Assembly: GCF_009712225.1 (NCBI RefSeq)
Contig: NZ_WASP01000012.1
Location: 1-64,000, forward strand
Direction of reading: 5' to 3'
Source of the DNA: Desulfovibrio sp.
GTDB taxonomy: Bacteria; Desulfobacterota; Desulfovibrionia; Desulfovibrionales; Desulfovibrionaceae
Length of the DNA stretch: 64,000 nt
Below the pieces are notes generated by a model. That model saw only the letters and a list, made by a program, of their open reading frames with translations, was not told where the DNA came from and did no database searches. Both the position numbers and the translations under genes were made by a program. Below, one piece after another: positions 1 through 64,000 of this stretch. Numbering within the stretch: the stretch's first letter is position 1; the number at the start of each line of letters is the position of its first letter.

Positions 1-113
1 ACCACGGATTGTCCCCTTGTGTGATCCTCACTAAACCTCATAGCCCGAGGTTGTCGCAACAATCATTGGCACACAGGGCTTTGTCATCCGATTTCCCAGT
101 TCTAATCAAGATC

Positions 114-192
114 AGTGGTCCCCGGGAGACCAGCGGTCATGTCCCTGTCAAGAGGCTCAGAAGAAGACATTATGGGCTTGGCAAGGACCACT
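114..192. repeat. Palindromic repeat element, copy 1
   Basis: An imperfect palindrome begins AGTGGTCCCC and ends GGACCACT. It shares the inner string AGAAGACATTATG and an inner (C)GGTCAT arm with the better preserved copy at 17886-17980, and relates to the copy at 12009-12105. It lies upstream of the broken PAPS-reductase-like gene. This copy is the most diverged and shows no clear flanking duplication. Confidence 0.5.
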
Positions 193-406
193 CAAAGCGA
201 TTCGCGGTGCCTAATTATTCGAAGGCAAATGGCGGCGGACTGCCGTCATGGCAGATTCGGTGCATGGCAGTAATGGAGAATGCTTATGGCGCCGATTCGG
301 CATCGTAGTTTGCAGCGAAAGCTGGAATGTCCCCGAGGACTGCGACTTTGGCGCATCGGGGTTCTGATGTCGGTCGGTCTGGTGATGGCTCAGCCAATCT
401 GGGCTT

Positions 407-437
407 AAATTGCGCAGAACAACCTCCATGCGACGAT
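407..437 (+). promoter_or_regulatory. Promoter of the repeated AAATTGC type
   Basis: TTGCGC at 410-415 is followed after 16 bp by GACGAT at 432-437, directly upstream of the start at 466. The AAATTGC core and the spacing match the repeated promoter module seen before at least five small genes between 0.9 and 5.7 kb. The -10 match is weak. Confidence 0.4.
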
Positions 438-465
438 CTTCGAACACGAGATTTCGGAGATCGCC

Positions 466-602
466 ATGGGCGCCGCGTTTCAGTTGGATCTGTTTTCCGA
501 TGAAACACCTGTTAGCTTAGTACAGGACAACGACTTCCAAGCGCGGACCGTCGACCCCCTCGCCTACGATCATGTTTTGGTAGCATTTAGCGGAGGCAAG
601 GA
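466..602 (+). pseudogene. PAPS-reductase-like protein, N-terminal fragment
   Basis: The first 45 codons end in AFSGGKD, the PP-loop nucleotide-binding motif (usually SGGKDS) of the phosphoadenosine-phosphosulfate reductase / DndC-like superfamily. Reading continues to a stop at 729, but sequence after codon 45 is that of an IS21-family end, so homology stops at about 602. The matching C-terminal part lies at 6228-6716. Roughly 100 or more central residues are absent, so precise removal of the insertion would not restore the gene. A GGAG lies a few bases before the ATG. These proteins are often plasmid- or phage-borne near DNA-modification genes. Confidence 0.65.
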
Positions 603-862
603 TTGGTCCGACAGTAGAAAACTGTCTCAAATGTCTCAGTCAGCCGGGAAGGTTGTCCAGGTAGTACATAGGAGGGGCCCAAGGGCCGTGTCAACCGGCA
701 CCCAGAACTGGTCCCTTTTCGGCATCTAAAACTGCCCCCTCCCGATGGTCATGACAGTCCCTCGAGTGCCGGGCTGGCCTTCTGCAGAAGGCCAGCCCGG
801 CGCTTTTCGCGCAGCCTGTAGCTGTCGCCGCGGATGGTGATGACGTGGCTGTCCGCCAGCAG
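603..862. mobile_element. IS21-family remnant with istB C-terminus
   Basis: On the minus strand, 862-749 encodes LLADSHVITIRGDSYRLREK followed by about 15 more residues and a TGA stop at 751-749. This is the characteristic C-terminus of the IS21 helper ATPase IstB. The sequence between this stop and 603 would be the outer end of the element. The rest of istB and all of istA are missing, so this is a fragment. It cuts the PAPS-reductase-like gene immediately after its SGGKD motif. Confidence 0.7.
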
Positions 863-900
863 AGACGTCATGCTCCAGCGCAAGCAGATCGGCCCCGGTC

Positions 901-931
901 AAATTGCAGGCCCGTCGTCGCCTGGTAGACT
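901..931 (+). promoter_or_regulatory. Promoter of the repeated CAAATTGCA module
   Basis: TTGCAG at 904-909, a 16-bp spacer, and TAGACT at 926-931. The upstream block GCAGATCGGCCCCGGTC is shared with the copies at 1.97, 3.04, 5.09 and 5.60 kb. It lies 26 bp before the start codon at 957. Confidence 0.6.
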
Positions 932-956
932 CAACTCATCATCAACGGAGGATCAC

Positions 957-1235
957 ATGGCCCCCATCACCCCCGGTACGTGGAATGTCACTCGCACCAT
1001 GGGCGGCGAACTCGCCCCCTTCAGCGCCAAGGGCGAACATCTCCTTTCGTCGGAAGGCCCGCTCCCGCTTGAAGAGCGACAGGCCAATGGACGCTTGATA
1101 CAAAACGCACCGGCGCTGCTTGCCCTTGTTCGGCAGGTTGCGGTTCCTGGCGGCATTGGACCCCATGAATTCACGCGGCCCGGTGGGTGGTTGGAGCGAG
1201 CCACCCTGGCGCTGGCCAAGATCGACGAAGAGTAA
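957..1235 (+). CDS. Hypothetical small protein (92 aa)
   Basis: The start ATG has a good CGGAGG Shine-Dalgarno at 946-951 and a promoter of the repeated module at 901-931. The protein is soluble in character and has no motif I recognise. It is probably transcribed alone, because a 9-bp stem inverted repeat (1256-1284) follows the stop and the next gene has its own ribosome site. It is the first of a run of small unknown cassettes lying inside the interrupted PAPS-reductase-like gene. The function is unknown. Confidence 0.55.
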   Translation: MAPITPGTWNVTRTMGGELAPFSAKGEHLLSSEGPLPLEERQANGRLIQNAPALLALVRQVAVPGGIGPHEFTRPGGWLERATLALAKIDEE

Positions 1236-1362
1236 CGGGCCTTTATCCAGTCGTTTTCGGCGGGTTGCCCATGCACCCGCCGAATGCTGAAAGCTGCCTG
1301 CTAAATAGCGCGCCGCTCCCTTCCTGATAAATTGGTCCCATCAAGAATAGGAGGTCGAGATC

Positions 1363-1881
1363 ATGTCTACCACCTGCAACAAACCTGTCGCCGATCCTGC
1401 CCGTACACTCGCCTCATACTTGGCTGACGCCCTGTTTCATCTCGCACACCCAGATATGGCTGACCATTGGCACAGCGAAGGCTTCGATATCACGGATAGC
1501 TTGGGTGATATCCGCGACCTTCTTGGCAATGTCGCCCCAGACCTGCTGCGCGATGTAGACATTCGTCTTAACGAGGTTTGCGCCGTGCGCACCCAAACTG
1601 AACAAGCAGCTCCCTCACCGAAGGTTCTCGACATGACCCGCAAGGGCCAATATGCCGACGGATCGCCGATCTATGGTTTCAGTACGGGATTCCCGTCGCG
1701 CGGTGTGCGCCAAGTCGGCGAAGTCCACACCACGACGCTGGAGGCTTACCAGGAAGGCGTGAAAGCGGTCGAACAATATCAGGCCGCTGATTCCTACGGC
1801 AATATGGGCGAAGTCTGCGGAGTGACCGCGGTTGAAGGTGGCTATCGGGCTGTCATCAATACTTATCACAGCAATACCTGA
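1363..1881 (+). CDS. Hypothetical protein (172 aa)
   Basis: The ATG follows AGGAGG with a short spacer, which is a strong ribosome site. The N-terminal half is rich in Asp, Leu and His (roughly residues 20-70). The C-terminal half contains a YADGSPIYGF segment and ends in SNT. There is no signal peptide or membrane segment. The promoter upstream is less like the repeated module than those of its neighbours (GATAAATTGG is present but poorly placed). A strong hairpin terminator at 1908-1931 follows. The function is unknown. Confidence 0.65.
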   Translation: MSTTCNKPVADPARTLASYLADALFHLAHPDMADHWHSEGFDITDSLGDIRDLLGNVAPDLLRDVDIRLNEVCAVRTQTEQAAPSPKVLDMTRKGQYADGSPIYGFSTGFPSRGVRQVGEVHTTTLEAYQEGVKAVEQYQAADSYGNMGEVCGVTAVEGGYRAVINTYHSNT

Positions 1882-1907
1882 CGGCCGTTTCCTTTACTTT
1901 TTTCGAG

Positions 1908-1931
1908 AAGGCGCCCAATACGGCGCCTTTT
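1908..1931 (+). terminator. Rho-independent terminator
   Basis: A perfect 8-bp stem, AAGGCGCC / GGCGCCTT, with loop CAATAC and a short T run, follows the stop of the gene at 1363-1881. Confidence 0.7.
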
Positions 1932-1986
1932 CCATGTCTGCCAGTAGGCACGCCATGCGGCCAACGCATGCATTCCGCCCCCGGCC

Positions 1987-2017
1987 AAATTGCACCTCGG
2001 TATTCCTATGGGACAAT
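1987..2017 (+). promoter_or_regulatory. Promoter of the repeated CAAATTGCA module
   Basis: TTGCAC at 1990-1995, a 16-bp spacer and GACAAT at 2012-2017. The upstream blocks CCATGCGGCC and CGCATGCAT resemble those before the genes at 3110 and 5668. Confidence 0.6.
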
Positions 2018-2042
2018 GAAACATCAAGAACGGAGATCAATC

Positions 2043-2429
2043 ATGCCGAGCGTTTATGACAAGGACGCCTATTCCCAACGAGTCAATTACGCCGCCCAAT
2101 GTTTCTTGCGCGGCACCGACTCCAGGCATTTCGACACCTGTTTCGAAATGTACGACGGTGCAGCCGTCGTCACCGCCCTGGTCCGCCGGGCCGAGAAAAA
2201 CCCGCGCCTCCACTCTGCGATAGCCGCCCAATGGCGGGAAGGTTTTCCCCAGTCGTGGAAAGACACCGCTGCCCAGTTCGCCGCCGTCCCTACTCGCCGC
2301 CTCGTTGACTTGGCGGCTCTGTTCCGTGCCAACGATGGCGCCCGCACCGGGAATCATGTTGATGCTTTCCTTGCTCAGTTCAGCCAGCACCACGCGACCG
2401 CTACCCTCGCGCAGCCTTCGCTACTCTGA
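2043..2429 (+). CDS. Hypothetical protein (128 aa)
   Basis: It begins MPSVYDKDAY after the ribosome site CGGAGA and is preceded by a module-type promoter. The protein has helical, charged composition with two Trp and ends in an Ala/Thr/Ser-rich tail; no known domain is recognised. Its probable terminator now lies at 2979-2996, separated from the stop codon by the 516-bp transposon inserted at 2459. Transcripts of this gene therefore probably read into the element. Confidence 0.6.
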   Translation: MPSVYDKDAYSQRVNYAAQCFLRGTDSRHFDTCFEMYDGAAVVTALVRRAEKNPRLHSAIAAQWREGFPQSWKDTAAQFAAVPTRRLVDLAALFRANDGARTGNHVDAFLAQFSQHHATATLAQPSLL

Positions 2430-2458
2430 GGCACGATTTCCGGTTACCACCAGCCAGG

Positions 2459-2974
2459 TGTCCGCGGACAAAAATGTTTGCTCCGAGAAATATGCTAACC
2501 CATTGATCTACGGTGATCGAAAAGGTGTCATCGGATAAATAGTTTGCTCCAAGAATTGCTGGCGAATAGCAGGTGAGCAGTGGTTGGGGACAAAAAAGTT
2601 TGCTTAGACCCACGCTGCTCCAGGAGGAATGAATTGGCCGATCGCACCGAAGACATGGGGACCGTCAAGCGCCTCAAAGTCATTCGAGACAATGAAGGTG
2701 ATGTCGTCGTGTCGATTGTTACAGGGCGCGGAATGCCTCTGCATGAAGAGGCGACGGAATCGGATGCTGCGGTCGAGTTCTGCAACAGTGGTGGCCGCAG
2801 CCCCCGTACATTCCGTGCCCTTCTCGCCCTCCTCAACGCCATGGAGGAAGACGAGAACGATCAGTCCGATCCTCATCGGCCGGTCAATGCTTTCTGACAT
2901 AAGAGCGCCAGATCAAACTTTTTTGTCCGCTCCAAACTTTTTTGTCCTTAAGCAGACTTTTTTGTCACGCTACA
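2459..2974. mobile_element. Tn7-like mini-transposon with cargo gene (516 bp)
   Basis: Both ends start TGT and carry repeated TnsB-like binding sites. On the left these are GGACAAAAATGTTTGCTCC (2466-2484), CGGATAAATAGTTTGCTCC (2532-2550) and GGACAAAAAAGTTTGC (2588-2603). On the right three copies run in inverted orientation, CAAACTTTTTTGTCC (2914-2928 and 2933-2947) and CAGACTTTTTTGTC (2953-2966). The element is flanked by the 5-bp direct repeat CCAGG (2454-2458 and 2975-2979). TGT...ACA ends, multiple transposase sites at both ends and 5-bp duplications are the hallmarks of the Tn7/Tn5053/Tn552 DDE group. No transposase is inside, so it depends on one in trans. Confidence 0.85.
2634..2897 (+). 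CDS. Cargo gene of the mini-transposon, hypothetical (87 aa)
   Basis: The start is chosen as TTG at 2634 because a perfect AGGAGG lies at 2622-2627, six bases upstream; the first ATG in frame is at 2655. The protein begins with LADRTEDMGTVKRLKVI and contains DVVVSIVTGRG, followed by an acidic C-terminus (EEDENDQSD). No family is recognised. It is the only sizeable gene inside the 516-bp element and spans the space between the two sets of transposase-binding repeats, so it is most simply read as cargo. Confidence 0.5.
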   Translation: MADRTEDMGTVKRLKVIRDNEGDVVVSIVTGRGMPLHEEATESDAAVEFCNSGGRSPRTFRALLALLNAMEEDENDQSDPHRPVNAF

Positions 2975-2978
2975 CCAG

Positions 2979-2999
2979 GGGCACCTTCAGGTGCCCTTT
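2979..2999 (+). terminator. Rho-independent terminator
   Basis: A perfect 8-bp stem, GGGCACCT / AGGTGCCC, with a 2-base loop spacing and a TTT run. It sits just outside the mini-transposon, whose right target repeat overlaps its first base. Before insertion it would have followed the gene at 2043-2429 closely. Confidence 0.65.
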
Positions 3000-3054
3000 G
3001 CATGTCTGGCTGCAGCGACGCCATGCGGCCGGCACATGCAGATCGCGGCCGATC

Positions 3055-3086
3055 AAATTGCGCCGATACCACGTTGTGCAAAAATA
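3055..3086 (+). promoter_or_regulatory. Promoter of the repeated CAAATTGCA module
   Basis: TTGCGC at 3058-3063, a 17-bp spacer and AAAATA at 3081-3086. The upstream block GCAGATCGCGGCCGATC is the clearest copy of the shared upstream element. Confidence 0.6.
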
Positions 3087-3355
3087 ACTCATCAATGACG
3101 GAGGTTCCTATGCCCGCACACTTCTTCCAGCAATGCACCGCTCCCAACGGTGAGACCGGTTCATTTCTGGCGAATACCGCCAACAACGGCTGCACCATTA
3201 CCGAATTGGTGTCGCCCGTCTTCAAGAACACCGTGCATCTGTTCCATTGGGCGGCGGACAATGGCTGGAAGCCGGTGCCCGGCACTTCCGCCCGTCAATA
3301 TGAGCAGGTACGAGGTGTTACCAACTTCATTTCCGCTTACGACGTAGCCACTCTA

Positions 3356-4507
3356 GTGGTGAAAATCTAACATAAGAGTCCCACGTCGGATTCCCCAAAG
3401 TTTGCGAATGTGCGAGTCTGGGGGATGCGCGAAGGGATCATCGTCGAAGTGAATGCCGCCGACCGAAGCCGCCTTGAGGCAGTGGTGGCGGATCGCAACA
3501 GTCCGCAGAAGCACGTCTGGCGATCGCGGATCGTGCTGCTGACCGCTGACGGCCTGGGGATTGTCGAGATCATGCGTCGGACCGGCAAGAGCAAGACCGC
3601 CGTCTGGCGTTGGCAAGAGCGGTTCATGGAAGAAGGCGTCGACGGCCTCTTCCAGGACAAGACCCGGCCTTCGCGGATTCCTCCGCTTGGCAATGAAGTG
3701 GCCGAACGGGTCGTGAGCCTGACCACCACCACCGAGCCACGCGGCGAGGTGACGCACTGGACGGCTCCGGCCATGGCCAAAATCGTCGGCATCAGCGTCA
3801 GTTCGGTCCAGCGCGTCTGGCGCGCGCATGGCTTGCAGCCGCACCGCTGGCGTCAGTTCAAGCTCTCCAACGACCCGCAATTTGCCGCCAAGGTCCGCGA
3901 TGTCGTCGGCCTTTACATGAACCCGCCCGCTCATGCCGTTGTCGTCTCCATTGACGAGAAGAGCCAGATCCAGGCCCTCGATCGGACGCAACCGGGACTG
4001 CCGCTGAAGCCCGGCCGGAGCGGCACCATGACCCACGACTACAAGCGCAATGGCACCACCACCTTGTTCGCCGCCCTCAACATCCTCGACGGCACGGTCG
4101 TCGGCCGCTGCATGCCCAGACACACCCATGAGGAATTCATCAAGTTCCTCAACGCCGTCGAACGGTCCGTTCCGGCGGGCAAGGTGATTCACGCCATCGC
4201 CGATAACTATGCCACGCACAAGCATCCCAAGGTCCGGGAGTGGCTGGTCGAGCATCCGCGCTGGGTCTTTCACTTCACCCCCACCTCGGCCTCTTGGCTC
4301 AATGCCGTCGAGGGCTTCTTCTCCATCATCACCCGCAGGCGTATCCGGCGCGGCGTTTTCACGTCGGTCTCCGATCTTCAGGAGGCCATCCGCCGCTACA
4401 TCCGCCAACACAACGATAAATCCGCCAAGCCCTTCGTCTGGACCGCCGACCCCGAGCGGATCATCGCCGCCGTCAGGCGTGGGCACCAAACGTTAGATTC
4501 TCACCAC
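3356..4507 (+). mobile_element. IS630-family insertion sequence (1152 bp)
   Basis: The ends are inverted repeats, GTGGTGAAAATCTAAC on the left against GTGGTGAGAATCTAAC on the right complement. They are flanked by TA at 3354-3355 and 4508-4509, the TA target duplication typical of the IS630-Tc1/mariner superfamily. A single intact transposase gene fills the element. It interrupts a small cassette gene in frame. Confidence 0.9.
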
Positions 4508-4510
4508 TAG
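3425..4510 (+). CDS. IS630-family transposase (361 aa)
   Basis: The N-terminal third is a helix-turn-helix pair (IVEIMRRTGKSKTAVWRWQERF and AMAKIVGISVSSVQRVWRAH). The C-terminal DDE domain shows VVSIDEKSQIQALDRTQPGL (first Asp), IADNYATHKHP (second Asp) and SWLNAVEGFFSIITRRRIRRG (Glu). All three catalytic positions are intact and the length is normal for the family. The start at 3425 is ATG; an upstream GTG at 3410 is also in frame. The stop codon TAG is formed by the TA target duplication plus the first host base, so its existence depends on the insertion site. Confidence 0.9.
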   Translation: MREGIIVEVNAADRSRLEAVVADRNSPQKHVWRSRIVLLTADGLGIVEIMRRTGKSKTAVWRWQERFMEEGVDGLFQDKTRPSRIPPLGNEVAERVVSLTTTTEPRGEVTHWTAPAMAKIVGISVSSVQRVWRAHGLQPHRWRQFKLSNDPQFAAKVRDVVGLYMNPPAHAVVVSIDEKSQIQALDRTQPGLPLKPGRSGTMTHDYKRNGTTTLFAALNILDGTVVGRCMPRHTHEEFIKFLNAVERSVPAGKVIHAIADNYATHKHPKVREWLVEHPRWVFHFTPTSASWLNAVEGFFSIITRRRIRRGVFTSVSDLQEAIRRYIRQHNDKSAKPFVWTADPERIIAAVRRGHQTLDSHH

Positions 4511-4734
4511 CGCAGCGAGCCGAATGCTTGCGTGCTCTGGAAGACTTGGCGCCGGCCGCATTGACCTGCGGTAATGGAACCCCCGTCGATACCCTTACGA
4601 CAGGCCGGGTGCTTGTCGGCAATATCCGCGTCGTGCTCCGCGATTCGGCTGCCATCGACAGCGTCCTTTCGACGCTAAGTCAGCAACTCGCCGCAGCAAC
4701 AAGCCACTGACCCGGCACCCAGAGGAGCAATTAT

Positions 4735-4914
4735 ATGCATACGAAAACCGCTTCGCAGATGACCGAGACTGAATGGCGAGCCTGGCAGGCCGACATCCTC
4801 ACGGACAGAGCAACCACACTTCGGAATCAGGCAAAGACCCTGCTCGACCAGGCCGCCGATTGCGAAGCCCATGCCAATGACCTTCGTGCTCAAAACGCGG
4901 CAGGCACTTCCTGA
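4735..4914 (+). CDS. Hypothetical small protein (59 aa)
   Basis: A short reading frame starts MHTKTASQMTETEW after AGGAGCAATTAT, a clear ribosome site, 24 bases beyond the stop of the interrupted gene. Composition is strongly helical (QAKTLLDQAADCEAHANDLRAQNA), suggesting a small coiled-coil or accessory protein. It probably belonged to the same transcription unit as the gene at 3110-4710. Now the IS630 insertion lies between it and that promoter, so expression may be reduced. No family is recognised. Confidence 0.5.
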   Translation: MHTKTASQMTETEWRAWQADILTDRATTLRNQAKTLLDQAADCEAHANDLRAQNAAGTS

Positions 4915-5104
4915 CAGCATCCGCCAAGAGAACAATTCCGGCCCTTTTCGCCCCCTGCCGTGGTGTTGCCGCCCACCGGGCAATCGCCTTGCGGCATGCC
5001 CCTGGCGGCCCCACCAATCTCGCCGGCGTGCGAAAGTCCCGTGCAATAACAAGTGCGAGGCATCAGTCCGGTATGCATCAACCGCGCGCAGATCAAACCC
5101 GCGC

Positions 5105-5135
5105 AAATCGCAGACTATTCCGCGCGTGCGACAAT
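5105..5135 (+). promoter_or_regulatory. Promoter of the repeated CAAATTGCA module
   Basis: TCGCAG at 5108-5113, a 16-bp spacer and GACAAT at 5130-5135. The upstream block GCGCAGATCAAACCCGCGC matches the module. This copy has AAATCGC instead of AAATTGC. Confidence 0.55.
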
Positions 5136-5160
5136 CAAGACAACGGAACAGGAGAAAACG

Positions 5161-5490
5161 ATGCAAATGTCTCTCGCCCTAAATGCGCACCCTCTACCAG
5201 CCGCAAGCAACAACCCCCCGGTGGTAAAATGGTTCAGCTGCGAACAAGCGTGCGGGACTGTGCGCCACCGCCTCTACGTCGACGGTAAAGAGACGCCCTA
5301 CTTCATCGACGTTGCTTCGCACATCGCTCATTACTCATATGGCAGCAAGATTGGCCTCTGGGGTGCCGGCATGGGCGAAGAAGTTCGACGCCGAGACGAC
5401 TCCACCTACCGAATCGCCGGCTTTCTCGGCGGCTTCACCAAGATCAGCGAAGCCAAAGCAAGGGCAGAACGCCGCGCCCTTGGCGATTGA
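5161..5490 (+). CDS. Hypothetical protein (109 aa)
   Basis: The ATG follows CAGGAGAAAACG, a good ribosome site, and a module-type promoter ends 25 bp upstream. The protein contains VKWFSCEQACGTVRHRLYVD, with two Cys four residues apart, and an aromatic/glycine stretch HYSYGSKIGLWGAG, then a basic C-terminus (KARAERRALGD). No membrane segment or known fold is apparent. An 8-bp inverted repeat, CCGTCCCG / CGGGACGG, lies just past the stop. The function is unknown. Confidence 0.6.
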   Translation: MQMSLALNAHPLPAASNNPPVVKWFSCEQACGTVRHRLYVDGKETPYFIDVASHIAHYSYGSKIGLWGAGMGEEVRRRDDSTYRIAGFLGGFTKISEAKARAERRALGD

Positions 5491-5610
5491 TTCTCCGCAC
5501 CGTCCCGGCGCCTTTTCGGGACGGCTTCTGCAACAGGTGGCATCGGCCGCCCTTTCCCTGTCTGGAAGCGACCGGGCTATGCGTTCCACGCACGCAGATC
5601 GAACGTGGGC

Positions 5611-5641
5611 AAATTGCAGTCCCACCTTGCCCTGGCAGAAT
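5611..5641 (+). promoter_or_regulatory. Promoter of the repeated CAAATTGCA module
   Basis: TTGCAG at 5614-5619, a 16-bp spacer and CAGAAT at 5636-5641. The upstream block CACGCAGATCGAACGTGGGC matches the module. Confidence 0.6.
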
Positions 5642-5667
5642 GGATCATCAAATGCGGAGATCAACAG

Positions 5668-6072
5668 ATGAACCAGTTTTCCCTCTTCGACTCTCACCAG
5701 GCGATCGGTCATAACGGCGGCCCACCCTTGGATCCGCCGCAGCCACGGAAAGTCATCGAGATCAACAAGGTGCCGAGCATCAACACCCTGTTGAACCACG
5801 CCTGGGGCGCCTGCTACCGTCTCGATAAGCTGGACGACAATGCCCTTGTCAAAGCGTGGAGCTACAGTCACGTCGCCAACTGGATGCAGCGTTTCAGCGT
5901 GACGCCAAAAGGTTACGTAGAACGCCGCCACCACCATATCCGCCCCCAGATCGCCGATCTCGACCGCATCGCGCTGATCGACGCAGAAATGGCGCGGCGC
6001 GGCCTCATGGACCGCTACGAATTAGACATTGCTCTTGGAGATGTGCTGCGGCTACCTATCCACAAGCGCTGA
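5668..6072 (+). CDS. Hypothetical protein with GHNGGPPL motif (134 aa)
   Basis: Residues 13-22 read AIGHNGGPPL, a motif that recurs near the N-terminus of many unrelated small proteins on alphaproteobacterial plasmids and phages; its role is not known to me. The remainder is helical with several Trp and Tyr and a His-rich stretch (ERRHHHIRPQ, near residues 91-100). It has the ribosome site CGGAGA and its own module-type promoter. It is the last cassette before the C-terminal fragment of the split PAPS-reductase-like gene. No enzymatic motif is visible. Confidence 0.65.
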   Translation: MNQFSLFDSHQAIGHNGGPPLDPPQPRKVIEINKVPSINTLLNHAWGACYRLDKLDDNALVKAWSYSHVANWMQRFSVTPKGYVERRHHHIRPQIADLDRIALIDAEMARRGLMDRYELDIALGDVLRLPIHKR

Positions 6073-6227
6073 CCGTGCCGCCAGACATCACCGTAACCGC
6101 GTAACAATCGGGTTGCTTTCTGACGTTCAGCCGGGCTGCTAGGATGGTGTAACACCTCACCATAGTGTTACTTACCTCCACACGGCGCTTTTGAGCGCGC
6201 GTAACACTTTTTCGTGCCGTCCTTGAT
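6073..6227. other. Short AT-richer spacer with GTAACAC repeats
   Basis: No gene is seen. GTAACAC occurs at about 6151 and 6200, and its inverse GTGTTAC at about 6165, forming a small inverted repeat that could be a regulator site. It borders the downstream junction of the split PAPS-reductase-like gene. Confidence 0.3.
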
Positions 6228-6716
6228 GTGATTAGGCGCCAAGAATCAAAGGCCCGCGCCAATTATTGCGGGTTTGAGGCCCACCGGACCGACGCGCGAG
6301 ACGGTGAGAAGGCCAGGCATATGGATCACTGGCGCCCCGTTCATTCTTGGTCGGAGGCTGACGTCTGGGCGATCATCGAACGGTGGAACGTGGCTCCGCA
6401 TCCGGCCTATCAGCTCGGCTGGGGTCGCGTGAGTTGTGCCGCTTGCATCTTTGGGTCTGCTGATCAGTGGGCCAGTCTTCTCGCTATCAATCCCAGCCAG
6501 GTGGAGCGAATCGCGATCTACGAAGCCGAATTCGGAGTGACCATCCATCGTAGCGAGAGCGTCAACCATCGAGCCTCTCGCGGCACGCCGTACAAGATGG
6601 ACGACGGCCGGATCCGTGCAGCGCTATCTGAAACTTTTGACGAACCCGTGCTGCTGGTCCCTGGCACCTGGGTTCTGCCGCTCGGTGCGTTCGGCGAAAG
6701 CACTGGGCCGTCTTGA
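6228..6716 (+). pseudogene. PAPS-reductase-like protein, C-terminal fragment
   Basis: The reading frame carries DHWRPVHSWSEADVWAIIER (about residues 32-51), then HPAYQLGWGRVSCAACIFGS and ADQWASLLAINP. This is the conserved C-terminal half of phosphoadenosine-phosphosulfate-reductase-like (DndC-type superfamily) proteins, including the Cys pair SCAAC. The PP-loop half is at 466-602. The initial GTG at 6228 is just the first start-like codon after the junction. The central region between the SGGKD motif and RRQESKAR is missing, so the gene is dead as it stands. Confidence 0.65.
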
Positions 6717-6829
6717 GGTTTTGGGTTGAAGGGGGCCGTTCGCTGAGGGAGATGGCGTAGTAGGTCAAATTTCGAAAACATCTCTGATCGGTAAGGTGCT
6801 GCTGGACCAAAAACACAGGCGCACCACCG

Positions 6830-8044
6830 ATGCCGAACCAGGCCTCAACTCTCCAAAGCAATCTCGTGGCGCCGGCGGACCAACGTCCCGCCTCACAGGT
6901 CAAGATGATCCTCGGTCTGCCCATGCTGGCCGATGGCCCATTGCTGCGGAAGGCGAAGGAATTGGGTGCCCCGGTGCTTGTCAGCGCCAACAGCTTTTCT
7001 CGGTGGCGCGTGGAGAACGGGATTCGGGAGTGGCAAGAATTCAAGACGTCTTCCCTCGCCTTGGCCGAGGGCATGGAGGTCTGGTTGGACTCCGCCGGGT
7101 TCACCGCCATGAAAAAGTACAACGGCTTCCCTTGGACCATAGACGCCTATGTTGAACTGGCGGCGCGTTTCCCCTTTGCCCGGTGGGCCAGCATGGACTA
7201 TTGCGTCGAGCAAGAGATTGCCGCGTCCCGAGAGGTGGTGCTGGACCGAATTTCCCAGACGATCAACGCAAACCACAGTTGTGCCAACTTGGCGCGCCAA
7301 TACGGCATCCTCGATACCTTTATGCCGGTCATCCAGGGTCGCACGCCCGATGACTATCTACGCTGCATTGAGAGAATGCCGATGGTATTTGATTTTCCGG
7401 TGGTTGGCGTCGGGTCAATGTGCCGGCGCCAGGTGCACGGGGCGGACGGGATCTTGCGCGTCATTGCGGCTTTGGATCAGGCCTTCGCGGGAACGGAGGT
7501 GCAGCTGCATTTGTTCGGGTTGAAAAGTCAGGGCGCAGCGGCCGTTCGCGCCCATCCACGCGTGTTCTCGGTGGACAGCCAGGCCTACGGTAGTGCCGCG
7601 CGGTGGGACGCCGTGAAGGCTGGGCATTCGAAGACCAACCACTTTGTGGCAGGTGTGATGGAGCAGTGGCTGCTCAGCCAGCGGGCCAATCTGCAACGGC
7701 CTGGTTTTAGCTTTCAAGGCAGCCTGCCGATCGTTGCGCCGGCGGCGAAGCCGCAATCCCGCCTTGAGATGGCCTTGAGCCATGCCAAGGAGCACATTCG
7801 TTGTCTGATCGAGAGTGGCGATATCGATCTCGACGCTGCAACCTACCACGCAGAGATGGAATTGTTCGGGGAGATCATGGCTGGTCCCGAACGTTTCTGT
7901 CATCGCCGGATCGCCCAGCGCCTGGGGAACAATACTCTCGGGCTCCGCCGGCGGCGCGTCAATTTGCCATCCCTTGACGCGCAGTCGACCGCAGGGCGCG
8001 CCTACCCGCGGCGCTGCTCGTGTGGTTTACGCCAGGATTTCTGA
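6830..8044 (+). CDS. DpdA/Tgt-like 7-deazaguanine DNA transglycosylase candidate (404 aa)
   Basis: Residues about 80-240 show the features of the tRNA-guanine transglycosylase fold as seen in DpdA-type DNA enzymes. These are EVWLDSAGFTAMKKY (pocket loop like the Tgt DSGGF), FARWASMDYCVEQE, ILDTFMPVIQGRTPDDYLRC, and FPVVGVGSMCRR. DpdA proteins exchange guanine in DNA for a 7-deazaguanine such as preQ0. The C-terminal 60 residues are basic and less conserved in style, and may have been altered near 7900-8044. No deazapurine synthesis gene is in the window, so precursor would have to come from the host queuosine pathway. Assignment to DNA rather than RNA substrates is inferred from context. Confidence 0.65.
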   Translation: MPNQASTLQSNLVAPADQRPASQVKMILGLPMLADGPLLRKAKELGAPVLVSANSFSRWRVENGIREWQEFKTSSLALAEGMEVWLDSAGFTAMKKYNGFPWTIDAYVELAARFPFARWASMDYCVEQEIAASREVVLDRISQTINANHSCANLARQYGILDTFMPVIQGRTPDDYLRCIERMPMVFDFPVVGVGSMCRRQVHGADGILRVIAALDQAFAGTEVQLHLFGLKSQGAAAVRAHPRVFSVDSQAYGSAARWDAVKAGHSKTNHFVAGVMEQWLLSQRANLQRPGFSFQGSLPIVAPAAKPQSRLEMALSHAKEHIRCLIESGDIDLDAATYHAEMELFGEIMAGPERFCHRRIAQRLGNNTLGLRRRRVNLPSLDAQSTAGRAYPRRCSCGLRQDF

Positions 8045-8116
8045 CCTCGTGCCAAGTTGTCGGACGGAATTTCGGTGACACGCTCTTGCCGACGATACCA
8101 TAGGGAATCACGCTGT

Positions 8117-9174
8117 ATGCACGCTTCACCAACGGACGAGGAAGCTGACGTTCTCCGGCGTCTGGCTGCTGACGAAAGCTACGAGCAGATCAGCGCTGCC
8201 GTGGGCAAGTCGCGCGGCTGGGTGTATTCGGTGGCAGTTCGCCATCGGGCGCGGAAGAACGAGGCGCGCATTCGCGAGCGGCAGGAAGATCGGCGGCGGC
8301 GCCAGCTCGAGTTCATGGCGAGCGTCCTCAACACCACGACGTCGGCCGATGTGTCGGATTTTTTCGACGGAGTGCCTGACTCGTCCGTGCAGGTGGTGGT
8401 CACCAGCCCCCCTTACCGGCTCGCGTCCTCAAGGAAGGCGGTGTACTGTTCCTGCAGCTCGGGTCCACCAGGGACCATGAGAATCGCTTGATGCCCCTCG
8501 ACATGCTGGTATTCGAGGATCTTCGTCGGACCGGTCTGACCTTCCAAAGCAGGATCGTCTGGACTTCGCGCCACGGTCTGACGCCCAAGAACCGACTCGC
8601 GGAACGCTATGAAACAGCGATGGTGTGGAGCAAGGGCGAGACGCCGGTCTTCAATCCCACTGCCGCGCGGATCGCGCAGCTTCAGCCCGGAAAGCGCGGC
8701 TATAAGGGTAAGAGCAAGGGCAATCTCACTGGGCACCCATTGGGGGCCTGGCCGACCAATGTGTGGGATGACATCCCAACCGTCCGACACAATCATCCGG
8801 ACCGGGAGCACGGTGACCACCCTGCCCAGTTCCCGGTGGCGCTGGCAAAGCGCGCCATCCTCGTCTACTCGATGCCCGGCGATGTGATCTGCGATCCGTT
8901 CAGCGGTTCTGGTTCAACCCATATCGCTGCGGTGGAAACCGGTCGGGCCTTTATCGGGGCCGATCTGTTCTACGCCGATCTGCGGGCGCGACGGCTGGCG
9001 GAGGCCGTTCCGGATCTGGTGAGCACGTTGCCGGGCGTAACGGATGAAAGCGTGGCGGTGTGGGCGGCCGAGGCGGTTCGCGTCGAAAGCGATGCGGTGG
9101 ATGTCGGTCGCCGTGATGATCAGCTCCTTCTGGGGCTGTTCGCTTCGGAACATGTTCGCAAGGTGGCGGGGTAA
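8117..9174 (+). pseudogene. DNA methyltransferase (N4/N6 type) broken by internal deletion
   Basis: The N-terminal part (from ATG 8117) has a helix-turn-helix segment (YEQISAAVGKSRGWVYSVAV), then DVSDFFDGVPDSSVQVVVTSPPY, the catalytic motif IV of amino-methyltransferases. Reading then shifts: from about 8414 another frame encodes RVLKEGGVLFLQLGSTRDHE and continues to VICDPFSGSGSTHIAA, the SAM-binding motif I, ending at 9174. The 30-50 residues normally lying between TSPPY and VLKxGG are gone, so a small out-of-frame deletion has removed them. Both halves are otherwise well conserved, indicating recent loss. Confidence 0.75.
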
Positions 9175-9232
9175 TTCGTGGCTTTCCGGTGACGTGGGAG
9201 ACTGTGGTCATAGTTCGGTGACGGAGAAAACC

Positions 9233-9784
9233 ATGACCGCCCAATCCTACCAGGAATACGAACAATTTCCCGAGTACCGTACGGGACGTCTGCCCAGTGG
9301 CGCCCTCGACAAGAGCGTCACGGAGATCCCAAAATGGAATAGCGAGGCGCCGCCGCCGGCGAAGGGCTCCTACGTCCACTGCCGCATCAACGCGATCGGC
9401 CCCTGCATCGTCACGGGCTACTTCACCGAGGACGGCTACCTCGGCATCCTGGTCAAGCTCCTCGATCCGCCTGCGTGGCATATTCGTCAACAGGGGTACA
9501 ACACCACGGCCCACCTCTTTGGTCCCGAGTTCAGCATGCTCGACCAGGCGCCCGAGATTCCCGGTCCGAACATCGAGCAACTGGAAGCTCTCCAGCGCTT
9601 CGCCGAGAAATACGGGCGGACCTGGAAAAGTATCCTCCAGAGCTACTGGATGAGTGGCCGTGACGAGAGTGAGCCCTTGGGCGCCCAGCTTCGGCAGGTC
9701 CGCAATTCTTTTCCGGGATGGCTGTATTCGGCCCGGAACAAGGTGGTTCCGCGCGACGCTGCCCGGAGATCCCGCGCCGAGTAG
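9233..9784 (+). CDS. Hypothetical plasmid protein with YGRTWKS motif (183 aa)
   Basis: It starts MTAQSYQEYEQF after ACGGAGAAAACC. Residues 50-100 form a beta-rich, small domain (GSYVHCRINAIGPCIVTGYFTEDGYLGILV). The C-terminal part has RFAEKYGRTWKSILQSYWMSGR, a motif I have seen in many uncharacterised plasmid proteins of alphaproteobacteria. No catalytic residues can be assigned. A 7-bp inverted repeat (GCAGGGC / GCCCTGC, 9806-9831) follows. It is probably transcribed alone. Confidence 0.65.
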   Translation: MTAQSYQEYEQFPEYRTGRLPSGALDKSVTEIPKWNSEAPPPAKGSYVHCRINAIGPCIVTGYFTEDGYLGILVKLLDPPAWHIRQQGYNTTAHLFGPEFSMLDQAPEIPGPNIEQLEALQRFAEKYGRTWKSILQSYWMSGRDESEPLGAQLRQVRNSFPGWLYSARNKVVPRDAARRSRAE

Positions 9785-9893
9785 GGTTCCGTCCTCCTTT
9801 ACTTTGCAGGGCTGCAGCCAAGCGGCCCTGCGGGATATCCCCGACATCCTCGCGATATCTTTTCCAAATCCTCGAGTAGTGATTGGACTATCT

Positions 9894-10325
9894 ATGACCG
9901 CTTCCGTGGCCCCTGTTTGGAGTCTTCCCGGTGATGGCTTCCCCTTCATTGTGCCCAATGCCGCCCGCAAAGAGGTGATCGCCCATTGGTTTAGCCACTT
10001 GAACAAGACGGATGGCCGTCACTTGGTCGGCACCTCAACGAGCCGTCGGCGAGTGCATGATCAAGTCACCGGCCGGCGGGTGACCAGGGATTGGGTTACC
10101 GCCCATGTCCTGCTGTTCCAGGATGGTGGTCGGGAGACGGTACTGAACCGGGAAACGTTTCGTGCGGTGACGGCCGAGGTGCAGGCGGCTGGTGACGTGG
10201 ACGAAACCATCATCTATGGCAGCCTGTGCCTCTACCAATCCCCCACAACTCGCTTTGAACAATTCGGCGTTCGGTCCCGACCCAGGACCGGCGAGGTGCC
10301 GGAAATGCACCCGATCGCCGGCTGA
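9894..10325 (+). CDS. Hypothetical protein (143 aa)
   Basis: The ATG at 9894 begins MTASVAPVWSLPGDGFPFIV. The middle is basic (TSRRRVHDQVTGRRVTRDW) and the end is beta-rich. There is no membrane segment or motif I recognise. The ribosome site is weak (TTGGA). It lies between the YGRTWKS-motif gene and the DUF2026-like gene in the same orientation, with a separate promoter for the latter at 10341. The function is unknown. Confidence 0.5.
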   Translation: MTASVAPVWSLPGDGFPFIVPNAARKEVIAHWFSHLNKTDGRHLVGTSTSRRRVHDQVTGRRVTRDWVTAHVLLFQDGGRETVLNRETFRAVTAEVQAAGDVDETIIYGSLCLYQSPTTRFEQFGVRSRPRTGEVPEMHPIAG

Positions 10326-10340
10326 TAGACCTGGGGCGCC

Positions 10341-10371
10341 AAATGGTGCCCGTCGGTGGCACCGATAGAAT
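10341..10371 (+). promoter_or_regulatory. Promoter related to the CAAAT module
   Basis: CAAATGGTGC with TGGTGC at 10344-10349, a 16-bp spacer, and TAGAAT at 10366-10371, upstream of the start at 10398. The -10 is good and the spacing matches the module, but the -35 departs from TTGCA. Confidence 0.5.
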
Positions 10372-10397
10372 CGAGCCATCGACGAAGGGAGTTTTTC

Positions 10398-11126
10398 ATG
10401 GGTGACGTGCTTCGCAAGTTTCATGTGGCTGCCGGTTCTGACATCGACATCGAACTGGTGGCATCGGCCGTCCAACAAGTGGTGGGCGCCGTGACGGACT
10501 TTCACGGAGCCGACTGTCTGCTTTACGCGAAACTCGGTGCTGCGCTGTTGCGCTTCCTCGGCGTCCAGGCCGAAGCGGTCGCCGGTAGCGCCGCTTGGCG
10601 CGTCGGTGCTGGTGATGGCGATGTGATCAGCCACGCTTTGGAAGTCGCCGGTCAGGGCTTTGTCCCACACAATAGCATGGGGCTGGCGGCTATGTTCCAT
10701 GCCTGGATTGAAGGGCCAGGCTTCCTGATCGACTTTTCGACCTGCACCCTCAAGGCGAAGGCGCAGGCTCTTGATAATGCTGACGGCGGGCGGACCAACG
10801 TCGAATGGGCGCCGAACTATCTCTCCATCGACCCGGACAATGCGCCGGCGTTACTTGATCGCGCGATGGCGGTGGTGCAGGCGGCGGAAGGCGGGGTCTA
10901 TTTCTATAGGCGCCACGCACAGATCGAACGGGTGGCCTTCGCGGAGAGCGGTGACACCCTGATCCGCACCCTGCTTTTTGCAGCACGGTCCGCCTATGCC
11001 GCCGCCAAACGCGGCGAGAACATCCGAATTGTCGGGCTTGTATCCGATGGTGAGCACCAGGAGATGCCAAAGCACGGCCGGTTCGTGCCGATGGCGTCTC
11101 CCGGCCACGGCTCCGCGGTGGAATGA
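10398..11126 (+). CDS. DUF2026-like protein with transglutaminase-type Cys-His-Asp layout (242 aa)
   Basis: Residues 37-55 read ADCLLYAKLGAALLRFLGV and residues 94-112 AAMFHAWIEGPGFLIDFST. A Cys at a helix start, then His and Asp on later strands, is the arrangement of papain/transglutaminase-like and arylamine-acetyltransferase-like folds, and resembles DUF2026 proteins. The reaction is unknown. The ribosome site GGGAG precedes the ATG. It ends 18 bases before the Mom-like gene and the two are probably cotranscribed, so a role linked to DNA modification is possible but is inference. Confidence 0.55.
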   Translation: MGDVLRKFHVAAGSDIDIELVASAVQQVVGAVTDFHGADCLLYAKLGAALLRFLGVQAEAVAGSAAWRVGAGDGDVISHALEVAGQGFVPHNSMGLAAMFHAWIEGPGFLIDFSTCTLKAKAQALDNADGGRTNVEWAPNYLSIDPDNAPALLDRAMAVVQAAEGGVYFYRRHAQIERVAFAESGDTLIRTLLFAARSAYAAAKRGENIRIVGLVSDGEHQEMPKHGRFVPMASPGHGSAVE

Positions 11127-11144
11127 CGGCGGCGGCGAAAGATC

Positions 11145-11990
11145 ATGTCGTGTATCGCACGTTCGCCTCACCAGCTGACTTTCGCATTTGAGCAGCGATG
11201 GGCCGCGGGCCGAGAGTGGCGGTTACCGCCTGGACGCGAACTGTTCTATGACGACGGTTCCTTCTCGGTTGATATCATCAAGCCAAAATTGGGCAAACCC
11301 TTCGTGGTCGAGCATCACTATGCCCACACCTGGCCGTCTTCTGTCCTGGCGGTTGGGTTGTGGTGTGGATCGGAACTGGTTGGCGTGGCGAACTTTGGTA
11401 ATCCCGCCAATGAGGCAGTGATTCCGCATTGGACCGGATACGGCCCACGCGATGGTCTCGAATTGAATCGCTTCACACTGCTGCCATCGGTCGGATATGG
11501 AGGCGAAAGTTGGTTTATCCGCCGGGCGATGGCCGTTGTCCATCAGTCCCGGTCGATCAAGGCCGTCATCTCCTATGCGGATCCAGTGCAGCGGCGATCC
11601 GTGCACGGGGAAATTATAGCGCCCGGTCACATTGGGACGATTTACCAGGCGAGCGGAGCGGTTTTCTGCGGCCGCGGTGCCGAGCGGGTGAAGTGGCTGG
11701 CTCCCAACGGGACCATCGTTGATGGACGTGCTTTATCGAAGATTTCGACCCAGGAATGTGGCCACGATTATGCGGAGCGCTACTTGGTTGGCCTGTGTGG
11801 CGAGGAGCGCCGTTTCGGGGAAGACCCGCGGGATTATCTGGCTCGGGTGGCCCCCCTCTTTAAGCGCTTCAAACACAAAGGTTGCCTTGTCTATTTGCTG
11901 CCGATGGATAGGGTTGTACGGCGTGAGCTGCGCCGCCGGCACCCGTCCCTGCCCTACCCAAAGGGCGAGGTGTTGGAACGCGCCGCATAA
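11145..11990 (+). CDS. Mom-like DNA modification protein (281 aa)
   Basis: The central region matches the signature order of phage Mu Mom-type proteins: VEHHYAHTWPSSVLAVGLW, LVGVANFGNPA, GLELNRFTLLPSV, GGESWFIRRAMAVV, VISYADPVQRRS, and HIGTIYQASGAVFCG. Mom is a GNAT-fold enzyme that modifies adenine in DNA and protects it from restriction nucleases. The protein has extra C-terminal residues (about 200-281) beyond the core. It lies in a block with a DpdA-like protein and a broken methyltransferase. It is probably coupled to the DUF2026-like gene upstream. The assignment to the Mom family is by motif recall. Confidence 0.75.
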   Translation: MSCIARSPHQLTFAFEQRWAAGREWRLPPGRELFYDDGSFSVDIIKPKLGKPFVVEHHYAHTWPSSVLAVGLWCGSELVGVANFGNPANEAVIPHWTGYGPRDGLELNRFTLLPSVGYGGESWFIRRAMAVVHQSRSIKAVISYADPVQRRSVHGEIIAPGHIGTIYQASGAVFCGRGAERVKWLAPNGTIVDGRALSKISTQECGHDYAERYLVGLCGEERRFGEDPRDYLARVAPLFKRFKHKGCLVYLLPMDRVVRRELRRRHPSLPYPKGEVLERAA

Positions 11991-12008
11991 TCGTTGGTGA
12001 TTTGGTCG

Positions 12009-12105
12009 GGGTGGTTCCTCGGGACCGGTGGTCATGCCCCCCCCGCCACGCGGCTCATAAGGCCTTCTTGTGAGCCGCGTGACCACCAGTCGGCAGGGAC
12101 CACCC
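12009..12105. repeat. Palindromic repeat element, copy 2
   Basis: It starts GGGTGGTTCCTCGGGACCGG and ends with GGGACCACCC. Inner arms GGTGGTCA / TGACCACC and a central perfect hairpin CACGCGGCTCA / TGAGCCGCGTG make it a nested cruciform. It closely matches 17886-17980 at both ends. It follows the Mom-like gene and could act as a terminator. No flanking duplication is visible. Confidence 0.65.
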
Positions 12106-12214
12106 ATCGTCGCAGGTTAACGGCACGCGCCTGGATAGCTGGTGCAAATGCCAGTGTCCAGGCGTTGGAGTTGGATATCGTGCGCTCCTTCCTTCCTTGG
12201 CCGGCGCAGCCGGC

Positions 12215-12246
12215 AAAATGGTCCCTTCCCGCTCCTGCCTTACGCT
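12215..12246 (+). promoter_or_regulatory. Promoter related to the CAAAT module
   Basis: AAAATGGTCC with TGGTCC at 12219-12224, a 16-bp spacer and TACGCT at 12241-12246, 27 bp before the start at 12273. It is a weak match to sigma-70 hexamers but has the same spacing. Confidence 0.35.
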
Positions 12247-12272
12247 GTGAACCCTAACAGCGGAGAAGCAGC

Positions 12273-12710
12273 ATGCCGAAAATTACCTTTTCCTCTCCAA
12301 CGCGTTTCGAATCTCTCGGGCGGAACGGATACATGGCCACGCATGGAGTTTACGTTTCGGACCACACGGACGTGACTGTGCTCGAACCGGTGCGTGTCAA
12401 CGGCCAGGTGGGGCGTGGCTCGGTGTCGATCGGCACAGCCTCTCTGGGTGACGTCATTCCTGTCCTGCAGAAGATCTATGACGGCTTCCTTGCCCGTGAG
12501 GCAGCCATTTCCGGTTTGAGCGCTGCCCAAAGGGTGGATATCGGCGACATCCAGGCTCTGGACGATGACGGCCGCGTTCGTGCCGCCGACGAGTTGTGGA
12601 AGTTCTGTACCGAACCGGCGCGGAAGGCGCTGCTGGAAGATGCCTATTACCTCGTCAGGCGGGTGGCGGAGGCCTCGTTGGAGAAGGAGAAAGTTGCGCA
12701 GGCGGCATAG
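12273..12710 (+). CDS. Hypothetical protein (145 aa)
   Basis: It begins MPKITFSSPTRFESLG after GCGGAGAAGCAGC. A short beta-rich N-terminal half (to about residue 70) is followed by a helical C-terminal half ending in VRRVAEASLEKEKVAQAA. There is no membrane segment and no known motif. A hairpin built on GGGTGGT / ACCACCC (about 12724-12752) follows and may terminate transcription. The function is unknown. Confidence 0.6.
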   Translation: MPKITFSSPTRFESLGRNGYMATHGVYVSDHTDVTVLEPVRVNGQVGRGSVSIGTASLGDVIPVLQKIYDGFLAREAAISGLSAAQRVDIGDIQALDDDGRVRAADELWKFCTEPARKALLEDAYYLVRRVAEASLEKEKVAQAA

Positions 12711-12772
12711 TTCTCAGCCAGGGGGTGGTTTCGATCAATACGGGACCACCCGGCTCCTGGCGCCGGTGGGTC

Positions 12773-12803
12773 AAATAGTGGCTTCGTGTCCCGGTAGTAC
12801 CTT
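12773..12803 (+). promoter_or_regulatory. Promoter related to the CAAAT module
   Basis: GGTCAAATAGTGG with TAGTGG at 12776-12781, a 16-bp spacer and TACCTT at 12798-12803. The stretch resembles the module copy at 895-931 over about 30 bases, though both hexamers are poor. Confidence 0.35.
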
Positions 12804-12827
12804 ATTCGGAGATCGATGAGGTTTGGC

Positions 12828-13211
12828 ATGAAGCAGGATTTCGAAGGCTTTCTGAATTGCTCGCACGGGATCCATTACTGGGATGTGGCGGGAAAGACCG
12901 CATGCATGGTCAAGAATGGCTATGACCCCGCCGTCTACACGGTCCAGCAGGCCACCGACCTCGCGCAGGCCCAGATGCAGAAGGAACTCGACCAGCCGAC
13001 CTTCGGCTTCTCCAGCGTCATCTTCATCATCCTCGCACTCTTGGTCGTTCGCTGGGTCGCTGGTGGCGTCGTTACCGCCTTCCAGACCAAGGGCCGCAGC
13101 ATGGCCGGTCTCTTCGGCGCCGATGACAGCGACGCGACCGGCTCGACTTGGAATGGCGACCTTCATTGGACCATCCGTCAGAACATCGACGGCGGCTTTT
13201 GTCGGTACTAA
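12828..13211 (+). CDS. Small membrane protein, paralogue 1 (127 aa)
   Basis: The N-terminal domain (MKQDFEGFLNC...) is followed by one transmembrane segment at about residues 65-87 (SVIFIILALLVVRWVAGGVV) and a short tail ending TIRQNIDGGFCRY. A near-identical protein of the same length is encoded at 34269-34652. The two share a 56-base stretch of identical DNA (12900-12955 and 34341-34396), indicating recent duplication or gene conversion. ATG at 12816 is also in frame. The function is unknown. Confidence 0.7.
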   Translation: MKQDFEGFLNCSHGIHYWDVAGKTACMVKNGYDPAVYTVQQATDLAQAQMQKELDQPTFGFSSVIFIILALLVVRWVAGGVVTAFQTKGRSMAGLFGADDSDATGSTWNGDLHWTIRQNIDGGFCRY

Positions 13212-13280
13212 TTCGCTGGTAGTGATGAAGGCACCTCCTACGCGCGGACATCGGCGTGATCGACCACTGGAAGCAAGCAG

Positions 13281-13862
13281 ATGGGTAAAGACCAGCAAAA
13301 CTTCGATCTATTTGGCAGTGCCGGTGCGCATGATCCCGGCGGGAAAACGCGGTTGCGCTGGCCCGCCGGATCACTGGTGACGTCGCGCTTCTCAGATTGC
13401 GGCCTCTATCGATACGAACTGAGCGAAATCTGGGATCCCCGGAAGCCGCTGATCATGTGGCTGCTGATGAACCCCAGCGTCGCAGATACTCAGTTTCGCG
13501 ATCCGACGCTCGCCAAGACGGGCAAGTACAGTTTTGCCTGGGGATACGGCGGGCAACTCATTGGCAACGTCCACGCCTACCGCGCGACGAACAGCCGCCA
13601 ACTCCTGTCGGTCGAGGATCCTATTGGACCAGAAAACGACAGCGCTCTCGACACCATGGCCAGTCGGGCGAGCATCGTTGTCCTGGCCTATGGAAAGCCG
13701 CCGAATGTCGCGTTGCGGGCTCGCGGCCCCGCTGTCGCTGCGCGCCTGCAAGCGAACGGCGCAAAGCTGTTTGTTCTCGGCGTTTCTGATGATGGCGCGC
13801 CGAAGCACCCGCTTTACCTGGCGGACAGTCTTCAACCGCTGCCTTGGACAGTCGCTGCCTAA
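13281..13862 (+). CDS. DUF1643 family protein (193 aa)
   Basis: The family pattern is clear: IMWLLMNPSVADTQFRDPTL (residues 53-72), FAWGYGGQLIGNVHAYRATN, EDPIGPENDSAL, and VVLAYGKPP. DUF1643 proteins are small soluble proteins of unknown biochemistry that are often found on plasmids and phages. The start ATG has a weak site (GCAAGCAG). It lies 69 bases after the small membrane protein. I infer an accessory role in the surrounding DNA-handling block but have no direct evidence. Confidence 0.8.
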   Translation: MGKDQQNFDLFGSAGAHDPGGKTRLRWPAGSLVTSRFSDCGLYRYELSEIWDPRKPLIMWLLMNPSVADTQFRDPTLAKTGKYSFAWGYGGQLIGNVHAYRATNSRQLLSVEDPIGPENDSALDTMASRASIVVLAYGKPPNVALRARGPAVAARLQANGAKLFVLGVSDDGAPKHPLYLADSLQPLPWTVAA

Positions 13863-14019
13863 ATTCCCTCCGAGCCTATTTCACGCGTTTTTGTGCTGAA
13901 TGTCCGGTAGTTGCTGATTTCCTGCCCGATTATCCTTAACCAGTCCTGCCTGATGGCTGGGTGATTTGAGTGTCCGGCGCGCAGCGTCTGGGCTGGCCCT
14001 TCAAGATGGAACGGTTTGA

Positions 14020-15525
14020 TTGTCCCTCACACCCAGCGGCGAACAAGCGTTGATCCTGATGGCGCGGAAGATCGCGCCGGAGATGCCGCTGAAGGTCCGT
14101 GCCGCGGCCGGCGCCGGCAAAACCTCCATGCTCCAGATGATCGCCGAGGCCGAGGAAGGACCGTTGCTCTACCTCTCCTACAGCGCCAAGTTGGTCGAGG
14201 CTGCTGCTTCCAGTTTTCCAAAGAACGTCGATTGCCTGACCGTCCATTCCCTGGCCTACAGGGTTATGAAAATGAAGGAGGTGCATAACCGCCTCAACCG
14301 GCCTTTCACACCGGACGTGGTGGCCAACCTGCTGTCCATCGAGCGGCGGGATGTCACGGCGCGGCAAATGGGCGGGTGGATCCAGGAGACGGTCAGGAAG
14401 TTCTGCCAGGGCGGTGAGGGCTGCATCGAACAGAGCCACCTCCCAACCGGCCTCGAAGAAACGTTTGCAGAAGACGTATTGAGCGGCGCTCAAGAGCTTT
14501 GGGATATGCTGGTGGGCAAGTGGGATAGCAATCTGCCCCTCGAGCACGACATGTATCTCAAGCTGTGGCATTTGCGCGGCGCCAGGTTGACCAGGCGCTA
14601 CCGTGGAATCCTGATGGACGAGTGCCACGACAGCAATCCCGTCACGCTCGACGCGATGATGTTTCAGTCCATCCCGATCACCTGGGTTGGTGATGAGCCG
14701 CAGTCCATCTTCCTGTTCCGCCGAGCCATCAATGCGCTACGCATAATCAGGGCGCCCGAATACTTTCTGACGCAAAGCTATCGTTTCGGCCCGCCGGTGG
14801 CGGAGATCGCCAACAAGGTGGTGGCCCATTCCCCGAATCCACCTCCCCGTCCTGTCGTCGGTTATGCGGCGATCGAAAGCGTCATCAATCCATCTGAACC
14901 GAAACACCCGATCTCGGTGGTCTGCCGGAGCAACGCTGGCCTAATCATGGAGGCGCTGGCGAGCACCGGCTCGCTTCATGTGGTTGGGGGTGTGGAGCAG
15001 CTCGTTTCCCTGGCACGCGGCGTCGAGATGCTGTCCAACGGCCATCCTGCTGTCAACGTACCGGCTCTGTCTCGCTTCCGGACCTACGACGACATGATGG
15101 AGGCGATTGAAGATGCGAAAGATCCGGAGCTGCGGATCTTGTCGAAGCTGATCGATCGCTACGGTGACCAGCTTGGTGAGGCCGTCTCATCGCTGGAGAA
15201 GAGGCTGGTCAACTCAATCGAGGCGGCAGAGACAAGCGTTATGAGCGCGCATCGCTCCAAGGGCCTCACGGTTCCAGGCGCCCGGCTCTCCGATGACTTC
15301 ACCGGCCTGTCCGATCTGCATGATCGTGTCCGCAGCGGGCGGATGACGCTTGAGCAGTACGAGCAGGAAATTAATCTGATGTATGTGGCTGTCACCAGGC
15401 CGCGCTATGAGTTGACCCTCAATGACGCAGCTACAGAAATGGTGGCGACCAAGCCTCTTCCGGTAAGTGCTTACAAGCCTGCCGATTCTGGTTCCGCAGC
15501 AGAAGACAAGGGTGGGCCTACTTGA
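14020..15525 (+). CDS. UvrD/Rep-like superfamily 1 helicase (501 aa)
   Basis: All helicase motifs can be placed: VRAAAGAGKTSML (Walker A, about residues 27-39), ILMDECHDSNP (motif II), ITWVGDEPQSIFLFRRA (motif III), YFLTQSYRFGP (motif IV), TSVMSAHRSKGLTVPGARL (motif V), and EINLMYVAVTRPRYEL (motif VI). The compact size resembles F-box-helicase/UvrD-like plasmid and phage proteins lacking the 1B/2B insertions. An in-frame TGA at 14014-14016 precedes the TTG start at 14020; ATG at 14059 is an alternative. It would unwind DNA, consistent with ssb downstream. Confidence 0.8.
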   Translation: MSLTPSGEQALILMARKIAPEMPLKVRAAAGAGKTSMLQMIAEAEEGPLLYLSYSAKLVEAAASSFPKNVDCLTVHSLAYRVMKMKEVHNRLNRPFTPDVVANLLSIERRDVTARQMGGWIQETVRKFCQGGEGCIEQSHLPTGLEETFAEDVLSGAQELWDMLVGKWDSNLPLEHDMYLKLWHLRGARLTRRYRGILMDECHDSNPVTLDAMMFQSIPITWVGDEPQSIFLFRRAINALRIIRAPEYFLTQSYRFGPPVAEIANKVVAHSPNPPPRPVVGYAAIESVINPSEPKHPISVVCRSNAGLIMEALASTGSLHVVGGVEQLVSLARGVEMLSNGHPAVNVPALSRFRTYDDMMEAIEDAKDPELRILSKLIDRYGDQLGEAVSSLEKRLVNSIEAAETSVMSAHRSKGLTVPGARLSDDFTGLSDLHDRVRSGRMTLEQYEQEINLMYVAVTRPRYELTLNDAATEMVATKPLPVSAYKPADSGSAAEDKGGPT

Positions 15526-15629
15526 TAGGCTACCCGCAATCCTCTTCCGGCCAGACTCGTAATTGCGGAAACGCCACCGAGTGGGATTATGAACACAACA
15601 AGTAATAATTTCAATTGATGGAGTAAAAC

Positions 15630-16169
15630 ATGGCCGGGGTAAATAAGGTCATCTTAATCGGCAATCTCGGAAGAGATCCGGAAGTGCGCCATGCTCAGGA
15701 TGGGTCGAAGATTGTCAGTCTCAATGTGGCCACGTCGGAAACCTGGAAAGACCGTGGATCGGGTGAGCGCCGAGAGAAGACCGAGTGGCATCGCGTCGTG
15801 GTGTTCAATGACCGCGTCGCCGATGTCGCTGAACGCTATCTCAAGAAAGGCAGCAAGGTCTATATCGAGGGCTCGCTGCAGACGCGCAAATGGACTGACC
15901 AGTCGGGAGCCGAGAAGTTCGTCACCGAAGTGGTGATCGGCAAATACAAAGGCGAATTGACCCTGCTCGATGGCCGGGGTGACGGCGGCAGTAGCGTAAA
16001 TTATCCGCCGCCGGCGGGCAGTGAGGCGGATTACGGTCGCCAAAGTGGTGGTAGTGCGCCGGCCGCGCGGAGCGGCAGTGGCTGGGAAGCGCCGTCTGAG
16101 CTAAATGATGATATCCCGTTCGCGCGCGGCGTCGATCACTTCGACCGTCCCGTCCGCGACGGCATCTGA
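15630..16169 (+). CDS. ssb: Single-stranded DNA-binding protein
   Basis: The OB-fold is complete: AGVNKVILIGNLGRDPEVRH at the N-terminus, TEWHRVVVFNDRVADVAERY, GSKVYIEGSLQTRKWTD. A Gly/Ser-rich linker follows (about residues 118-150). The usual C-terminal interaction tip DDIPF is present but is not terminal: 14 residues (ARGVDHFDRPVRDGI, with its stop) follow it. In ordinary SSB the tip ends the protein and recruits repair partners, so partner binding may be altered. The ribosome site is GATGGAG. The start at 15630 agrees with family length. Confidence 0.95.
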   Translation: MAGVNKVILIGNLGRDPEVRHAQDGSKIVSLNVATSETWKDRGSGERREKTEWHRVVVFNDRVADVAERYLKKGSKVYIEGSLQTRKWTDQSGAEKFVTEVVIGKYKGELTLLDGRGDGGSSVNYPPPAGSEADYGRQSGGSAPAARSGSGWEAPSELNDDIPFARGVDHFDRPVRDGI

Positions 16170-16860
16170 GGTTCTCCTGAAGAGATGGTCGATGGCGGGT
16201 TTTTAGCCCGCCCACCACCGCAAGGGCTCACGGCGACGGGTGGTGCGCCCTTCTGCCGCCAAATTGCTTTTTGTGCCCGAAAATGACGTCTTCCACCAGG
16301 TGGTGGGGGCACCTCAATCGAGGTAAACCCGCGCCAGCGGATAGACAACAACCGCTGGACCTGGATCCAGCGACGTCGTCGCTGGAAACTCCTGGGGGTC
16401 TGTTGGTAGTCATGGCCTTTTCGCCTGAGCGGCAATGCGGGCGGCTTGATAGGGGTGAGAGATGCTTGTGAGTTTGTTGAGTGGACTGGCTGGTCCCCTG
16501 ATTTCAGGCACCATTTACGTCGGCTCTTGGGTTTATACAATCGGTGATTGTTCCGTGGCGACCGGAAGAGATGTGGTTGCGGGCGTTACCGCTGACGACC
16601 AGGGTGGGCATATGGAGAATGCCTGTCGCGCTCCAGGCACAGGGCGGTCAGCACAGAAATCGGCAGCTCCCAGTTCGCCCTAGAGTCTGTCGATTTCCCC
16701 ACGAAATCGCAGTTGGAGGGAGATGCGGCTCACCCTCGGAGGCTTTTGAATAGGCGGCGAGCGCAAAGTCACTTTTTTGTGCGCCTATTCTCCGGTTGGA
16801 TTGGCTGGGGGATAAGCCAAACAACGCATAATCGTGGGGTGTTAACGGGCGGGAAAAGGC
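16170..16860. other. Intergenic region, no supported gene
   Basis: A GGCGGG / CCCGCC inverted repeat near 16192-16214 may end ssb transcription. A second GC-rich inverted repeat (CCACCAGGTGG) lies near 16300. Short reading frames such as 16462-16683 have weak ribosome sites and odd composition, so I do not call them. Confidence 0.5.
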
Positions 16861-17394
16861 CTATTGTAGCCAGATCTTGGTTTTGCTGTTTCCGAGTTCG
16901 GCGAGGATCGCATCATATGGCGGCGCGAGCGCTAGAGTTGCCAGATGTTTTTCTAGTGCCGTACTGTCGCCAGCTACTTCCCGGCGCGCCAGTTTGTCGG
17001 GGTTTTCTGACAACCTGGTCAACGGCACATTGCTCATAGCGGTCCATCGGTCGCCGTTCGGGCAGACAATTTCCACATTGGCTAGACATGCAGAGATCGC
17101 CGCGAACATCTCGCTGACGAAGGCAACGAAGGGCTCATGCGTGAGCTGGGTCGGATCCGGGTTGTTTCTTGCGACGAGCATGTAGCGAGCAAGAGCGCGG
17201 CGCCAAGCCATTGTGAGGAGAGGTGCCGGCCGATCTCTGACGACGACGGTCAGATGAGTCGTAATGTGCTTGCCCAAAGCATCGACGATGTCCGGAGCGA
17301 ACGGCCATCCCAAGCACAGGTCTTCCCAGGCATCGACTAGGTGCGGATTATCCCCCAATAGCATCTGATGAGGCGACATCGTTCCAGTTACCAT
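16861..17394 (-). CDS. Hypothetical protein (177 aa)
   Basis: It is a single uninterrupted frame on the minus strand beginning MVTGTMSPHQMLLGD. It is mostly helical with WEDLCLGWPFAPDIV, a basic segment (AWRRALARYMLVARNN), two Cys in ISACLANVEIVCPNG, and it ends TKIWLQ. There is no known motif or membrane segment. ATG 17379 (MSPHQ) is an alternative start. It stands alone between two gene-free stretches, and its codon usage is like that of its neighbours. The function is unknown. Confidence 0.5.
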   Translation of the reverse strand: MVTGTMSPHQMLLGDNPHLVDAWEDLCLGWPFAPDIVDALGKHITTHLTVVVRDRPAPLLTMAWRRALARYMLVARNNPDPTQLTHEPFVAFVSEMFAAISACLANVEIVCPNGDRWTAMSNVPLTRLSENPDKLARREVAGDSTALEKHLATLALAPPYDAILAELGNSKTKIWLQ

Positions 17395-17885
17395 TGCCGT
17401 TCTCTAATTGTGCCCTGCCAACGTCCAAGGACGGGTTCGACGGTAGATATCACTGTATATGCGTTACAGTCCTAAAGGACAATACCATCGCTTGGTCGAG
17501 TGCGTAAGGCTAGTTGATAAATATCCGGACGATGCAAGTTATAGGCGTTGGTTCTCCTTGCTTCATTAAGAACAAGCACGAAGCACGAGAAGATTTGACT
17601 CATAACATCCAACCCAGTTTATCCGCAGCTGTAGGCGACGCTGACTTTCGTTGAAAATTGTCAGTGATTAGTTAACACACCTTACGCGCTGCGCCTTTCG
17701 ATGATCTCCTTCTTAAGCGTGTTTTACAAGCTTTAGATATGACTACGCCCTCCGGTTCTTAAAGGCGTGAGGTTGTTTCAACCAGAAAAAAAGATGGTTG
17801 GTTGAGCGCCTGCGTAGTGCAGCCGGGCGCGGAACGCGCCATTTGTCCCAAGCCAGAGGTCGGGTAGTTCGGTTGATCTTGGAAC
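17395..17885. other. Intergenic region, AT-richer
   Basis: No gene is seen. The stretch 17440-17740 is noticeably less GC-rich than its surroundings, with short AT runs. It ends at the palindromic element at 17886. Confidence 0.5.
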
Positions 17886-17980
17886 GGGTGGTCCCTCGGG
17901 ACCGGTGGTCATACCCCCCGCCACGGGGCCGATAAGAAGACATTATGAGCCGCGTGACCACCAGTCGGCGGGGACCACCC
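17886..17980. repeat. Palindromic element, copy 3, with 8-bp target duplication
   Basis: The 95-bp element has perfect 10-bp ends, GGGTGGTCCC / GGGACCACCC, an inner GGTGGTCA / TGACCACC pair, and the AGAAGACATTATG core. It is flanked by CTTGGAAC at 17878-17885 and again at 17981-17988. That direct repeat is what a transposition event leaves, so the element is likely a non-autonomous mobile palindrome. Related copies are at 114-192 and 12009-12105. Confidence 0.7.
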
Positions 17981-17988
17981 CTTGGAAC

Positions 17989-18591
17989 GTAGGGAAGGTC
18001 GCTGCCGCTGCCAGCAAGCCGACTGTTGCTACCTGGGTGTCGGCGATATTGGGCTGATTGTTGACCGGGAATTGCGGCAGGTCAGAGGCCGCTCGCGTGA
18101 AATTGGCGGTGCAGCCACGCCAGCTGGCAAAACTCAACGCCTGGGCGGCGGTAGGCGCCACTCGTGCGGAAACGCAACGCTTATCAATCCTTCCTCCCTT
18201 GTGGGGCGCGGACAGCGCCACTCGGCCGGCATTGGCTGGGGGCCTGGGCGACTATAGGCGTGCACACCCAACATCCACGCATGTTTGCGGTTCGCGCGAG
18301 GCTCTTGAAACTAGGAAGGCGCAAAGCGGCGCCCGCAAGGGCGCTTCTGTCCTCCTATCGTTGCTGCGGCATTGGACGCACCACACCTGCGGGACGCGTA
18401 AGGGGTGCCCGCAGCAAGCTGCCTTGCAAAGGCGCTTGCCAAGCGTGGAAGGCAGTTGATTGTGTTTGTTAGGCGGCGGCACGCCGCAATTGCCCTTGAG
18501 CCCGACAAGGACCGCTGTGAGTGGGTCAGCGGTAAAGGCAGCCAGGGTTAATGGAGCCGGTGACATAAGCTTTCGGTATATCGAGAGGTGG
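17989..18591. other. Intergenic region, no supported gene
   Basis: Several overlapping frames are open on both strands but none has a good ribosome site or recognisable motif. GC-rich inverted repeats occur near 18315-18345 and 18470-18490 (GGCGGC / GCCGCC type). The stretch may include part of a transfer or replication region. Confidence 0.4.
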
Positions 18592-19143
18592 TCACCATGT
18601 GGCTTCGCCGCCGATCTCCGGGCGGGTGAACGTGAGGTCATCGCTGCCATCCTGCTCCAGCGCTTCCGACGGGTTCTCAGCGACCTTCCCGTAAAAACTC
18701 GTGAACTGTCGCCGCTGCTTGCCCAGGAAAGCCAGTTCGGCGCGGATAGGTGAAAGCGCAGCTTCCAGCGCCAGGATGTCTGCGCGTTCATCCTCAGGGG
18801 CAGCCGGGAAGGAGGTGATCGGATAGGCCGGGCCTTTCTTCCGAGCAGGGACATGGGTTGTCATGACCTTGACCTCCCGGGTTATGCCTCTGACGGTGAC
18901 GGTCTTGCCCTGCCAATTGTTCACAGGGGTGCGGCGCTTCCAGAAGATCGAAACGCTGTCCGACTGACTGTCGGTTTCCTGCACCTTGATGTGTGGGCTG
19001 TAGAAGCGACGTTTGTACTTGTAGTCGGTGTCGTTATCGAACCAGGTCGAGATCAGAGAGTGGGCTTCCGATATGAGGGCTTGCCTCCGTTCCTCGATGA
19101 GGAGGAGGAGAGGGGTTGCAATGGCTGACATGGGTTCTTTCAT
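18592..19143 (-). CDS. MobI-like conjugative transfer protein candidate (183 aa)
   Basis: The protein has a helical N-terminus (LLLLIEERRQALISEAHSLI, residues 12-31), then a domain with HIKVQETDSQSDSVSIFWKRR and a long C-terminal helix region. Size, layout and position recall MobI of SXT/R391 and IncC elements. Those are auxiliary mobilisation proteins that act at an adjacent oriT. The match is by general resemblance and context, not by a firm motif. It is divergent from the FlhC-like activator gene, across a 760-bp gene-free stretch. In SXT-type elements FlhDC-like activators control such genes. Confidence 0.4.
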   Translation of the reverse strand: MKEPMSAIATPLLLLIEERRQALISEAHSLISTWFDNDTDYKYKRRFYSPHIKVQETDSQSDSVSIFWKRRTPVNNWQGKTVTVRGITREVKVMTTHVPARKKGPAYPITSFPAAPEDERADILALEAALSPIRAELAFLGKQRRQFTSFYGKVAENPSEALEQDGSDDLTFTRPEIGGEATW

Positions 19144-19904
19144 CTTTTTATTATCCTTTGATACCGGTCAGCGACGCGTCCCAAAATGCGCGCGCACGCG
19201 CGTATTGGGATGTCACATGGCGAAATGGTGAAGATGATGTCAGGATAACATATTCATACAACAGCATTTTCTGGCTCATTGGAGGGAGATGTGAAGAAAG
19301 AATACCGAATTACAGGTTGGATCACGAGGAAAAACCGCTCGATTGGGAACTACCGACAAGGCGCCGCGTGTGGATGCTGCACTGACGTCACCACATTGAT
19401 ACTGCGACGGCTGCGGGGATAGGATTGACGGGTTGCTCCGCCTTCTTTTGAACCCCTGTCGGCCTCTTGTCCTCCGTGCCACGACCCCTTCTCCGCCGCC
19501 TCATCAGGAAAACTTAGCCACGCCATCCCCTTCTCCGCCTGTTTTCCACCCCTTATCCACCCCTTTTGGACCAAGAGCACCATAATACAATGCGGTTCGA
19601 CAGGGGGTGCGTCCCGTATTCAAGTTCGCAAATTTGGCCAAACTATGTGCATGTCGTTAATTGGTACAATACGACTGCTAATGAGTACAGTTATATTTAA
19701 TAACTCTGCGGGAACATTGGCGCATGACGTTTAAGCGAGACTGTATGCGCCGCTATGTTAATGGGTGAAATATCTATATTTGCGGGACGCGTACTTGGCA
19801 ATACCCTATTTCTGTACGTTTTTGTTAGTTATTGCGACCCCTACCCCTCTTGACGTAGAACCAAAGGGTCAGATACCGTTCCTGCAACCAAAGCGGGGCA
19901 TTTC
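19144..19904. other. Gene-free divergent region, candidate oriT/oriV
   Basis: No gene is seen in 760 bp between the divergent mobI-like and FlhC-like genes. A DnaA-box-like TTATCCACC lies at about 19551-19559 within a pyrimidine-rich tract. A distinctly AT-rich stretch runs from about 19630 to 19830. In SXT/IncC elements oriT lies just upstream of mobI. The assignment as an origin of transfer or replication is inference. Confidence 0.35.
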
Positions 19905-20459
19905 ATGCAAACACTGCGGATATATGGATCTGTCGATCATCAGCGGGAGGCGATTGCAATCGAACTCCTGCGGCGAAACGCCCGCGCGCATGTCCTCAAG
20001 TCTTCCACTCAACTGTCTGCCAGAAGGCTCCAGGGAATAGCCGAGAAGATTGGGGTACCGTGGGGCGGATCCACCAGAGGGCCGCTTCCCCAGGTATCCC
20101 AGGTGTACCCGTCCGACGCCGAGCGACTGAACGTGCGGACGTTTGCGCCGGTCTATATCGGATATGCCGCTTCGCCGCGGGCCTCCATTGACGTGCTGGC
20201 CCTGATTTCCGCACATGACTTTTGTCGGGATCAACTGGGCATCTCGATCCACATCGACCATTGCTGGTCGATGGCGCGTGACATCCGCAACGGCCACATC
20301 TTTCGGAAACAATGCTCCTGCGGGGAATATTTCTTCGTCTGTGGCGCTACGACGCGGGAAAAATGCCAAATTTGCCGCGGTGATGGAAAACCATCTCCCG
20401 ACCCAATGCCGGTTCATGTCCGCACGTTGTCCGACACCGCTGAAACTAAGTTGGATTGA
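19905..20459 (+). CDS. FlhC-like transcriptional activator (184 aa)
   Basis: Residues 13-60 (REAIAIELLRRNARAHVLKS, then STQLSARRLQGIAEKIGVP and RGPLP) match the layout of the N-terminal part of flagellar activator FlhC. The C-terminus has the four-cysteine zinc site CSCGEYFFVCG...CQIC at about residues 142-163 (with CxC, then Cys and CxxC elements). On SXT/R391 and IncC elements, FlhC-like SetC/AcaC with FlhD-like SetD/AcaD switch on conjugation genes. No flagellar gene is nearby, whereas transfer genes are, so the same job is likely here. Its FlhD partner is probably the gene at 21181. Confidence 0.7.
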   Translation: MQTLRIYGSVDHQREAIAIELLRRNARAHVLKSSTQLSARRLQGIAEKIGVPWGGSTRGPLPQVSQVYPSDAERLNVRTFAPVYIGYAASPRASIDVLALISAHDFCRDQLGISIHIDHCWSMARDIRNGHIFRKQCSCGEYFFVCGATTREKCQICRGDGKPSPDPMPVHVRTLSDTAETKLD

Positions 20460-20465
20460 TGCGGG

Positions 20466-21047
20466 ATGGCCTGGGCGGTTCAACAAATACCCCAGATAAT
20501 GCGCACTTCAGCCATAGTTGGAGTGATATTGGTGGGGATCACGCTGGTTGCTACGACGCCGACCCGGGCACTCGACCTCAGTCACACCATCTGGGGTGTT
20601 GTGGGACAGGAACGCAAGATCGATCCGAACCTTCTCCTGGCGGTGGCTCTCGTGGAGTCGAAGAGATACGCTGGCCCGGGCAAGATCTCACCTCACCCAT
20701 GGGCCATCCGCGATGCCGCCGGACCTCATTTCTGCAAGTCGCTTCAGGAAGCGAAAAACCTACTCACGAATCCCAGAGCGAATACAGATGTGGGCCTGAT
20801 GCAGGTCAACCTGTATTGGAATGGCAACCGGGTAAAAGATCCGTCCGACCTGTTGGATCCTGGAACAAATATCAGAGTTGGTGCCGACGTACTCGTAGAG
20901 GCAATTCGCTCCGCTCCCAACGACATCATCCTGGGTATTGGACGCTACCATCGTCCAGACGACGAAATCGAAGCGCGGGCCTATGGAACGCGGGTATACT
21001 CAACCTGGCAAAATCTGACGAGGTTGCCAGGAAAAGGGAGCGCATAA
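20466..21047 (+). CDS. Lytic transglycosylase, conjugation-associated (193 aa)
   Basis: An N-terminal hydrophobic signal sequence (about residues 11-34, IMRTSAIVGVILVGITLVAT) precedes an SLT-type catalytic domain. NLLLAVALVESKRY supplies the catalytic Glu, and TDVGLMQVNLYWN and LLDPGTNIRVGADVL are typical goose-lysozyme-fold motifs. Such enzymes open peptidoglycan for the transfer apparatus. It starts 6 bases after the FlhC-like gene, so the two are one transcription unit. ATG at 20499 (MRTSAIV) could be the actual start. Confidence 0.85.
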   Translation: MAWAVQQIPQIMRTSAIVGVILVGITLVATTPTRALDLSHTIWGVVGQERKIDPNLLLAVALVESKRYAGPGKISPHPWAIRDAAGPHFCKSLQEAKNLLTNPRANTDVGLMQVNLYWNGNRVKDPSDLLDPGTNIRVGADVLVEAIRSAPNDIILGIGRYHRPDDEIEARAYGTRVYSTWQNLTRLPGKGSA

Positions 21048-21180
21048 TCGTGGTGTTTTCGATTTCGAAAGAGCGATCGCTCTACGGCCTCGCGTTTCGC
21101 ATCTTTGCGATTTCCCCCCACGACGTAATGACATCCTATTTGCCGTTGCGGCCGGTGGTCGCTCCCGAAGGAAACTTGCG

Positions 21181-21819
21181 ATGACTGTTCACCTTCCAGA
21201 GGATTCCGACGGGGCTGCGATAAAGTCCGACATGCGGGTACTCCACGACGAACTGCTGACCAGGTGCCATGACTTTGTCGCGAACAGGCCGCGGAAACTC
21301 ATTTTGAAGTGCTTCGGCCTGTCGGAGAAGGCGGTCGACACGGTGAAGCGTTTTTCGCTCGAAGATCTGTTACCGCTTCTCCACACGCCTGTCCTTTTAT
21401 TCCGGCCAACGGTCGATTTTGTAAGCCTCGCCGAGGTGTTGGCCCAGGAAGATCCGATTCACCTGCCGGACGGTTTGATTTCGAGTTTCGATCAAGCTGA
21501 CTTGCCACAAGAATATATCCGGCTCCATAGCTTATATTTTCTCACAATTCGCTCAATCTCCCGGGAGATGGATAGGGTGACCGCATCTTTCTTCAGCGGT
21601 CTTACGCCCAAGGAAATCGACGTTGTGCGGCTCGCACCGTCGCCCCTGATCCTGAAAGCCATCCAGTCATATGTGACGTTCTTTCAGCCCCGCGTGGATT
21701 TTTCGTTCATTTCAAAGACTGCGAACCGAAATCTCTCGCCGACCAGGATCATTAACGAGGCCGTTGCGGCAATCCTGGCGGCTGAAACGTCAGTCGAACA
21801 GTTGAAAAAATACCGCTAG
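21181..21819 (+). CDS. Protein of two tandem FlhD-like domains (212 aa)
   Basis: The two halves are related to each other and to FlhD. Half 1 (about residues 20-85) contains CFGLSEKAVDTVKRFSLEDL and VLLFRPTVDFVSL. Half 2 (about residues 115-185) contains FFSGLTPKEIDVVRLAPSPL and VTFFQPRVDFSFI. FlhD has the equivalent FRLGINEEMATTLAALTLPQ and LVCHFRFD. FlhD normally works as a dimer with FlhC, so this looks like a covalently fused FlhD dimer. It lies two genes after the FlhC-like protein. The likely role is activation of conjugation genes, as for SetCD/AcaCD, by inference. Confidence 0.65.
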   Translation: MTVHLPEDSDGAAIKSDMRVLHDELLTRCHDFVANRPRKLILKCFGLSEKAVDTVKRFSLEDLLPLLHTPVLLFRPTVDFVSLAEVLAQEDPIHLPDGLISSFDQADLPQEYIRLHSLYFLTIRSISREMDRVTASFFSGLTPKEIDVVRLAPSPLILKAIQSYVTFFQPRVDFSFISKTANRNLSPTRIINEAVAAILAAETSVEQLKKYR

Positions 21820-21867
21820 CGCCCAGCACATGCTGGCTCCTATGTCCATATCGCCAAGGCACGTAAG

Positions 21868-22254
21868 ATGACCGAGAACACGGACGATTGTTTTCCAGGC
21901 GGCCTGGCGCCGAGAAAGAAGAAACAGTTCATCAAACACCGGGCTGCCCAGTTGCAGCAGTACCTTGATGAAGGTCGTACCTACGCGCAGCTAGCGGAAC
22001 TGGTTGAGCGTAAATTCAAAGTCACGATATCGGCAGATTGGCTTGAGAAGACGCTAAGGGCCGAGGCTAAAGCCAAAGCGGCTATAGCCCCCACCCTTCA
22101 GACTGCGCCGGCTCAGCTGCCGGCGGCCCCATCGACAAATGCCTCACCTACCTCCCGATCGGACACTGGTGGCAAGCCGCAATCGGGTTGGGTCGAACCG
22201 GATAAGACAGGGTCGCCTCCGGAATCGCGATTCCGCGGCAGGCGCAGTCAATAG
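21868..22254 (+). CDS. Small DNA-binding protein, TraK/StbA-like candidate (128 aa)
   Basis: The basic N-terminal domain (residues 14-70, RKKKQFIKHRAAQLQQYLDE then GRTYAQLAELVERKFKVTIS and ADWLEKTLR) reads as a helix-turn-helix or ribbon-helix type DNA-binder. A disordered Ala/Pro/Ser-rich tail follows. It is immediately upstream of a ParA-family ATPase and a membrane protein, the same order as TraK-TraL-TraM of IncP and StbABC of IncW plasmids, where the first protein binds near oriT. The sequence similarity itself is weak; context carries the call. Confidence 0.4.
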   Translation: MTENTDDCFPGGLAPRKKKQFIKHRAAQLQQYLDEGRTYAQLAELVERKFKVTISADWLEKTLRAEAKAKAAIAPTLQTAPAQLPAAPSTNASPTSRSDTGGKPQSGWVEPDKTGSPPESRFRGRRSQ

Positions 22255-22273
22255 AGAGCAAGGAGGGTTAATA

Positions 22274-23071
22274 ATGGAACTTACAAAACGCGCGATCTTC
22301 ACCTACGGGCACAAGGGCGGCGTCGGCAAGTCGACCTTTGGCGCTGCGCTACTTGATTATTTCCGCCGCCATGGAATCCCCTGTGCTGCGTTCGACAGCG
22401 ATTACGCCGTGCGCCATCTTTACCAGTATTATGGCACCAAGGCTGATAATGACGCGCCCGAAGATCCGTTGGTCGGCGTGAGCTTGGTCGATCTCAAACA
22501 GCCGCGGGCTCGGGACGGCCTGGTCAATATCCTGGACCGAAATTATCCACGCATCCTTCTGGACATGCCAGCAGGGTCAGCCACGGACCTGGAGGAAGGC
22601 TTTGGTCTGGGTACTGCCAGAGCGCTGTACGAGGAATATGCCAGTTGCGGTTATAGGATCACGCTGGCGACGGTCATCACTCCCATCTTTGCGTCCACCG
22701 AAGCGGTCCAGATCGCCTTTGAAACATTTGGTCGTAATGTCGACCATCTCGTTGTCAAGAACCTCCATTATGGCGAGGAGAATCAGTTCCCCTTCTTCGA
22801 TGGTTTCGAAGAGAACGGTGCCATGCGCTATGACAAAACCAAAAAGAGCATTCTTCAATCTGGAGGGATGGTCATTGGTCTACCGAAGCTGCGCGCCGAT
22901 ACCTTTGCGATGATCGACAAATACGCGTTGAACTTCACCAATGCGCTTGAAAGCACCACCCTGTCCCGCGCTGATCGTTCTCGCGTCCACCAGTGGCGGG
23001 AAGAATGCGGAAATGTTCTACGGCAGGCGGGCCATCTGCTTGGGTTGGACGACGCTTCGGTGGTCGCGTGA
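22274..23071 (+). CDS. ParA-family ATPase, TraL/StbB-like (265 aa)
   Basis: FTYGHKGGVGKSTFGAALLD (residues 9-28) is a deviant Walker A of the MinD/ParA type, and RILLDMPAGSAT gives Walker B. The rest lacks the DNA-binding features of ParA proper and resembles the TraL (IncP) / StbB (IncW) group. Those position plasmid or transfer complexes. The start is ATG 22274, after AGGAGGG. It overlaps the following gene by 4 bases (GTGA), so translation is coupled. It is distinct from the partition ParA at 24285. Confidence 0.7.
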   Translation: MELTKRAIFTYGHKGGVGKSTFGAALLDYFRRHGIPCAAFDSDYAVRHLYQYYGTKADNDAPEDPLVGVSLVDLKQPRARDGLVNILDRNYPRILLDMPAGSATDLEEGFGLGTARALYEEYASCGYRITLATVITPIFASTEAVQIAFETFGRNVDHLVVKNLHYGEENQFPFFDGFEENGAMRYDKTKKSILQSGGMVIGLPKLRADTFAMIDKYALNFTNALESTTLSRADRSRVHQWREECGNVLRQAGHLLGLDDASVVA

Positions 23072-24051
23072 ACGCCCCCTCCCCGCCTCGCAGTGCACTT
23101 GATATAGCCCTCTCGCTGGTTCCAGAGGAATCAAGAGAGCAGGTCCTCCGCGTTGCCGCCGCCATGGGTGTTGGCGCGGACGACCCAGCTTTCGCTTGGG
23201 CAATTGCCGCCGGGCATGTGCATCAAGCGATCGACCAACTGCCCGCAGCCATGCGCGAGGCGGCTGAGGAAAATTTGACCGCATTGAAGGCCCTTTTTGA
23301 GGAGGGGCGAGAAACGCTGGCGGAGGATACTGCCGATCATCTTCGCGAAGAAATTGATAAGGCGATTGCGGCTCATATCGCCATCCTTCGCGATCTGCTC
23401 GCCGGTGCCGTGCGAGACGAGTGCAGGCATATCGATGACTCGGGTGCAAAGCTGGAAGCTCTGCTGGATGCTTCTGGACAGAAACTCGAAACGCTGCTGA
23501 AGAGCATTTCTCAGTTGCCTGAAAACATGGCACAGGCCGTCGCTAATGCGTCCCTGGTCGACAAACTTCCTGCAATCATCGAACAGTCCGTTCGCGATAA
23601 GTTGGTCTTGAAAGAACAAACCAAACGCACGGTCGCCGTTGGGGTTGTCGTCGCGGTTGCCCTCGCGGGAGTTGTCTTCGGAGGGTTGTCAACCTGGCTC
23701 TTCGAGCAACAGGTCTACCGGGCGGAATTTGATGTGCTGCAGGCCAAGGAGACGACCGAGGTCAATGCTAAGCTTGGAGAGGCCAGAGAGCTTCTCGCGC
23801 TGGCTCGCCCCTTTTCGGAAAGCTTGCTTGATCCGACCAAACGGGCGCGTATCGAGTGGACCCAAGAAAACCCCGGACTGGTTGACGTTGTAAGGACGGA
23901 TGCCGGTAAAGCGCTCGTGAAACTTGCGCAGGGTTACAAGGGCGCTCTTGATGTTCGAGCCCCCTACCCCTGTATCACGCTAGGGCCGCGCACCATGATC
24001 AATGGCACCATGGTGAATCGCACCTGCAGCGTGGCGTTGCCCAACGATTAA
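23068..24051 (+). CDS. TraM-like inner-membrane transfer accessory protein (327 aa)
   Basis: The start is GTG 23068, which overlaps the upstream TGA in GTGA. The N-terminal segment VLRVAAAMGVGADDPAFAWA (about residues 23-42) resembles the N-terminus of IncP TraM-type proteins. A long helical region follows, then one transmembrane helix at about residues 190-215 (KRTVAVGVVVAVALAGVVFG), and a C-terminal domain with two Cys. It probably works with the two upstream proteins. Palindromic sites for partition begin 7 bases after its stop. Confidence 0.5.
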   Translation: MNAPSPPRSALDIALSLVPEESREQVLRVAAAMGVGADDPAFAWAIAAGHVHQAIDQLPAAMREAAEENLTALKALFEEGRETLAEDTADHLREEIDKAIAAHIAILRDLLAGAVRDECRHIDDSGAKLEALLDASGQKLETLLKSISQLPENMAQAVANASLVDKLPAIIEQSVRDKLVLKEQTKRTVAVGVVVAVALAGVVFGGLSTWLFEQQVYRAEFDVLQAKETTEVNAKLGEARELLALARPFSESLLDPTKRARIEWTQENPGLVDVVRTDAGKALVKLAQGYKGALDVRAPYPCITLGPRTMINGTMVNRTCSVALPND

Positions 24052-24057
24052 TGCAGA

Positions 24058-24087
24058 ATGCCATGTTCCGACATCGGAACATGGCAT
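24058..24087. promoter_or_regulatory. parS-like palindrome, site 1
   Basis: A 30-bp inverted repeat with core TGTTCCGACATCGGAACA; its centre differs by one base from the perfect palindrome of the other sites. It lies upstream of parA. Four such sites occur in the window. Confidence 0.65.
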
Positions 24088-24130
24088 CGCCTTCCCCCGT
24101 CTCCGGATGCAAGTGACGCCTTGTCTTTTT

Positions 24131-24168
24131 GTACAAGGTGTACGCATATTTATCTTGTACATTTGTAC
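24131..24168. promoter_or_regulatory. GTAC-repeat operator region upstream of parA
   Basis: GTACAAG, GTGTAC, CTTGTAC and TTTGTAC follow one another in an AT-rich stretch between the two palindromes. GTACAAG and CTTGTAC form an inverted repeat. This is a plausible promoter-operator region for parAB, possibly bound by the N-terminal HTH of ParA. Confidence 0.4.
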
Positions 24169-24244
24169 TGGTTGCCGCTTAATGTTTGACAGAAGGCCCC
24201 TCGCCCTTCTGGTCGTCGAGATTTCTCGGCGATGACCCAAACTA

Positions 24245-24268
24245 CCATGTTCCGACGTCGGAACATGG
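24245..24268. promoter_or_regulatory. parS-like palindrome, site 2
   Basis: A perfect 24-bp palindrome with core TGTTCCGACGTCGGAACA, ending 16 bp before the parA start codon. That position suits either autoregulation of parAB or centromere function. Confidence 0.7.
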
Positions 24269-24284
24269 CATTTCGGAGACTGCT

Positions 24285-25289
24285 ATGGGGAAAATCAAAA
24301 TGACCGGCGGTGAGCTGCGCGACATCCGTCAGCAGAAGGAGATGACGCAGGGTCAGTTTGCCGAGTTCCTGAATCAATTGCTAAACCGCAATTATGACGA
24401 GACCCTGGTCAATAAATTCGAGAACGGTGCCAGAGAGATTCCCGATCGCGTCGTGGAAAAACTCAGAGAGCACCAAGCCGGTCAGTCTGGCGGCGACAGG
24501 GCAGCTGAGCACACGGTTGGCGGCACGAAGATCATCGCGGTCACCAATCAGAAGGGCGGCGTGGGAAAGACTGCCACCTCCGTCAACCTCAGTTATGTGC
24601 TTTCGGCTATGGGGAAGAAGACTCTGCTGGTCGATTTTGATTCGCAGGCCAACGCGACAACGAATCTCGGCTTCAGTTGGACAGCCTTGGAGAAGGAGCA
24701 GAAGACGCTCTATTACTCACTGTTGGAGGATAAGCCTCTTTCTGACATCTTAATTGAATACAATGACAACCTGCACCTGTTGCCATCGAGCGTCACTCTC
24801 GCCAAGGCTGACGTGCAGTTGATCCACGTCATCAATCCCCACTCGGTGCTACGCGACCTTCTCGAAGGAGTGAAAGACGAATACGACGCGATCTTGATCG
24901 ACTGCCCGCCGCATCTCGGCTTTATGACTTCGAATGCCCTGATCGCGGCGACACACGTCCTCATCCCGTGTGAAACCGCGACGGCTTCGATCATGGGTAT
25001 CAATCAGCTGCTGGAGCAGGTCAAGGCGGTCAAGACCAGGGCAAACCCCGGTTTGAAGTTTCTTGGGATCTTGCCAACCTTGTATTCAAAGGGGGAAAAC
25101 GAGTCGAAGGAATCGCTGGACCAGATCCACCGGGACTACCAGTTCGTTCCGATCTTCGAGCCCATCCCGCGGGCGACGATCTACAAGCAATGCTATTCGC
25201 GGGGCGTGATAGCTCTTGAGTACAATCCGGACATTCCTGGCGGAGAGGTCTACCGCGAGATCGCCAGGACGGCGATGGGAGATCAATGA
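24285..25289 (+). CDS. parA: Partition ATPase ParA with N-terminal HTH (334 aa)
   Basis: Residues 6-66 form an XRE-like helix-turn-helix (LRDIRQQKEMTQGQFAEFLN). The ATPase domain has IIAVTNQKGGVGKTATSVNL (deviant Walker A), LLVDFDSQANATTNLG (Walker A'), and AILIDCPPHLGFM (Walker B). This is a large type Ia ParA, which both moves plasmid copies and represses its own promoter. Its start at 24285 sits 16 bp past a perfect palindrome. The stop overlaps the parB start (ATGATG), so the genes are coupled. Confidence 0.9.
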   Translation: MGKIKMTGGELRDIRQQKEMTQGQFAEFLNQLLNRNYDETLVNKFENGAREIPDRVVEKLREHQAGQSGGDRAAEHTVGGTKIIAVTNQKGGVGKTATSVNLSYVLSAMGKKTLLVDFDSQANATTNLGFSWTALEKEQKTLYYSLLEDKPLSDILIEYNDNLHLLPSSVTLAKADVQLIHVINPHSVLRDLLEGVKDEYDAILIDCPPHLGFMTSNALIAATHVLIPCETATASIMGINQLLEQVKAVKTRANPGLKFLGILPTLYSKGENESKESLDQIHRDYQFVPIFEPIPRATIYKQCYSRGVIALEYNPDIPGGEVYREIARTAMGDQ

Positions 25290-26188
25290 TGGCAAAGAAA
25301 CTACCCCCACGAAGAATGGCGGAGCAAGCCAGCATTGACAGCGCATCTGCAACTCAGGCGCTATTCGGCATTACTGGCACCGTCGCCCAGGTCATTCAGG
25401 TCGAAGTTGCACGCCTCTATCCGAATACCCATCAACCGAGGACGATCTTCGACGAGGAGGCCGTCGATGCTATGGCGGCGTCTTTCGAGATCGATGGGCA
25501 GCTCCAGCCCATCCTCGTCCATCCTGTTGAGGAAGATGGGCGGCGCATGATAGTTGCCGGCGAAACACGATGGCGCGCGGCAATGAAGAACGGGTGGGAA
25601 TGCCTCAACGCGATCGAAACCACGGCTGATCCTGAGATCATCGCGCTTGTCGAGAATGTGTTGCGCCGAAATCTGCGTCCGATGGAGGAGGCGAGGGGGC
25701 TGAAGAAGATACAGGATGCCCATAATCTGACCCAGCGCGAATTGGCGTCCCGGTTCGGTAAGAGCCTTTCCGAGGTCAATCGGCTTCTGAGCCTCTTGGA
25801 GCTTCCAGAGGTGATCCAAGCCGAGGCAGATAAGGTTGGCGCATCAAAATCCGTTTTGGCGGAAATTGCCAGCGCCGCCCCCGAGAAGCAGATGGACCTC
25901 TGGGAGATCGTCAAGCTGGGGGGGACGGTGGCAGAACTGCGCGCGGGACGAGACGCAGAAGACCACGGGCCAAGTCTTGCCCCCGTTGGTGGCAATGGTC
26001 ACGCGGCAAAGCCACAACCTGAGAAACCGAAGAAGCCGCAGAACGTTGTGAAGGTGGCCAACCGCGCGGCCGGCAAGCTGGACGATATGCTTCAGCAGAT
26101 CGAGGGGCAACAGGTGGCGGTCGGCGACAAAACGCGCAACACCTTGCGGGCTCTGCGAGATCGCCTCACCCGTGTACTCGGCGAATAA
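25286..26188 (+). CDS. parB: Partition protein ParB (300 aa)
   Basis: The N-terminal ParB/Srx domain shows YPNTHQPRTIFDEEAVDAMA, the GERRxRA motif as AGETRWRAA, and VENVLRRNLRPMEEARG. A helix-turn-helix follows (LTQRELASRFGKSLSEVNRL). The C-terminal 60 residues form a dimerisation-type helical tail. ParB loads at parS and spreads as a CTP-dependent clamp. The palindromes beside this gene are the natural candidates for its sites. ATG at 25286 and 25289 are both possible starts. Confidence 0.9.
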   Translation: MMAKKLPPRRMAEQASIDSASATQALFGITGTVAQVIQVEVARLYPNTHQPRTIFDEEAVDAMAASFEIDGQLQPILVHPVEEDGRRMIVAGETRWRAAMKNGWECLNAIETTADPEIIALVENVLRRNLRPMEEARGLKKIQDAHNLTQRELASRFGKSLSEVNRLLSLLELPEVIQAEADKVGASKSVLAEIASAAPEKQMDLWEIVKLGGTVAELRAGRDAEDHGPSLAPVGGNGHAAKPQPEKPKKPQNVVKVANRAAGKLDDMLQQIEGQQVAVGDKTRNTLRALRDRLTRVLGE

Positions 26189-26200
26189 GGGAAGGCCGTT

Positions 26201-26234
26201 CACTGCCATGTTCCGACGTCGGAACATGGCAGTG
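26201..26234. promoter_or_regulatory. parS-like palindrome, site 3
   Basis: A perfect 34-bp palindrome, CACTGCCATG on the left to CATGGCAGTG on the right, around the core TTCCGACGTCGGAA. It starts 12 bp after the parB stop and is the longest of the four sites. It could also serve as a terminator hairpin, but no T run follows. Confidence 0.75.
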
Positions 26235-26853
26235 AGGCCCTTCCAGCCCGATCAGCGTCGCGCCGAGGGCGGCGCTCAGTGGGCAGGGGAAGGGGCGGAC
26301 GGCGTCTGCGCGGGGCACACTGGTAGGTCGCCTGCCATCCTGCGGCGCCGCCGTAACGGTCCGATCGGTAAGGCTCGCGCAATCGCCAACTCAGTAATGT
26401 TCAACGCAGCCCCGGTCGTGGCCAGTGCGGTTTCGATCTTCTTGCAAAGCCACGTCCGGTCCAACTGCAGCGCTACTGGCGGTCGACCAGCGGCGGTCAG
26501 CTGCTGCAGGTCGCGCCGGTCGCGGTAGCCGGCGGCGAACGCCACGACCGCTTGGCGCTGGTTGAGCGCGAAGTCGACTCCGACGCGGCCAAAGCGAGCT
26601 GAAGGTCATGGACCCGGCGCTTAGCGGTAGTAAACGTGATCACACTTCTCCTGGCCGTGGCGGGCGCGCCTGCTCGTCCTGAATGCGGCTCAGCAGAAGA
26701 TGCGAAGGACGCTTCATGGCAACCTGTTGATCCACTAGACCTTCGCCAATTATGGCAGCGACCGCGCGCACGGGGAGAGCACGCATCGCTGGCCCAGCTG
26801 TATGGTGACGTCGCCAAGCCGGGTAAAACATAGCGTCGTGCACAATTTAGGTC
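26235..26853. other. Gene-poor stretch after parB
   Basis: Minus-strand frames are broken by stops and frame changes (for example segments near 26276-26545 and 26640-26843). This looks like a decayed coding region whose family I cannot identify. No intact gene is supported. Confidence 0.4.
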
Positions 26854-28053
26854 TCAGGCATCGTACCCCTTAGGAAAGATGACGCCGTGGCGCTCGAGTA
26901 CGCGAGTGGAACGCTCGATCGCGGCGGTGACCCCCTGCAGCAGGGTGTCCAGGTCCTCGCCGGTCACCGTTGTGCGCGGCGCCGCAGGCTTCATCGGTGG
27001 CGCCAGCGGCGCTTTACCTGTGCGCATCGGATAGATCTGCAAGTCGGCGACTGTATAGGTCTTCCAGGTGGCTCGTCCGGTCGATTCGCGGATCACGCCT
27101 GCGCGCGCTAGTTCGTCCAGGAGCCGCCCTGCCAGCGCATAGGGCGGTTCATGACGGGCGGCCAGCACCGCCAGGCGCGCCGCCTCGGCCTCGGACAGCG
27201 CCCGCTCTTCCTTGGCGGCCAGCAGCGCAGCAAGCTCGGTCCTGGCGGACTGGTCGGGACCTCGGCGGGGGGCAAGACGACGGGCGACAGCGCCGGGAGT
27301 GAGCATCGGCGTGGCCAGCGCCATGGCCATCACTTCGAAAATCCGCGAGTCCTTGCGGCGCGGCCCGACCAGGCGGGACCACCGCTCCCAGGCCAGGGCC
27401 AGGTCGGCAAGCCGCTGGCGCCCGCCGTCGGCGGCGGCCGCCACGCGGGTTAGGAACCGGCACTGCCAGTCCACCGCCGATCCAGCCCGCGGTGGAAACG
27501 CAGCCAGGCCGGGCAGGGGGGTGGCGGACAGCCCGCCTTGGGCCAGCCAGCGGGGCAGGGCGTAATGCAGCACGCCAGGCCGAGAATCGGTCTCGCGCCG
27601 GATGGTCCACGCGACGTCGGCCGCCGACAGCAACACTCCTGGCCCTGGCGCCGCAGCCATGGCATCGAGCAGCACCGCCGCCTCGGCGGCCAACTCGTCC
27701 TCGGCAGAGCGGCCCGCCGGCGGCAATCCCACATCTTCCTCCTCGGTAAGTGGTGTCACCACCAGATCGCGTGCCCCTTCCATCTGCCCCAGAAGCCCCA
27801 GCATGGACAAGGCACGGGCTCCTGCACCGCCGTCGGCAAGTCGCTCCACCGGAACCCCGGCGACCAGCGCGGCCAGCGTGTCGGGCTCGGTTTTCTGCCC
27901 GTTCCAGCCGCAGGCCTCGACCGTGGCAGCGAGGCGCTGGCGGTACTGCCAGGCGCGGCGCAGAGGATGGCCGGCGACGGCCGCATCAAGGCGACCGATG
28001 GTCGCAGCGGTGGCTTCGGCGGCGGCGAACAGGGCAGGGGTGGGAGTATTCAT
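26854..28053 (-). CDS. DUF1612-like protein with C-terminal winged helix (399 aa)
   Basis: The middle region (GGRQRLADLALAWERWSRLV, then GPRRKDSRIFEVMAMALATP and MLTPGAVARRL) resembles the DUF1612/HTH proteins of rhizobial plasmids. Near the end, YALAGRLLDELARAGVIRES reads as a winged-helix segment that would bind DNA. The start at 28053 (MNTPTP) is a guess; a GTG at about 28077 and ATG at 28062 are also in frame. The gene is visibly richer in G+C than its neighbours and faces away from a tyrosine recombinase gene across 400 bp. The two may form an imported unit. Confidence 0.5.
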   Translation of the reverse strand: MNTPTPALFAAAEATAATIGRLDAAVAGHPLRRAWQYRQRLAATVEACGWNGQKTEPDTLAALVAGVPVERLADGGAGARALSMLGLLGQMEGARDLVVTPLTEEEDVGLPPAGRSAEDELAAEAAVLLDAMAAAPGPGVLLSAADVAWTIRRETDSRPGVLHYALPRWLAQGGLSATPLPGLAAFPPRAGSAVDWQCRFLTRVAAAADGGRQRLADLALAWERWSRLVGPRRKDSRIFEVMAMALATPMLTPGAVARRLAPRRGPDQSARTELAALLAAKEERALSEAEAARLAVLAARHEPPYALAGRLLDELARAGVIRESTGRATWKTYTVADLQIYPMRTGKAPLAPPMKPAAPRTTVTGEDLDTLLQGVTAAIERSTRVLERHGVIFPKGYDA

Positions 28054-28071
28054 GGGATGCATTCTAAAGGC

Positions 28072-28083
28072 TTTCACGTGAAA
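28072..28083. promoter_or_regulatory. Palindrome TTTCACGTGAAA
   Basis: A perfect 12-bp palindrome directly upstream of the DUF1612-like gene. It equals the central 12 bases of the chromosomal-type parS consensus but lacks the outer bases. It could be an operator for the neighbouring gene. Confidence 0.35.
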
Positions 28084-28487
28084 TGTATAGAGTGAGGTGG
28101 GACATAGTAGGGCTGGTTAACTATCACAGCTGGATTGCACAAACGGTGTGTCTTCGCCATCGCAGTAGCTTAGCAAATTGGTCCGCCTCAGGGCTTAAAC
28201 GGCACGGCTGATCGTGCGTTGCCACCGCTTCCCCTGTATTGCGTGGCTTAAATCGCCAGGATTTCTGCCGTTTTTTTCCGCCAGGGCTTTCCTTAACCGG
28301 GGCAGCCATTGGCTTAACTCGGCCCGCCGGTGCCGCCGATCGGGGAGGGGTTTCTAACTGCGTTCGTCGGCAGCAAGCCCACATCGTTTATAACCGTCAC
28401 AATTACGTCTGATAAGAGGTGTTTTCAGACGGAACCGGCGGTGGTAGGGTGACGCCGTTACCTCTTTTGCGCGAGACGCCTGGAAAA
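28084..28487. other. Divergent spacer before the recombinase
   Basis: No gene is seen. It probably holds the promoters of both divergent genes and possibly a recombination site. GTG codons at 28419 and 28449 are in frame with the recombinase and could be its start. Confidence 0.4.
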
Positions 28488-29540
28488 ATGGCCGAGATCC
28501 TCACCGTCCTCGACGAGGACACCGCCTGTCCCTTCACCATCCACACCCAGCTGTTCGGGCCGCTGGTCCGCTCGGCGCCGCCGTCGCGGCAGCGCGAGCT
28601 GCAGGCCCTGGCCAGCGATGCCGCGGTCTACGCCACCAGGGCGAAAGGGGAGGGGACGGTGCGCGCCTACCGGTCCGCCTGGCGGCAGTACGAGGCTTGG
28701 TGCAGCAGCCTCGGTTTCCCGCCGCTCAACGGCGAGGCGGAGGTGATCGGCCTCTACATCGTCAAGGCGGCGGAGCGGTTGACCGTGGCCACGTTGCGCG
28801 TCCATCTGGCGGCGATCGCCACCGCCCATCGCTTGGCCGGCATCCCCATCGACCTCAAGCATCCGCGCATTGCCCTGGTGCTCGAAGGCGTTTCGCGCAC
28901 GAAGGGACGTCGGCCTCGCCGCCAGGCGGTGCCGCTGCTGCCCGACATCCTGCAGCGCATGTTAGCTGCCCAGCCCGACACTCCCCTGGGACTGCGCAAC
29001 CGCGCCATGCTGCTGATCGGCTTCGGCGGGGCGCTGCGCCGCTCCGAACTGGTCGGGCTCGATCTCGGCGACGTCCGCGAGGTTCCGCAGCGAGGGCTGA
29101 GCCTGTTCATCCAGCGCTCGAAAACCGATCAGCACGGCGATGGCGAGGAGGTGGGCATCTGGTCCGCCGCCGATCCGGAGTCTTGCGCCCTGGTGGCCTG
29201 GCGGCGTTGGCTGGCGGTGCGCGGTGAGGTCGGCGATGATCAGCCGTTGTTCTGTGGTGTGCTGAAGAACGGCGCTCTGACCGGCCGCCGTCTCTCCGCC
29301 AAGGCGGTCGAACGCCTGCTGCGCGACACCGCCACCGGACTCGGGCTGCTCGATGCCGCCCGCTACACCGGGCATTCGCTGCGCGCCGGGTTGGCCACCG
29401 CGGCCGCCGACGAGGATGCCCAACTGCACGACATCATGCGCCAGACCCGCCATAAATCGGCCGACGTGGCGCGACGCTACATCCGCTCTCGCTATCTGTG
29501 GAAAAACAACGTCACCGAGCGGGTGTTCCGCAAGGGCTGA
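28488..29540 (+). CDS. Tyrosine recombinase (350 aa)
   Basis: The N-terminal SAM-like DNA-binding domain (GTVRAYRSAWRQYEAWCSSL) is followed by the catalytic domain. It shows LLIGFGGALRRSELVGLDLG (catalytic Arg), FIQRSKTDQHGDGE (Lys), YTGHSLRAGLATAAA (His-x-x-Arg), QTRHKSADVARRYIRS (His and nucleophilic Tyr). All catalytic residues are present. It may catalyse site-specific integration, or resolve plasmid multimers. The start is uncertain because GTG 28419 and GTG 28449 are in frame. High G+C matches the divergent DUF1612-like gene. Confidence 0.85.
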   Translation: MAEILTVLDEDTACPFTIHTQLFGPLVRSAPPSRQRELQALASDAAVYATRAKGEGTVRAYRSAWRQYEAWCSSLGFPPLNGEAEVIGLYIVKAAERLTVATLRVHLAAIATAHRLAGIPIDLKHPRIALVLEGVSRTKGRRPRRQAVPLLPDILQRMLAAQPDTPLGLRNRAMLLIGFGGALRRSELVGLDLGDVREVPQRGLSLFIQRSKTDQHGDGEEVGIWSAADPESCALVAWRRWLAVRGEVGDDQPLFCGVLKNGALTGRRLSAKAVERLLRDTATGLGLLDAARYTGHSLRAGLATAAADEDAQLHDIMRQTRHKSADVARRYIRSRYLWKNNVTERVFRKG

Positions 29541-29559
29541 CGAGATCCTGAGCGCGCAA

Positions 29560-29598
29560 AAGAAAACCGCCCTGTCTCCCGAGGGAGAGAGGGCGGTT
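29560..29598 (-). terminator. Bidirectional hairpin terminator
   Basis: The stem AACCGCCCT / AGGGCGGTT extends inward through TCTCCC / GGGAGA. On the minus strand it is followed by TTTTCTTTT, so it chiefly ends the gene at 29603-30583. It may also stop transcripts of the recombinase. Confidence 0.75.
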
Positions 29599-29602
29599 GA
29601 GG

Positions 29603-30583
29603 TTATTGGCTTGCCTGCTTCAGCGGGCTACCGGGACAACCGATGGTCGCCTCGCCATTCAGCGTGGCGAAGACATCGGAAACAGTCGCGGACCGCTCAT
29701 CGGCGAATACGACCGTCAGTGTCCCTTTGAGGCTGGGCTCATCGGGCGCGCTGTCGTCGCGGAAGAAGACGGCTCTCGTCCATTCTTGGCCGGGGGTGGT
29801 GAACTCCCACCCATTGGCTCCGACGACCTGATAGCCATAGTCGTAACTGTCCGCCTGGGCATCCGCCGCGTCCCTCCGTCGTTGTTCGAGGGCAAGGGCG
29901 GCCGCCAAGGCGGGATTGTGCCTGGCAGCGATGGCCGTCAGGGCCTTTTGGCCGTTGGCGAGCGCCTCCTGCATCTCTTTGGCAGCCTGCTGTTGGGCGG
30001 GACTGCCGCAGTTGCCGAAGGCGGCGACCATGCCGTTCCCGGCCTCGACCAAGACCTTGATCAAGTCCATGGCTTCGTCTTTGGTGACCGGGTCCGGTGA
30101 GGCATCGAGAATATCGATATCCAGCATGGTGGCGGCTACCATGGTCTCGAAGTCTTCGACATTGGGCCGTTCACCATCGCTGCTGAACGACGCACTGCTC
30201 TCGTTGCAGGCCATGATGAACCTGCCCCGCAGTTCGGCGTCGTCGCTGCTGACAGCGAAGACCCAGTCGCCCCAGGCTCCACCTTCCGGATAGTCGGAAT
30301 AGGTGCCGTGGACCAGATAGCGGACCGGAACCTGCTCCTCGCCGGGTTGGTGGGCGATGTGCTCGATGACGAACGAGGTTTCGTCGATGTCATCGGGATC
30401 GGTGCCGTTGGTGGCCGCGAGATGCTGTTTGAACAACTCGGCGGCCGACTTCACGGCAGTGATCAGCGGCTCTTTTGGTGCGTAGCGACCGATATCGTCG
30501 GCCACATCCACCACTGCTTCGAACTCGCTGTCGGTGGCGGGGTCCACCATGGCGACAATGATTTTGAAGGACTTCTGACGCAT
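29603..30583 (-). CDS. Hypothetical protein with conserved hairpin leader (326 aa)
   Basis: It starts MRQKSFKIIVAMVDPATDSE after AAAGGAAGAGAAC, a strong ribosome site. Residues 1-150 form a mixed domain with VEHIAHQPGEEQVPV-like and WGDWVFAVSSDDAELRGRFI segments. A helical Ala/Gln-rich stretch covers about 190-245, and a beta-rich tail ends SPLKQASQ. There is no signal peptide, membrane segment or family I recognise. The gene is the most downstream of a minus-strand set whose mRNAs begin with the same hairpin. The function is unknown. Confidence 0.65.
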   Translation of the reverse strand: MRQKSFKIIVAMVDPATDSEFEAVVDVADDIGRYAPKEPLITAVKSAAELFKQHLAATNGTDPDDIDETSFVIEHIAHQPGEEQVPVRYLVHGTYSDYPEGGAWGDWVFAVSSDDAELRGRFIMACNESSASFSSDGERPNVEDFETMVAATMLDIDILDASPDPVTKDEAMDLIKVLVEAGNGMVAAFGNCGSPAQQQAAKEMQEALANGQKALTAIAARHNPALAAALALEQRRRDAADAQADSYDYGYQVVGANGWEFTTPGQEWTRAVFFRDDSAPDEPSLKGTLTVVFADERSATVSDVFATLNGEATIGCPGSPLKQASQ

Positions 30584-30606
30584 GTTCTCTTCCTTTCAGG
30601 ATAATG

Positions 30607-30656
30607 CCCGACCGGAAGAGACACGCCCCCCTGGGGAGGCGTGCTCCCCGGTGGGG
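30607..30656 (-). ncRNA. Conserved mRNA-leader hairpin, copy 1
   Basis: On the minus strand the leader runs CCCCACCGGGGAGCACGCC then TCCCCAGGGGGGCGTG then TCTCTTCCGGTCGGG. CCGGGGAG pairs with CTCTTCCGG (with G-U pairs), CACGCC with GGCGTG, and the outer CCC with GGG. Only the ribosome site separates it from the start codon. Near-identical leaders precede six other genes. Confidence 0.7.
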
Positions 30657-30670
30657 TTGTGGTCACTGGT

Positions 30671-31021
30671 TCAGCCGTTCGAGGCCTGCTGAACCGTGGA
30701 AACCGACCAAGTGCGGCCGTAAATCCAGGCGCTTCGCGCGCCCGGTGGCAACAGGTCTAGGTCGTCGATCACTTCCACGGTCCAGTAAGGATCGAGGAAT
30801 TTGTCATCGTTCCAGTGAAGGATATCTCCACGCTGCGTGGATTTCACTTCGACGACGAAATATCGGCCGGGAGGCGCGGTAAATTCGCCGTCTTCGGCTT
30901 CATTCCAGTAAGCGTAAATCCAGGACACTTTTAGCCTTTTGCCGAGAACCGATTCGAAATCGGCCAGAGCACCAGCCTCCGCGTCCTGTTCCATCTCGAC
31001 TATCCGCTCTGCTTTGAACAA
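30671..31021 (-). CDS. Hypothetical protein (about 116 aa)
   Basis: The protein has an acidic helical N-terminal part (RIVEMEQDAEAGALADFESV) and an aromatic C-terminal part (VSWIYAYWNEAEDGEF and WNDDKFLDPYWTVEVIDDLD). The start is uncertain: TTG at 31021 or ATG at 30994, and the frame stays open further upstream to overlap the end of the gene at 31096-31884. It would be cotranscribed with that gene. No family is recognised. Confidence 0.5.
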   Translation of the reverse strand: MFKAERIVEMEQDAEAGALADFESVLGKRLKVSWIYAYWNEAEDGEFTAPPGRYFVVEVKSTQRGDILHWNDDKFLDPYWTVEVIDDLDLLPPGARSAWIYGRTWSVSTVQQASNG

Positions 31022-31095
31022 AGCATCATAGTCGATGTCATAAGTTGTTCCCTTGATCAGGCGACCAAGGGCTCTGAGGTGCTTGCAAACATCGC

Positions 31096-31884
31096 TCAGG
31101 CCCCCTTTCCATGCTTGGCGAGGTTAAGCACATGGTTTGCGTGCCCGCCGACGTCTTGCCATTCCCGATGTTCTTCATCGGTCATGGTGTCGCCACCGTC
31201 CATGCCGTGCTTTTCCTGCAGTTTACCGGCGAACGCCCACATCTTGTCCAACCCAGCCCGCAGCTTATTCACTACGTCAGCTTCAAGAGCCGACGTCGGA
31301 ATGCCTTGGCAGGCGTTGACGCTCGCGACGATGCGAGCGGCGACGGCTTCTTGCTCCGGCGCCCAAAGTTCGCCGTTTTGGCTGAATGCAATAATCCAGC
31401 GATTTCCGACCGTGACCAGGCGGTAGTCGTTCGCATCTCCTTGCGGGTGGAATTGCCACCGGTCAGTGGAGCGGCTGATCTCGGCATCCTTCCGGTCACG
31501 TATCGCTTTTGCAGCCAGCTTGTTGCGAGCTTTGCGGCGGAATTCGGCAAAATACTCCACCATGTCAGCGCCGCTCACTTCCTCGTCGTTGTCGAACTGC
31601 GTCCAATCGATAATGGCCTGCTCGACCAACGAGGTGAGGCTGCCCGTATCGCTTTCCACCGGTGCTATCGGAGGCGCGATGCGGTCGACGTTCACCCCGC
31701 CAAGCTCCAGCTGCTCGCGGATGGTGGCATTCGCCACCATCGCCTCCATTTGGAGCGGACAAAGAAGGGACCACATCAGGCGAACGACCTCTCGGAGATC
31801 GCCAACTTCGTGGTCTGACTCACCGCTGTCCTTTCCGTGCTGGGTGGCAGCGGCGATAATGGCTTCGGCATCGATAATGATCAT
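31096..31884 (-). CDS. Hypothetical protein with conserved hairpin leader (262 aa)
   Basis: It starts MIIIDAEAIIAAATQHGKDS after GAAGGAACTGAGAC. It is soluble, mostly helical, with a basic central segment (EFRRKARNKLAAKAIRDRKD) and a Trp-containing beta stretch (RWQFHPQGDANDYRLVTVGN). The C-terminus is His-rich (EHREWQDVGGHANHVLNLAK). No catalytic motif or known domain is apparent. Its leader carries hairpin copy 2, and a further gene follows on the same transcript. Confidence 0.6.
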   Translation of the reverse strand: MIIIDAEAIIAAATQHGKDSGESDHEVGDLREVVRLMWSLLCPLQMEAMVANATIREQLELGGVNVDRIAPPIAPVESDTGSLTSLVEQAIIDWTQFDNDEEVSGADMVEYFAEFRRKARNKLAAKAIRDRKDAEISRSTDRWQFHPQGDANDYRLVTVGNRWIIAFSQNGELWAPEQEAVAARIVASVNACQGIPTSALEADVVNKLRAGLDKMWAFAGKLQEKHGMDGGDTMTDEEHREWQDVGGHANHVLNLAKHGKGA

Positions 31885-31905
31885 GTCTCAGTTCCTTCTG
31901 GTTGG

Positions 31906-31956
31906 CCCGTCCGGAAGAGACACGCCCCCTGCGGGGAGGCGTGCTCCCCGGTAGGG
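31906..31956 (-). ncRNA. Conserved mRNA-leader hairpin, copy 2
   Basis: On the minus strand: CCCTACCGGGGAGCACGCC, TCCCCGCAGGGGGCGTG, TCTCTTCCGGACGGG. The stems CCGGGGAG / CTCTTCCGG and CACGCC / GGCGTG are kept. The loop differs from copy 1 (GC inserted) while the stem pairs remain. Confidence 0.7.
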
Positions 31957-32004
31957 TATTTGATGAAGACGATGGTGCCTTGGGCGGCATCGTTAATTGG
32001 ATTG

Positions 32005-32334
32005 TCAGAGATCGAGGATCGCTCCACGAGTTACAGCGAACAGATTGCCGCTCCGCCGAAGGTTCTGAAGGGTATTGAATTTTTCATCCCTTCGCGCATC
32101 CACGTTGCAGAATGACAGCTTCGTATCGGTCTCGCGGATTCCCGTCGTGATGCACGGGTACGAGTGTCCGGCCCGCGGGCCGGTCATCCACCGGGAGAAG
32201 GACCGACAATCCATCGAACGATCCAGCTCGTATCCGATGGACGCCAGAGTGCTTGCGATGTGCGAAATCGTGGACGGACTTTGCCCACGTACCGCACGAG
32301 CGGCGATCTCGTCATCGAGCATTTGCTTGGTCAT
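32005..32334 (-). CDS. Hypothetical protein with conserved hairpin leader (109 aa)
   Basis: It begins MTKQMLDDEIAARAVRGQSP after AAAGGAAGAGAACAAC. The N-terminal 45 residues look like a helix-turn-helix-type bundle (SPSTISHIASTLASIGYELD). The rest is basic with one Cys each in CRSF, PCITT and FCNV. A small DNA- or RNA-binding protein is conceivable but not shown. The leader carries hairpin copy 3. Confidence 0.55.
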   Translation of the reverse strand: MTKQMLDDEIAARAVRGQSPSTISHIASTLASIGYELDRSMDCRSFSRWMTGPRAGHSYPCITTGIRETDTKLSFCNVDARRDEKFNTLQNLRRSGNLFAVTRGAILDL

Positions 32335-32352
32335 GTTGTTCTCTTCCTTTCA

Positions 32353-32408
32353 GGGGGTCACAACCGGAAGAGACGCGCCCTCTTGGGGAGACGTGCTCCC
32401 CGGTGGGG
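32353..32408 (-). ncRNA. Conserved mRNA-leader hairpin, copy 3
   Basis: On the minus strand: CCCCACCGGGGAGCACGTC, TCCCCAAGAGGGCGCGTC, TCTTCCGGTTGTGACCCCC. Compared with copy 1, CACGCC/GGCGTG changes to CACGTC with GGCGCGT, and the outer CCCC can pair with the GGGG of a later tract. It precedes AAAGGAAGAGA. Confidence 0.65.
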
Positions 32409-32419
32409 TCGTACTGGGA

Positions 32420-32686
32420 TTAGGCGGTATATTGGGAAACCTGCACGTCGTTGATTCCTCGGAGAATCGTGCCGACCTTCCGGCGAATGCGTCGCCATCT
32501 GGCGTGGTCCGTCTCATTAATCGTCACCGTGTGAAACCCCTTCGAGGGCGACGACACGGTCACAATGTCGGCGAGGCCGGCTTTGCACAATTCACTTCTT
32601 ATATGGTCGGCGCCGATCATCTCGATGACCAACTCGATTTCTTCAATTTCGGCCCTGGTAAAGTCTCTACCTTCGTCGCTATTCAT
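32420..32686 (-). CDS. Hypothetical protein (88 aa)
   Basis: ATG 32686 (MNSDEGRDFTRAEIEEIELV) is chosen because GGAGAG lies six bases before it; ATG 32698 is also in frame. The acidic N-terminal helix is followed by a basic stretch (ARWRRIRRKVGTILRGIND). No known domain is recognised. The leader region has a weaker version of the hairpin sequence (CCCGACCACGGGATGAGCGG then TGTCTCC). Confidence 0.5.
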   Translation of the reverse strand: MNSDEGRDFTRAEIEEIELVIEMIGADHIRSELCKAGLADIVTVSSPSKGFHTVTINETDHARWRRIRRKVGTILRGINDVQVSQYTA

Positions 32687-32699
32687 GTGGCTCTCCATG

Positions 32700-33484
32700 G
32701 ATTGGAGACACCGCTCATCCCGTGGTCGGGAAACGGCAATGCCTTCCCCAGACGGGGTCGATTTTCAGATCGAATCTGGGTGTCGTGCTCGGCTTAATGT
32801 CCGCCGGGCAGGACGTCATTCGGCTGCCAAAGACCGTTTGATGATCTGTGGCAGGTTGACGAACGCTGCAAGCAGGGATCGTCTTCTTCAACTGCTGCTT
32901 TTCGGCCAGTTGCCTACCGCCAAAGCGGAGTTGAGGGATCAACCGCTCAACCATCAAGGTGCGTTCACATGAACGCGCCAAAGATCTGGGAAGTGTAGCC
33001 GTCGAGTGCACAGGCTTCACGCGGACATAGTCCACCCGCTGATGAGGAAATCCAAATCCTCAATATTGAAAGCCTTGCGCGGACACCGGAGTGTCTTTGC
33101 TCGAAGCGCTGGCCTCCAATCGGAGGTGGGCTTGTGGCGCGCTTGCGATTCAAAGATCGCGCTCTGTCCCGAGCCACGCGAAGGTGGCAACTCGCACAAA
33201 GGCGACGGACGAAGGTAATTCTTTGTAGCACAGTCCCATAGTTTGCGAAAGCAGGAGTGTTGCGAATTGTGAATTGCTCTATGACCTCTCGTTTAAGAAA
33301 ATTACTGAAAACTGCATGAATGGGGCGAGAGCCTGTCCATGTTCCGACGTCGGAACATGGATAAGCGTCCGATTTTAGGAGGGTCCATGTCTGGCAACGC
33401 CACTTCACCGAGAGGAGAGCACTGTCAGCCAAGCAAGTATGCACCTGGATGGGGAACAAATCATCTCGTCCGTTTGGTCCGCCT
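32700..33484. other. Intergenic region holding parS-like site 4
   Basis: No gene is supported in about 780 bp. It holds a perfect 24-bp copy of the partition palindrome at 33337-33360 and some decayed-looking sequence between 32750 and 33250. It ends at the promoter of the NERD gene. Confidence 0.5.
33337..33360. promoter_or_regulatory. parS-like palindrome, site 4
   Basis: A perfect 24-bp palindrome with core TGTTCCGACGTCGGAACA, 7.1 kb from parB and not close to any start codon. Its distance from parAB supports a centromere-type role rather than simple autoregulation. Confidence 0.65.
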
Positions 33485-33515
33485 AAATTGTGACGCAGGG
33501 GACCGGTGACATAAT
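33485..33515 (+). promoter_or_regulatory. Promoter related to the CAAAT module
   Basis: TAAATTGTGA with TTGTGA at 33488-33493, a 16-bp spacer and CATAAT at 33510-33515, upstream of the GTG start at 33551. This is a distant member of the promoter set found at 0.4-13 kb. Confidence 0.5.
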
Positions 33516-33550
33516 TCCGTTATCAGGGCTAGTCGGTCCAGGAGTTAGTC

Positions 33551-34243
33551 GTGAACACTGAAAATGTATTGGGTTTTCTGACGATTGGTGCACTGGCGTA
33601 TGCTGCGATCGACGGCGTGCGATCGGCCATTAAGAAGCGCCCGACGGTGTTTGGGGCCGCAACCGATCCGCTGCAGAAGCATGGCAACGACGGTGAGGAG
33701 AAGGTCGATGCCGCTCTTCGTGAACAGGGCATTCCGACGCTCCGCAATGTGTTTCTCCAAAGCTGGAAGGAGCACGTCACAGAGTTGGATTTAGTAGCCC
33801 TCATTGGCACCTCGATCACTGTGATCGAAGTGAAAGCCTGGACTGGTGATGTGCGAGGTCGAACGGATGACGCTGAGTGGTCTCAGGTGAAAGGCCACCA
33901 GGTCAAAATGATGGGCAATCCGCTGCTGCAGAATCGTTACCATGCGCTGCACGCCCGTCGCCATTTGCCCAGGGCACATATTGCCGAATTGGTTGTCTTC
34001 ACTGAGGGAATGTTTCCAGAAGGGCAACCAGAGGGGGTGGTCGATATTCCCGGTTTGTTGGAGTATGTGGGACACCAGCGAACGGGTGAGCCGGACAGTC
34101 CGACGATGTTGGCTTGGGGAAAACTGGCTTCAATCTCTGGCCGACAGGACAAGCAGCTACTTCGTGAAAAGTTGCTTTCCCAGGTTCGCCTTGGGATGGG
34201 TGCCGAGAATAATGGGGATGACAACATCACCGTGGTAGTATAA
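33551..34243 (+). CDS. NERD-domain membrane-anchored protein (230 aa)
   Basis: An N-terminal hydrophobic segment (VLGFLTIGALAYAAIDGV, residues 6-23) probably anchors it. The NERD (nuclease-related) domain follows: HGNDGEEKVDAALREQGIPT, then HVTELDLVALIGTSITVIEV and KAWTGDV. The D-x(n)-E-x-K pattern (ELDLV...IEVKAW) is the PD-(D/E)XK nuclease-like core. The start GTG follows GGAGTTAGTC. It is probably cotranscribed with the membrane protein at 34269. The cellular substrate is unknown. Confidence 0.8.
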   Translation: MNTENVLGFLTIGALAYAAIDGVRSAIKKRPTVFGAATDPLQKHGNDGEEKVDAALREQGIPTLRNVFLQSWKEHVTELDLVALIGTSITVIEVKAWTGDVRGRTDDAEWSQVKGHQVKMMGNPLLQNRYHALHARRHLPRAHIAELVVFTEGMFPEGQPEGVVDIPGLLEYVGHQRTGEPDSPTMLAWGKLASISGRQDKQLLREKLLSQVRLGMGAENNGDDNITVVV

Positions 34244-34268
34244 GGCTCGATGTCGAGGATGAGTCAAA

Positions 34269-34652
34269 ATGAAGCAGAATTTCCAAGGATTTCTGGATTG
34301 CGCTTATAACGTCCACTACTGGGATGTTGCAGGGAAGACTGCATGCATGGTCAAGAATGGCTATGACCCCGCCGTCTACACGGTCCAGCAGGCCACTGAC
34401 CTCGCGAAGACCCAGATGCAGGACGAACTCGACCATCCGACCTTCGGCGTTGGAAGCGTCATCGTCATCGTCGTTGCTTGTTTGGCCCTTCGCTGGGTCG
34501 TCGGTGGCTTGGTCACCGCCTTCCGGACCAGAGGTCAGAGTCTGAATGGTCTGTTCGGCCCCGATAAAGGCGACACCATCGGTTCAGATGCAACTGGTAA
34601 CCTGCATTGGAATATACGTAAGAATATCGATGGCGGCTTTGATCGATATTGA
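34269..34652 (+). CDS. Small membrane protein, paralogue 2 (127 aa)
   Basis: It is the same length as the protein at 12828-13211 and closely similar throughout. Both share VAGKTACMVKNGYDPAVYTV and a C-terminal NIDGGF. One transmembrane segment lies at about residues 63-85 (GSVIVIVVACLALRWVVGGL). It starts 25 bases after the NERD gene, and a 13-bp-stem hairpin follows. The pair arose by duplication within the plasmid or by import. The function is unknown. Confidence 0.7.
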   Translation: MKQNFQGFLDCAYNVHYWDVAGKTACMVKNGYDPAVYTVQQATDLAKTQMQDELDHPTFGVGSVIVIVVACLALRWVVGGLVTAFRTRGQSLNGLFGPDKGDTIGSDATGNLHWNIRKNIDGGFDRY

Positions 34653-34653
34653 A

Positions 34654-34687
34654 ATGACCGCGGAGGTCTCCGTGCCTCCGCGGTCAT
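34654..34687. terminator. Hairpin between convergent genes
   Basis: A perfect 13-bp stem, ATGACCGCGGAGG / CCTCCGCGGTCAT, with loop TCTCCGTG, fills the gap between the plus-strand gene ending at 34652 and traG ending at 34690. It has no long T run but is well placed to end both transcripts. Confidence 0.6.
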
Positions 34688-34689
34688 GA

Positions 34690-37600
34690 TCAAGGCTTCG
34701 TAGTCCTCTCTGCCCCTTCAAAGACTTGCCCTGCAGTGTTGGTCGCAGATTTCACAAACCCTGGCGTGGCTGCGCTGGTCGCGGTGCTAAACGTATTAGC
34801 GCCCCCAACCGTTTCTTTATTACTCGCTGCGGCAATGTTTGGGCTATTGTCAACGTGATCCGACACGTCGGTCCCGGTCTTTACCAACGGTGCTCCCGCA
34901 TTGGCGACGTCATTTTGACCACTGTTAATTGCTCCGTCGTATGCGCCGAGCGTTGAGGTCACCGATCCGCGGTTGTCGTTCGCAAGGCCGGGAAGTTGCG
35001 CCGCTTCGCGGTCAACAAGACTCTTGTCGCCGCCCCTGGCCTGGTTGCCGGCTGTTACCGTCGTTTCTCCCTGCTGCGCCAAGGAACCAAATGCTGGGGT
35101 TTGGGCCGCTCCGACAAATCCGCTCTCCTGCTGGATCGATGCCCCGACGCCGGACGCCGTCGACTGCGCTCCAAGGAAGCTTTGATCTCCGCGATCAAAT
35201 AGCGCTCGCCCCATTTCCTTACGACTCGCGGAGATGCCGCTGGACAACGTGCTGCCGCCGGAGACTATATCGCGGAAAGCATAAATTCTGGCAGCGGTTC
35301 CTGAAGGATCTGCCCTAAGAAAATCGTTGAGTGCGGCCCGGTGATTACCCTCGCTCCAGTATTTGCCACCGTTTGGACTAATGAGGCCATCCATCCCTTG
35401 TGTGGCCTGCCGGAACGCCGTATTGAATTGGCCGCCATCGGTTTTTGCCCCTTCTGTGTAGGCCTTGGTCCACTGGTAGGCATTGAAGGTCCGACTCGCT
35501 TCGGTCATGTTCATTTTCTTTTCGGCCGCTTGTACGGACTGCGCTTGGCTGGCCGACTCCGCATCGGTTACCGTAGTCGTCCGCCCGTTGGTCGACGTGT
35601 ACGTCACTCCCGAAGTGTTCGCGAGTTGATCGGCCATTTCACTGGCGATGCCAAGCCTCTTTGTGTCGGCTCTCTGGGTACTTTCTTGGAACATTTGCGT
35701 AAGCGCGGTTGCCATACCGTGTTCCTGCGTCGACTGGTCGGTCGCGCTAACTTGCGCAGATCCGCCGTGTGTTATACCGAGGTTTGCCGATACCAAGCCT
35801 TTCTTTTTGCCGTCCGCATCTTTGCCGCCGAGCGCCGAATTTGCCATACCAGCGGCTTCAGCGGTGACCATGCCAGCGGCACCCCACCGCGCCATGAGTT
35901 TAGATACCGTTTCACCCGCATCGATCTTGGCCCCGCCTTCTATGGCGGTTCGCACGGCTGCAACATCAGTCGCGACCTGCTGGTCACCGTGCGCATACCT
36001 CTCCGCGAAGTCCCGTCCCGTCTGGTGATTGCGTGCATAGGCAGATGTTTTTTCTTGGGCCGCCCTAACGGCCATGCTGGTGGTGCTCGTTCCGGTAGTT
36101 CCAGAAGTGACAGCATCGGCTATGCTCTGGTTCCACGAAGCACCTGTAGTTGACACAACATTGCGGGCTTGCGTGAAGCCAGCGGACTGTTCTGAAGCGG
36201 CAATATCACGAGTACGAACACCTATGAGGCTCGATCCCACGCTGTCGAAGCCGCCCATGGCGCCGGCTTTGAAGGACCCTGCCTCAAGCGTGTATTGAGC
36301 TGCTGGTGCCAAAGAATCTGGTGATGTCTTCTTTGCCTCGTACTGCCCTTGGCCGAAGTTGCCGGCGATCGCCTCGACCCCCTTCGACGTGCCCCATGCG
36401 AGCGCCATGGCGAGGAATGGCACCGCCGCAGCGGCCTTGTCTCCCAGAGCAAGCTGGCTCTGCAGGTAAGGGTCAAAGAAACTCTGCAACCACATAAGCG
36501 AAAGTGGTTGTGCATAGGTGCCCATGGACGAGACGTAAGTTGCCGTGGTCATCGCCATGTAATAGTTGATGATCGCGAACAGAGGGTTCCAGAATTGCAG
36601 CCAGAGTGCCATTTGTCCCCATTTGATGGTCGCCTGCATTGCCATCGACCCGGTCAGCAAGAGAACGGCGAGAATGGGGGTGGCGCCATAAATGAGGCAC
36701 TCGATGATGGTGGCCATCGACTTAGCCATCGAACCGAACAGGAAACCTTCGGCATTCCAGAGATCATTTCGCTGGCGAATGGTATCTTCCAGCGATTTTG
36801 CCAGCGGATAATCGAGCCAAAGCTGCTTTGCAACGTAGACGGTCGCATCATCCCAACCGCGGGCGGCGATCGTAGCCTCAATAAACTGCTGTCCCGATAC
36901 CGAATCCAACCCGATCGCAGCAAGCGCTTGGGTCAGTTGATCAAGAGCATCATTCGCTGCGTTGGAAGAAGTGATCCCGAGCGCCGGTGCAAGAACACCC
37001 GGGGCGATGCTCGTGGTTATGATCGAGTCGGTCTGGGTCAGCAGATCGTTATAGGTGTTGCCAGCGCACGAGGTGTCATTGGTCAGGGCAGTAATGCTCG
37101 GTGCGGCCAGCGGAAAATTCAGTACACCGATACCCTTCTGCCCAAAGGTATTGATCGCGTCGGGCAGAGTGGCTGGGCCGACCGTGTTGTAGAGGTTTTG
37201 CTGCAGTTGCGGGGTGAGGCTCCGCACGATGCATTGGGAAATATACTCTTGCCAAGCACCACTCAAGTCACCGCTTTGGGCCACCTGGCCACCGCGCGTT
37301 GTGTTCTCGCGGACAATTCGCAATGTGTCGAGACCACCCATCCAACCGGCTTGAGCCGATGTCGGCGTGCTGAATGCCAACTGGCTGACATTCGTGATCG
37401 AGAGGCCGATATTGCTTAACAACGCACCGATGCCAGCTGGACCAAATGGTACATTCGACACGGTATAGGTCTGGTTAGTGGTCGGGTTTGAAACTATCAC
37501 CGGCACCGTGACGCCAAAACTGGCTCCATAGATCAGCGCCGAGGTGACCACGGTATGCGCGTCGATGCCCTTGGCCCCATTTGCCACGTAACGAAACAGA

Positions 37601-37743
37601 ATCGTCAGGATTGTCAGGATGGTGACAGCCTGGACGTTCCCCATGACCGTCCCGTCCTGCATTGACATTGCGACGGAGTTGAGAATGTGTTGGAGAAAGT
37701 TCGGATCGCCAGCGGTCCAGATCGTAAGATGAAAACTTCCCAT
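34690..37743 (-). CDS. traG: F-type conjugal transfer protein TraG (1017 aa)
   Basis: The N-terminal half is polytopic, with hydrophobic helices near residues 35-60, 70-95, about 360-390 and 430-450. It includes YGATPILAVLLLTGSMAMQA and FWNPLFAIINYYMAMTTATY, which is typical of F-type TraG. The C-terminal 500 residues are a soluble Ala/Ser/Thr/Gln-rich region, as in TraG/TraG*. F TraG acts in pilus assembly and, through its periplasmic part, in mating-pair stabilisation. It is the last gene of a traF-traH-traG operon, 7 bases after traH. Confidence 0.85.
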   Translation of the reverse strand: MGSFHLTIWTAGDPNFLQHILNSVAMSMQDGTVMGNVQAVTILTILTILFRYVANGAKGIDAHTVVTSALIYGASFGVTVPVIVSNPTTNQTYTVSNVPFGPAGIGALLSNIGLSITNVSQLAFSTPTSAQAGWMGGLDTLRIVRENTTRGGQVAQSGDLSGAWQEYISQCIVRSLTPQLQQNLYNTVGPATLPDAINTFGQKGIGVLNFPLAAPSITALTNDTSCAGNTYNDLLTQTDSIITTSIAPGVLAPALGITSSNAANDALDQLTQALAAIGLDSVSGQQFIEATIAARGWDDATVYVAKQLWLDYPLAKSLEDTIRQRNDLWNAEGFLFGSMAKSMATIIECLIYGATPILAVLLLTGSMAMQATIKWGQMALWLQFWNPLFAIINYYMAMTTATYVSSMGTYAQPLSLMWLQSFFDPYLQSQLALGDKAAAAVPFLAMALAWGTSKGVEAIAGNFGQGQYEAKKTSPDSLAPAAQYTLEAGSFKAGAMGGFDSVGSSLIGVRTRDIAASEQSAGFTQARNVVSTTGASWNQSIADAVTSGTTGTSTTSMAVRAAQEKTSAYARNHQTGRDFAERYAHGDQQVATDVAAVRTAIEGGAKIDAGETVSKLMARWGAAGMVTAEAAGMANSALGGKDADGKKKGLVSANLGITHGGSAQVSATDQSTQEHGMATALTQMFQESTQRADTKRLGIASEMADQLANTSGVTYTSTNGRTTTVTDAESASQAQSVQAAEKKMNMTEASRTFNAYQWTKAYTEGAKTDGGQFNTAFRQATQGMDGLISPNGGKYWSEGNHRAALNDFLRADPSGTAARIYAFRDIVSGGSTLSSGISASRKEMGRALFDRGDQSFLGAQSTASGVGASIQQESGFVGAAQTPAFGSLAQQGETTVTAGNQARGGDKSLVDREAAQLPGLANDNRGSVTSTLGAYDGAINSGQNDVANAGAPLVKTGTDVSDHVDNSPNIAAASNKETVGGANTFSTATSAATPGFVKSATNTAGQVFEGAERTTKP

Positions 37744-37750
37744 ATTGACC

Positions 37751-39355
37751 TCACTGCGGTCCGCCGGTGGTGCCGCCTGCCGCGCTCGTTGAGCGCCTGG
37801 GCGCCGAGAGGCTAATCACCACCTTCTCAGAAATCGCAATTCGGCGTTCCAGCTCCTTAATGCCGGCGCTGAAATCACCGTATTTGATACTCAGCTTCTG
37901 CATCTCCGCGGCGATCTCGGTTTTTGCCTTCGGATAGGATTTATCAACGAATTCGCCGAAGGCCGCGTTCTGGGCTTGCTGAGTTGTTGAGGCGGCGATT
38001 GCGGTGTCGATGCTGCGCTCGAACGTGATCAACAATGAGTCCATGTACTGAAGCGCCACCTGGTTTTGAAACTCGATGACCCACTGCTTGGCGGTGGCTG
38101 CGTCCAGCATCGACATGGTCTTCAAATCGGATCCGAGGCGGCCGGGAAGGGCCGCCAGGAACTGCATGTCACTGGCGGGTATCTGCGTTCCATTGGACCG
38201 CGTGTTCACGATGTCATCGATAATGCCATCCCCTCCGGTCCCGTTATTGCTGCCTGCCAGCCTGTTGACGATTAAAGTCGTAATCGGCGTGTAGTTCGTG
38301 TCGGTCGCTGGCGACGGATTTTGGCAGTCATTCGGCCCGCTGGTGCCGTCGCATTTCAAGTAGGTGATCGCCGTAGTGCCGCTGCCATTGTCCTGCCCGA
38401 ACATCAGGTCATCGACATGAATTGTCCGCGGCAACGGCTGGCTATTGAGCTGGGTGCCAGCACTCGATGGTGCGGTGCCCCCGGTTGAAGAGGGGTTGCC
38501 GGGCGCTGTCGTACCGTTGGACGTGGTGGCCCCAATTGTGCTCCCAGTGGTCAGAATCGCCGTGCCGGTGAGCGACATGAGTTCCTGCAGCAACAATGGG
38601 TCGCTTGCTCCTGTCAAGGCGGTGTCGACGTTCTGTCCGCTCAACGCAGCCCAGACGATATTGCCGGTGAATGGCTCCAAGGCGTTTGTGCCACCGACCG
38701 AGGTTAATGCTTGGAGCGGTGAGTTCGATGAACCACCGGTCTGGTTGGGGAAGAAGCTAGAATAGGCATCGCTGAACCCGCTTGTGAGCGCACTCAGAGA
38801 CATACCAGTATTGGCCTTCCCCGTAACGGCCGAATACCCGTCATTAACAATACCCTGCGCCAATTGGCAGGAATTATGCGTCATTTGATTGATGTCGTTG
38901 ACGAGCTTTTGAATGTATTTGATACCCTCGTCAATTTCGGGACTGACCGCAGCCAGGGCTAGATGGAATGCAAAGCCCGCCGCGTTGGAAGCCACGGCTC
39001 TGGCAAGCGAAACGAATTGCTGAAGATTCACAAAGCTAAACGATCCCGCGAACATATCGATGCCGCCGCATCCTGAATTGAAATTCGGGGGAGTGAACGA
39101 TATCAGGTTCATGTTGACGACGCGGGACCGGGCCTGCACAGCCCCGAGCGAGACGCCGCCCCGGCCGGTGGCTGAAATCGATCCAGCGCTGGTGACGTTG
39201 ATCCCTTGGAACAGATTATTCATCTGTCCGCTAAGGCCGGTATCGGCAAACGCGGTGGTCGATGAAAAAAGCGCGACAGCTGCGACCGTCGTGGTCAAGG
39301 CAGCTCGGCGCCAGCTGTGGGCGTCAATAATACGCCGACCGATGTTCCGATTCAT
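37751..39355 (-). CDS. traH: F-type conjugal transfer protein TraH (534 aa)
   Basis: A signal peptide ends near residue 38 (TTTVAAVALFSSTTAFADTG). The TraH hallmark FNSGCGGIDMFAGSFSFVNL lies at about residues 92-111. A Gly/Ser/Thr-rich linker occupies about 280-310, and the C-terminus contains a helical stretch (KLSIKYGDFSAGIKELERRI). TraH is a periplasmic protein needed for F-pilus extension that works with TraF and TraW. Its ATG overlaps the traF stop by four bases (ATGA). Confidence 0.9.
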   Translation of the reverse strand: MNRNIGRRIIDAHSWRRAALTTTVAAVALFSSTTAFADTGLSGQMNNLFQGINVTSAGSISATGRGGVSLGAVQARSRVVNMNLISFTPPNFNSGCGGIDMFAGSFSFVNLQQFVSLARAVASNAAGFAFHLALAAVSPEIDEGIKYIQKLVNDINQMTHNSCQLAQGIVNDGYSAVTGKANTGMSLSALTSGFSDAYSSFFPNQTGGSSNSPLQALTSVGGTNALEPFTGNIVWAALSGQNVDTALTGASDPLLLQELMSLTGTAILTTGSTIGATTSNGTTAPGNPSSTGGTAPSSAGTQLNSQPLPRTIHVDDLMFGQDNGSGTTAITYLKCDGTSGPNDCQNPSPATDTNYTPITTLIVNRLAGSNNGTGGDGIIDDIVNTRSNGTQIPASDMQFLAALPGRLGSDLKTMSMLDAATAKQWVIEFQNQVALQYMDSLLITFERSIDTAIAASTTQQAQNAAFGEFVDKSYPKAKTEIAAEMQKLSIKYGDFSAGIKELERRIAISEKVVISLSAPRRSTSAAGGTTGGPQ

Positions 39356-40314
39356 TGGCTGCTTGTCCTGTCGAGCTTCTTCCGAAGGATGGAAATCAGT
39401 TTGTCAGGTGAATCCAGGGTGCTGTTGTCGACCTCTGGCGGCTTCATTTGAGGAGCGTCCACTTTTGCCGGGCGGGTCGTGTCGAAGTCCTCCTCGGTCA
39501 ACACCTTCGACAACACGCCGGCTTGCAGGATCCGCACGGTCAGTTCTTGAAATCCCAAGGGGCTTTCAGCGATCGGCGTCAACTGACCGTTGTAATAAAG
39601 GAAGAGGGTGGGGGTGGCCTTCACCCCCCACGCTGCCGCCTGACCGTTGTCGACCTTATAATTAGGGAATTCGCCTCGAGGCAGTGGGCGGCCGTCCATC
39701 GAGACCGGGAATACGGTGAACCCAAACTCGCGCTCCATGGCTTGTAGGATCGGCGCTTCCATGATGCAAGGGCCGCAGTCCGATCGATAGAAAAACATTA
39801 GGCCCGTTTCCTTGGCCATGCGCTTCAGGGCAGCCACAACGTATTGGCCCGTCTCGGCATCCTTCTGGGCCGCGGCGGCGGTCAGTAGGGGCCGACGGGT
39901 GTTTTCGTCAAGGAAGGGATCGAGTTGGATCGCACGCTGCCATTGGTCCGAAAAAGTCGAAGCTCGGTCGAGGGTCAGCTTTTGCAGGTAGAGATATTGT
40001 TGAATGTGCGGGATCGTCGGCTCATCAATGGCCAGGTCCCGATACTTGGGAAGATTTTCTCGCAACCAGGCGGTGTTGAGCTTGACCTTTTCAGGCTTCT
40101 TTGGCTTTTCCGGCTCGGCTGGAGTGGCGACCTCTGGCTGAGGTTCCGCTTCCTGCGGTTCTTCTTCCGGCGCGGGATCCCGTTCGTTGTACCAGAACCA
40201 CCCCCTCTCCCGATCTCCCCACCACGGCGCTGAAGTCGTGACATCGGCCCGCGCCTGCGCATGGAAGAGACAGAAGACCGTTAAGGCGGAGGCCGCCACA
40301 AATTTGATTTTCAT
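39352..40314 (-). CDS. traF: F-type conjugal transfer protein TraF (320 aa)
   Basis: The signal sequence KFVAASALTVFCLFHAQARA makes ATG 40314 the likely start (an upstream ATG at 40350 is also in frame). A Pro/Glu-rich linker (about residues 38-68) precedes the thioredoxin-like domain. That domain contains LMFFYRSDCGPCIMEAPILQ, so the CxxC pair typical of active thioredoxin folds is kept; many F-type TraF proteins lack it. It may help form or isomerise disulfides in TraH, which is translationally coupled to it. Confidence 0.9.
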   Translation of the reverse strand: MKIKFVAASALTVFCLFHAQARADVTTSAPWWGDRERGWFWYNERDPAPEEEPQEAEPQPEVATPAEPEKPKKPEKVKLNTAWLRENLPKYRDLAIDEPTIPHIQQYLYLQKLTLDRASTFSDQWQRAIQLDPFLDENTRRPLLTAAAAQKDAETGQYVVAALKRMAKETGLMFFYRSDCGPCIMEAPILQAMEREFGFTVFPVSMDGRPLPRGEFPNYKVDNGQAAAWGVKATPTLFLYYNGQLTPIAESPLGFQELTVRILQAGVLSKVLTEEDFDTTRPAKVDAPQMKPPEVDNSTLDSPDKLISILRKKLDRTSSQ

Positions 40315-40539
40315 CGGGGTCGCTCGAAAGCCAAGAATGTGAAGCAGCATACCTTGCGGTAGGTGAGCTGATCCCCCCCCTATATCGTGCAGATTCGCGC
40401 TAAATTGCCGACCAGCTTCGGGGTGTTGTCGACGAGGCAGAGAAATTCTCGTGACAGGGGTCCGATTTTGGGTTCAATGAATTTGTGGGTCCAAAGTTTG
40501 CCGCTACCGTATAGATGCAAAGACCTTCTGGAGAGTATC

Positions 40540-40983
40540 TTGACCCAAACCGACACGACCCTCGTCACCGCGATCGAGCTAAAGAACCAAGTCTACACGA
40601 TCAGTCTTCGGATCAATGAGGCGGACTTCAAGTTCCTTGTCGCGGTGCGTCACGATGACATTCGGACTTTCATCGTCCTGGCCGACGTCCCAGACGGCGG
40701 AGGACTGAAGGTTTCGATGGTGCGTGGCGAACTGATCGCCCACGTCATGGACCGGCCGCTCGTCGACTGGGCTACGGCAAAGATTTCTTGGGGGGAGACC
40801 AGCTGGCTAACCCGCCGTGAGAACCTGGAATGGCGGAACATCCGTCGTCTCGAAATCGAGGAAGACGGCACCGTGGTCAATAAGGACTGGTTCCCGCCTG
40901 GCGTGGCCGAACCCCTGTTGCGGGCACTCGAAGACAGCGTGCCGATGCCGGCACACCTGTCCACTGAGGCGATCGGCTTTTAG
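40540..40983 (+). CDS. Hypothetical protein (about 147 aa)
   Basis: The frame is open from 40387, but composition becomes normal only from about 40540, where TTG follows GGAGAG (spacing four bases). It is a soluble alpha/beta protein with VAVRHDDIRTFIVLADVPDG and TRRENLEWRNIRRLEIEEDG. No family is recognised. It is divergent from traF and may share its promoter region. The start is uncertain. Confidence 0.5.
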   Translation: MTQTDTTLVTAIELKNQVYTISLRINEADFKFLVAVRHDDIRTFIVLADVPDGGGLKVSMVRGELIAHVMDRPLVDWATAKISWGETSWLTRRENLEWRNIRRLEIEEDGTVVNKDWFPPGVAEPLLRALEDSVPMPAHLSTEAIGF

Positions 40984-41070
40984 GATGCCTGCTCTCCCTT
41001 GGTCGTAGCTGCCATGCGATTGCTCGATCGGTCGCATGGACACCAAGGGATCCACGAAAGTGAGGGACCC

Positions 41071-41907
41071 ATGATTATGCGAGCTAAGGCGCGCGTGCGC
41101 ATTCTCGCGGCCGTCGTTGCCGCGATCTTTCTTGGTTCTGCTGCCCCACAATCGGCATTGGCCTGGGGGGCGGAAGGACATCGAGTCATCGCCGAGATTG
41201 CCGAGAAGCACCTATCGCCGGCTGCCGCTGCGCGCGTTGCAGCTCTTCTCCAGGCTGACGGCGCACCCTCCTTGGCGGCAATATCGGTCTGGGCGGATGA
41301 CTATCGTGTCCTGCATCCGGAAACCGGGAGTTGGCATTTCGTCGACATTCCGGTGGCCGAGTCCCGATACAACGCACAGCGGGACTGCCCTGGGAACAAC
41401 TGCGTTGTCGCCAAAATCAACGAGATGGCAGGGTATCTCCGTAATCCAAGCACCCCGCTTGACGGGCAGGTGATGGCGTTGAAATATCTCGTCCATTTTG
41501 TCGGCGATATCCATCAGCCGCTTCATTGCGCCGATCGTCGGGACGCCGGCGGCAACAAGCTTCGGGTGAAGCTTGGGAAGGAATTCACCAACCTGCATCA
41601 CATATGGGATACCGAACTGATCGCTATGGCCGGCGGGCACGACGCGTCAGCGTTGGCCGCGGATCTCGACGCACAGATCTCTGGTCAGGATGTGGCTGCT
41701 TGGCTGGCCAAAAAAAGTGTCGAGGAATGGGCGAACGAAACCCATCGCGTGGCGATATACAACGCTTACGCCGATCTGCCCGACAGCAAGGTAGCAGTCC
41801 AGATCGATCAAGCCTATCTCGACGCCGCTGAGCCGGTCGCTCTACACCAACTGCAGGTCGCGGGAATCAGACTAGCCAGCACGCTGAATGCGATCTTCGG
41901 GAAATGA
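41071..41907 (+). CDS. Secreted S1/P1-type nuclease (278 aa)
   Basis: A signal peptide (ILAAVVAAIFLGSAAPQSAL) ends ALA before WGAEGHRVIAEIAEKHLSP, so Trp would be residue 1 of the mature enzyme. In S1/P1 nucleases that N-terminal Trp is itself a zinc ligand. Further ligand motifs are WHFVDIP, YLVHFVGDIHQPLHC and NLHHIWDTELI. These trinuclear-zinc phosphodiesterases cut single-stranded nucleic acid, here in the periplasm or outside. Its place next to the transfer genes on a plasmid is unusual. The start ATG lies in ACCCATGATTATG; ATG 41077 is also possible. Confidence 0.9.
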   Translation: MIMRAKARVRILAAVVAAIFLGSAAPQSALAWGAEGHRVIAEIAEKHLSPAAAARVAALLQADGAPSLAAISVWADDYRVLHPETGSWHFVDIPVAESRYNAQRDCPGNNCVVAKINEMAGYLRNPSTPLDGQVMALKYLVHFVGDIHQPLHCADRRDAGGNKLRVKLGKEFTNLHHIWDTELIAMAGGHDASALAADLDAQISGQDVAAWLAKKSVEEWANETHRVAIYNAYADLPDSKVAVQIDQAYLDAAEPVALHQLQVAGIRLASTLNAIFGK

Positions 41908-42274
41908 TCGTGGACATGGTAGCTGAAGCGGCGGCAGGGCTATTGCGCTGTCGCCGTAAACTTTGCTATTTTTAATCACTTTCGTCCCTTCGCCTTCGTG
42001 TGATCGTTCAGCTTCGTCTGATCAGGACAAAAGGCAGTTTTCGGACTGCAAGCGCGCCACAAGCCCTCTCCCTTCGCGGAGACAAGCGCTCTAAGCCAGG
42101 CTTTCATCACTGGAGATTTGGTCTCCATCGCTTCGGCCGCATTGCGCCGATTTCCAGAACCCGCCCTTGCTGGCGAGTCTTTCCCCTGGCGTTACACCCA
42201 GAATCTGCCATAGCGCCCCCGTTGACGGGGGTATCAACGCGTCCAACTCGTTAACGACTTGGAAGGACATAATA
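41908..42274. other. Intergenic region
   Basis: No gene is seen. GGCGGCAG / CTGTCGCC (about 41931-41956) followed by TTTGCTATTTTT is a likely terminator of the nuclease gene. CCCCCGTTGACGGGGG near 42217 is a small hairpin in the leader of the next gene. Confidence 0.5.
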
Positions 42275-42487
42275 ATGTCGCATCTCAAATCCTACAGCAG
42301 AGCTTCATATCGAACCGACAAGGTCGCCGAGGTAGCGTTCAATACCATCGGCGTCGTTGGCATGGCTGCGATCTTCACATCGCAGCACATTGCTGGCTAT
42401 GCCTTACGCCTGCTGGTCAGCGAGCCGCTCATGTGGCTCGGTTTCAAGCACGCCGCACTGGCGGTCTTCAGTTTTCATCTTTGGTGA
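42275..42487 (+). CDS. Small membrane protein (70 aa)
   Basis: It begins MSHLKSYSRASYRTDKVAEV after GGAAGGACATA. Residues 22-65 are hydrophobic (FNTIGVVGMAAIFTSQHIAG then YALRLLVSEPLMWLGFKHAA), giving one or two membrane passes. No known family. The leader has a CCCCCG / CGGGGG hairpin, related in position but not in sequence to the conserved leaders that follow. Confidence 0.5.
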   Translation: MSHLKSYSRASYRTDKVAEVAFNTIGVVGMAAIFTSQHIAGYALRLLVSEPLMWLGFKHAALAVFSFHLW

Positions 42488-42558
42488 TTGTGCGCGGCAA
42501 CAGCATACCGCGCGCTCCAAACCCACCTGTCAATAAAGCCCCGCCGGGGAGCGCGTCT

Positions 42559-42597
42559 CCCTGAAATGGGCCGTGTCTCTCCGTCCGAGCTATGATC
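42559..42597 (+). ncRNA. Conserved mRNA-leader hairpin, copy 4
   Basis: CCCCGCCGGGGAGCGCGTC, TCCCTGAAATGGGCCGTG, TCTCTCCGTCCGAG. The inner stem uses CCC/GGG around a larger loop and the outer CCGGGGAG / CTCTCCG stem is shortened. It is the most diverged of the seven close copies. Confidence 0.55.
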
Positions 42598-42613
42598 TGG
42601 AAGGAAAGACATC

Positions 42614-43306
42614 ATGAAACAGACAGCGAAGTACCCCTGCCCTGGCGACAGTGAATTTTGGGCGATCAGGCGAGTTGCTTTGGGACTGATCGCCGACATC
42701 GACGTCGATATTCGCACCCTCACACTTGAGGAAGAAGGCCCCTACTGGGATGCTCTTCAATTCGCCAGGATCACCCCTATGGTCCGCGAGATCCTCAGCG
42801 CACATGGGCTGGAAGCACTGTTGACGCCGGCGCTCGGACCCATCCCGGAAATACCGGCAAAATCCGACGACGACTTGATCGCCGAATATTTTAGCTGGGA
42901 GCCCACGGATGATCCGGAGGTTCTTGCCGACCGAAGGTGCGAAGAGGAGTCATATCTCGGTCATCTCGCCGATATGGCAGAACGCGCACCGATGGTTGAA
43001 CGCATCATGACGGACGAAGGCATCGTCCGGATCGTTACGCATTCTTCTGATGACGAGGAATCATCGAGTTTCAGCCGCAAAAGTTATCTCAACGGTGAAC
43101 TCCATGATATCGACGGTCAACCCGCCGTGCGGAAGTCCTCGCATCATCGAATCCTCTCTGAAGGATATTTGGATGAGGATTTCGAGGAGTCATACTGCCG
43201 CGGCGAGCCCGTCGCGTACATCAGCCATGATGACAGAGTTGTCGACGGATGGTGTCACGCCCAGCGCGTGGCGTTCGGCGCGGCCGAGTTCGACGACGCA
43301 GCATAA
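42614..43306 (+). CDS. Hypothetical acidic protein with hairpin leader (230 aa)
   Basis: It begins MKQTAKYPCPGDSEFWAIRR after GGAAGGAAAGACATC. It is acidic with many Asp/Glu stretches (SDDEESSSFSRKSYLNGELH and EGYLDEDFEESYCRGEPVAY). There is no membrane segment or known domain. DNA-mimic proteins are acidic like this, but that idea is only a possibility. It lies in a run of four unknown genes that share the leader hairpin. Confidence 0.6.
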   Translation: MKQTAKYPCPGDSEFWAIRRVALGLIADIDVDIRTLTLEEEGPYWDALQFARITPMVREILSAHGLEALLTPALGPIPEIPAKSDDDLIAEYFSWEPTDDPEVLADRRCEEESYLGHLADMAERAPMVERIMTDEGIVRIVTHSSDDEESSSFSRKSYLNGELHDIDGQPAVRKSSHHRILSEGYLDEDFEESYCRGEPVAYISHDDRVVDGWCHAQRVAFGAAEFDDAA

Positions 43307-43319
43307 AGACCAAATTCAT

Positions 43320-43369
43320 CCCGCCGGGGAGCACGTCTCCCCAAGGGGATGTGTCTCTTCCGGTCGGGG
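43320..43369 (+). ncRNA. Conserved mRNA-leader hairpin, copy 5
   Basis: CCCGCCGGGGAGCACGTCTC, CCCAAGGGGATGTG, TCTCTTCCGGTCGGGG. The inner stem has CACGTCTCCCC with GGGGATGTG, and the outer CCCG pairs with CGGG. Compared with copy 1 the inner stem has changed in both arms. Confidence 0.7.
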
Positions 43370-43389
43370 ATACCCGAAAGGAAAGAGAT

Positions 43390-43845
43390 ATGGCGACAAG
43401 ATTTGTCTGGACTTGCTCTTACATGGGGTGCGCCTGGTTTGACGTGTATCCTGATAAGGGCGAGAAATTCTCGGTTGAACTCCGCCGCGAGTTGTCCGAT
43501 TACGAACGGTCAACCCTGAACAAGAGGACCGACCCGGAACGGGAGATTATCCCGACAATCGGCATGCTACGGCGGGAAAGCAGGGGCAATATTCCAATCC
43601 CAAAGGAAATCGTCCGTGACTTCAACGCGTGGCGACTCGCAGACTGGGAAACGCAGATTGCGAAAATGCGTTCTCAGCCCGAGCGCTACGGCGAAATCCT
43701 CGCAGAGGATCCTCTTTTCCGGCGGCCTAAGCCCGTCGGGGCGGTGCATTTCGAAAATATGAAGGACACGGATCACGGCTACTTTTGGGTCGTGGACGTG
43801 GCGCCGGCGGAACCGACGTTGGCACCCGCCGAATTGGCGGCCTGA
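43390..43845 (+). CDS. Hypothetical protein with hairpin leader (151 aa)
   Basis: It begins MATRFVWTCSYMGCAWFDVY after GAAAGGAAAGAGAT. The body is charged and helical (VELRRELSDYERSTLNKRTD, NAWRLADWETQIAKM). The C-terminus has a beta segment (HGYFWVVDVAP). There is no membrane segment; two Cys lie near the N-terminus. No family is recognised. Confidence 0.6.
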   Translation: MATRFVWTCSYMGCAWFDVYPDKGEKFSVELRRELSDYERSTLNKRTDPEREIIPTIGMLRRESRGNIPIPKEIVRDFNAWRLADWETQIAKMRSQPERYGEILAEDPLFRRPKPVGAVHFENMKDTDHGYFWVVDVAPAEPTLAPAELAA

Positions 43846-43860
43846 CCACCATTGCAACGA

Positions 43861-43909
43861 CCCCGCCGGGGAGGACATCTCCCCTCGGGGACACGTCCTC
43901 CTCGGTAGG
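43861..43909 (+). ncRNA. Conserved mRNA-leader hairpin, copy 6
   Basis: CCCCGCCGGGGAGGACATC, TCCCCTCGGGGACAC, GTCCTCCTCGGTAGG. Here CCGGGGAGGAC pairs with GTCCTCCTCGG over 11 positions. Both arms differ from copies 1-5 in a compensating way, which is the best evidence that the fold matters. Confidence 0.7.
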
Positions 43910-43930
43910 ATCCTTTCTCGGAGAATATCG

Positions 43931-44464
43931 ATGAAGATGAAAAAGCAGACGAAAGTCATGGTCTATGGCGTCGAAGGGATCGGCGCCAATAAGACGGAAG
44001 CCCGGTCCGATGCGGAGAATCGCCTGACCGCGTTGGTGCAGGCGCCGGAACCGACAGTCGAGGTGTTTCGAGGTCAAGCGATCTTGATCTATCGCACGTT
44101 GCACGGTTGGAATACGTCGTTCCTCACTGATGAAACCGGGCGGATACTGCCTCACCAGAACCAGAGTGTGTCCATGTGGGCGGAACCGGACCTGGGCAAA
44201 ATCCAGGCTGCGGTCCGCGTCCATCTCGGCCAGATCTGCTGGTCTTTGGCCGAGCCTGACGATGACGCCTTCGCAAACGAGGCCTTTCCATACGCTTTCC
44301 CAGGATCTCTGGGAGAGCGTAGCAAGGACGATCTCAAGAAATGGATGCGCTGGCAGCGAACGTACCAGGCAGCAATAGCTGCCGGGCTTTGTGACAACGA
44401 AGCGCGGGAAGTGGCCGATGGTTTCCGTCGGCTCCCACGCGATCGAAATTCAACGGCTGCCTAG
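43931..44464 (+). CDS. Hypothetical protein with hairpin leader (177 aa)
   Basis: It begins MKMKKQTKVMVYGVEGIGAN after TCGGAGAATATCG. The N-terminal 80 residues are alpha/beta (AKTEARSDAENRLTALVQAP-like, VFRGQAILIYRTLHGW), and the C-terminal part is helical and acidic with Trp. No known family. Leader copy 6 precedes it. The function is unknown. Confidence 0.6.
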   Translation: MKMKKQTKVMVYGVEGIGANKTEARSDAENRLTALVQAPEPTVEVFRGQAILIYRTLHGWNTSFLTDETGRILPHQNQSVSMWAEPDLGKIQAAVRVHLGQICWSLAEPDDDAFANEAFPYAFPGSLGERSKDDLKKWMRWQRTYQAAIAAGLCDNEAREVADGFRRLPRDRNSTAA

Positions 44465-44485
44465 GCTGTCCGATCAACCCACTTG

Positions 44486-44530
44486 CCCACGGGGAAATGC
44501 GCTCCCAAAGGAGGCGTGCTCCTCCTGGTG
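44486..44530 (+). ncRNA. Conserved mRNA-leader hairpin, copy 7
   Basis: CCCACGGGGAAATGCGCTC, CCAAAGGAGGCGTG, CTCCTCCTGGTG. The pairs CCAC / GTGG-like at the base and GCGCTCC / GGAGGCGT inside are kept with changed sequence. It precedes ACAGGAGAAC. Confidence 0.55.
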
Positions 44531-44553
44531 CAACGCAAACACAGGAGAACAGC

Positions 44554-44910
44554 ATGATCGTCAGCCAGGAAGTGATGGGTGGCCTCTCTGGAGCCATCGA
44601 CATTCACGGCAAGAGCATCGCAGTCGGCACTCGTGTTCGGTCCTTTGACCATCCCTTATGGTGTCAAAAGTCCGGCGAAGTGCTCGGCATGGAGACTGAT
44701 GGAAAGCGGGTTGACTTCATCGAAGGCCTCGTCGAGGCGATCGGCGGCAGGCTCTGGTTTGACACCAGCACGATCAGCGGCCTCGAAGAACAGAGTCGGC
44801 AGGTTGCTGCTGACACGGACCAACGGTTGGGCAGCTGGGCGACGGCGAATAAATTCGTCACGGTGATGCCAATCATCATTACGGCCGCCAGCGACGTCAC
44901 GGAGGACTGA
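44554..44910 (+). CDS. Hypothetical protein with hairpin leader (118 aa)
   Basis: The start is ATG 44554 after ACAGGAGAACAGC. MIVSQEVMGGLSGAIDIHGK begins a beta-rich, SH3-like small domain (VGTRVRSFDHPLWCQKSGEV, then LGMETDGKRVDFIEGLVEAI). The C-terminal part is helical. The next gene begins three bases after its stop, so both are on one transcript. The function is unknown. Confidence 0.6.
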   Translation: MIVSQEVMGGLSGAIDIHGKSIAVGTRVRSFDHPLWCQKSGEVLGMETDGKRVDFIEGLVEAIGGRLWFDTSTISGLEEQSRQVAADTDQRLGSWATANKFVTVMPIIITAASDVTED

Positions 44911-44913
44911 GCC

Positions 44914-45171
44914 ATGGCCCTGCACCTCTACAAATACGACAGCGACCTGCCGGCGGAGTGCTTTGCCGTCGATATCGGTCGGGAGACCTTGTACCTGACG
45001 GCCAACCGTAAGTCCGATGGTGTGATCGATGTGTCGATCAACCACGGTTACGAACCAGGCAGCCGGGCATACAAGCGGGAATGCCAACTCTTCGCCATGC
45101 GCGAGAAAGGTATTCGCCAGGCGGCAGCGACGGCGATAGCCGAGTTGGAGGCCGCCAAAGCTGTCCAATAA
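44914..45171 (+). CDS. Hypothetical protein (85 aa)
   Basis: It starts three bases after the stop of the upstream gene, using CGGAGGACTGAGCC as ribosome site. It is a small protein with LYKYDSDLPAECFAVDIGRE and a C-terminal Ala-rich helix (GIRQAAATAIAELEAAKAVQ). A strong terminator follows at once. No family is recognised. Confidence 0.6.
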   Translation: MALHLYKYDSDLPAECFAVDIGRETLYLTANRKSDGVIDVSINHGYEPGSRAYKRECQLFAMREKGIRQAAATAIAELEAAKAVQ

Positions 45172-45176
45172 TAAAA

Positions 45177-45213
45177 AGTGCCAACTTCCTTCGGGAGGTT
45201 GGCGCTTTTTTTT
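45177..45213 (+). terminator. Rho-independent terminator
   Basis: The stem AGTGCCAACTTCC / GGAGGTTGGCGCT with loop TTCG is followed by eight T. It ends the hairpin-leader gene run and lies between convergent genes. Confidence 0.9.
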
Positions 45214-45237
45214 GATCAGATCTGACGCGCTGGCTGA

Positions 45238-46086
45238 TCAGATCTGTGTGTTGTAGTCGGTCAGAATGGTCTCAATGGCTTCAAGTTCGGTCGACTTGTT
45301 CTGGATCGCCGCCTCTTTGCACAGTTTGGCCAGCTCTCTCTGTCGCTGCAACAGGTGATCGAAACCAGCATCGTCCAACAAGTTATTGAATTGCAGCGCG
45401 TTCAAGTATGGCCCGAAGCTGGTGCGCCATTCATGGTTTGGAAGGTTCCTGCTGAGCAGGAAGTCCGCACCGATTTCCTGAATATTGTGGACGGCGGGAT
45501 GATCTCTCAGGAGGCTGTTGATGGCGTGGAGATCATCGGCCATTTGCTTGCGATGATCGGCGGCCGGCGATGGAACGGAGCCGTCTTTGACGATCACCGG
45601 CGCCGACTGATCCGTTTTGCACTTATAGCCAAACAGCGTGACGAATGTTTGGAGTTGCTCGCGGGTTGCGCGGCCGGCGATCCTGTCGGGCCGGTCGGCG
45701 AGGATCGGGAACAGCCGGCAGGCCAGCGGCCGATTGTCGTAAATTGCACATGTCTTGTCGCTGTTCAGCGCGTGGCACTTCCCGTCCTGTTGTCCGAGAA
45801 CCGCAGTTCGCGCTTGCCAGTAAAGGACCTTCTTTTCGCCGCGGTTCCCCGACACGACATATCGCTCGTAGGTTTTCCCGATAAATTCGGTTGCCTGGGC
45901 GTGGCTTAGGCCGTTGCTCCGGTAGGCGCCGAAAACATCGTCTTCCTGGCGAACCACGACGACGAGGTAGAGGGGGAGGGTCTCCCAGAATTTGCTCAAC
46001 TCGGACGCATAGAGTTCCAAGCGAATACCGGAAGGAAAATGGCAGCACTTTCCGCAATCGGGAACACACTGAAATCTGGCATGCAT
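45238..46086 (-). CDS. YkgJ-family cysteine-cluster protein (282 aa)
   Basis: The family's cluster is clear: CVPDCGKCCHFPSGIRLE at residues 7-24 and KCHALNSDKTCAIYDNRPLA then CRLFP at about 103-127. These Cys probably bind an Fe-S or zinc centre (the former CxxCxxCC/UPF0153 group). The C-terminal 130 residues are helical and specific to this protein. The biochemical role of the family is unknown. It converges on the 44914 gene across a shared terminator. Confidence 0.8.
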   Translation of the reverse strand: MHARFQCVPDCGKCCHFPSGIRLELYASELSKFWETLPLYLVVVVRQEDDVFGAYRSNGLSHAQATEFIGKTYERYVVSGNRGEKKVLYWQARTAVLGQQDGKCHALNSDKTCAIYDNRPLACRLFPILADRPDRIAGRATREQLQTFVTLFGYKCKTDQSAPVIVKDGSVPSPAADHRKQMADDLHAINSLLRDHPAVHNIQEIGADFLLSRNLPNHEWRTSFGPYLNALQFNNLLDDAGFDHLLQRQRELAKLCKEAAIQNKSTELEAIETILTDYNTQI

Positions 46087-46160
46087 GTGAAGAGCTGCTC
46101 CTTATTTCCGGTCTTCGCTTCTGCAGCGTCCATTGGCTTATTTTGGACGCTGCTCCAATA

Positions 46161-46823
46161 TTATGCTCTCTTCGCGATGACGTCGACCAGGGCTACCTGG
46201 CGCAAGCGGTTTGCCGGCGTCCGCGCGAACGGAATCGGTACCCTCGCGACATTCGAGTGGGCATAACGATCGCCATACCGATCCAGGCTCTGCTCGCTCT
46301 TGAGACCCGAGAGCGCCTGGATGTCGCTGGTGGAAGCGCCCACCATCGGCGAGTAGGTCATGGCTTCCTTCACAAACGTGCGCCGTCCCGCGAACGAACT
46401 GGCGTCGAGGCCCGCCTTGACGAACAGCTTGTAGAGCACATAGGCGACGGACGACGGCCGGAATGGGCGGTGACGGAGGATGTCCTGCCACTTCTCCGGA
46501 ACGATTACCGGGCTGTCCTGATCGCCGGGCAGCGCTCTCTGCATATCGAGGATCGCGTCGAACAGGCGCTCGCTCATTGGAATGGTCCGAGCCTTTTTCC
46601 CTTGGATGCGGATTTCCCGGCAAACCAAACCGTCTTTCATCACGTCCCGGCGCACCAGTTTCGATATCTCGGTGACGGTGAGACCGGCGTCGACGGTCAG
46701 CAATACGATCACCCTGTTCCGGGCGACCTTTCGCGTCTCCTCGCAATAATAGAGGAGGTCATCGACTTGCTGCGGCGTCAGGGTCTTGATGGCGTCAGCT
46801 TGGTCCAACATCGCGCTCACCAT
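46161..46823 (-). CDS. Tyrosine recombinase-like protein, possibly inactive (220 aa)
   Basis: It has the catalytic-domain layout of tyrosine recombinases: RVIVLLTVDAGLTVTEISKL (normally G-L-R-x-S-E), REIRIQGKKARTIPM (Lys region), SFAGRRTFVKEAMTY (normally H-x-L-R), and LDRYGDRYAHS (Tyr). The first catalytic Arg is Thr and the box II His is Ala, so recombination activity is doubtful. There is no N-terminal core-binding domain of full length. It may be a decayed or regulatory derivative. Confidence 0.65.
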   Translation of the reverse strand: MVSAMLDQADAIKTLTPQQVDDLLYYCEETRKVARNRVIVLLTVDAGLTVTEISKLVRRDVMKDGLVCREIRIQGKKARTIPMSERLFDAILDMQRALPGDQDSPVIVPEKWQDILRHRPFRPSSVAYVLYKLFVKAGLDASSFAGRRTFVKEAMTYSPMVGASTSDIQALSGLKSEQSLDRYGDRYAHSNVARVPIPFARTPANRLRQVALVDVIAKRA

Positions 46824-46927
46824 GGCGTGAAGAAAACACCACGATTATGCGTGCCACCGCCACAAAAGCAAGTCTTTATGTTCTCGGTCTGTTTCTGGTA
46901 CATCGGCTGTTTTCCGCAATCGTTTTC

Positions 46928-48210
46928 CACTCAGTTGTCGCAAGCCGCTCAGTTGTCGCAGAGGCGCCGACACCTCCCATTAAAACCCGATCCAAACCAT
47001 CTTTATCTACAGATTTGCCCTGGATATAGCCCATCACTCTTCCTCTGAACGGCTCACTGGCCCGGCCTTTCTTGGCGCAGCTTGAACGGCCAGCTTCACC
47101 AGCGTCTGAAAAAGTTGTCCCGGAGATCGAGCGCTACGGCGATTGAAGCGGAAAACATATTCATCGAGATACCACCCAAGATGCTGCTTTTGGACGCCAC
47201 CCTGATGCGTCCCCATCAGCCATTTGGAAATGTGCCCGCCTACCAATCGGACTCGGCGCGGGGTTGCTGAACTGGTCACCGGCTCGCTCATCAGCACCAC
47301 ATAGCCAATGGCTCGCAAGGCATCAGCGGTGGCTGATGCCACCTGGCCTATGATTGTCGAACCTGGTCGGATGGTTTCGGTGATGAACCGGATCATGTCG
47401 GCCGACGCATCGCCTTCGCACGTATCGAGGCGGATGCGGCCGATCCTCCGGCCTTCCCGTTGCGCGGCCACGAACGCCCGTAGGCCATTCTCACCATGCC
47501 CGGAAACCTTGACGATGCCGACCTCGACCTCCCCGGCCAGCCGGTCCCGATCGGGGCGCACCATCACCTGGCGGAGTTTGTTGAGCCAGATCCAGACCGT
47601 CGCGTATCGGGAGAACCCCAGTTTCGCCTGCAGTTCCACGGCGCTGACGCCGGTCTTGCGCGACGAGATCTCCCACATCACCAGAAACCAGGTGAGCAGT
47701 GGCCCGCGGGTCGATGAGAAGAGGGTACCGGCCGTTGCCGTTGTCTCAGCGCGGCATTCGGGAACGCGGCACCGAAGGCGGTCCCGACCGAGATCATAGG
47801 GCTCCTGTTTCGTGCCGCAAGCCGGGCACACGAAGCCAGTCGGCCAGCGCAGCTTGAGCAGATAGCGTCGGCAGGCCTCGTCATTGGGAAACCGGGCGTG
47901 GAACTCGATGAAGTTGGTCGGGAAGGGGGCGGGAGGAGACTGGGGTGTAGACGAGGTTGAAGGGGTAGATGTTGGTAGCATCGATTCGAACCTCGTGACC
48001 AGGTGGCGGGGCAGGGGGCAAGGTTACCCTGTCGGCCGACGCCAAGACTGTTCTTTTGCTCAGGTCGATAGATCGCCTGTTCCCGCCGCAGCATAACCGC
48101 CGTCCCTTGTGGTGTAAAGCGTATAGCCAAGCCCCCTTTTCCCTGGCTGATATTTTGCGGCGACTGATGTCGCCGGCGCCAACTGAGCGGCTTTCGGCAA
48201 CTGAGCGGTT
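46928..48210. mobile_element. IS1595-like unit bounded by inverted repeats
   Basis: The left end (46928-46971) reads CACTCAGTTGTCGCAAGCCG then CTCAGTTGTCGC. The right end (48169-48210) on the other strand reads CCGCTCAGTTGCCGAAAGCC then GCTCAGTTGGCGC. Each end thus has two direct copies of a CTCAGTTG box, and the two ends are inverted. The transposase-like gene at 47034-47981 lies inside. Exact boundaries and any target duplication are not clear. Confidence 0.55.
47034..47981 (-). CDS. IS1595/ISXO2-like transposase lacking catalytic residues (315 aa)
   Basis: The N-terminal zinc ribbon has CPACGTKQEPYDLGRDRLRC, and the C-terminal HISKWLMGTHQGGVQKQHLG then WYLDEYVFRFNRR is characteristic of ISXO2-like enzymes. 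The usual first catalytic Asp (VEVDE) is replaced in GEVEVGIVKVSG, and the usual TD of the second site is absent in STIIGQVASATADALRAIGY. Yet the 315-codon frame is intact. This suggests a protein kept for binding rather than cutting, or a very young inactivation. IR ends surround it. Confidence 0.75.
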   Translation of the reverse strand: MLPTSTPSTSSTPQSPPAPFPTNFIEFHARFPNDEACRRYLLKLRWPTGFVCPACGTKQEPYDLGRDRLRCRVPECRAETTATAGTLFSSTRGPLLTWFLVMWEISSRKTGVSAVELQAKLGFSRYATVWIWLNKLRQVMVRPDRDRLAGEVEVGIVKVSGHGENGLRAFVAAQREGRRIGRIRLDTCEGDASADMIRFITETIRPGSTIIGQVASATADALRAIGYVVLMSEPVTSSATPRRVRLVGGHISKWLMGTHQGGVQKQHLGWYLDEYVFRFNRRSARSPGQLFQTLVKLAVQAAPRKAGPVSRSEEE

Positions 48211-48260
48211 TCTGCGATCTGGCAATCCGCCGGGGCCATGACACTGGTGTTCAAGGCCAC

Positions 48261-48335
48261 CTGTCCGATATTTGCGGCATATTTCGGACGCTGCACGCTT
48301 GTGACTGTCCGATTTTTGTATCATATTTCGGACAC
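48261..48335 (+). promoter_or_regulatory. Two inverted-repeat operators upstream of abiEi
   Basis: CTGTCCGATATTTGCGGCAT (48261-48280), ending ATTTCGGACG, and CTGTCCGATTTTTGTATCAT (48305-48324), ending ATTTCGGACAC. Each has TGTCCGA / TCGGACA-type arms. AbiEi antitoxins repress their own promoter by binding a pair of inverted repeats, which fits this arrangement exactly. Confidence 0.75.
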
Positions 48336-48347
48336 AGGAGGCGTGAC

Positions 48348-49052
48348 ATGTCGAGCGCATCGGGCCAGATCATCCAAAGGATACTCAGCGGTCCCGCCCG
48401 AAAGGTGTGGACAGCCAACAGCTTCGTCGATATCGCGTCACGTGACGCCACCGACAAGGCGCTCCAACGTGCCGCCGCGGACGGCAAGATCAGGCGCGTC
48501 GACCGGGGGCTCTATGATGTCCCGCGAACGAATTCGCTGACTGGTAAGCCGTCGCCGCCAGACCACATGGCCGTGATCGACGCCGTTTCCCGCCGTGATG
48601 GCGCCCGGGTGCTTGTCGACGGGATCACCGCCGCCAATTCCCTCGGACTGACGAACGCGGTCCCGGCGCATGTAACCGTACTGACCGACGGCAGGATCCG
48701 GCCGATCGCGTTGGGGAGCCTCACGATCACGTTCAAGCATGCAGCGCCGAGCAAGCTCGTATGGTCGGGGCATCCTGCCGCCAACGTGGTCCAAGCGCTG
48801 ACGTGGCTGCGCGACATCCTGCAGACCGATGGTAGCGACAGGGCCTTCTCTACGTTGCGGAATATCTTGGCGGATCCGGACCATGGGCAGGCCATCAGGG
48901 ACGACCTGTCGCATAACTTGGCTTCTTTGCCCTCGTGGATGGTTCCGTCTGTGAAAAACCTGCTGGCGGCCACAGCCCCACGGCCGAGCGACGACATCCA
49001 TGACGGCGACGTTGCGTCCCGCCCCCTCTTTAGGGGGAAGGAGGCATCATGA
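48348..49052 (+). CDS. AbiEi-like antitoxin and autorepressor (234 aa)
   Basis: The N-terminal winged helix (VWTANSFVDIASRDATDKAL, then QRAAADGKIRRVDRGLYDVP; residues 23-62) is the DNA-binding domain of DUF6088/AbiEi-type antitoxins. The C-terminal domain follows with DHMAVIDAVSRRDGARVLVD. Type IV antitoxins of this group counteract the toxin without binding it directly and repress the operon. AGGAGG precedes the ATG. The stop overlaps the toxin start (ATGA). Two operator-like repeats lie upstream. Confidence 0.8.
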   Translation: MSSASGQIIQRILSGPARKVWTANSFVDIASRDATDKALQRAAADGKIRRVDRGLYDVPRTNSLTGKPSPPDHMAVIDAVSRRDGARVLVDGITAANSLGLTNAVPAHVTVLTDGRIRPIALGSLTITFKHAAPSKLVWSGHPAANVVQALTWLRDILQTDGSDRAFSTLRNILADPDHGQAIRDDLSHNLASLPSWMVPSVKNLLAATAPRPSDDIHDGDVASRPLFRGKEAS

Positions 49053-50104
49053 ACGAAATGATCCGGATCGCGCTCGCCCCAGATGACGACCGCCGGGATC
49101 TGTTCCTGACGACGGCACAGCGTCTAGGCACGGCGCCAGAGAATATCGAGAAGGATTTCTGGGTCTGCTGGACCTTGGACGCGCTCTACAACAAAGCCGT
49201 CATCAAACCGCGCCTTTTGTTCAAAGGCGGCACCTCGCTGTCGAAAGCCTGGGGCCTCATTGAGCGGTTTTCCGAGGACATCGACATCACCGTGTTTCGG
49301 ACCGATTTTGACGGCGCCCATTTTCCGACCGACGACGAGTTGGTGGAGTTGAGCCGCAAAAAGCGCGAGGCCATTCTTGAAGACATTAAGGCGACGTGCC
49401 AGGGCTTCATCGCCGGGCCGTTCCATGACGCACTGAAGAACGTCGCGGACGCCGAGTTGGGCGGGATGTCGTTCAGGTTCGAGGGCGATTCGGACGATCC
49501 CGACGGCCAGTCGCTGCTGTTCCACTATCCGTCCGCGTTTCGGGTCGGCGGCAAAGAATATGTCCGCCGCGTCGTTAAGATCGAGTCCGGAGCCAAATCA
49601 GCACTGGATCCGCACAGAATGGCGACTGTAACCCCTTATGTCGCCGACGACGTCGATCTCGACCTCGACGTGACGAACGTGAGAGCAATCCTTCCCGAGC
49701 GGACGTTTTGGGACAAGGTCGTCATTCTCCACGGGCAACGGCGCTGGTTTGAGAACCGCGGAAGTCTGTACAAAGACGGCCAGCGGCTCTCGCGGCACTA
49801 TTACGACGTTTATTGCATGCTGATGGCCGGCATTGGGCAGGACGCGCTCGGCGACTTGGCGATGGCCGAAGATTGCGCCAGCCACGCGCGCCTGTTCTTC
49901 AACCGCGGTCCGCTCGATCTCGAGAGCGCGGTGCCGGGAACGTTCGCTCTCGTGCCGTCACCAGACATGGTGCGGTCTCTCGAAGACGACTATGGCAGGA
50001 TGGCGGGTATGATCTTCGGTGAGGCGCCGCCGTTCGAGGATATCGTTGACGCGATCAGCGACGCCGAGGAAAAGCTCAACGCCGTTCCAATTCCACCGTC
50101 GTGA
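49049..50104 (+). CDS. AbiEii-like nucleotidyltransferase toxin (351 aa)
   Basis: LLFKGGTSLSKAWGLIERFS then EDIDITVF (residues 56-85) contains the GGTS and DxD motifs of DNA polymerase beta-type nucleotidyltransferases. WDKVVILHGQRRW and RHYYDVYCML match motifs III and IV of AbiEii toxins. Toxins of this type (AbiEii, MenA) modify tRNA or use GTP and stop growth, giving abortive infection and plasmid stabilisation. It is translationally coupled to the antitoxin. All key residues appear present. Confidence 0.85.
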   Translation: MNEMIRIALAPDDDRRDLFLTTAQRLGTAPENIEKDFWVCWTLDALYNKAVIKPRLLFKGGTSLSKAWGLIERFSEDIDITVFRTDFDGAHFPTDDELVELSRKKREAILEDIKATCQGFIAGPFHDALKNVADAELGGMSFRFEGDSDDPDGQSLLFHYPSAFRVGGKEYVRRVVKIESGAKSALDPHRMATVTPYVADDVDLDLDVTNVRAILPERTFWDKVVILHGQRRWFENRGSLYKDGQRLSRHYYDVYCMLMAGIGQDALGDLAMAEDCASHARLFFNRGPLDLESAVPGTFALVPSPDMVRSLEDDYGRMAGMIFGEAPPFEDIVDAISDAEEKLNAVPIPPS

Positions 50105-50392
50105 CCGCCCGGTCGGCTGCATGCCGATGATCACGGCGATCATCACCACCAGCACGGTGGCCTTGCTCACCACCGGTGGTGAATTTTATGGATGGTGGTG
50201 ATCATGGTGACCATGGCGGCGAACATGACCGCCTACTGGGATCACTCCGCAGTCCTCAATCCTCGACGCTGCTTAACGTACGATTTTGGGAAAATTCTGC
50301 GATGACCCGACGAGACGATGATGATTGCTTGGTACGGCGCCGGATCGCAGATACAAACGGGACGGGGTGGGGATGCCGGAGCGAAGCTGTCA
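50105..50392. other. Intergenic region
   Basis: No gene is supported. A GGTGGT/ACCACC-rich inverted-repeat patch lies at about 50146-50195, between the AbiE pair and the next gene. Confidence 0.4.
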
Positions 50393-50668
50393 ATGTCCGA
50401 AGCGTCTGATCGAGAACATCCACCACTGGCAGAGCTATTGGCTCTGGCCCTGCGTCACGCTCGCGAGGTGCGAGGCTACAGCATCACCCAAGTGGATCGC
50501 GCTCTTGCTCAGGCGATAGCGCTTGAGGCTCTGCAGCGCGCAGCCATGGTTCCCGGCGGCGCTGTCGACGGCACCGTATCGCCAGCAGCTGCAGCGATAA
50601 TTCTCGATCTGGTGTTGGCCGATGTCCGCGAAGAGGCCATGCGCCTGTTTAAAACGAACATCCATTAG
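50393..50668 (+). CDS. Hypothetical protein (91 aa)
   Basis: ATG 50393 (MSEASDREHPPLAELLALAL) is preferred over the longer frame opening at 50318, because composition turns normal there and GGAG lies upstream. The protein is helical throughout, with SITQVDRALAQAIALEALQR and AAAAIILDLVLADVREEAMR. It could be a small regulator or dimerising protein. No family is recognised. Confidence 0.5.
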   Translation: MSEASDREHPPLAELLALALRHAREVRGYSITQVDRALAQAIALEALQRAAMVPGGAVDGTVSPAAAAIILDLVLADVREEAMRLFKTNIH

Positions 50669-50727
50669 GGGATATCTCCGCCGCCAAAGGCCACCCCGCT
50701 GACAGCACAGGGTGGCCTCGCTGCGGT

Positions 50728-51531
50728 TCAGGCCCTTGCCGCCGCCTCAAACTGGGGGCAGCACAGCAATTCGATCGCATTCAATAGCACTTGCGACCGG
50801 CTATTCAGCTCTGCCAGTCGGGAGGTGGCCAGGGCGTGCTGACGGTCGAGCAGCGCAGCCAGCACGGAATGTCCCAGGGCATGGATTTCTTTGTGCAATG
50901 CTTCCAAGGCGACGAACGGCTCAGTGCCCAGCAATTCGGTGTCGGTGACCGAATGGTACCACCGGCCGAACTGGCAATTATGGTCAGCATCGAGATCGGT
51001 GGTCTGGAGTTTGACCTTGCCGGCCATCGCGTCGGTCAGGCGGTTGATGAAAACCTGATGCTCGTGCCGCGCAACTTCCGCCACCTTGGGCCGGTATTTC
51101 TGCGCGATCGATACGACGATGTCAGAGGATATTTGCTGATCAAAGGCGACATTTCGTAACGCCGTCCGAGACCCGACGATATGACCGGAAATATGCAGGC
51201 GCTCTTCAGCCAGAAAGAGATCAAGGGTGTCTCCGATTCCAATTGCCATCCAGGTGTGGACCAACGCGCCGCCTTCGGAAATGTCAAAAATGACCGCCCG
51301 TTCTCGCAACGCCGCGTGACTGACCTGCACCGGGGCCATGATCGATCGTCGACGGCCGGTGCGTCGTTCGATTTCTGGACACCGCCCGCGGAATGCTCCC
51401 GATACCATGCGTCTAACTGCGCCGACGACACCCAAACGGAGCACCTGTCCGCCCTGGGATTCGGCCTCGGGGGCGCCGTCGTGATGCGGATGCGCAGCGT
51501 CGTCATTCGATACCGGTAAAGCCAGGACCAT
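50728..51531 (-). CDS. PilZ-CZB domain protein (267 aa)
   Basis: A PilZ domain covers about residues 55-125. RRTGRRRSIMAPVQV gives the Arg-rich c-di-GMP switch, and VIFDISEGGALVHTWMAI supplies the (D/N)xSxxG motif. A chemoreceptor zinc-binding (CZB) domain follows at about 145-250: HEHQVFINRLTDAM, DADHNCQFGRWYHSV, LEALHKEIHALGH, giving the His/Cys/His/His zinc site. It therefore looks like a cytoplasmic sensor that couples c-di-GMP and zinc (or the oxidation of its Cys). The partner is unknown. The first 50 residues may not be translated. Confidence 0.8.
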   Translation of the reverse strand: MVLALPVSNDDAAHPHHDGAPEAESQGGQVLRLGVVGAVRRMVSGAFRGRCPEIERRTGRRRSIMAPVQVSHAALRERAVIFDISEGGALVHTWMAIGIGDTLDLFLAEERLHISGHIVGSRTALRNVAFDQQISSDIVVSIAQKYRPKVAEVARHEHQVFINRLTDAMAGKVKLQTTDLDADHNCQFGRWYHSVTDTELLGTEPFVALEALHKEIHALGHSVLAALLDRQHALATSRLAELNSRSQVLLNAIELLCCPQFEAAARA

Positions 51532-51961
51532 GTTTTGACCTCTCGATCGTCGGATTGCGGGACCATGATCTTAATGAAGACCACTTCGCCCGAAGAGACC
51601 GAATAACTGCCGGATTGTGTATCGTATTTGTGGTCAGTTCGAACAAATCTCGTGTCCGTGGTGCCTTCGAACGGGCGTCGGTGTCGAGATGGTTCAGGAT
51701 AAACTTTCGCCAAATCGCCGTGACCCCAGAGACTGCATTTTCAGGCTTGGCAACAGTTTCGAGTTCGCTCATGGTTGGTTTCACCAAATGAAGCGGTTCT
51801 CCCTTCCCTCCGAATTGCGCAAGGATAAGAGGGATCTTCTCCGGATCGAGACCAGCAGCGCCCGCCGTACATTTGGATTTCGCGAAAGAAGCGCCTCCTC
51901 CGACAGCGGCCGGTGTCGGAGGAGGTGCTGTTTTGAAAGCCAGTTTTGTAGGCAGCGTCAA
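51503..51961 (-). CDS. Doubtful reading frame (152 aa)
   Basis: The frame runs from TTG 51961 and overlaps the end of the PilZ-CZB frame's start by 29 bases. Its first 30 residues (Pro/Ala/Gly-rich) are encoded by a long perfect hairpin (about 51887-51932), which argues against translation there. A shorter version from MSELETVAKPENAVSGVTAI onward has normal composition and could be a real 90-residue protein. No family is recognised. Confidence 0.3.
   Translation of the reverse strand: MTLPTKLAFKTAPPPTPAAVGGGASFAKSKCTAGAAGLDPEKIPLILAQFGGKGEPLHLVKPTMSELETVAKPENAVSGVTAIWRKFILNHLDTDARSKAPRTRDLFELTTNTIHNPAVIRSLRAKWSSLRSWSRNPTIERSKHGPGFTGIE
51887..51932. terminator. Long hairpin, possible terminator
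   Basis: AGCGCCTCCTCCGACA pairs with TGTCGGAGGAGGTGCT around an 8-base GC loop, and TGTTTT follows on the plus strand. It may be a terminator or a palindromic repeat. Confidence 0.45.
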
Positions 51962-52185
51962 CTTCCTCCATAGATTATATGGCGCGCCTTAAAGGCGTCT
52001 ATTCTGAGGCCATATCTGGTGGCAAAATTAGAAGGTGAAGCCCACCACGAAACCGGACTGGACGACGTAGCTGCCAGGGCGTCTATCGCGAACAACAGCT
52101 TATGCAGGCAGAAAAGGGCGGGCATACCGCCGAGGTAATGGTTTGCCGGCGACTATTACTGAATTCCGTCCTTAAAGGAGGGCCA

Positions 52186-53179
52186 ATGCCAATCGTCGAA
52201 ATCCCCAATATTGATGTCCTGCGCGAAGCATTGACCGCGCGCTATCCCGACCTTGGATGGCGAGCGGCCGACTACACCGAGACGTGGTTTTGCCCTGGGC
52301 AACGCGTGTTCGACGCCGCCGGCAACGCCATTGCCGAAGATCGTAAGGCCTGGCTTGAGGGCTTACTGAAGACCGCTGGCGGACACATTGGCACGGTGTG
52401 GGAACTGCACCGGGGCAAGGGATTCGCGACGGTCGAAGAGGAGGGTCACACCGTCTTTGCTGGCGCGGCCATCGGTCCGCGTCCGGAAGACGTCGTCGAG
52501 ATCAAGGTCGACTGGATTGTCGGGGCTCGTGCCGAAGGCGTGTTTGATACCTGGCGGCCGACCGAAGAACGCGATCTGTTCAGTCCCTGCAGCCATGAGC
52601 AGGTCGCTTGGGTGCCGCCGGCGCGCCAGCGGTACGAGTTGCGCCGAATGAACGTCATCGCCCGCACCCTGGAGCAGGCCGAGCAACTTGAGCAGGCCCG
52701 CCGCCGCGAGGTTGTACGGACGCACAAGGTGTGGGTGTCCGAAGTCTATACGGACGGTTCCGGCCGCGGCCACGCTCCCCAGGAAAAGTCGGTGCTTGAG
52801 GTCGACCCGGATTATTTAAGCCGTGCTCTCCGCGAGCGCCGCTTTGTCGACGACTGGCAGGCATCGTCGGCCGGAACGACGCCGATGCTCAACCACTGGG
52901 CCTTCGATGTGAGCGACTACGAATACCAGGGCGAGCGCAATGTCGGGTTCACGCCACGCCCCCTGACCTGGGCCGAACCAGTTGATGGACCGACTGGAGC
53001 GGTTCGACGCGATGATCGGCCACCCCATGGCCTGGTTCTTTCACGCCGTCTACGGAAACCAGGTCGGGCAGTGGGCAATCCGGGACGTGGGCGAGGGCCT
53101 GCGTCGGCGGAAAATTGTGCTGCCTGACCGCGACATGACAGTGCTCATGCGCTGGGCCGCGAACGAATACGGGTTTTGA
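52186..53179 (+). pseudogene. Hypothetical gene with a frameshift (about 330 aa if joined)
   Basis: Frame 1 starts MPIVEIPNIDVLREALTARY after AGGAGGGCCA and reads normally to NVGFTPRPLTWAEP at about 52980. It then continues as improbable sequence to 53127. From 52979 the +1 frame encodes LMDRLERFDAMIGHPMAWFF and HAVYGNQVGQWAIRD, ending at 53179. That has normal composition and would complete the protein. One extra base near 52978 (in CCAGTTGATGG) explains the shift. It is either a mutation, a sequencing error or a programmed event. No family is recognised. Confidence 0.6.
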
Positions 53180-53519
53180 CGGCACCCCCGTAAGCCCCGG
53201 TGGCCGAACGCCTGATAAGTAATACTTTCCGGGCGCTTGAGAGGGCGGGGACCACCGGATTGTCGGGGAGTCCCGTTTTGACGCGCTACGCCGCGAAGGG
53301 AACGAACGATGCAAATCAGCGACAATCTGAACCAGAATGATCTGGCCGAACGGATGGGGCCGGGTGCGACCGAGTTGTAGGATCGGCTTGACGCCCATCA
53401 CCGCTGGCCGTGTTAGGGATATAGAACAGGAATCGATGATTTGATCGAGTAGGACGGCCGATAATCTCAAGCCGCTGCAGGTTGCGGTGCTTGAAACGCG
53501 CTAAAGGGGAGAGGAAAGA
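53180..53519. other. Intergenic region
   Basis: No gene of useful length is supported. A 23-codon frame begins at 53310 (MQISDNLNQNDLAERMGPGA) but stops at once; it may be a gene fragment. Confidence 0.4.
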
Positions 53520-53720
53520 GTGAGCGTGACGGCGAAGGGAATGAACAGCTGGATCGCGGCCAGTCAGGCTGCAGGTGTTGTTTTTCTGGCTGCTGGGGCC
53601 TACTGCGTGGCCCATGATAAAAATGCAACGGGCCTCGCATTTGTTCTTGCGGGTGGTTTGGCAATCGGTGCGGCGCCCAATGATTCCAGATGGTATAGTC
53701 TGCTGCTCGGTGCCAACTAA
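53520..53720 (+). CDS. Small membrane protein (66 aa)
   Basis: The start is GTG 53520 following GGGGAGAGGAAAGA. Two hydrophobic stretches, WIAASQAAGVVFLAAGAYCV and GLAFVLAGGLAIGAA, separated by AHDKNAT, predict a two-pass membrane hairpin. No known family. It converges with the ribonucleotide reductase gene and shares the terminator at 53771-53800. Confidence 0.5.
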   Translation: MSVTAKGMNSWIAASQAAGVVFLAAGAYCVAHDKNATGLAFVLAGGLAIGAAPNDSRWYSLLLGAN

Positions 53721-53770
53721 GAAGGAAGCGACGAGAAGCGCAGACAATTGGTCATGAATATTTTAATAAA

Positions 53771-53800
53771 AATGAAGGGGAGCCTAAGCCCCCCTCATAG
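53771..53800 (-). terminator. Bidirectional terminator
   Basis: On the minus strand GGGGGGC / GCTCCCC closes the loop TTAG and is followed by TTCATTTTTATT. On the plus strand the hairpin is followed by TAGTTTTTC. It ends both nrdJ and the small membrane protein gene. Confidence 0.75.
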
Positions 53801-53833
53801 TTTTTCTTATTTATGCAGTGTGTTTATTGTGCT

Positions 53834-56176
53834 CTAACTGCATTTTTGATGACCACATTCTGTGCATACTTCGCATCCCTCTGATTTTATTATACTATGA
53901 TTGCCGCACCGTGGGCATTTGGCTGCTTTCGGTTTGGCTACCGGCTGCGGGTGTTCATCGTACCGCACCTCCAACATCGCCGCTTCGAAGGCGTCCTCGA
54001 CGGACACCGTTCCCAGCTTGATGAGGTGGTATTCGATGATGGCGCCGATCGCCGCCACGATGGAAGGATAGTACTTCGGTTTCGAAGTGCCGGGAGCCTT
54101 CCACCAGGCGCCGCCCGACGGGTCTTGTACCGCTTGGAATTCCTCGGGCACGAAGGCCACATCATCACCGCGCTGGAACACAGCCGAGGTCATCCGCGTC
54201 AACGCCGTGACCCATGGGAAGAATTCCATGGCTTTGGAGTTGATGAAGATTTCCCACGGACGGATCTTGCCATCGACCATCATGTTATTGATGGTCACGT
54301 ACATGGCATTTTCCATGTTGGACATCTTGAGCTTGTAGGTGCAGCCGTCGATTTCCTCCGGCCGTTCCACGAACTTGCTCTTGATGTGCTCGTGAGCCTC
54401 TCCGGGCTCTTTCTTTTCGGCCGCAGGCGCCGGCTCCACAGAGAGAACCGAACCAGTGACATCGTTGGGCCGATAGGTGGTGCAACCTTTGCACCCCGTA
54501 TCGTAGGCCGTCATGTAGACGCCCTTGAACTCCTCGTAATCGATCTCCGCGGGGAGATTGATCGTCTTGGAGATAGCGGCGTCGGTGTACTTCTGCACCA
54601 CCGCCTGCATCGCCAGGTGAGCGGCCGGAGTGAGATCCTGGGCCGTCACGAAGTGATCAGGGATCGGCGCGTCGGCGCCGAACTTCTGCCGGAACATGCG
54701 ATATGCATAGTCCTGCACGGTGACTTCTCTCTTGGTCTGATCCTTATTCAAGATCTTCCGCTGATACTCGAGCGCGAAAGGCGGTTCGAGCCCACCGGAG
54801 ACATTGTCCGCGACCAACGAGATCGTCCCGGTCGGAGCGATCGACGTGATCAGCGCGTTGCGGATGCCGTGTTCGGCGATGAGTTGCCGAATATCGTCAT
54901 CGAGCGACGCGATGTTCTCGCCGGCCAGAAACTTCTCCTTATCGAAGAGCGGAAAAGCTCCTTTTTCCTTGGCCAGTTCGATGGATGCCAGGTACGCCTC
55001 ACGGCGGAACAGGGCAAACCATTCATCGGTCTTGGCCACCGCTTCCGGGCTGCCATAAGGCAATCCGACCATCATGAGGGCATTGGCCAAGCCAGTGACT
55101 CCCAATCCGATGCGGCGCTTGCTCAACGCTTCTTCCTTGTGGCGAGGAAGCGGGTAGTTCGACGTCTCGAAAACATTGTCCAGCATGCGCACGGCAACGC
55201 GAACAGTTTTCGCGACAACTTCGCGACTGAGTTCGGCGTCATTCTCGAACGCATTGCTAATGCACCGTGCGAAATTCACGCTTCCCAACAAGCAAAGCCC
55301 GTACGGAGGCAAGGGTTGCTCCGCGCAGGGATTGGTTCCGTGGATATTTTCACAATACCATAAATTGTTTTTCTTATTGATACGATCGACGAATATTACA
55401 CCAGGCTCCGCATAGGAGTAGGTGCTCTTCATGATCGTTTCCCACAGGTCGCGCGCCTGAATGGTCTTGTAGACCTTGCCGCCGAACTGCAGGCTCCACG
55501 GTTCGTCATTCTTCACCGCCGTCATGAAGGCGTCGGAGATGAGGACGGACAGGTTGAACATCGAGAGCCGCCCGGGGATCCGTTTGGCCGCGATGAATTC
55601 TTCGATGTCGGGGTGATCGTCCCGCATAACCGCCATCATGGCTCCCCGGCGTGAGCCGGCGGCCATCATGGTACGGCACATCGAATCCCACACATCCATG
55701 AACGAGAGCGGGCCTGAAGCGTCCGCGCCGACTCCCCGCACTGGAGACCCCTTGGGGCGAAGGGTGGAAAAATCGTAACCGATCCCGCCGCCCATCTGCA
55801 TGGTCAAGGCCGCTTCCTTCAGGGAATCGAAAATCCCGGACATATCGTCCGGAATGTCGCCCATCACGAAGCAATTGAACATCGTCGCCTTGCGAGCGAC
55901 ACCTGCGTTCGAGGCAATACGACCGGCCGGAGAGAACTTGAAGTCCTCCATTGCCTTGTACATCTCGCCCGCCCAATAAGTCGGATCCTTTTCCGGGGCT
56001 GCCAACGCCGTGGCGACGCGGTTCCAGGAGTCCTCGATGGACTGATCGATGATGGTGTCGAATTCCACCAAGCGATGCTTGTTCTCCCAGGTCCACAGGG
56101 ACACGGGTTGAAGTTGGCTACCGACCGTGGTGATCGCGGTCGAGTTGATGATTTCGGTTTTCGTGACTGCAGTCAT
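53834..56176 (-). CDS. nrdJ: Class II (adenosylcobalamin-dependent) ribonucleotide reductase (780 aa)
   Basis: The start ATG 56176 follows AAGAGG with good spacing; the frame stays open further upstream without homology-like sequence. ATMFNCFVMGD gives an active-site Cys, and TNPCAEQPLPPYGLCLLGSV holds the N-x-C-x-E radical motif. ITSIAPTGTISLVADNVSGG is the phosphate-binding loop. The C-terminus has the zinc-binding CPRCGNHSIIKSEGCEVCTE then CGHQKC, typical of B12-dependent NrdJ. No NrdB-like subunit is present. The enzyme makes deoxynucleotides with or without oxygen and suits the plasmid's replication block. Confidence 0.9.
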   Translation of the reverse strand: MTAVTKTEIINSTAITTVGSQLQPVSLWTWENKHRLVEFDTIIDQSIEDSWNRVATALAAPEKDPTYWAGEMYKAMEDFKFSPAGRIASNAGVARKATMFNCFVMGDIPDDMSGIFDSLKEAALTMQMGGGIGYDFSTLRPKGSPVRGVGADASGPLSFMDVWDSMCRTMMAAGSRRGAMMAVMRDDHPDIEEFIAAKRIPGRLSMFNLSVLISDAFMTAVKNDEPWSLQFGGKVYKTIQARDLWETIMKSTYSYAEPGVIFVDRINKKNNLWYCENIHGTNPCAEQPLPPYGLCLLGSVNFARCISNAFENDAELSREVVAKTVRVAVRMLDNVFETSNYPLPRHKEEALSKRRIGLGVTGLANALMMVGLPYGSPEAVAKTDEWFALFRREAYLASIELAKEKGAFPLFDKEKFLAGENIASLDDDIRQLIAEHGIRNALITSIAPTGTISLVADNVSGGLEPPFALEYQRKILNKDQTKREVTVQDYAYRMFRQKFGADAPIPDHFVTAQDLTPAAHLAMQAVVQKYTDAAISKTINLPAEIDYEEFKGVYMTAYDTGCKGCTTYRPNDVTGSVLSVEPAPAAEKKEPGEAHEHIKSKFVERPEEIDGCTYKLKMSNMENAMYVTINNMMVDGKIRPWEIFINSKAMEFFPWVTALTRMTSAVFQRGDDVAFVPEEFQAVQDPSGGAWWKAPGTSKPKYYPSIVAAIGAIIEYHLIKLGTVSVEDAFEAAMLEVRYDEHPQPVAKPKAAKCPRCGNHSIIKSEGCEVCTECGHQKCS

Positions 56177-56485
56177 TTCTAAAGCCTCTTGATCGAGACG
56201 CTCACTCGAACTGATTGCGGGGAGCGTCATTGTCCGCGATGCCCGTCGCGCTCCACCGTGGAGCCCGAGGCGTGTTTGAAGTCGACGGAGGCCAGCCTTC
56301 CCCGCGCGGGGGAAGGTCTGACCGATGTCGGTTGTGGTTGACGGAAGGCAGCCAGAAGCGTGGCCACGCAGCAGCGCGGGCCGGTTCGGGCACGATCCGG
56401 TGATTCCCTGGGTCTTGGTTAAGCCCAATACCCCAGGTGGTTGATCGACGGGATGTTGGACCGAACGGTCCAGATCAACGTCTGA
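56177..56485. other. Leader region of nrdJ
   Basis: 309 bp separate the primase and nrdJ genes. Read on the minus strand, it contains GGGCTTAA, GGGAATC, ACCGGCCCGCGCTGCTG and GGTCAGACC in an order reminiscent of cobalamin riboswitches. A strong stem (CCTTCCCCCGCGCGGGGAAGG) also lies there. The match is incomplete, so I list the region without naming a riboswitch. Confidence 0.35.
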
Positions 56486-57625
56486 TTAGGCTGCAACTTC
56501 GATAGAAGGTGCTTGCCAAACTTCGGGAGTACGAAACCCCGCCGTTCCGAGCTTTTCGTACACGTCGTTCCAGTCCATCCCTTGGGGTGGCAGGAGGATC
56601 GTGACGGAAAGCATGGGGTTTTCGACTGCGAGGCGCTCTTTGAGCTTGATCGCATTCTTCAACCCGGCCGTGTCTCTGTCAGCCCAAATGAACAGGTGTC
56701 GAAGTCCTTTCGGCACAGGGAAAGCCGGCATGACCGAGCTGGACCAAGTCGCCCAGCATGGCATTCCACTTCCCAAGCGAACCGCTACGGAATTCTCGAT
56801 ACCTTCTGTGAGCCCCAGATAACCGCCTGGTGAACGGAAGACCTCGATATGAAGTCCCTCATCCAGCAGATCCGCGCTATCGTGGGTCATCTTCTTACGG
56901 TCGCCTTGGGAGAATTTAGACCCGTCGGCTTCCATGTAGAGACGATGGAGCTTGTACGTTCTGCCGGCACGGTTCCTGACCTTTGCGAGAAGGGCCGGAA
57001 AGCGGCCGATGAACTTGCTCTTATCCGGATTGTCAGGATCTTTGCCGTAATAGGGCTCGGACGGAACAAACCGGACATCGTTCATTGACGAGGGCACGGC
57101 CAAACCGCGGAACTTGAAATAGTCCCTTGCAATGGCTGCATCCTCATGATCCAGCGGCAAAGCGGTGTCCCACTTTTTCGCCAATTTTTCGCGCCCTTTT
57201 TCGACAGCTGCGATTTCTTCAGCGGTCGGCCCGGTCGGTATGACCAGGGCGGGCTGATGCGGACGCCGGCGAGCCTGTTCCTCAGGAGACATCCCCAGGA
57301 AGTGCGCGACCTGCGCAACGACTTCTATGAACCCGGATTTTCCCGGTTTCCGAAGGCGCCATTGAAGGGTGAGAAACCCGTTTCCGAAGGTTCCGCACGT
57401 ATTGCAGACACAGCCGCCGGTTTCCGCGAATCCGCCCTTTTTGGAGCGAGGTCCGAAGACCCGGAAAGCTTCTTTGCTTTTTCCGCCATGTTCGGGGCAA
57501 GAAACTCCCCGACCTTTGGCGGCGATCGCCGGCCCCATTTCTGGAGCTAGGTACGCAATGATGCGGTCCCATTGACCTTGCGCTTGTTGTCGCACCAGGT
57601 CGGCGTTGTATCGTTCGTCACTCAT
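56486..57625 (-). CDS. DNA primase with zinc ribbon and Toprim domain (379 aa)
   Basis: An N-terminal zinc-binding primase domain is seen in GRGVSCPEHGGKSKEAFRVF with ETGGCVCNTCGTFGNG. A middle region links to a Toprim fold: YLGLTEGIENSVAVRLGSGM (the conserved Glu) and LRHLFIWADRDTAGLKNAIK (the DxD motif). This is the layout of phage/plasmid primases of the P4-alpha or TraC type, without a fused helicase. The start is ATG 57625 after GGGAGG; an upstream ATG lies in frame at 57667. It would prime synthesis on plasmid or transferred strands. Confidence 0.8.
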   Translation of the reverse strand: MSDERYNADLVRQQAQGQWDRIIAYLAPEMGPAIAAKGRGVSCPEHGGKSKEAFRVFGPRSKKGGFAETGGCVCNTCGTFGNGFLTLQWRLRKPGKSGFIEVVAQVAHFLGMSPEEQARRRPHQPALVIPTGPTAEEIAAVEKGREKLAKKWDTALPLDHEDAAIARDYFKFRGLAVPSSMNDVRFVPSEPYYGKDPDNPDKSKFIGRFPALLAKVRNRAGRTYKLHRLYMEADGSKFSQGDRKKMTHDSADLLDEGLHIEVFRSPGGYLGLTEGIENSVAVRLGSGMPCWATWSSSVMPAFPVPKGLRHLFIWADRDTAGLKNAIKLKERLAVENPMLSVTILLPPQGMDWNDVYEKLGTAGFRTPEVWQAPSIEVAA

Positions 57626-57673
57626 ACCGACCTCCCTTGTCGGAGGGTTTGACCGTTCGGCCGACACCCTGGG

Positions 57674-58534
57674 TTACAAAAAGCGGAAGAAATGTTCGAA
57701 GGCTCCTTCCTTGGCCTTTTTCTTCAAATCTTCGATGCGGGGCCGCATATCGCGGAGGATCCTCCATCGAAGAAATTCCGGGTCGCACCTCTCTCCGTCG
57801 ACGCTCATTGCTATGGCGCAGTCGTTGAAAGAGAAACCTCCCTCGTCGTCTTCAAGCAACCAGGACAGGCAGTCCAAGAACTCCTCGTCGCAGGTCTGTT
57901 CGTCTCTCATGATTTCGAGGGTTACCTTCAGCACACCTTGGCGGTAGCGCTGAAGTTCTTTGTCCTCGATCACGATAAGACGGCTTTTGTTGGGTTGGGC
58001 CGGGGGCTTCTCGCCCTTTACCCAGATGATTTCCTTCGGCTGACCCTGTCCCCGGAAATAAGAAACGAATTCGCCATTTCTGGCTTTCCGCTTCAAATCC
58101 AGGATCCGGTCGCGAATTTTGGAAAGGATCCATTGCCGGAGAAAGTCCGGATAAACCGGCGATCCAAGCACCTTGGTTGCTGCTGCACAGCATTGGCCAA
58201 AGGTTAGATCCCCCGTGTCGTTCTGCAGAACCCAGTCCAGGCAGTCGAGTAACTGCGTGTCCTCGGTGTCTGGATCCAGCATATCTTGCAAGGTTTGCTT
58301 GAGCACGCCGTAGCGTAGCTGTGTCGCTTCCTCGTTCTTGAACGCAGTCCGGCTTTCGTGATCTGGATACGGAGGGGCGATCTCCCCCTTGACCCAGTAC
58401 CCGTCGGCCGCGCGATCGGCTCCGCCGACGACGCTGAGTTTTGTTGAAGCAACCGGTGCCCCAAACAGGTCACGGCCGCCGACTTCCATGTTTTCGATGA
58501 CTTGGTCAACGACCACAGACAGCTGTTGCAACAT
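57674..58534 (-). CDS. Protein of two tandem repeats, unknown function (286 aa)
   Basis: Two units of about 110 residues are obviously related. Unit 1 contains WVKGEIAPPYP, YGVLKQTLQDMLDP, LLDCLDWVLQND and ILSKIRDRILDLKRKARNGE. Unit 2 contains WVKGEKPPAQP, QGVLKVTLEIMRDE, FLDCLSWLLEDD and ILRDMRPRIEDLKKKAKEGA. Each is helical and acidic then basic. No known family is recognised. It lies between primase and RNase H genes, so a replication-related role is possible. ATG 58543 is also in frame. Confidence 0.6.
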   Translation of the reverse strand: MLQQLSVVVDQVIENMEVGGRDLFGAPVASTKLSVVGGADRAADGYWVKGEIAPPYPDHESRTAFKNEEATQLRYGVLKQTLQDMLDPDTEDTQLLDCLDWVLQNDTGDLTFGQCCAAATKVLGSPVYPDFLRQWILSKIRDRILDLKRKARNGEFVSYFRGQGQPKEIIWVKGEKPPAQPNKSRLIVIEDKELQRYRQGVLKVTLEIMRDEQTCDEEFLDCLSWLLEDDEGGFSFNDCAIAMSVDGERCDPEFLRWRILRDMRPRIEDLKKKAKEGAFEHFFRFL

Positions 58535-58546
58535 GATGATCACCTC

Positions 58547-59005
58547 TTAGATCAGAGCTTCGGCGAGGGCCGTGCGCGCTGCTGCGTCGCACCACCTATT
58601 CCGGAGGGCTGGTTTAGATTGATTGTCCGTGTGGGCACGGACGTGCCGGACGGTGAACGTGATCTGCCGGGCGTCGATCGCGGACAGAATTCCCGAAAGG
58701 ACTGCCGCATCTTCCCCGCGTTCAGGCTTGACTTGTCGCTCGATGAGCGCCGCCTGGACATATTTGCTATCCGTGTAAAGCAGGATGCAGTTGACCGGCA
58801 GCTTGAGCGCCATGTTGATTCCCTGGACGGCTGCGAACAGCTCGGCCGAGGACGAATCTCGGGCCGTGGACGGCTTTACGCCGCGAGCCTTCTGATTCTT
58901 CATTCCGCTCTCGAGGAAAGCTCCCCAGGCGGCGATGCGTTTGTTCTGGTCATAGGCAGCGTCTGTATGGACGACGATGCCTGCCTTCCGCAGTGTTTGA
59001 GACAT
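58547..59005 (-). CDS. Ribonuclease HI-like protein (152 aa)
   Basis: The four-carboxylate active site can be placed: VVHTDAAYDQNKR (Asp), DSSSAELFAAVQGINMAL (Glu), ILLYTDSKYVQAALIER (Asp), and NRWCDAAARTA (Asp). HVRAHTDN supplies the usual His. The length is typical of RNase HI. The enzyme would remove RNA primers or R-loops, which fits the primase upstream. Its leader carries a long hairpin (59016-59073). Confidence 0.85.
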   Translation of the reverse strand: MSQTLRKAGIVVHTDAAYDQNKRIAAWGAFLESGMKNQKARGVKPSTARDSSSAELFAAVQGINMALKLPVNCILLYTDSKYVQAALIERQVKPERGEDAAVLSGILSAIDARQITFTVRHVRAHTDNQSKPALRNRWCDAAARTALAEALI

Positions 59006-59015
59006 TGACTTTCTC

Positions 59016-59073
59016 CCACAGCGCCGCTGCGGAGAGAGTCCCCCCTTGAGGGAACGCTCCCCCAGAGGGCTGT
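59016..59073 (-). ncRNA. Hairpin leader, distant relative (copy 8)
   Basis: On the minus strand: CCCTCTGGGGGAGCGTTCCC, TCAAGGGGGGACTCTCTCC, then GCAGCGGCGCTGTGGGAG. It keeps the order GGGGGAGCG, TCCCTCAAGGG, CTCTCTCC of the conserved leader but pairing at the base differs. It sits right before the RNase H start. Confidence 0.45.
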
Positions 59074-59091
59074 CTCAAAAGATGTTGATGG

Positions 59092-60930
59092 TCAGGCGGT
59101 GAAGACCCGGGCAGCCAAGGAAAAGACCGTGGAGCGCAGATCGCTGATGTCTTTGAGCACTTCAGACTTTGGCAGCCATTGCTGGATGTCCGCAGTCTCG
59201 ATCCCAATGCCCATTACCTCGACGTCAGGTTGGTTCGCGCTGATGAAGGCGAGAGCCTCTTTCGTCGTGGTGAGATTGCTTGGCTCTCCGTCCGTGATGA
59301 GGAGGATTACCTTGCGTTCTTCCCGGGCGTTGGCCAGTTGAGCCGCCCCCCAAAGTAAAGCTTCGGCGGTCGGCGTGTACCCGTAGACCGTGGTGTTGAA
59401 TCGTGCCTGCACATGCGGTGCCGACATACGTTCGTTGCTGCTTAGAAGTGGAGCAATCCGATTTACGCCGTTGTCTTCGGCGAAACCAGCTGCCTCGATC
59501 GTGATGCCCTCGATGGGTTCGCAGGCCAGCGCCAAAGAGGCGGTGGTTTGCATGGCCATCGATATGCGGCCTTTCCTCATGCTTCCGGTCTGGTCGACAA
59601 GAAGAAGAAGCCTGGTGTTGTACCCCGTTACGGTCTGCTTTCTTGTGAAAACCCGTGGGTCTATCTGAGCCATCGGAAGATGGCGTCGACTGACCCGGCG
59701 GCCGACCATTTTGCGAGTCGCCGGCTGTCGCCTATGGGCTTCAAGCAAGCGCTGCAAATGGGCTCGAATCGCAGTCGAGTTCTTTCTTGCCTCGGGCACA
59801 ACGGATTGACCGCTGGTCGCCTTGGCATTCGTGACGGTCGGCGGGAGGATGATATCGGGAGACCGATAGGTCGGTCGCTCTTTCATCTTCGCGCTCAACA
59901 TATCGCTGAGGTCTGGCGCCATCTTCGACAGATCGGGTTGGCCGCCCACCCAGGTTTGTCCCTGACTGGACGAGGAAGCCTGATCGTCGCCGTTGGACAC
60001 TTGATGAACCGGATGCTGTTGCTGACCGTTTGCCCCCGGGTTGCCGTTTCCGGTAGCGGGGTCAGTCTGCGAACTTTGTCCCTGGCTGCCGCTTCCGGTG
60101 GCCGGGTTGCTCGGCTGGCCCTGTCCCTGGTCGCCCTGATTAGGGGGCGGCGAGATATTCGGGTCACCACCAGCGTCCGCCTGCTGCGGATCCTGCCCAG
60201 GCGTTGCGCCTTGGCCATCCCCACCAGCGGGATCACCCTGGTTCTGTTGCTGTGATGGACCTTGGCTGCCTGACTGGCCGCCTTGATCCTGCTGCTGCGA
60301 GTTTCCTCCCTTGCCCTGCTGGGCTTGATCGGAGCTTTGCTGGTTGTCCTGCTGGACCAACTTCAACAGCCTGTCGGCCATGGCGAGACATTCGGCGGTG
60401 CTTTTCAGCATCGGGATGCCCGACATGATCCGTTCGGCGGTTTCGACTATGTCCGGACCGACGACCGCGACCAGCTTTTCACGGGTCTGGTCGACCAGTG
60501 GTTTCAGCTGAGCTTGCCCCATGTAACGGCACCGTCCATGAAACAGGACGAAGTCGTGCAGAAGGGCAGGGCCATTGTCCGTATCTGGCACCGCGAACCA
60601 ACCTTCTTGAATGGCGTAGTCCACCACCTTCGAAAGCCAGTCTCGGCATCCCCGATACACTCGGCATATGAGGGTTTCAATCCTCACATCCTCAAGCGCA
60701 TTAAGGAATTTCTTGCGGAGTTCCTCGACCAAGAAGATCTCGAATTCGGTGAAGCGCTTATGCGCACCTTCATGTGCGATAAAGCCCAGCGACACCTCCC
60801 GCGGTAATGCCTCCGGCGAAAGAAGATAGATGGTTTCGCCGTCAGTTTTTGGCGCGTGGCCGAATATGACCTTGATACCGCACGAAGCGGCGAAGGCCAT
60901 CGCGGTCCAAACGAGGGAAATGAAATTCAT
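59092..60930 (-). CDS. CobT-like von Willebrand A protein with HExxH motif (612 aa)
   Basis: Residues about 48-65 (VSLGFIAHEGAHKRFTEFEI) contain HEGAH, a zincin-type metal motif. A long Gln/Gly/Asn-rich disordered linker covers roughly 205-330. The C-terminal von Willebrand A domain has TRLLLLVDQTGSMRKGR (MIDAS D-x-T-G-S) and VILLITDGEPSN. This layout resembles CobT, the partner of the AAA+ protein CobS in cobaltochelatase, but here it is in a plasmid replication block. It probably works with the AAA+ ATPase at 62161 and the DUF3150 protein. Confidence 0.8.
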   Translation of the reverse strand: MNFISLVWTAMAFAASCGIKVIFGHAPKTDGETIYLLSPEALPREVSLGFIAHEGAHKRFTEFEIFLVEELRKKFLNALEDVRIETLICRVYRGCRDWLSKVVDYAIQEGWFAVPDTDNGPALLHDFVLFHGRCRYMGQAQLKPLVDQTREKLVAVVGPDIVETAERIMSGIPMLKSTAECLAMADRLLKLVQQDNQQSSDQAQQGKGGNSQQQDQGGQSGSQGPSQQQNQGDPAGGDGQGATPGQDPQQADAGGDPNISPPPNQGDQGQGQPSNPATGSGSQGQSSQTDPATGNGNPGANGQQQHPVHQVSNGDDQASSSSQGQTWVGGQPDLSKMAPDLSDMLSAKMKERPTYRSPDIILPPTVTNAKATSGQSVVPEARKNSTAIRAHLQRLLEAHRRQPATRKMVGRRVSRRHLPMAQIDPRVFTRKQTVTGYNTRLLLLVDQTGSMRKGRISMAMQTTASLALACEPIEGITIEAAGFAEDNGVNRIAPLLSSNERMSAPHVQARFNTTVYGYTPTAEALLWGAAQLANAREERKVILLITDGEPSNLTTTKEALAFISANQPDVEVMGIGIETADIQQWLPKSEVLKDISDLRSTVFSLAARVFTA

Positions 60931-60992
60931 GATGGTCTCCCGATATCAGGGGCCGGTGCAGTCTTCGCCGCACCGTCTCCATCAAAGGATGA

Positions 60993-62057
60993 TCAGAACC
61001 CGAGGCATTCCTCTTGCACGGTGGCCAATGCAATTTCTTGCTCGGTTACCTCGGCGAAGAAGGCTTCCTCCTCTTGATCCGCAGGCGGATCTTCGACGAG
61101 GTCTTCGGGCAATTCCTCGACCAACGGAGGTTCCTCCGCCGGCGACGTGATGACGATCTCCGACTGCACGACAGCCGGAGCGGGCTGTGGGGCAGGGGAG
61201 GGGACGTTGGTGATGATCTGTTGCGAACTGATGACGCTGGCAAGTTGGCCGCCGTGCTTACGCATGCGGTCTGGATCGGCGAGCATCTGAACCAAGGCGA
61301 CGACTTCCGCCTGAAGGGCGTCGGTCATTCTCTTGGCCAACATGATCTTGTCGATCACCTTGTCCATCGCGGCGACGATCGGCTGGATCATCGCTTCGTT
61401 GAAGAAGGCAAATTTCGCCAGTTTCAGCCGAAGCCGTTTCAGCGGGTTCGCAAATTTCCGAGTGAGGTTTCCCTGCTTCAGGATGTAATCGAGAAGCTTC
61501 TCCGCCTCGTCGGCGATATCGATCAGAAGGTCTTCGTCGAGCGTTTTCACGCGCTCGCCCAAGGATCCTTCTTCACGGGCCGATTCCCGGATTTGATGGA
61601 TGGTGCACTGGAAATCGCACCGTTTACGAACCTCTTCCGGCGAAAATTCACGTTCCGCCAGTTTGTCTTCGTATTCGGGGAACTGTCTCCGCCAGGCACG
61701 CTGCAATTGCGAAACGTTGGGGATCAGTTCCGTGTCGCGATGCTCGACGAATTCGTCCCTCAGCTTGTCGATCTGCTCTTTCAGCCTGGCGGTGTCTTTG
61801 TGGAACACGCCCCGGGCTTTCAGCAGATTGATCGAATTGACCCGCAGCAGGTCGTCAACTTGGCTGCGGATTTTGTGCAGTCTCTGGAGCGGCTCACGAG
61901 CGATCAGACGCTTGGTGCCCAAAGAAGCCAACTTGGGCGGCGGCAGTTCGCCACCGATACCAAGATTGAAATCGGTCTTACGAAGAACAACCTCGCCTGA
62001 CCAGATGTTCACCTCGACGGCGAACACGTCGATGTTTTCGAGAATGTTGGTGCTCAT
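60993..62057 (-). CDS. DUF3150 family protein (354 aa)
   Basis: The N-terminal 250 residues are helical with conserved-looking LENIDVFAVEVNIWSGEVVL and a coiled-coil-like stretch (ARLKEQIDKLRDEFVEHRDT). This matches DUF3150 proteins found beside CobS/MoxR-like ATPases on phages and plasmids. The C-terminal 75 residues are acidic and Pro-rich (EEPPLVEELPEDLVEDPPAD) and probably disordered. The function is unknown; position between the ATPase and VWA genes suggests an adaptor. Confidence 0.7.
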   Translation of the reverse strand: MSTNILENIDVFAVEVNIWSGEVVLRKTDFNLGIGGELPPPKLASLGTKRLIAREPLQRLHKIRSQVDDLLRVNSINLLKARGVFHKDTARLKEQIDKLRDEFVEHRDTELIPNVSQLQRAWRRQFPEYEDKLAEREFSPEEVRKRCDFQCTIHQIRESAREEGSLGERVKTLDEDLLIDIADEAEKLLDYILKQGNLTRKFANPLKRLRLKLAKFAFFNEAMIQPIVAAMDKVIDKIMLAKRMTDALQAEVVALVQMLADPDRMRKHGGQLASVISSQQIITNVPSPAPQPAPAVVQSEIVITSPAEEPPLVEELPEDLVEDPPADQEEEAFFAEVTEQEIALATVQEECLGF

Positions 62058-62160
62058 GGAATTTCTCCACGCAAGCGCCGACCATCACCCGCTGAACGGG
62101 CGGTCTTTGCTTGCTCTTTGATGTTGAGGATGTTGAGGGCAGGCGACTTATGCCGCTGCT

Positions 62161-63126
62161 TTACTGCCAGTCGGGGCCGAAGGCGGCCTGGCCGAGATCG
62201 TTGATGGTCTGGGCTTCGGCTGCAGGGATGCTGCAGGTCAGAGTCACTTCGAGCGCCTTCTTCGGAAAGTAGGCTTTCTTCATGTTGGCGTCGACTTTGG
62301 CATAAGCCGCGGTGAGATTTGCCCACTGCCGAAGCTTGCGGGTCGAAATCACCGTGCTGAGGCTGCCGCCGCCGAAACCATCCTCACCGAGAAACAGCTT
62401 TCGGACTTCATTGGCCGTCTGAATCATGTACCCCCGAAGTTCTTCGGGAAGCCCAGGATTAGCGCGGGTCAGGACTCCGCTTTCTTGTTCCGGCGTCAGA
62501 TAGCTCACCTTCGCAAAAATGAAGCGATCACCAAACGCCAGGTTGCCGGTCTGAACGCCACGATACAATCCAGTCTGGTCGCCGCTGACGCCGGCGTTGC
62601 CGGTGACGAGCATGCGAAAGTTCGGATGGACCTGGATCCGTTCGTCCGTCACGGGAATGTGCAGAACCCCGTGGTCGAGGATCGGCACGAACGCCATTTG
62701 GAATTCCGGAGCCTTGGTGTTCAGTTCTTCCGCGACGAATAGATATCCGTTGCGGCAGGCCGTGGTGAATGGGCCATCACGCCACACGAAGCCACCTTGC
62801 GGAGAGGGATACATCCCGCCCAACAGATCGGTGAACTCGGTGTTGTCGCCGATCGGCGGCGCAATCAGGGGGATGCCCAGGCGGGCTGCGATTTGAGCGA
62901 AGCCTTGGCTTTTCCCTGCTCCCGTCGGACCCAGCGCCCACATGCCGACACCCTGCGTGCGCAGGACGTAGACCATGGTGCGAATGAAATCCAAATCGAA
63001 GATGAAATGCTCGTCGAGACGCGGAACGCACGGATGCCCGTGCTCAAAGCCCATGACTTGTGCCTTGCCGGCGTCAACGCCGAAGGTGTCGGTGATGCTG
63101 TACGACTTGGGAGTCAATTTGAACAT
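62161..63126 (-). CDS. CobS/MoxR-like AAA+ ATPase (321 aa)
   Basis: MWALGPTGAGKSQGFAQIAA gives Walker A (about residues 62-81). Walker B reads GYLFVAEELNTKAPEFQMAF: the usual Asp before Glu is Ala, while the catalytic Glu is kept. FRMLVTGNAGVSGD is sensor 1, and the C-terminal lid region follows with TRKLRQWANL. MoxR/CobS ATPases act on partner proteins through a VWA protein, which is two genes away. ATG 63126 after CGGAGAACAAC is preferred over the in-frame upstream codon at 63156. Confidence 0.85.
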   Translation of the reverse strand: MFKLTPKSYSITDTFGVDAGKAQVMGFEHGHPCVPRLDEHFIFDLDFIRTMVYVLRTQGVGMWALGPTGAGKSQGFAQIAARLGIPLIAPPIGDNTEFTDLLGGMYPSPQGGFVWRDGPFTTACRNGYLFVAEELNTKAPEFQMAFVPILDHGVLHIPVTDERIQVHPNFRMLVTGNAGVSGDQTGLYRGVQTGNLAFGDRFIFAKVSYLTPEQESGVLTRANPGLPEELRGYMIQTANEVRKLFLGEDGFGGGSLSTVISTRKLRQWANLTAAYAKVDANMKKAYFPKKALEVTLTCSIPAAEAQTINDLGQAAFGPDWQ

Positions 63127-63159
63127 GTTGTTCTCCGAGATGCGGAGAAGGCGCACTGA

Positions 63160-63195
63160 TCCCCACCAGGGGAAAGTGACCCTCCCCTGAGGGAT
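63160..63195 (-). ncRNA. Hairpin leader, distant relative (copy 9)
   Basis: On the minus strand: TCCCTCAGGGGAGGGTCAC, TTTCCCCTGGTGGGGA. CCCTCAGGGGAGGG can pair with CTTTCCCCTGGTGGGG. It keeps the CAGGGGAG start of the leader family but is shorter. It precedes the AAA+ ATPase start. Confidence 0.4.
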
Positions 63196-63217
63196 TGCGA
63201 TGAAATATTGAGAGGTC

Positions 63218-64000
63218 TCAGGCAGCCGCGGCCGAAGGCAGGGGGAGCTGATACCGTGAATTGCGCACCGTCGTTTTGATCTGCGACGTTACGGCCTTGC
63301 GATAGGATTGGAGGACGGTCTGGTCGATGGCTCCAAACAGGTCATCGGCCATTGCCTTATAGTCCACGTACCCGCTTTGCTTTCGATACATATCGGCCAA
63401 GCTCGGATCGATGGGACCGTGGTGGTCTTCAATCAGTTGCTTGTAATCGATTGAGCCACGTTTACCCCACCTGGTCAGAGCGACTTCCCGGTCTTCCACC
63501 GGACAAGCCAACTTGCTGTAGTTGCCCATCAGCGCTTCGAGGTTTGCTTGCGCGTCCTTCAACCGCTGCTTCCTGGCATCTACGAGCTTGACCAAACGGT
63601 TCAGCTTGGCTTCCGCGGCGATATAAGCTTGCGCCTTCTCGCCCCATTCCAGCTGTTGTTCGTAATTGGTCGGGTAGACCACATCCTTTTCCGGATCAAG
63701 CTCTGGAGGAGTTTGAGACAGAACAAGCTGGTGGAATTCCCGGCCGATGCGTCGCATGTTTTCCCAGACGTTCGGCTTAGCCTCACGCCAGAGCACGAGA
63801 TGGGCGAGGACGTTGCCCTCCTCATCGTTGAGACACATCAGCAGCATGCCCTTCGACAATTTGCCGACCGACATGCCGTATTGAAGTTGAACACCGCCAG
63901 ACTGGACGGCCGGATGTTTGACACCTTGTTCCTGAATCTCGCGGAACACCTTTTCGCCTGGGGCCTTGATTTCCACCATGATCCCACCGTCGGTGATCCC
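63218..64000 (-). CDS. YqaJ/lambda-exonuclease-like nuclease, partial at window edge
   Basis: The gene enters from the right edge; the visible part begins GITDGGIMVEIKAPGEKVFR. The pattern D-G-G-I-M-V-E-I-K is the (D/E)xK active site of PD-(D/E)XK exonucleases, and the next segment VQSGGVQLQYGMSVGKLSKG has the Gln-x-Gln of the YqaJ/lambda exo group. A helical C-terminal part follows. In phages these enzymes make 3' single strands for annealing-type recombination. With ssb and helicase genes elsewhere on the window it may serve recombination. The N-terminus lies outside. Confidence 0.7.
   Translation of the reverse strand, partial: GITDGGIMVEIKAPGEKVFREIQEQGVKHPAVQSGGVQLQYGMSVGKLSKGMLLMCLNDEEGNVLAHLVLWREAKPNVWENMRRIGREFHQLVLSQTPPELDPEKDVVYPTNYEQQLEWGEKAQAYIAAEAKLNRLVKLVDARKQRLKDAQANLEALMGNYSKLACPVEDREVALTRWGKRGSIDYKQLIEDHHGPIDPSLADMYRKQSGYVDYKAMADDLFGAIDQTVLQSYRKAVTSQIKTTVRNSRYQLPLPSAAAA

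What the first reader, a model, noticed from the sequence alone, without database searches (positions are those of the whole stretch)
30607..44530. A family of long mRNA-leader hairpins in front of seven unknown genes
Seven leaders (30607-30656, 31906-31956 and 32353-32408 on the minus strand; 42559-42597, 43320-43369, 43861-43909 and 44486-44530 on the plus strand) share CCGGGGAGCACG, CTCCCC, GGGG, CGTGTCTCTTCCGG and end just before the ribosome site. The stems hold while sequence changes: CACGCC/GGCGTG in copy 1, CACGTCTCCCC/GGGGATGTG in copy 5, CCGGGGAGGAC/GTCCTCCTCGG in copy 6. That is compensatory change. No T run follows, so they are not simple terminators. The same element sits before unrelated genes on both strands and both sides of the tra operon, which suggests a shared post-transcriptional control (protein or sRNA target, or ribosome-site masking). 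More distant versions precede the RNase H and AAA+ genes. I do not recognise it as a known RNA class.
Basis: partly seen in the sequence, partly recalled or inferred. Interest (0 to 1): 0.78.

Follow-up and report, generated by a model that had tools for sequence, protein, structure and literature searches.

The report
Two-state RNA leaders across plasmid genes
On a wide group of large conjugative plasmids, including the IncA/C plasmids that often carry antibiotic resistance, many genes start with a short RNA leader that can fold in two mutually exclusive ways, one hiding and one exposing the ribosome site; this looks like a built-in translation switch that the RNA family database Rfam does not list.

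Summary
The seven repeated leaders are real and are the only strong hits in the 3.67 Mb genome. Each fills an intercistronic gap, ends 16-23 nt before a start codon, and matches no Rfam family. Its 3' arm (d, e.g. UCUCUUCC) also complements the ribosome site (e, GGAAGAGA), and its 5' arm (a, GGGGAG) can pair locally with b (CUCCCC). So two folds exclude each other: a:d with b:c (site free), or a:b (H1) with d:e (H2; site hidden). Four more window genes have leaders on this plan (RNase H, AAA, VWA, an 88-aa ORF). The same plan, with almost no conserved sequence, precedes most genes of the homologous ssb/recT/exo/AAA/DUF3150/VWA island of Pseudomonas, Delftia, Azonexus, Methylomonas, Azospirillum and IncA/C plasmids. 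There a:d and d:e are leader-specific against swapped partners; a:e is not. One IncC leader occurs in 690 PLSDB records. Best reading: a cis-acting bistable translation switch, predicted to pass H1, open, then closed during transcription. The anatomy is well supported; the trigger is inferred. Covariation within the seven copies alone is not significant.

The parts
30581..30657 (-). Leader copy 1, through the start codon of the 326-aa ORF 29603-30583. H1 ACCCC..GGGGAG-CACGC-CUCCCC..GGGG; H2 GCGUGUCUCUUCC/GGAAGAGA-A-CAUGC (start codon paired)
   Evidence: MFE is the closed state -47.6, open -38.5 kcal/mol
31882..31957 (-). Leader copy 2, before the 262-aa ORF 31096-31884. H2 GUGUCUC..UUCC/GGAA..GAGACAU (2-nt bulge, start codon partly paired)
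   Evidence: closed -38.0, open -34.8
32332..32409 (-). Leader copy 3, before the 109-aa ORF 32005-32334. H2 UCUCUUCC/GGAAGAGA
   Evidence: closed -27.9, open -20.8
42538..42616 (+). Leader copy 4, before the 230-aa ORF 42614-43306. H2 GUGUCU.UCC/GGA.AGACAU
   Evidence: closed -32.5, open -25.4
43317..43392 (+). Leader copy 5, before the 151-aa ORF 43390-43845. H1 CAUCCC(GCC)GGGGAG(CACGU)CUCCCC(AAG)GGGAUG; H2 GUGUCUCUUCC/GGAAAGAGAUAU
   Evidence: closed -43.2, open -34.8
43860..43933 (+). Leader copy 6, before the 177-aa ORF 43931-44464. Open hairpin strongly favoured (CCGGGGAGGAC/GUCCUCCUCGG); d:e weak
44484..44556 (+). Leader copy 7, before the 118-aa ORF 44554-44910. Open hairpin favoured; d:e (CUCCU/AGGAG) possible
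32684..32756 (-). Leader of the same plan, other sequence, before the 88-aa ORF 32420-32686 (H2 UCUCCA..UGGAGA)
59003..59069 (-). Leader of the same plan, other sequence, before RNase H (58547-59005): H1 CCCUCUGGGGGAGCGUUCCCUCAAGGGG; H2 GACU.UCUCC/GGAGA.AGUC
60928..60992 (-). Weaker leader of the same plan before the VWA/CobT-like gene (59092-60930)
   Evidence: below the descriptor thresholds
63124..63195 (-). Leader of the same plan before the AAA/CbbQ-like ATPase (62161-63126): H1 AUCCCUCAGGGGAGGGUCACUUUCCCCUGGUGGGGAU; H2 UUCUCCG/CGGAGAA
29603..32686 (-). Minus-strand operon of unknown genes with copies 1-3 between its cistrons
42614..45171 (+). Plus-strand operon of unknown genes with copies 4-7 in front of its cistrons
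34690..40350 (-). TraG-N, TraH, TraF genes (F-type conjugation) between the two leader groups

Best explanation
Each element is a cis-acting, bistable translation switch in the mRNA leader of one gene. Segments in order: x (CCC), a (GGGG plus apical loop, a mimic of the ribosome site), b (CCCC), c (GGG), d (anti-SD), e (SD to start codon). Closed state: x:c and a:b form hairpin H1 and d:e forms H2, which hides the SD and sometimes the AUG. As the RNA is made, the predicted most stable fold goes H1, then open (once d is out), then closed (once e is out), so new transcripts should be translatable and shut with time; a ribosome ending at a nearby upstream stop could also reset H1. Shown here (by sequence): the two exclusive pairings, their leader-specificity on eight other plasmids, their place at start codons. 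Inferred: that they act in mRNA, that the closed state blocks translation, and the timing/ribosome trigger.
For: Fixed-window swap test without structural selection: d:e P<=0.00075 and a:d P<5e-5 on each of eight plasmids, control a:e never significant; 11 window leaders d:e P=5e-5, a:d P=1e-4; 23 other window genes not significant. With boundaries set after H1: L023 a:b/c, a:d, d:e all P<2e-5, controls c:d and a:e >0.8; the seven window copies d:e P=0.0006, H1:d P=0.039 (automatic boundaries). Descriptor hits far above shuffles and mostly at annotated starts: 28 vs 2.3, 15 vs 2.0, 11 vs 0, 19 vs 0.3, 12 vs 1.3; none in neighbouring tra/copper regions; chromosome at background. Orthologous IncA/IncC leaders show d and e changing together. 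Prefix folding order H1, open, closed. Both states of comparable stability in window copies 1-5, closed lower by 3-9 kcal/mol.
Against: No RNA, structure-probing or expression data. Within the seven copies alone two-sided changes do not exceed shuffles, and a:d alone is not significant for them (P=0.20). Copies 6 and 7 favour the open state. Not found on Citrobacter L035 and only in part on Marinobacter L034. Folding at equilibrium by prefix is not a kinetic simulation; path barriers are rough. RNAalifold gives no consensus on 39 leaders.
Confidence: 0.72

Rival explanations
1. Translation-coupling relay: the switch is real, but its trigger is the ribosome that finishes the upstream cistron. 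It covers x and a, breaks H1, and leaves the leader in the open state, so downstream genes are translated only if the upstream one is.
For: Leaders start 10-19 nt after the upstream stop in five of seven window copies and 0-25 nt after it in most operon-internal leaders of L023, within or near the footprint of a terminating ribosome; leaders are absent where genes overlap.
Against: Leaders of genes with 150-400 nt of upstream gap have the same structure. Short spacing may only reflect compact operons.
Confidence: 0.3
2. The leaders are switches read by a trans-acting factor (protein, sRNA or metabolite) that stabilises one state on all genes of the island.
For: One plan is shared by many genes of one island, which suggests joint control; the seven window copies share much sequence.
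Against: Across 39 leaders only AACCC, G/C blocks, SD and AUG are conserved; no Rfam aptamer.
Confidence: 0.2
3. Constitutive intercistronic GC hairpins that stabilise or mark processing sites in polycistronic mRNA (REP-like), with no switching.
For: They lie between cistrons; hairpins are very stable; no T run follows in most.
Against: A plain hairpin does not explain why d matches its own e or why the same d also matches a. Leaders are also found where the upstream gap is long.
Confidence: 0.1
4. Single-stranded DNA elements (Frpo-like promoters or protein sites) used while the plasmid enters as ssDNA.
For: Genes are of the establishment type (ssb, recT, exo, methylases, primase) on conjugative plasmids.
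Against: No promoter-like sequence; the pairing partner is the SD/start-codon region, and the spacing to the start codon is fixed, which points to translation.
Confidence: 0.05

Closest known systems
Translational attenuators of the erm type and SD-sequestering expression platforms of riboswitches (established knowledge)
   Same: Mutually exclusive helices; one hides the ribosome site, the other frees it.
   Different: No separate leader peptide and no conserved ligand-binding domain; the competitor strand is an apical-loop decoy of the ribosome site; present in front of many genes of one plasmid, each with its own sequence.
Start-Associated and Extended Start-Associated Sequences (SAS/ESAS) of cluster K mycobacteriophages (PMC3203893)
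   Same: Repeated elements with inverted repeats just upstream of the start codons of many unrelated genes, including the SD; function unknown, translation proposed.
   Different: SAS is a fixed 13-bp sequence and the ESAS repeats have a consensus sequence; the authors found little support for hairpins in mRNA. Here pairing is kept and sequence is not.
DUF3085 RNA (Rfam RF02959)
   Same: Found on the same kind of plasmid; in the Azonexus plasmid two copies lie upstream of such leaders, and the model's 3' end (CAACCC..CGGG) is the beginning of H1.
   Different: No match in the window, L023 or pRA1; the family does not model H1/H2 or the switch.
STAXI motif (Rfam RF01728; PMC2864571)
   Same: Structured repeat near ssb, antirestriction and integrase genes of mobile elements.
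   Different: Tandem pseudoknots, often with UUCG loops; no match here.

Membership tests
Any Rfam 15 family | score at or above the curated gathering threshold | tested here: not met
   window: no hit, none credible at E<=5; L023 and pRA1/Methylomonas leaders: none
DUF3085 RNA (RF02959) | AGCUGG..CCAGCC core upstream of the leader | tested here: not met
   absent in the window; present upstream of Azonexus leaders only
STAXI motif (RF01728) | tandem pseudoknot repeats | tested here: not met
   no Rfam match; one H1/H2 unit per gene
Cluster K SAS/ESAS | 13-bp GGGATAGGAGCCC at the start site and a conserved inverted-repeat sequence | tested here: not met
   aligned leaders show no such sequence
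erm-type translational attenuator | mutually exclusive helices hiding or freeing the SD | tested here: met
   by sequence and folding only:
erm-type translational attenuator | short leader-peptide ORF at which a ribosome stalls | tested here: not met
   by inspection, five of seven leaders begin 10-19 nt after the stop of a full-length gene, with no room for a leader peptide; not searched systematically elsewhere
Riboswitch | ligand-binding aptamer with conserved sequence | tested here: inconclusive
   no known aptamer and no conserved core over 39 leaders; ligand binding not testable here
Intrinsic terminator | GC stem followed by a T run | tested here: not met

The most novel reading that the evidence does not exclude
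A widespread, unlisted class of self-timing RNA switches, in which a decoy copy of the ribosome site captures the anti-SD during transcription, so that plasmid establishment genes are translated from newborn mRNA (for example just after conjugative entry) and then silence themselves, with no ligand and no conserved sequence.
Probability: 0.35. Interest if true: 0.95.

Novelty: new variant of a known kind. Interest (0 to 1): 0.85.

Why it matters
It would give most genes of the establishment/accessory island of major conjugative plasmid groups (IncA/C, Pseudomonas megaplasmids and others) a common, unrecognised layer of control; one IncC leader alone occurs in 690 PLSDB records. It could help explain how such plasmids keep dozens of foreign genes cheap and express them at the right moment. 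It also shows a form of RNA regulation that covariation pipelines would miss, because pairing is kept while sequence, length and alignment are not (RNAalifold found no structure on 39 leaders).

Tried and rejected
Exact pattern scan of genome contigs for the window-type leader: 0. CM R1 in relatives and in about 300 genomes of the class: only weak hits; the two read in full were a terminator after a MucR-like gene and a hairpin with no start codon behind it. Plasmid blastn with copy 5: none. TraH-based search for sister plasmids: none. First version of the bistable descriptor was too loose (21 vs 5 shuffled) and was replaced. Automatic H1 calling mislabels window copies because the open hairpin also begins CCGG, so hand boundaries were used for them. 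MAFFT shifts d:e by one column between copies 1 and 5, so d:e was not counted with the pair-count tool. RNAalifold on 39 leaders: no structure. Considered and set aside: intrinsic terminators, REP-like spacers, integron-like recombination sites (co-directional cassettes with hairpins, but the pairing is to the SD), ssDNA promoters. Literature searches found no description of these leaders; the paper that defined DUF3085 RNA is not held.
Full report
OBSERVATION. The seven leaders exist as described. A covariance model built from them finds only these seven, plus antisense of copies, as strong hits in the window and in the whole 3.67 Mb assembly. Nothing in Rfam matches. Each copy lies between co-directional genes: 10-19 nt after the previous stop in five, 47-50 nt in two, and 16-23 nt before the start codon. 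Where genes overlap there is no copy. Flanking proteins have no Pfam match above cut-off and no PHROG match; the 109-aa protein behind copy 3 has relatives on large plasmids of Novosphingobium, Comamonadaceae and Azonexus and on Rts1. TraG, TraH and TraF lie between the two groups.

ANATOMY. Folding each leader through its start codon changes the picture. In copies 1-5 the most stable fold is not the long hairpin but two hairpins in a row: H1, with CCC/GGG outside and GGGGAG/CUCCCC inside, and H2, in which the long hairpin's 3' arm (UCUCUUCC) pairs with the ribosome site (GGAAGAGA), reaching into the AUG in copies 1 and 2. The long hairpin is the best fold when the ribosome site is kept free. 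The two states share strands: a (GGGG + loop) pairs with b or d; d pairs with a or e. Copies 6 and 7 favour the long hairpin. Four more window genes have leaders of this plan with other sequences: the 88-aa ORF (start 32686), RNase H (59005), AAA ATPase (63126) and, more weakly, VWA (60930).

COVARIATION WITHIN THE SEVEN COPIES IS WEAK. In the long hairpin 3 of 20 pairs have two-sided changes, reached by 90 of 500 shuffles; in H1 1 of 10, reached by 234 of 500.

THE SAME PLAN ELSEWHERE. A weak protein match led to a Pseudomonas psychrotolerans plasmid (NZ_CP102429.1, locus L023), where nearly every gene of a 20-kb island (ssb, RecT, exonuclease, AAA, DUF3150, VWA, methylase, many unknowns) has H1 directly followed by an SD-pairing H2, each with its own sequence. 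The window plasmid carries homologous genes (AAA, DUF3150, VWA, toprim). The same plan appears on pQBR55, a P. aeruginosa plasmid, Delftia, Azonexus, Azospirillum and Methylomonas plasmids, IncA pRA1 and IncC plasmids.

TEST OF THE TWO PAIRINGS. If a:d and d:e are real, a strand should pair better with its own partner than with partners swapped in from other leaders of the same plasmid. With fixed windows and no structural selection of leaders this holds on L023 (n=25), pQBR55 (16), P. aeruginosa (19), Delftia (16), Azonexus (12), Azospirillum (25), Methylomonas (13) and pRA1 (24): d:e P<=0.00075 and a:d P<5e-5 on each, while the control a:e is never significant. Eleven window leaders give d:e P=5e-5 and a:d P=1e-4; 23 other window genes give nothing. 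The eleven were chosen after seeing their folds. The fixed-window a:d measure includes part of H1; with boundaries set after H1, a:d still holds: P<2e-5 on L023 by hand (controls c:d and a:e above 0.8) and P<=0.0004 on L023, pQBR55, P. aeruginosa and Delftia by an automatic rule, P=0.02 on Azonexus. For the seven window copies alone, d:e P=0.0006, H1:d P=0.039, a:d P=0.20: near-identical paralogs leave little room for a swap test.

SPECIFICITY. A descriptor requiring H1, H2 and the alternative hairpin finds 28 places against 2.3 with shuffled upstream sequence in the L023 island, 15 vs 2.0 on the P. aeruginosa plasmid (all at annotated starts), 11 vs 0 on pQBR55, 19 vs 0.3 on pRA1 (17 at annotated starts), 12 vs 1.3 on Methylomonas, 10 vs 1.7 on Delftia, 14 vs 6.7 on Azospirillum. 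It finds none in the tra and copper regions beside the L023 island and 8 vs about 10 in 100 kb of the host chromosome. Citrobacter L035 has none, Marinobacter and Stutzerimonas few, so the plan is common but not universal.

HOMOLOGOUS COVARIATION. Orthologous leaders of pRA1, Shewanella pSX2 and a Salmonella IncC plasmid keep the switch strands while upstream flanks drift. In the leader at pRA1 17023, d and e change together (GUGCGU/ACGCAU-type to GUGUGC/GCACAC-type) while a stays compatible with both. One IncC leader is present in 690 PLSDB records.

MECHANISM. Folding of growing prefixes gives a consistent order: H1 when c emerges, the long open hairpin when d emerges, the closed state when e emerges (window copies 1-5, RNase H, AAA). 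In the P. aeruginosa set the prefix before the SD is open in 15 of 19 and the full leader closed in 18 of 19; in L023, 19 and 21 of 24. At shared d positions of 30 leaders the a base equals the e base in 200 of 257 cases: a is a decoy of the ribosome site (these leaders were chosen as having both pairings, so this describes the design and does not test it). I infer that newborn mRNA is open and closes later, and/or that a ribosome finishing the upstream gene resets H1. Neither trigger is shown. A sequence-specific regulator common to all is unlikely because the leaders share almost no sequence.

RELATION TO KNOWN THINGS. It works like SD-sequestering attenuators and riboswitch platforms, but lacks a separate leader peptide and a conserved aptamer. 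It resembles ESAS repeats of cluster K phages in position (PMC3203893) but not in sequence conservation, and those authors saw little support for mRNA hairpins. DUF3085 RNA (RF02959) lies just upstream of such leaders on the Azonexus plasmid and its model ends where H1 begins; it does not describe H1/H2. The claim of novelty is limited to Rfam 15 and the open-access papers searched.

Noticed in passing
L017 4702-4759 and 10679-10736 (Azonexus plasmid NZ_CP151407.1): DUF3085 RNA (RF02959) sits directly upstream of two-state leaders; its modelled 3' end is the start of H1, so the published motif may be the 5' part of a longer leader.
   Followed up: partly
L023 upstream of 14522, 23071, 24175, 26944, 28099: Leaders with a long upstream gap carry an extra AGCUG..CAGC hairpin before H1, similar to but not matched by DUF3085 RNA; it may mark transcription starts.
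   Followed up: no
L033 12456, 13944, 26846; L023 26226; L039 7674, 20880: Leader hits at unannotated starts, in two cases close to an annotated gene (RecT of pQBR55 annotated at 14019, leader start 13944; pRA1 20841 vs 20880), suggesting missed genes or wrong start sites.
   Followed up: no
L023 30001-30095: A very strong hairpin (about -60 kcal/mol) before the toprim gene, unlike the other leaders.
   Followed up: no
window 45175-45215: A GC hairpin followed by a run of T just after the last gene of the plus-strand operon; looks like an ordinary intrinsic terminator.
   Followed up: no
window 48348-50104: DUF6088 + AbiEii pair, an AbiE-type type IV toxin-antitoxin module.
   Followed up: no
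L002 1501-1554 (same-genus genome): The weak model hit in a related genome is a terminator after a MucR-like gene, so chromosomal weak hits are not relatives.
   Followed up: yes
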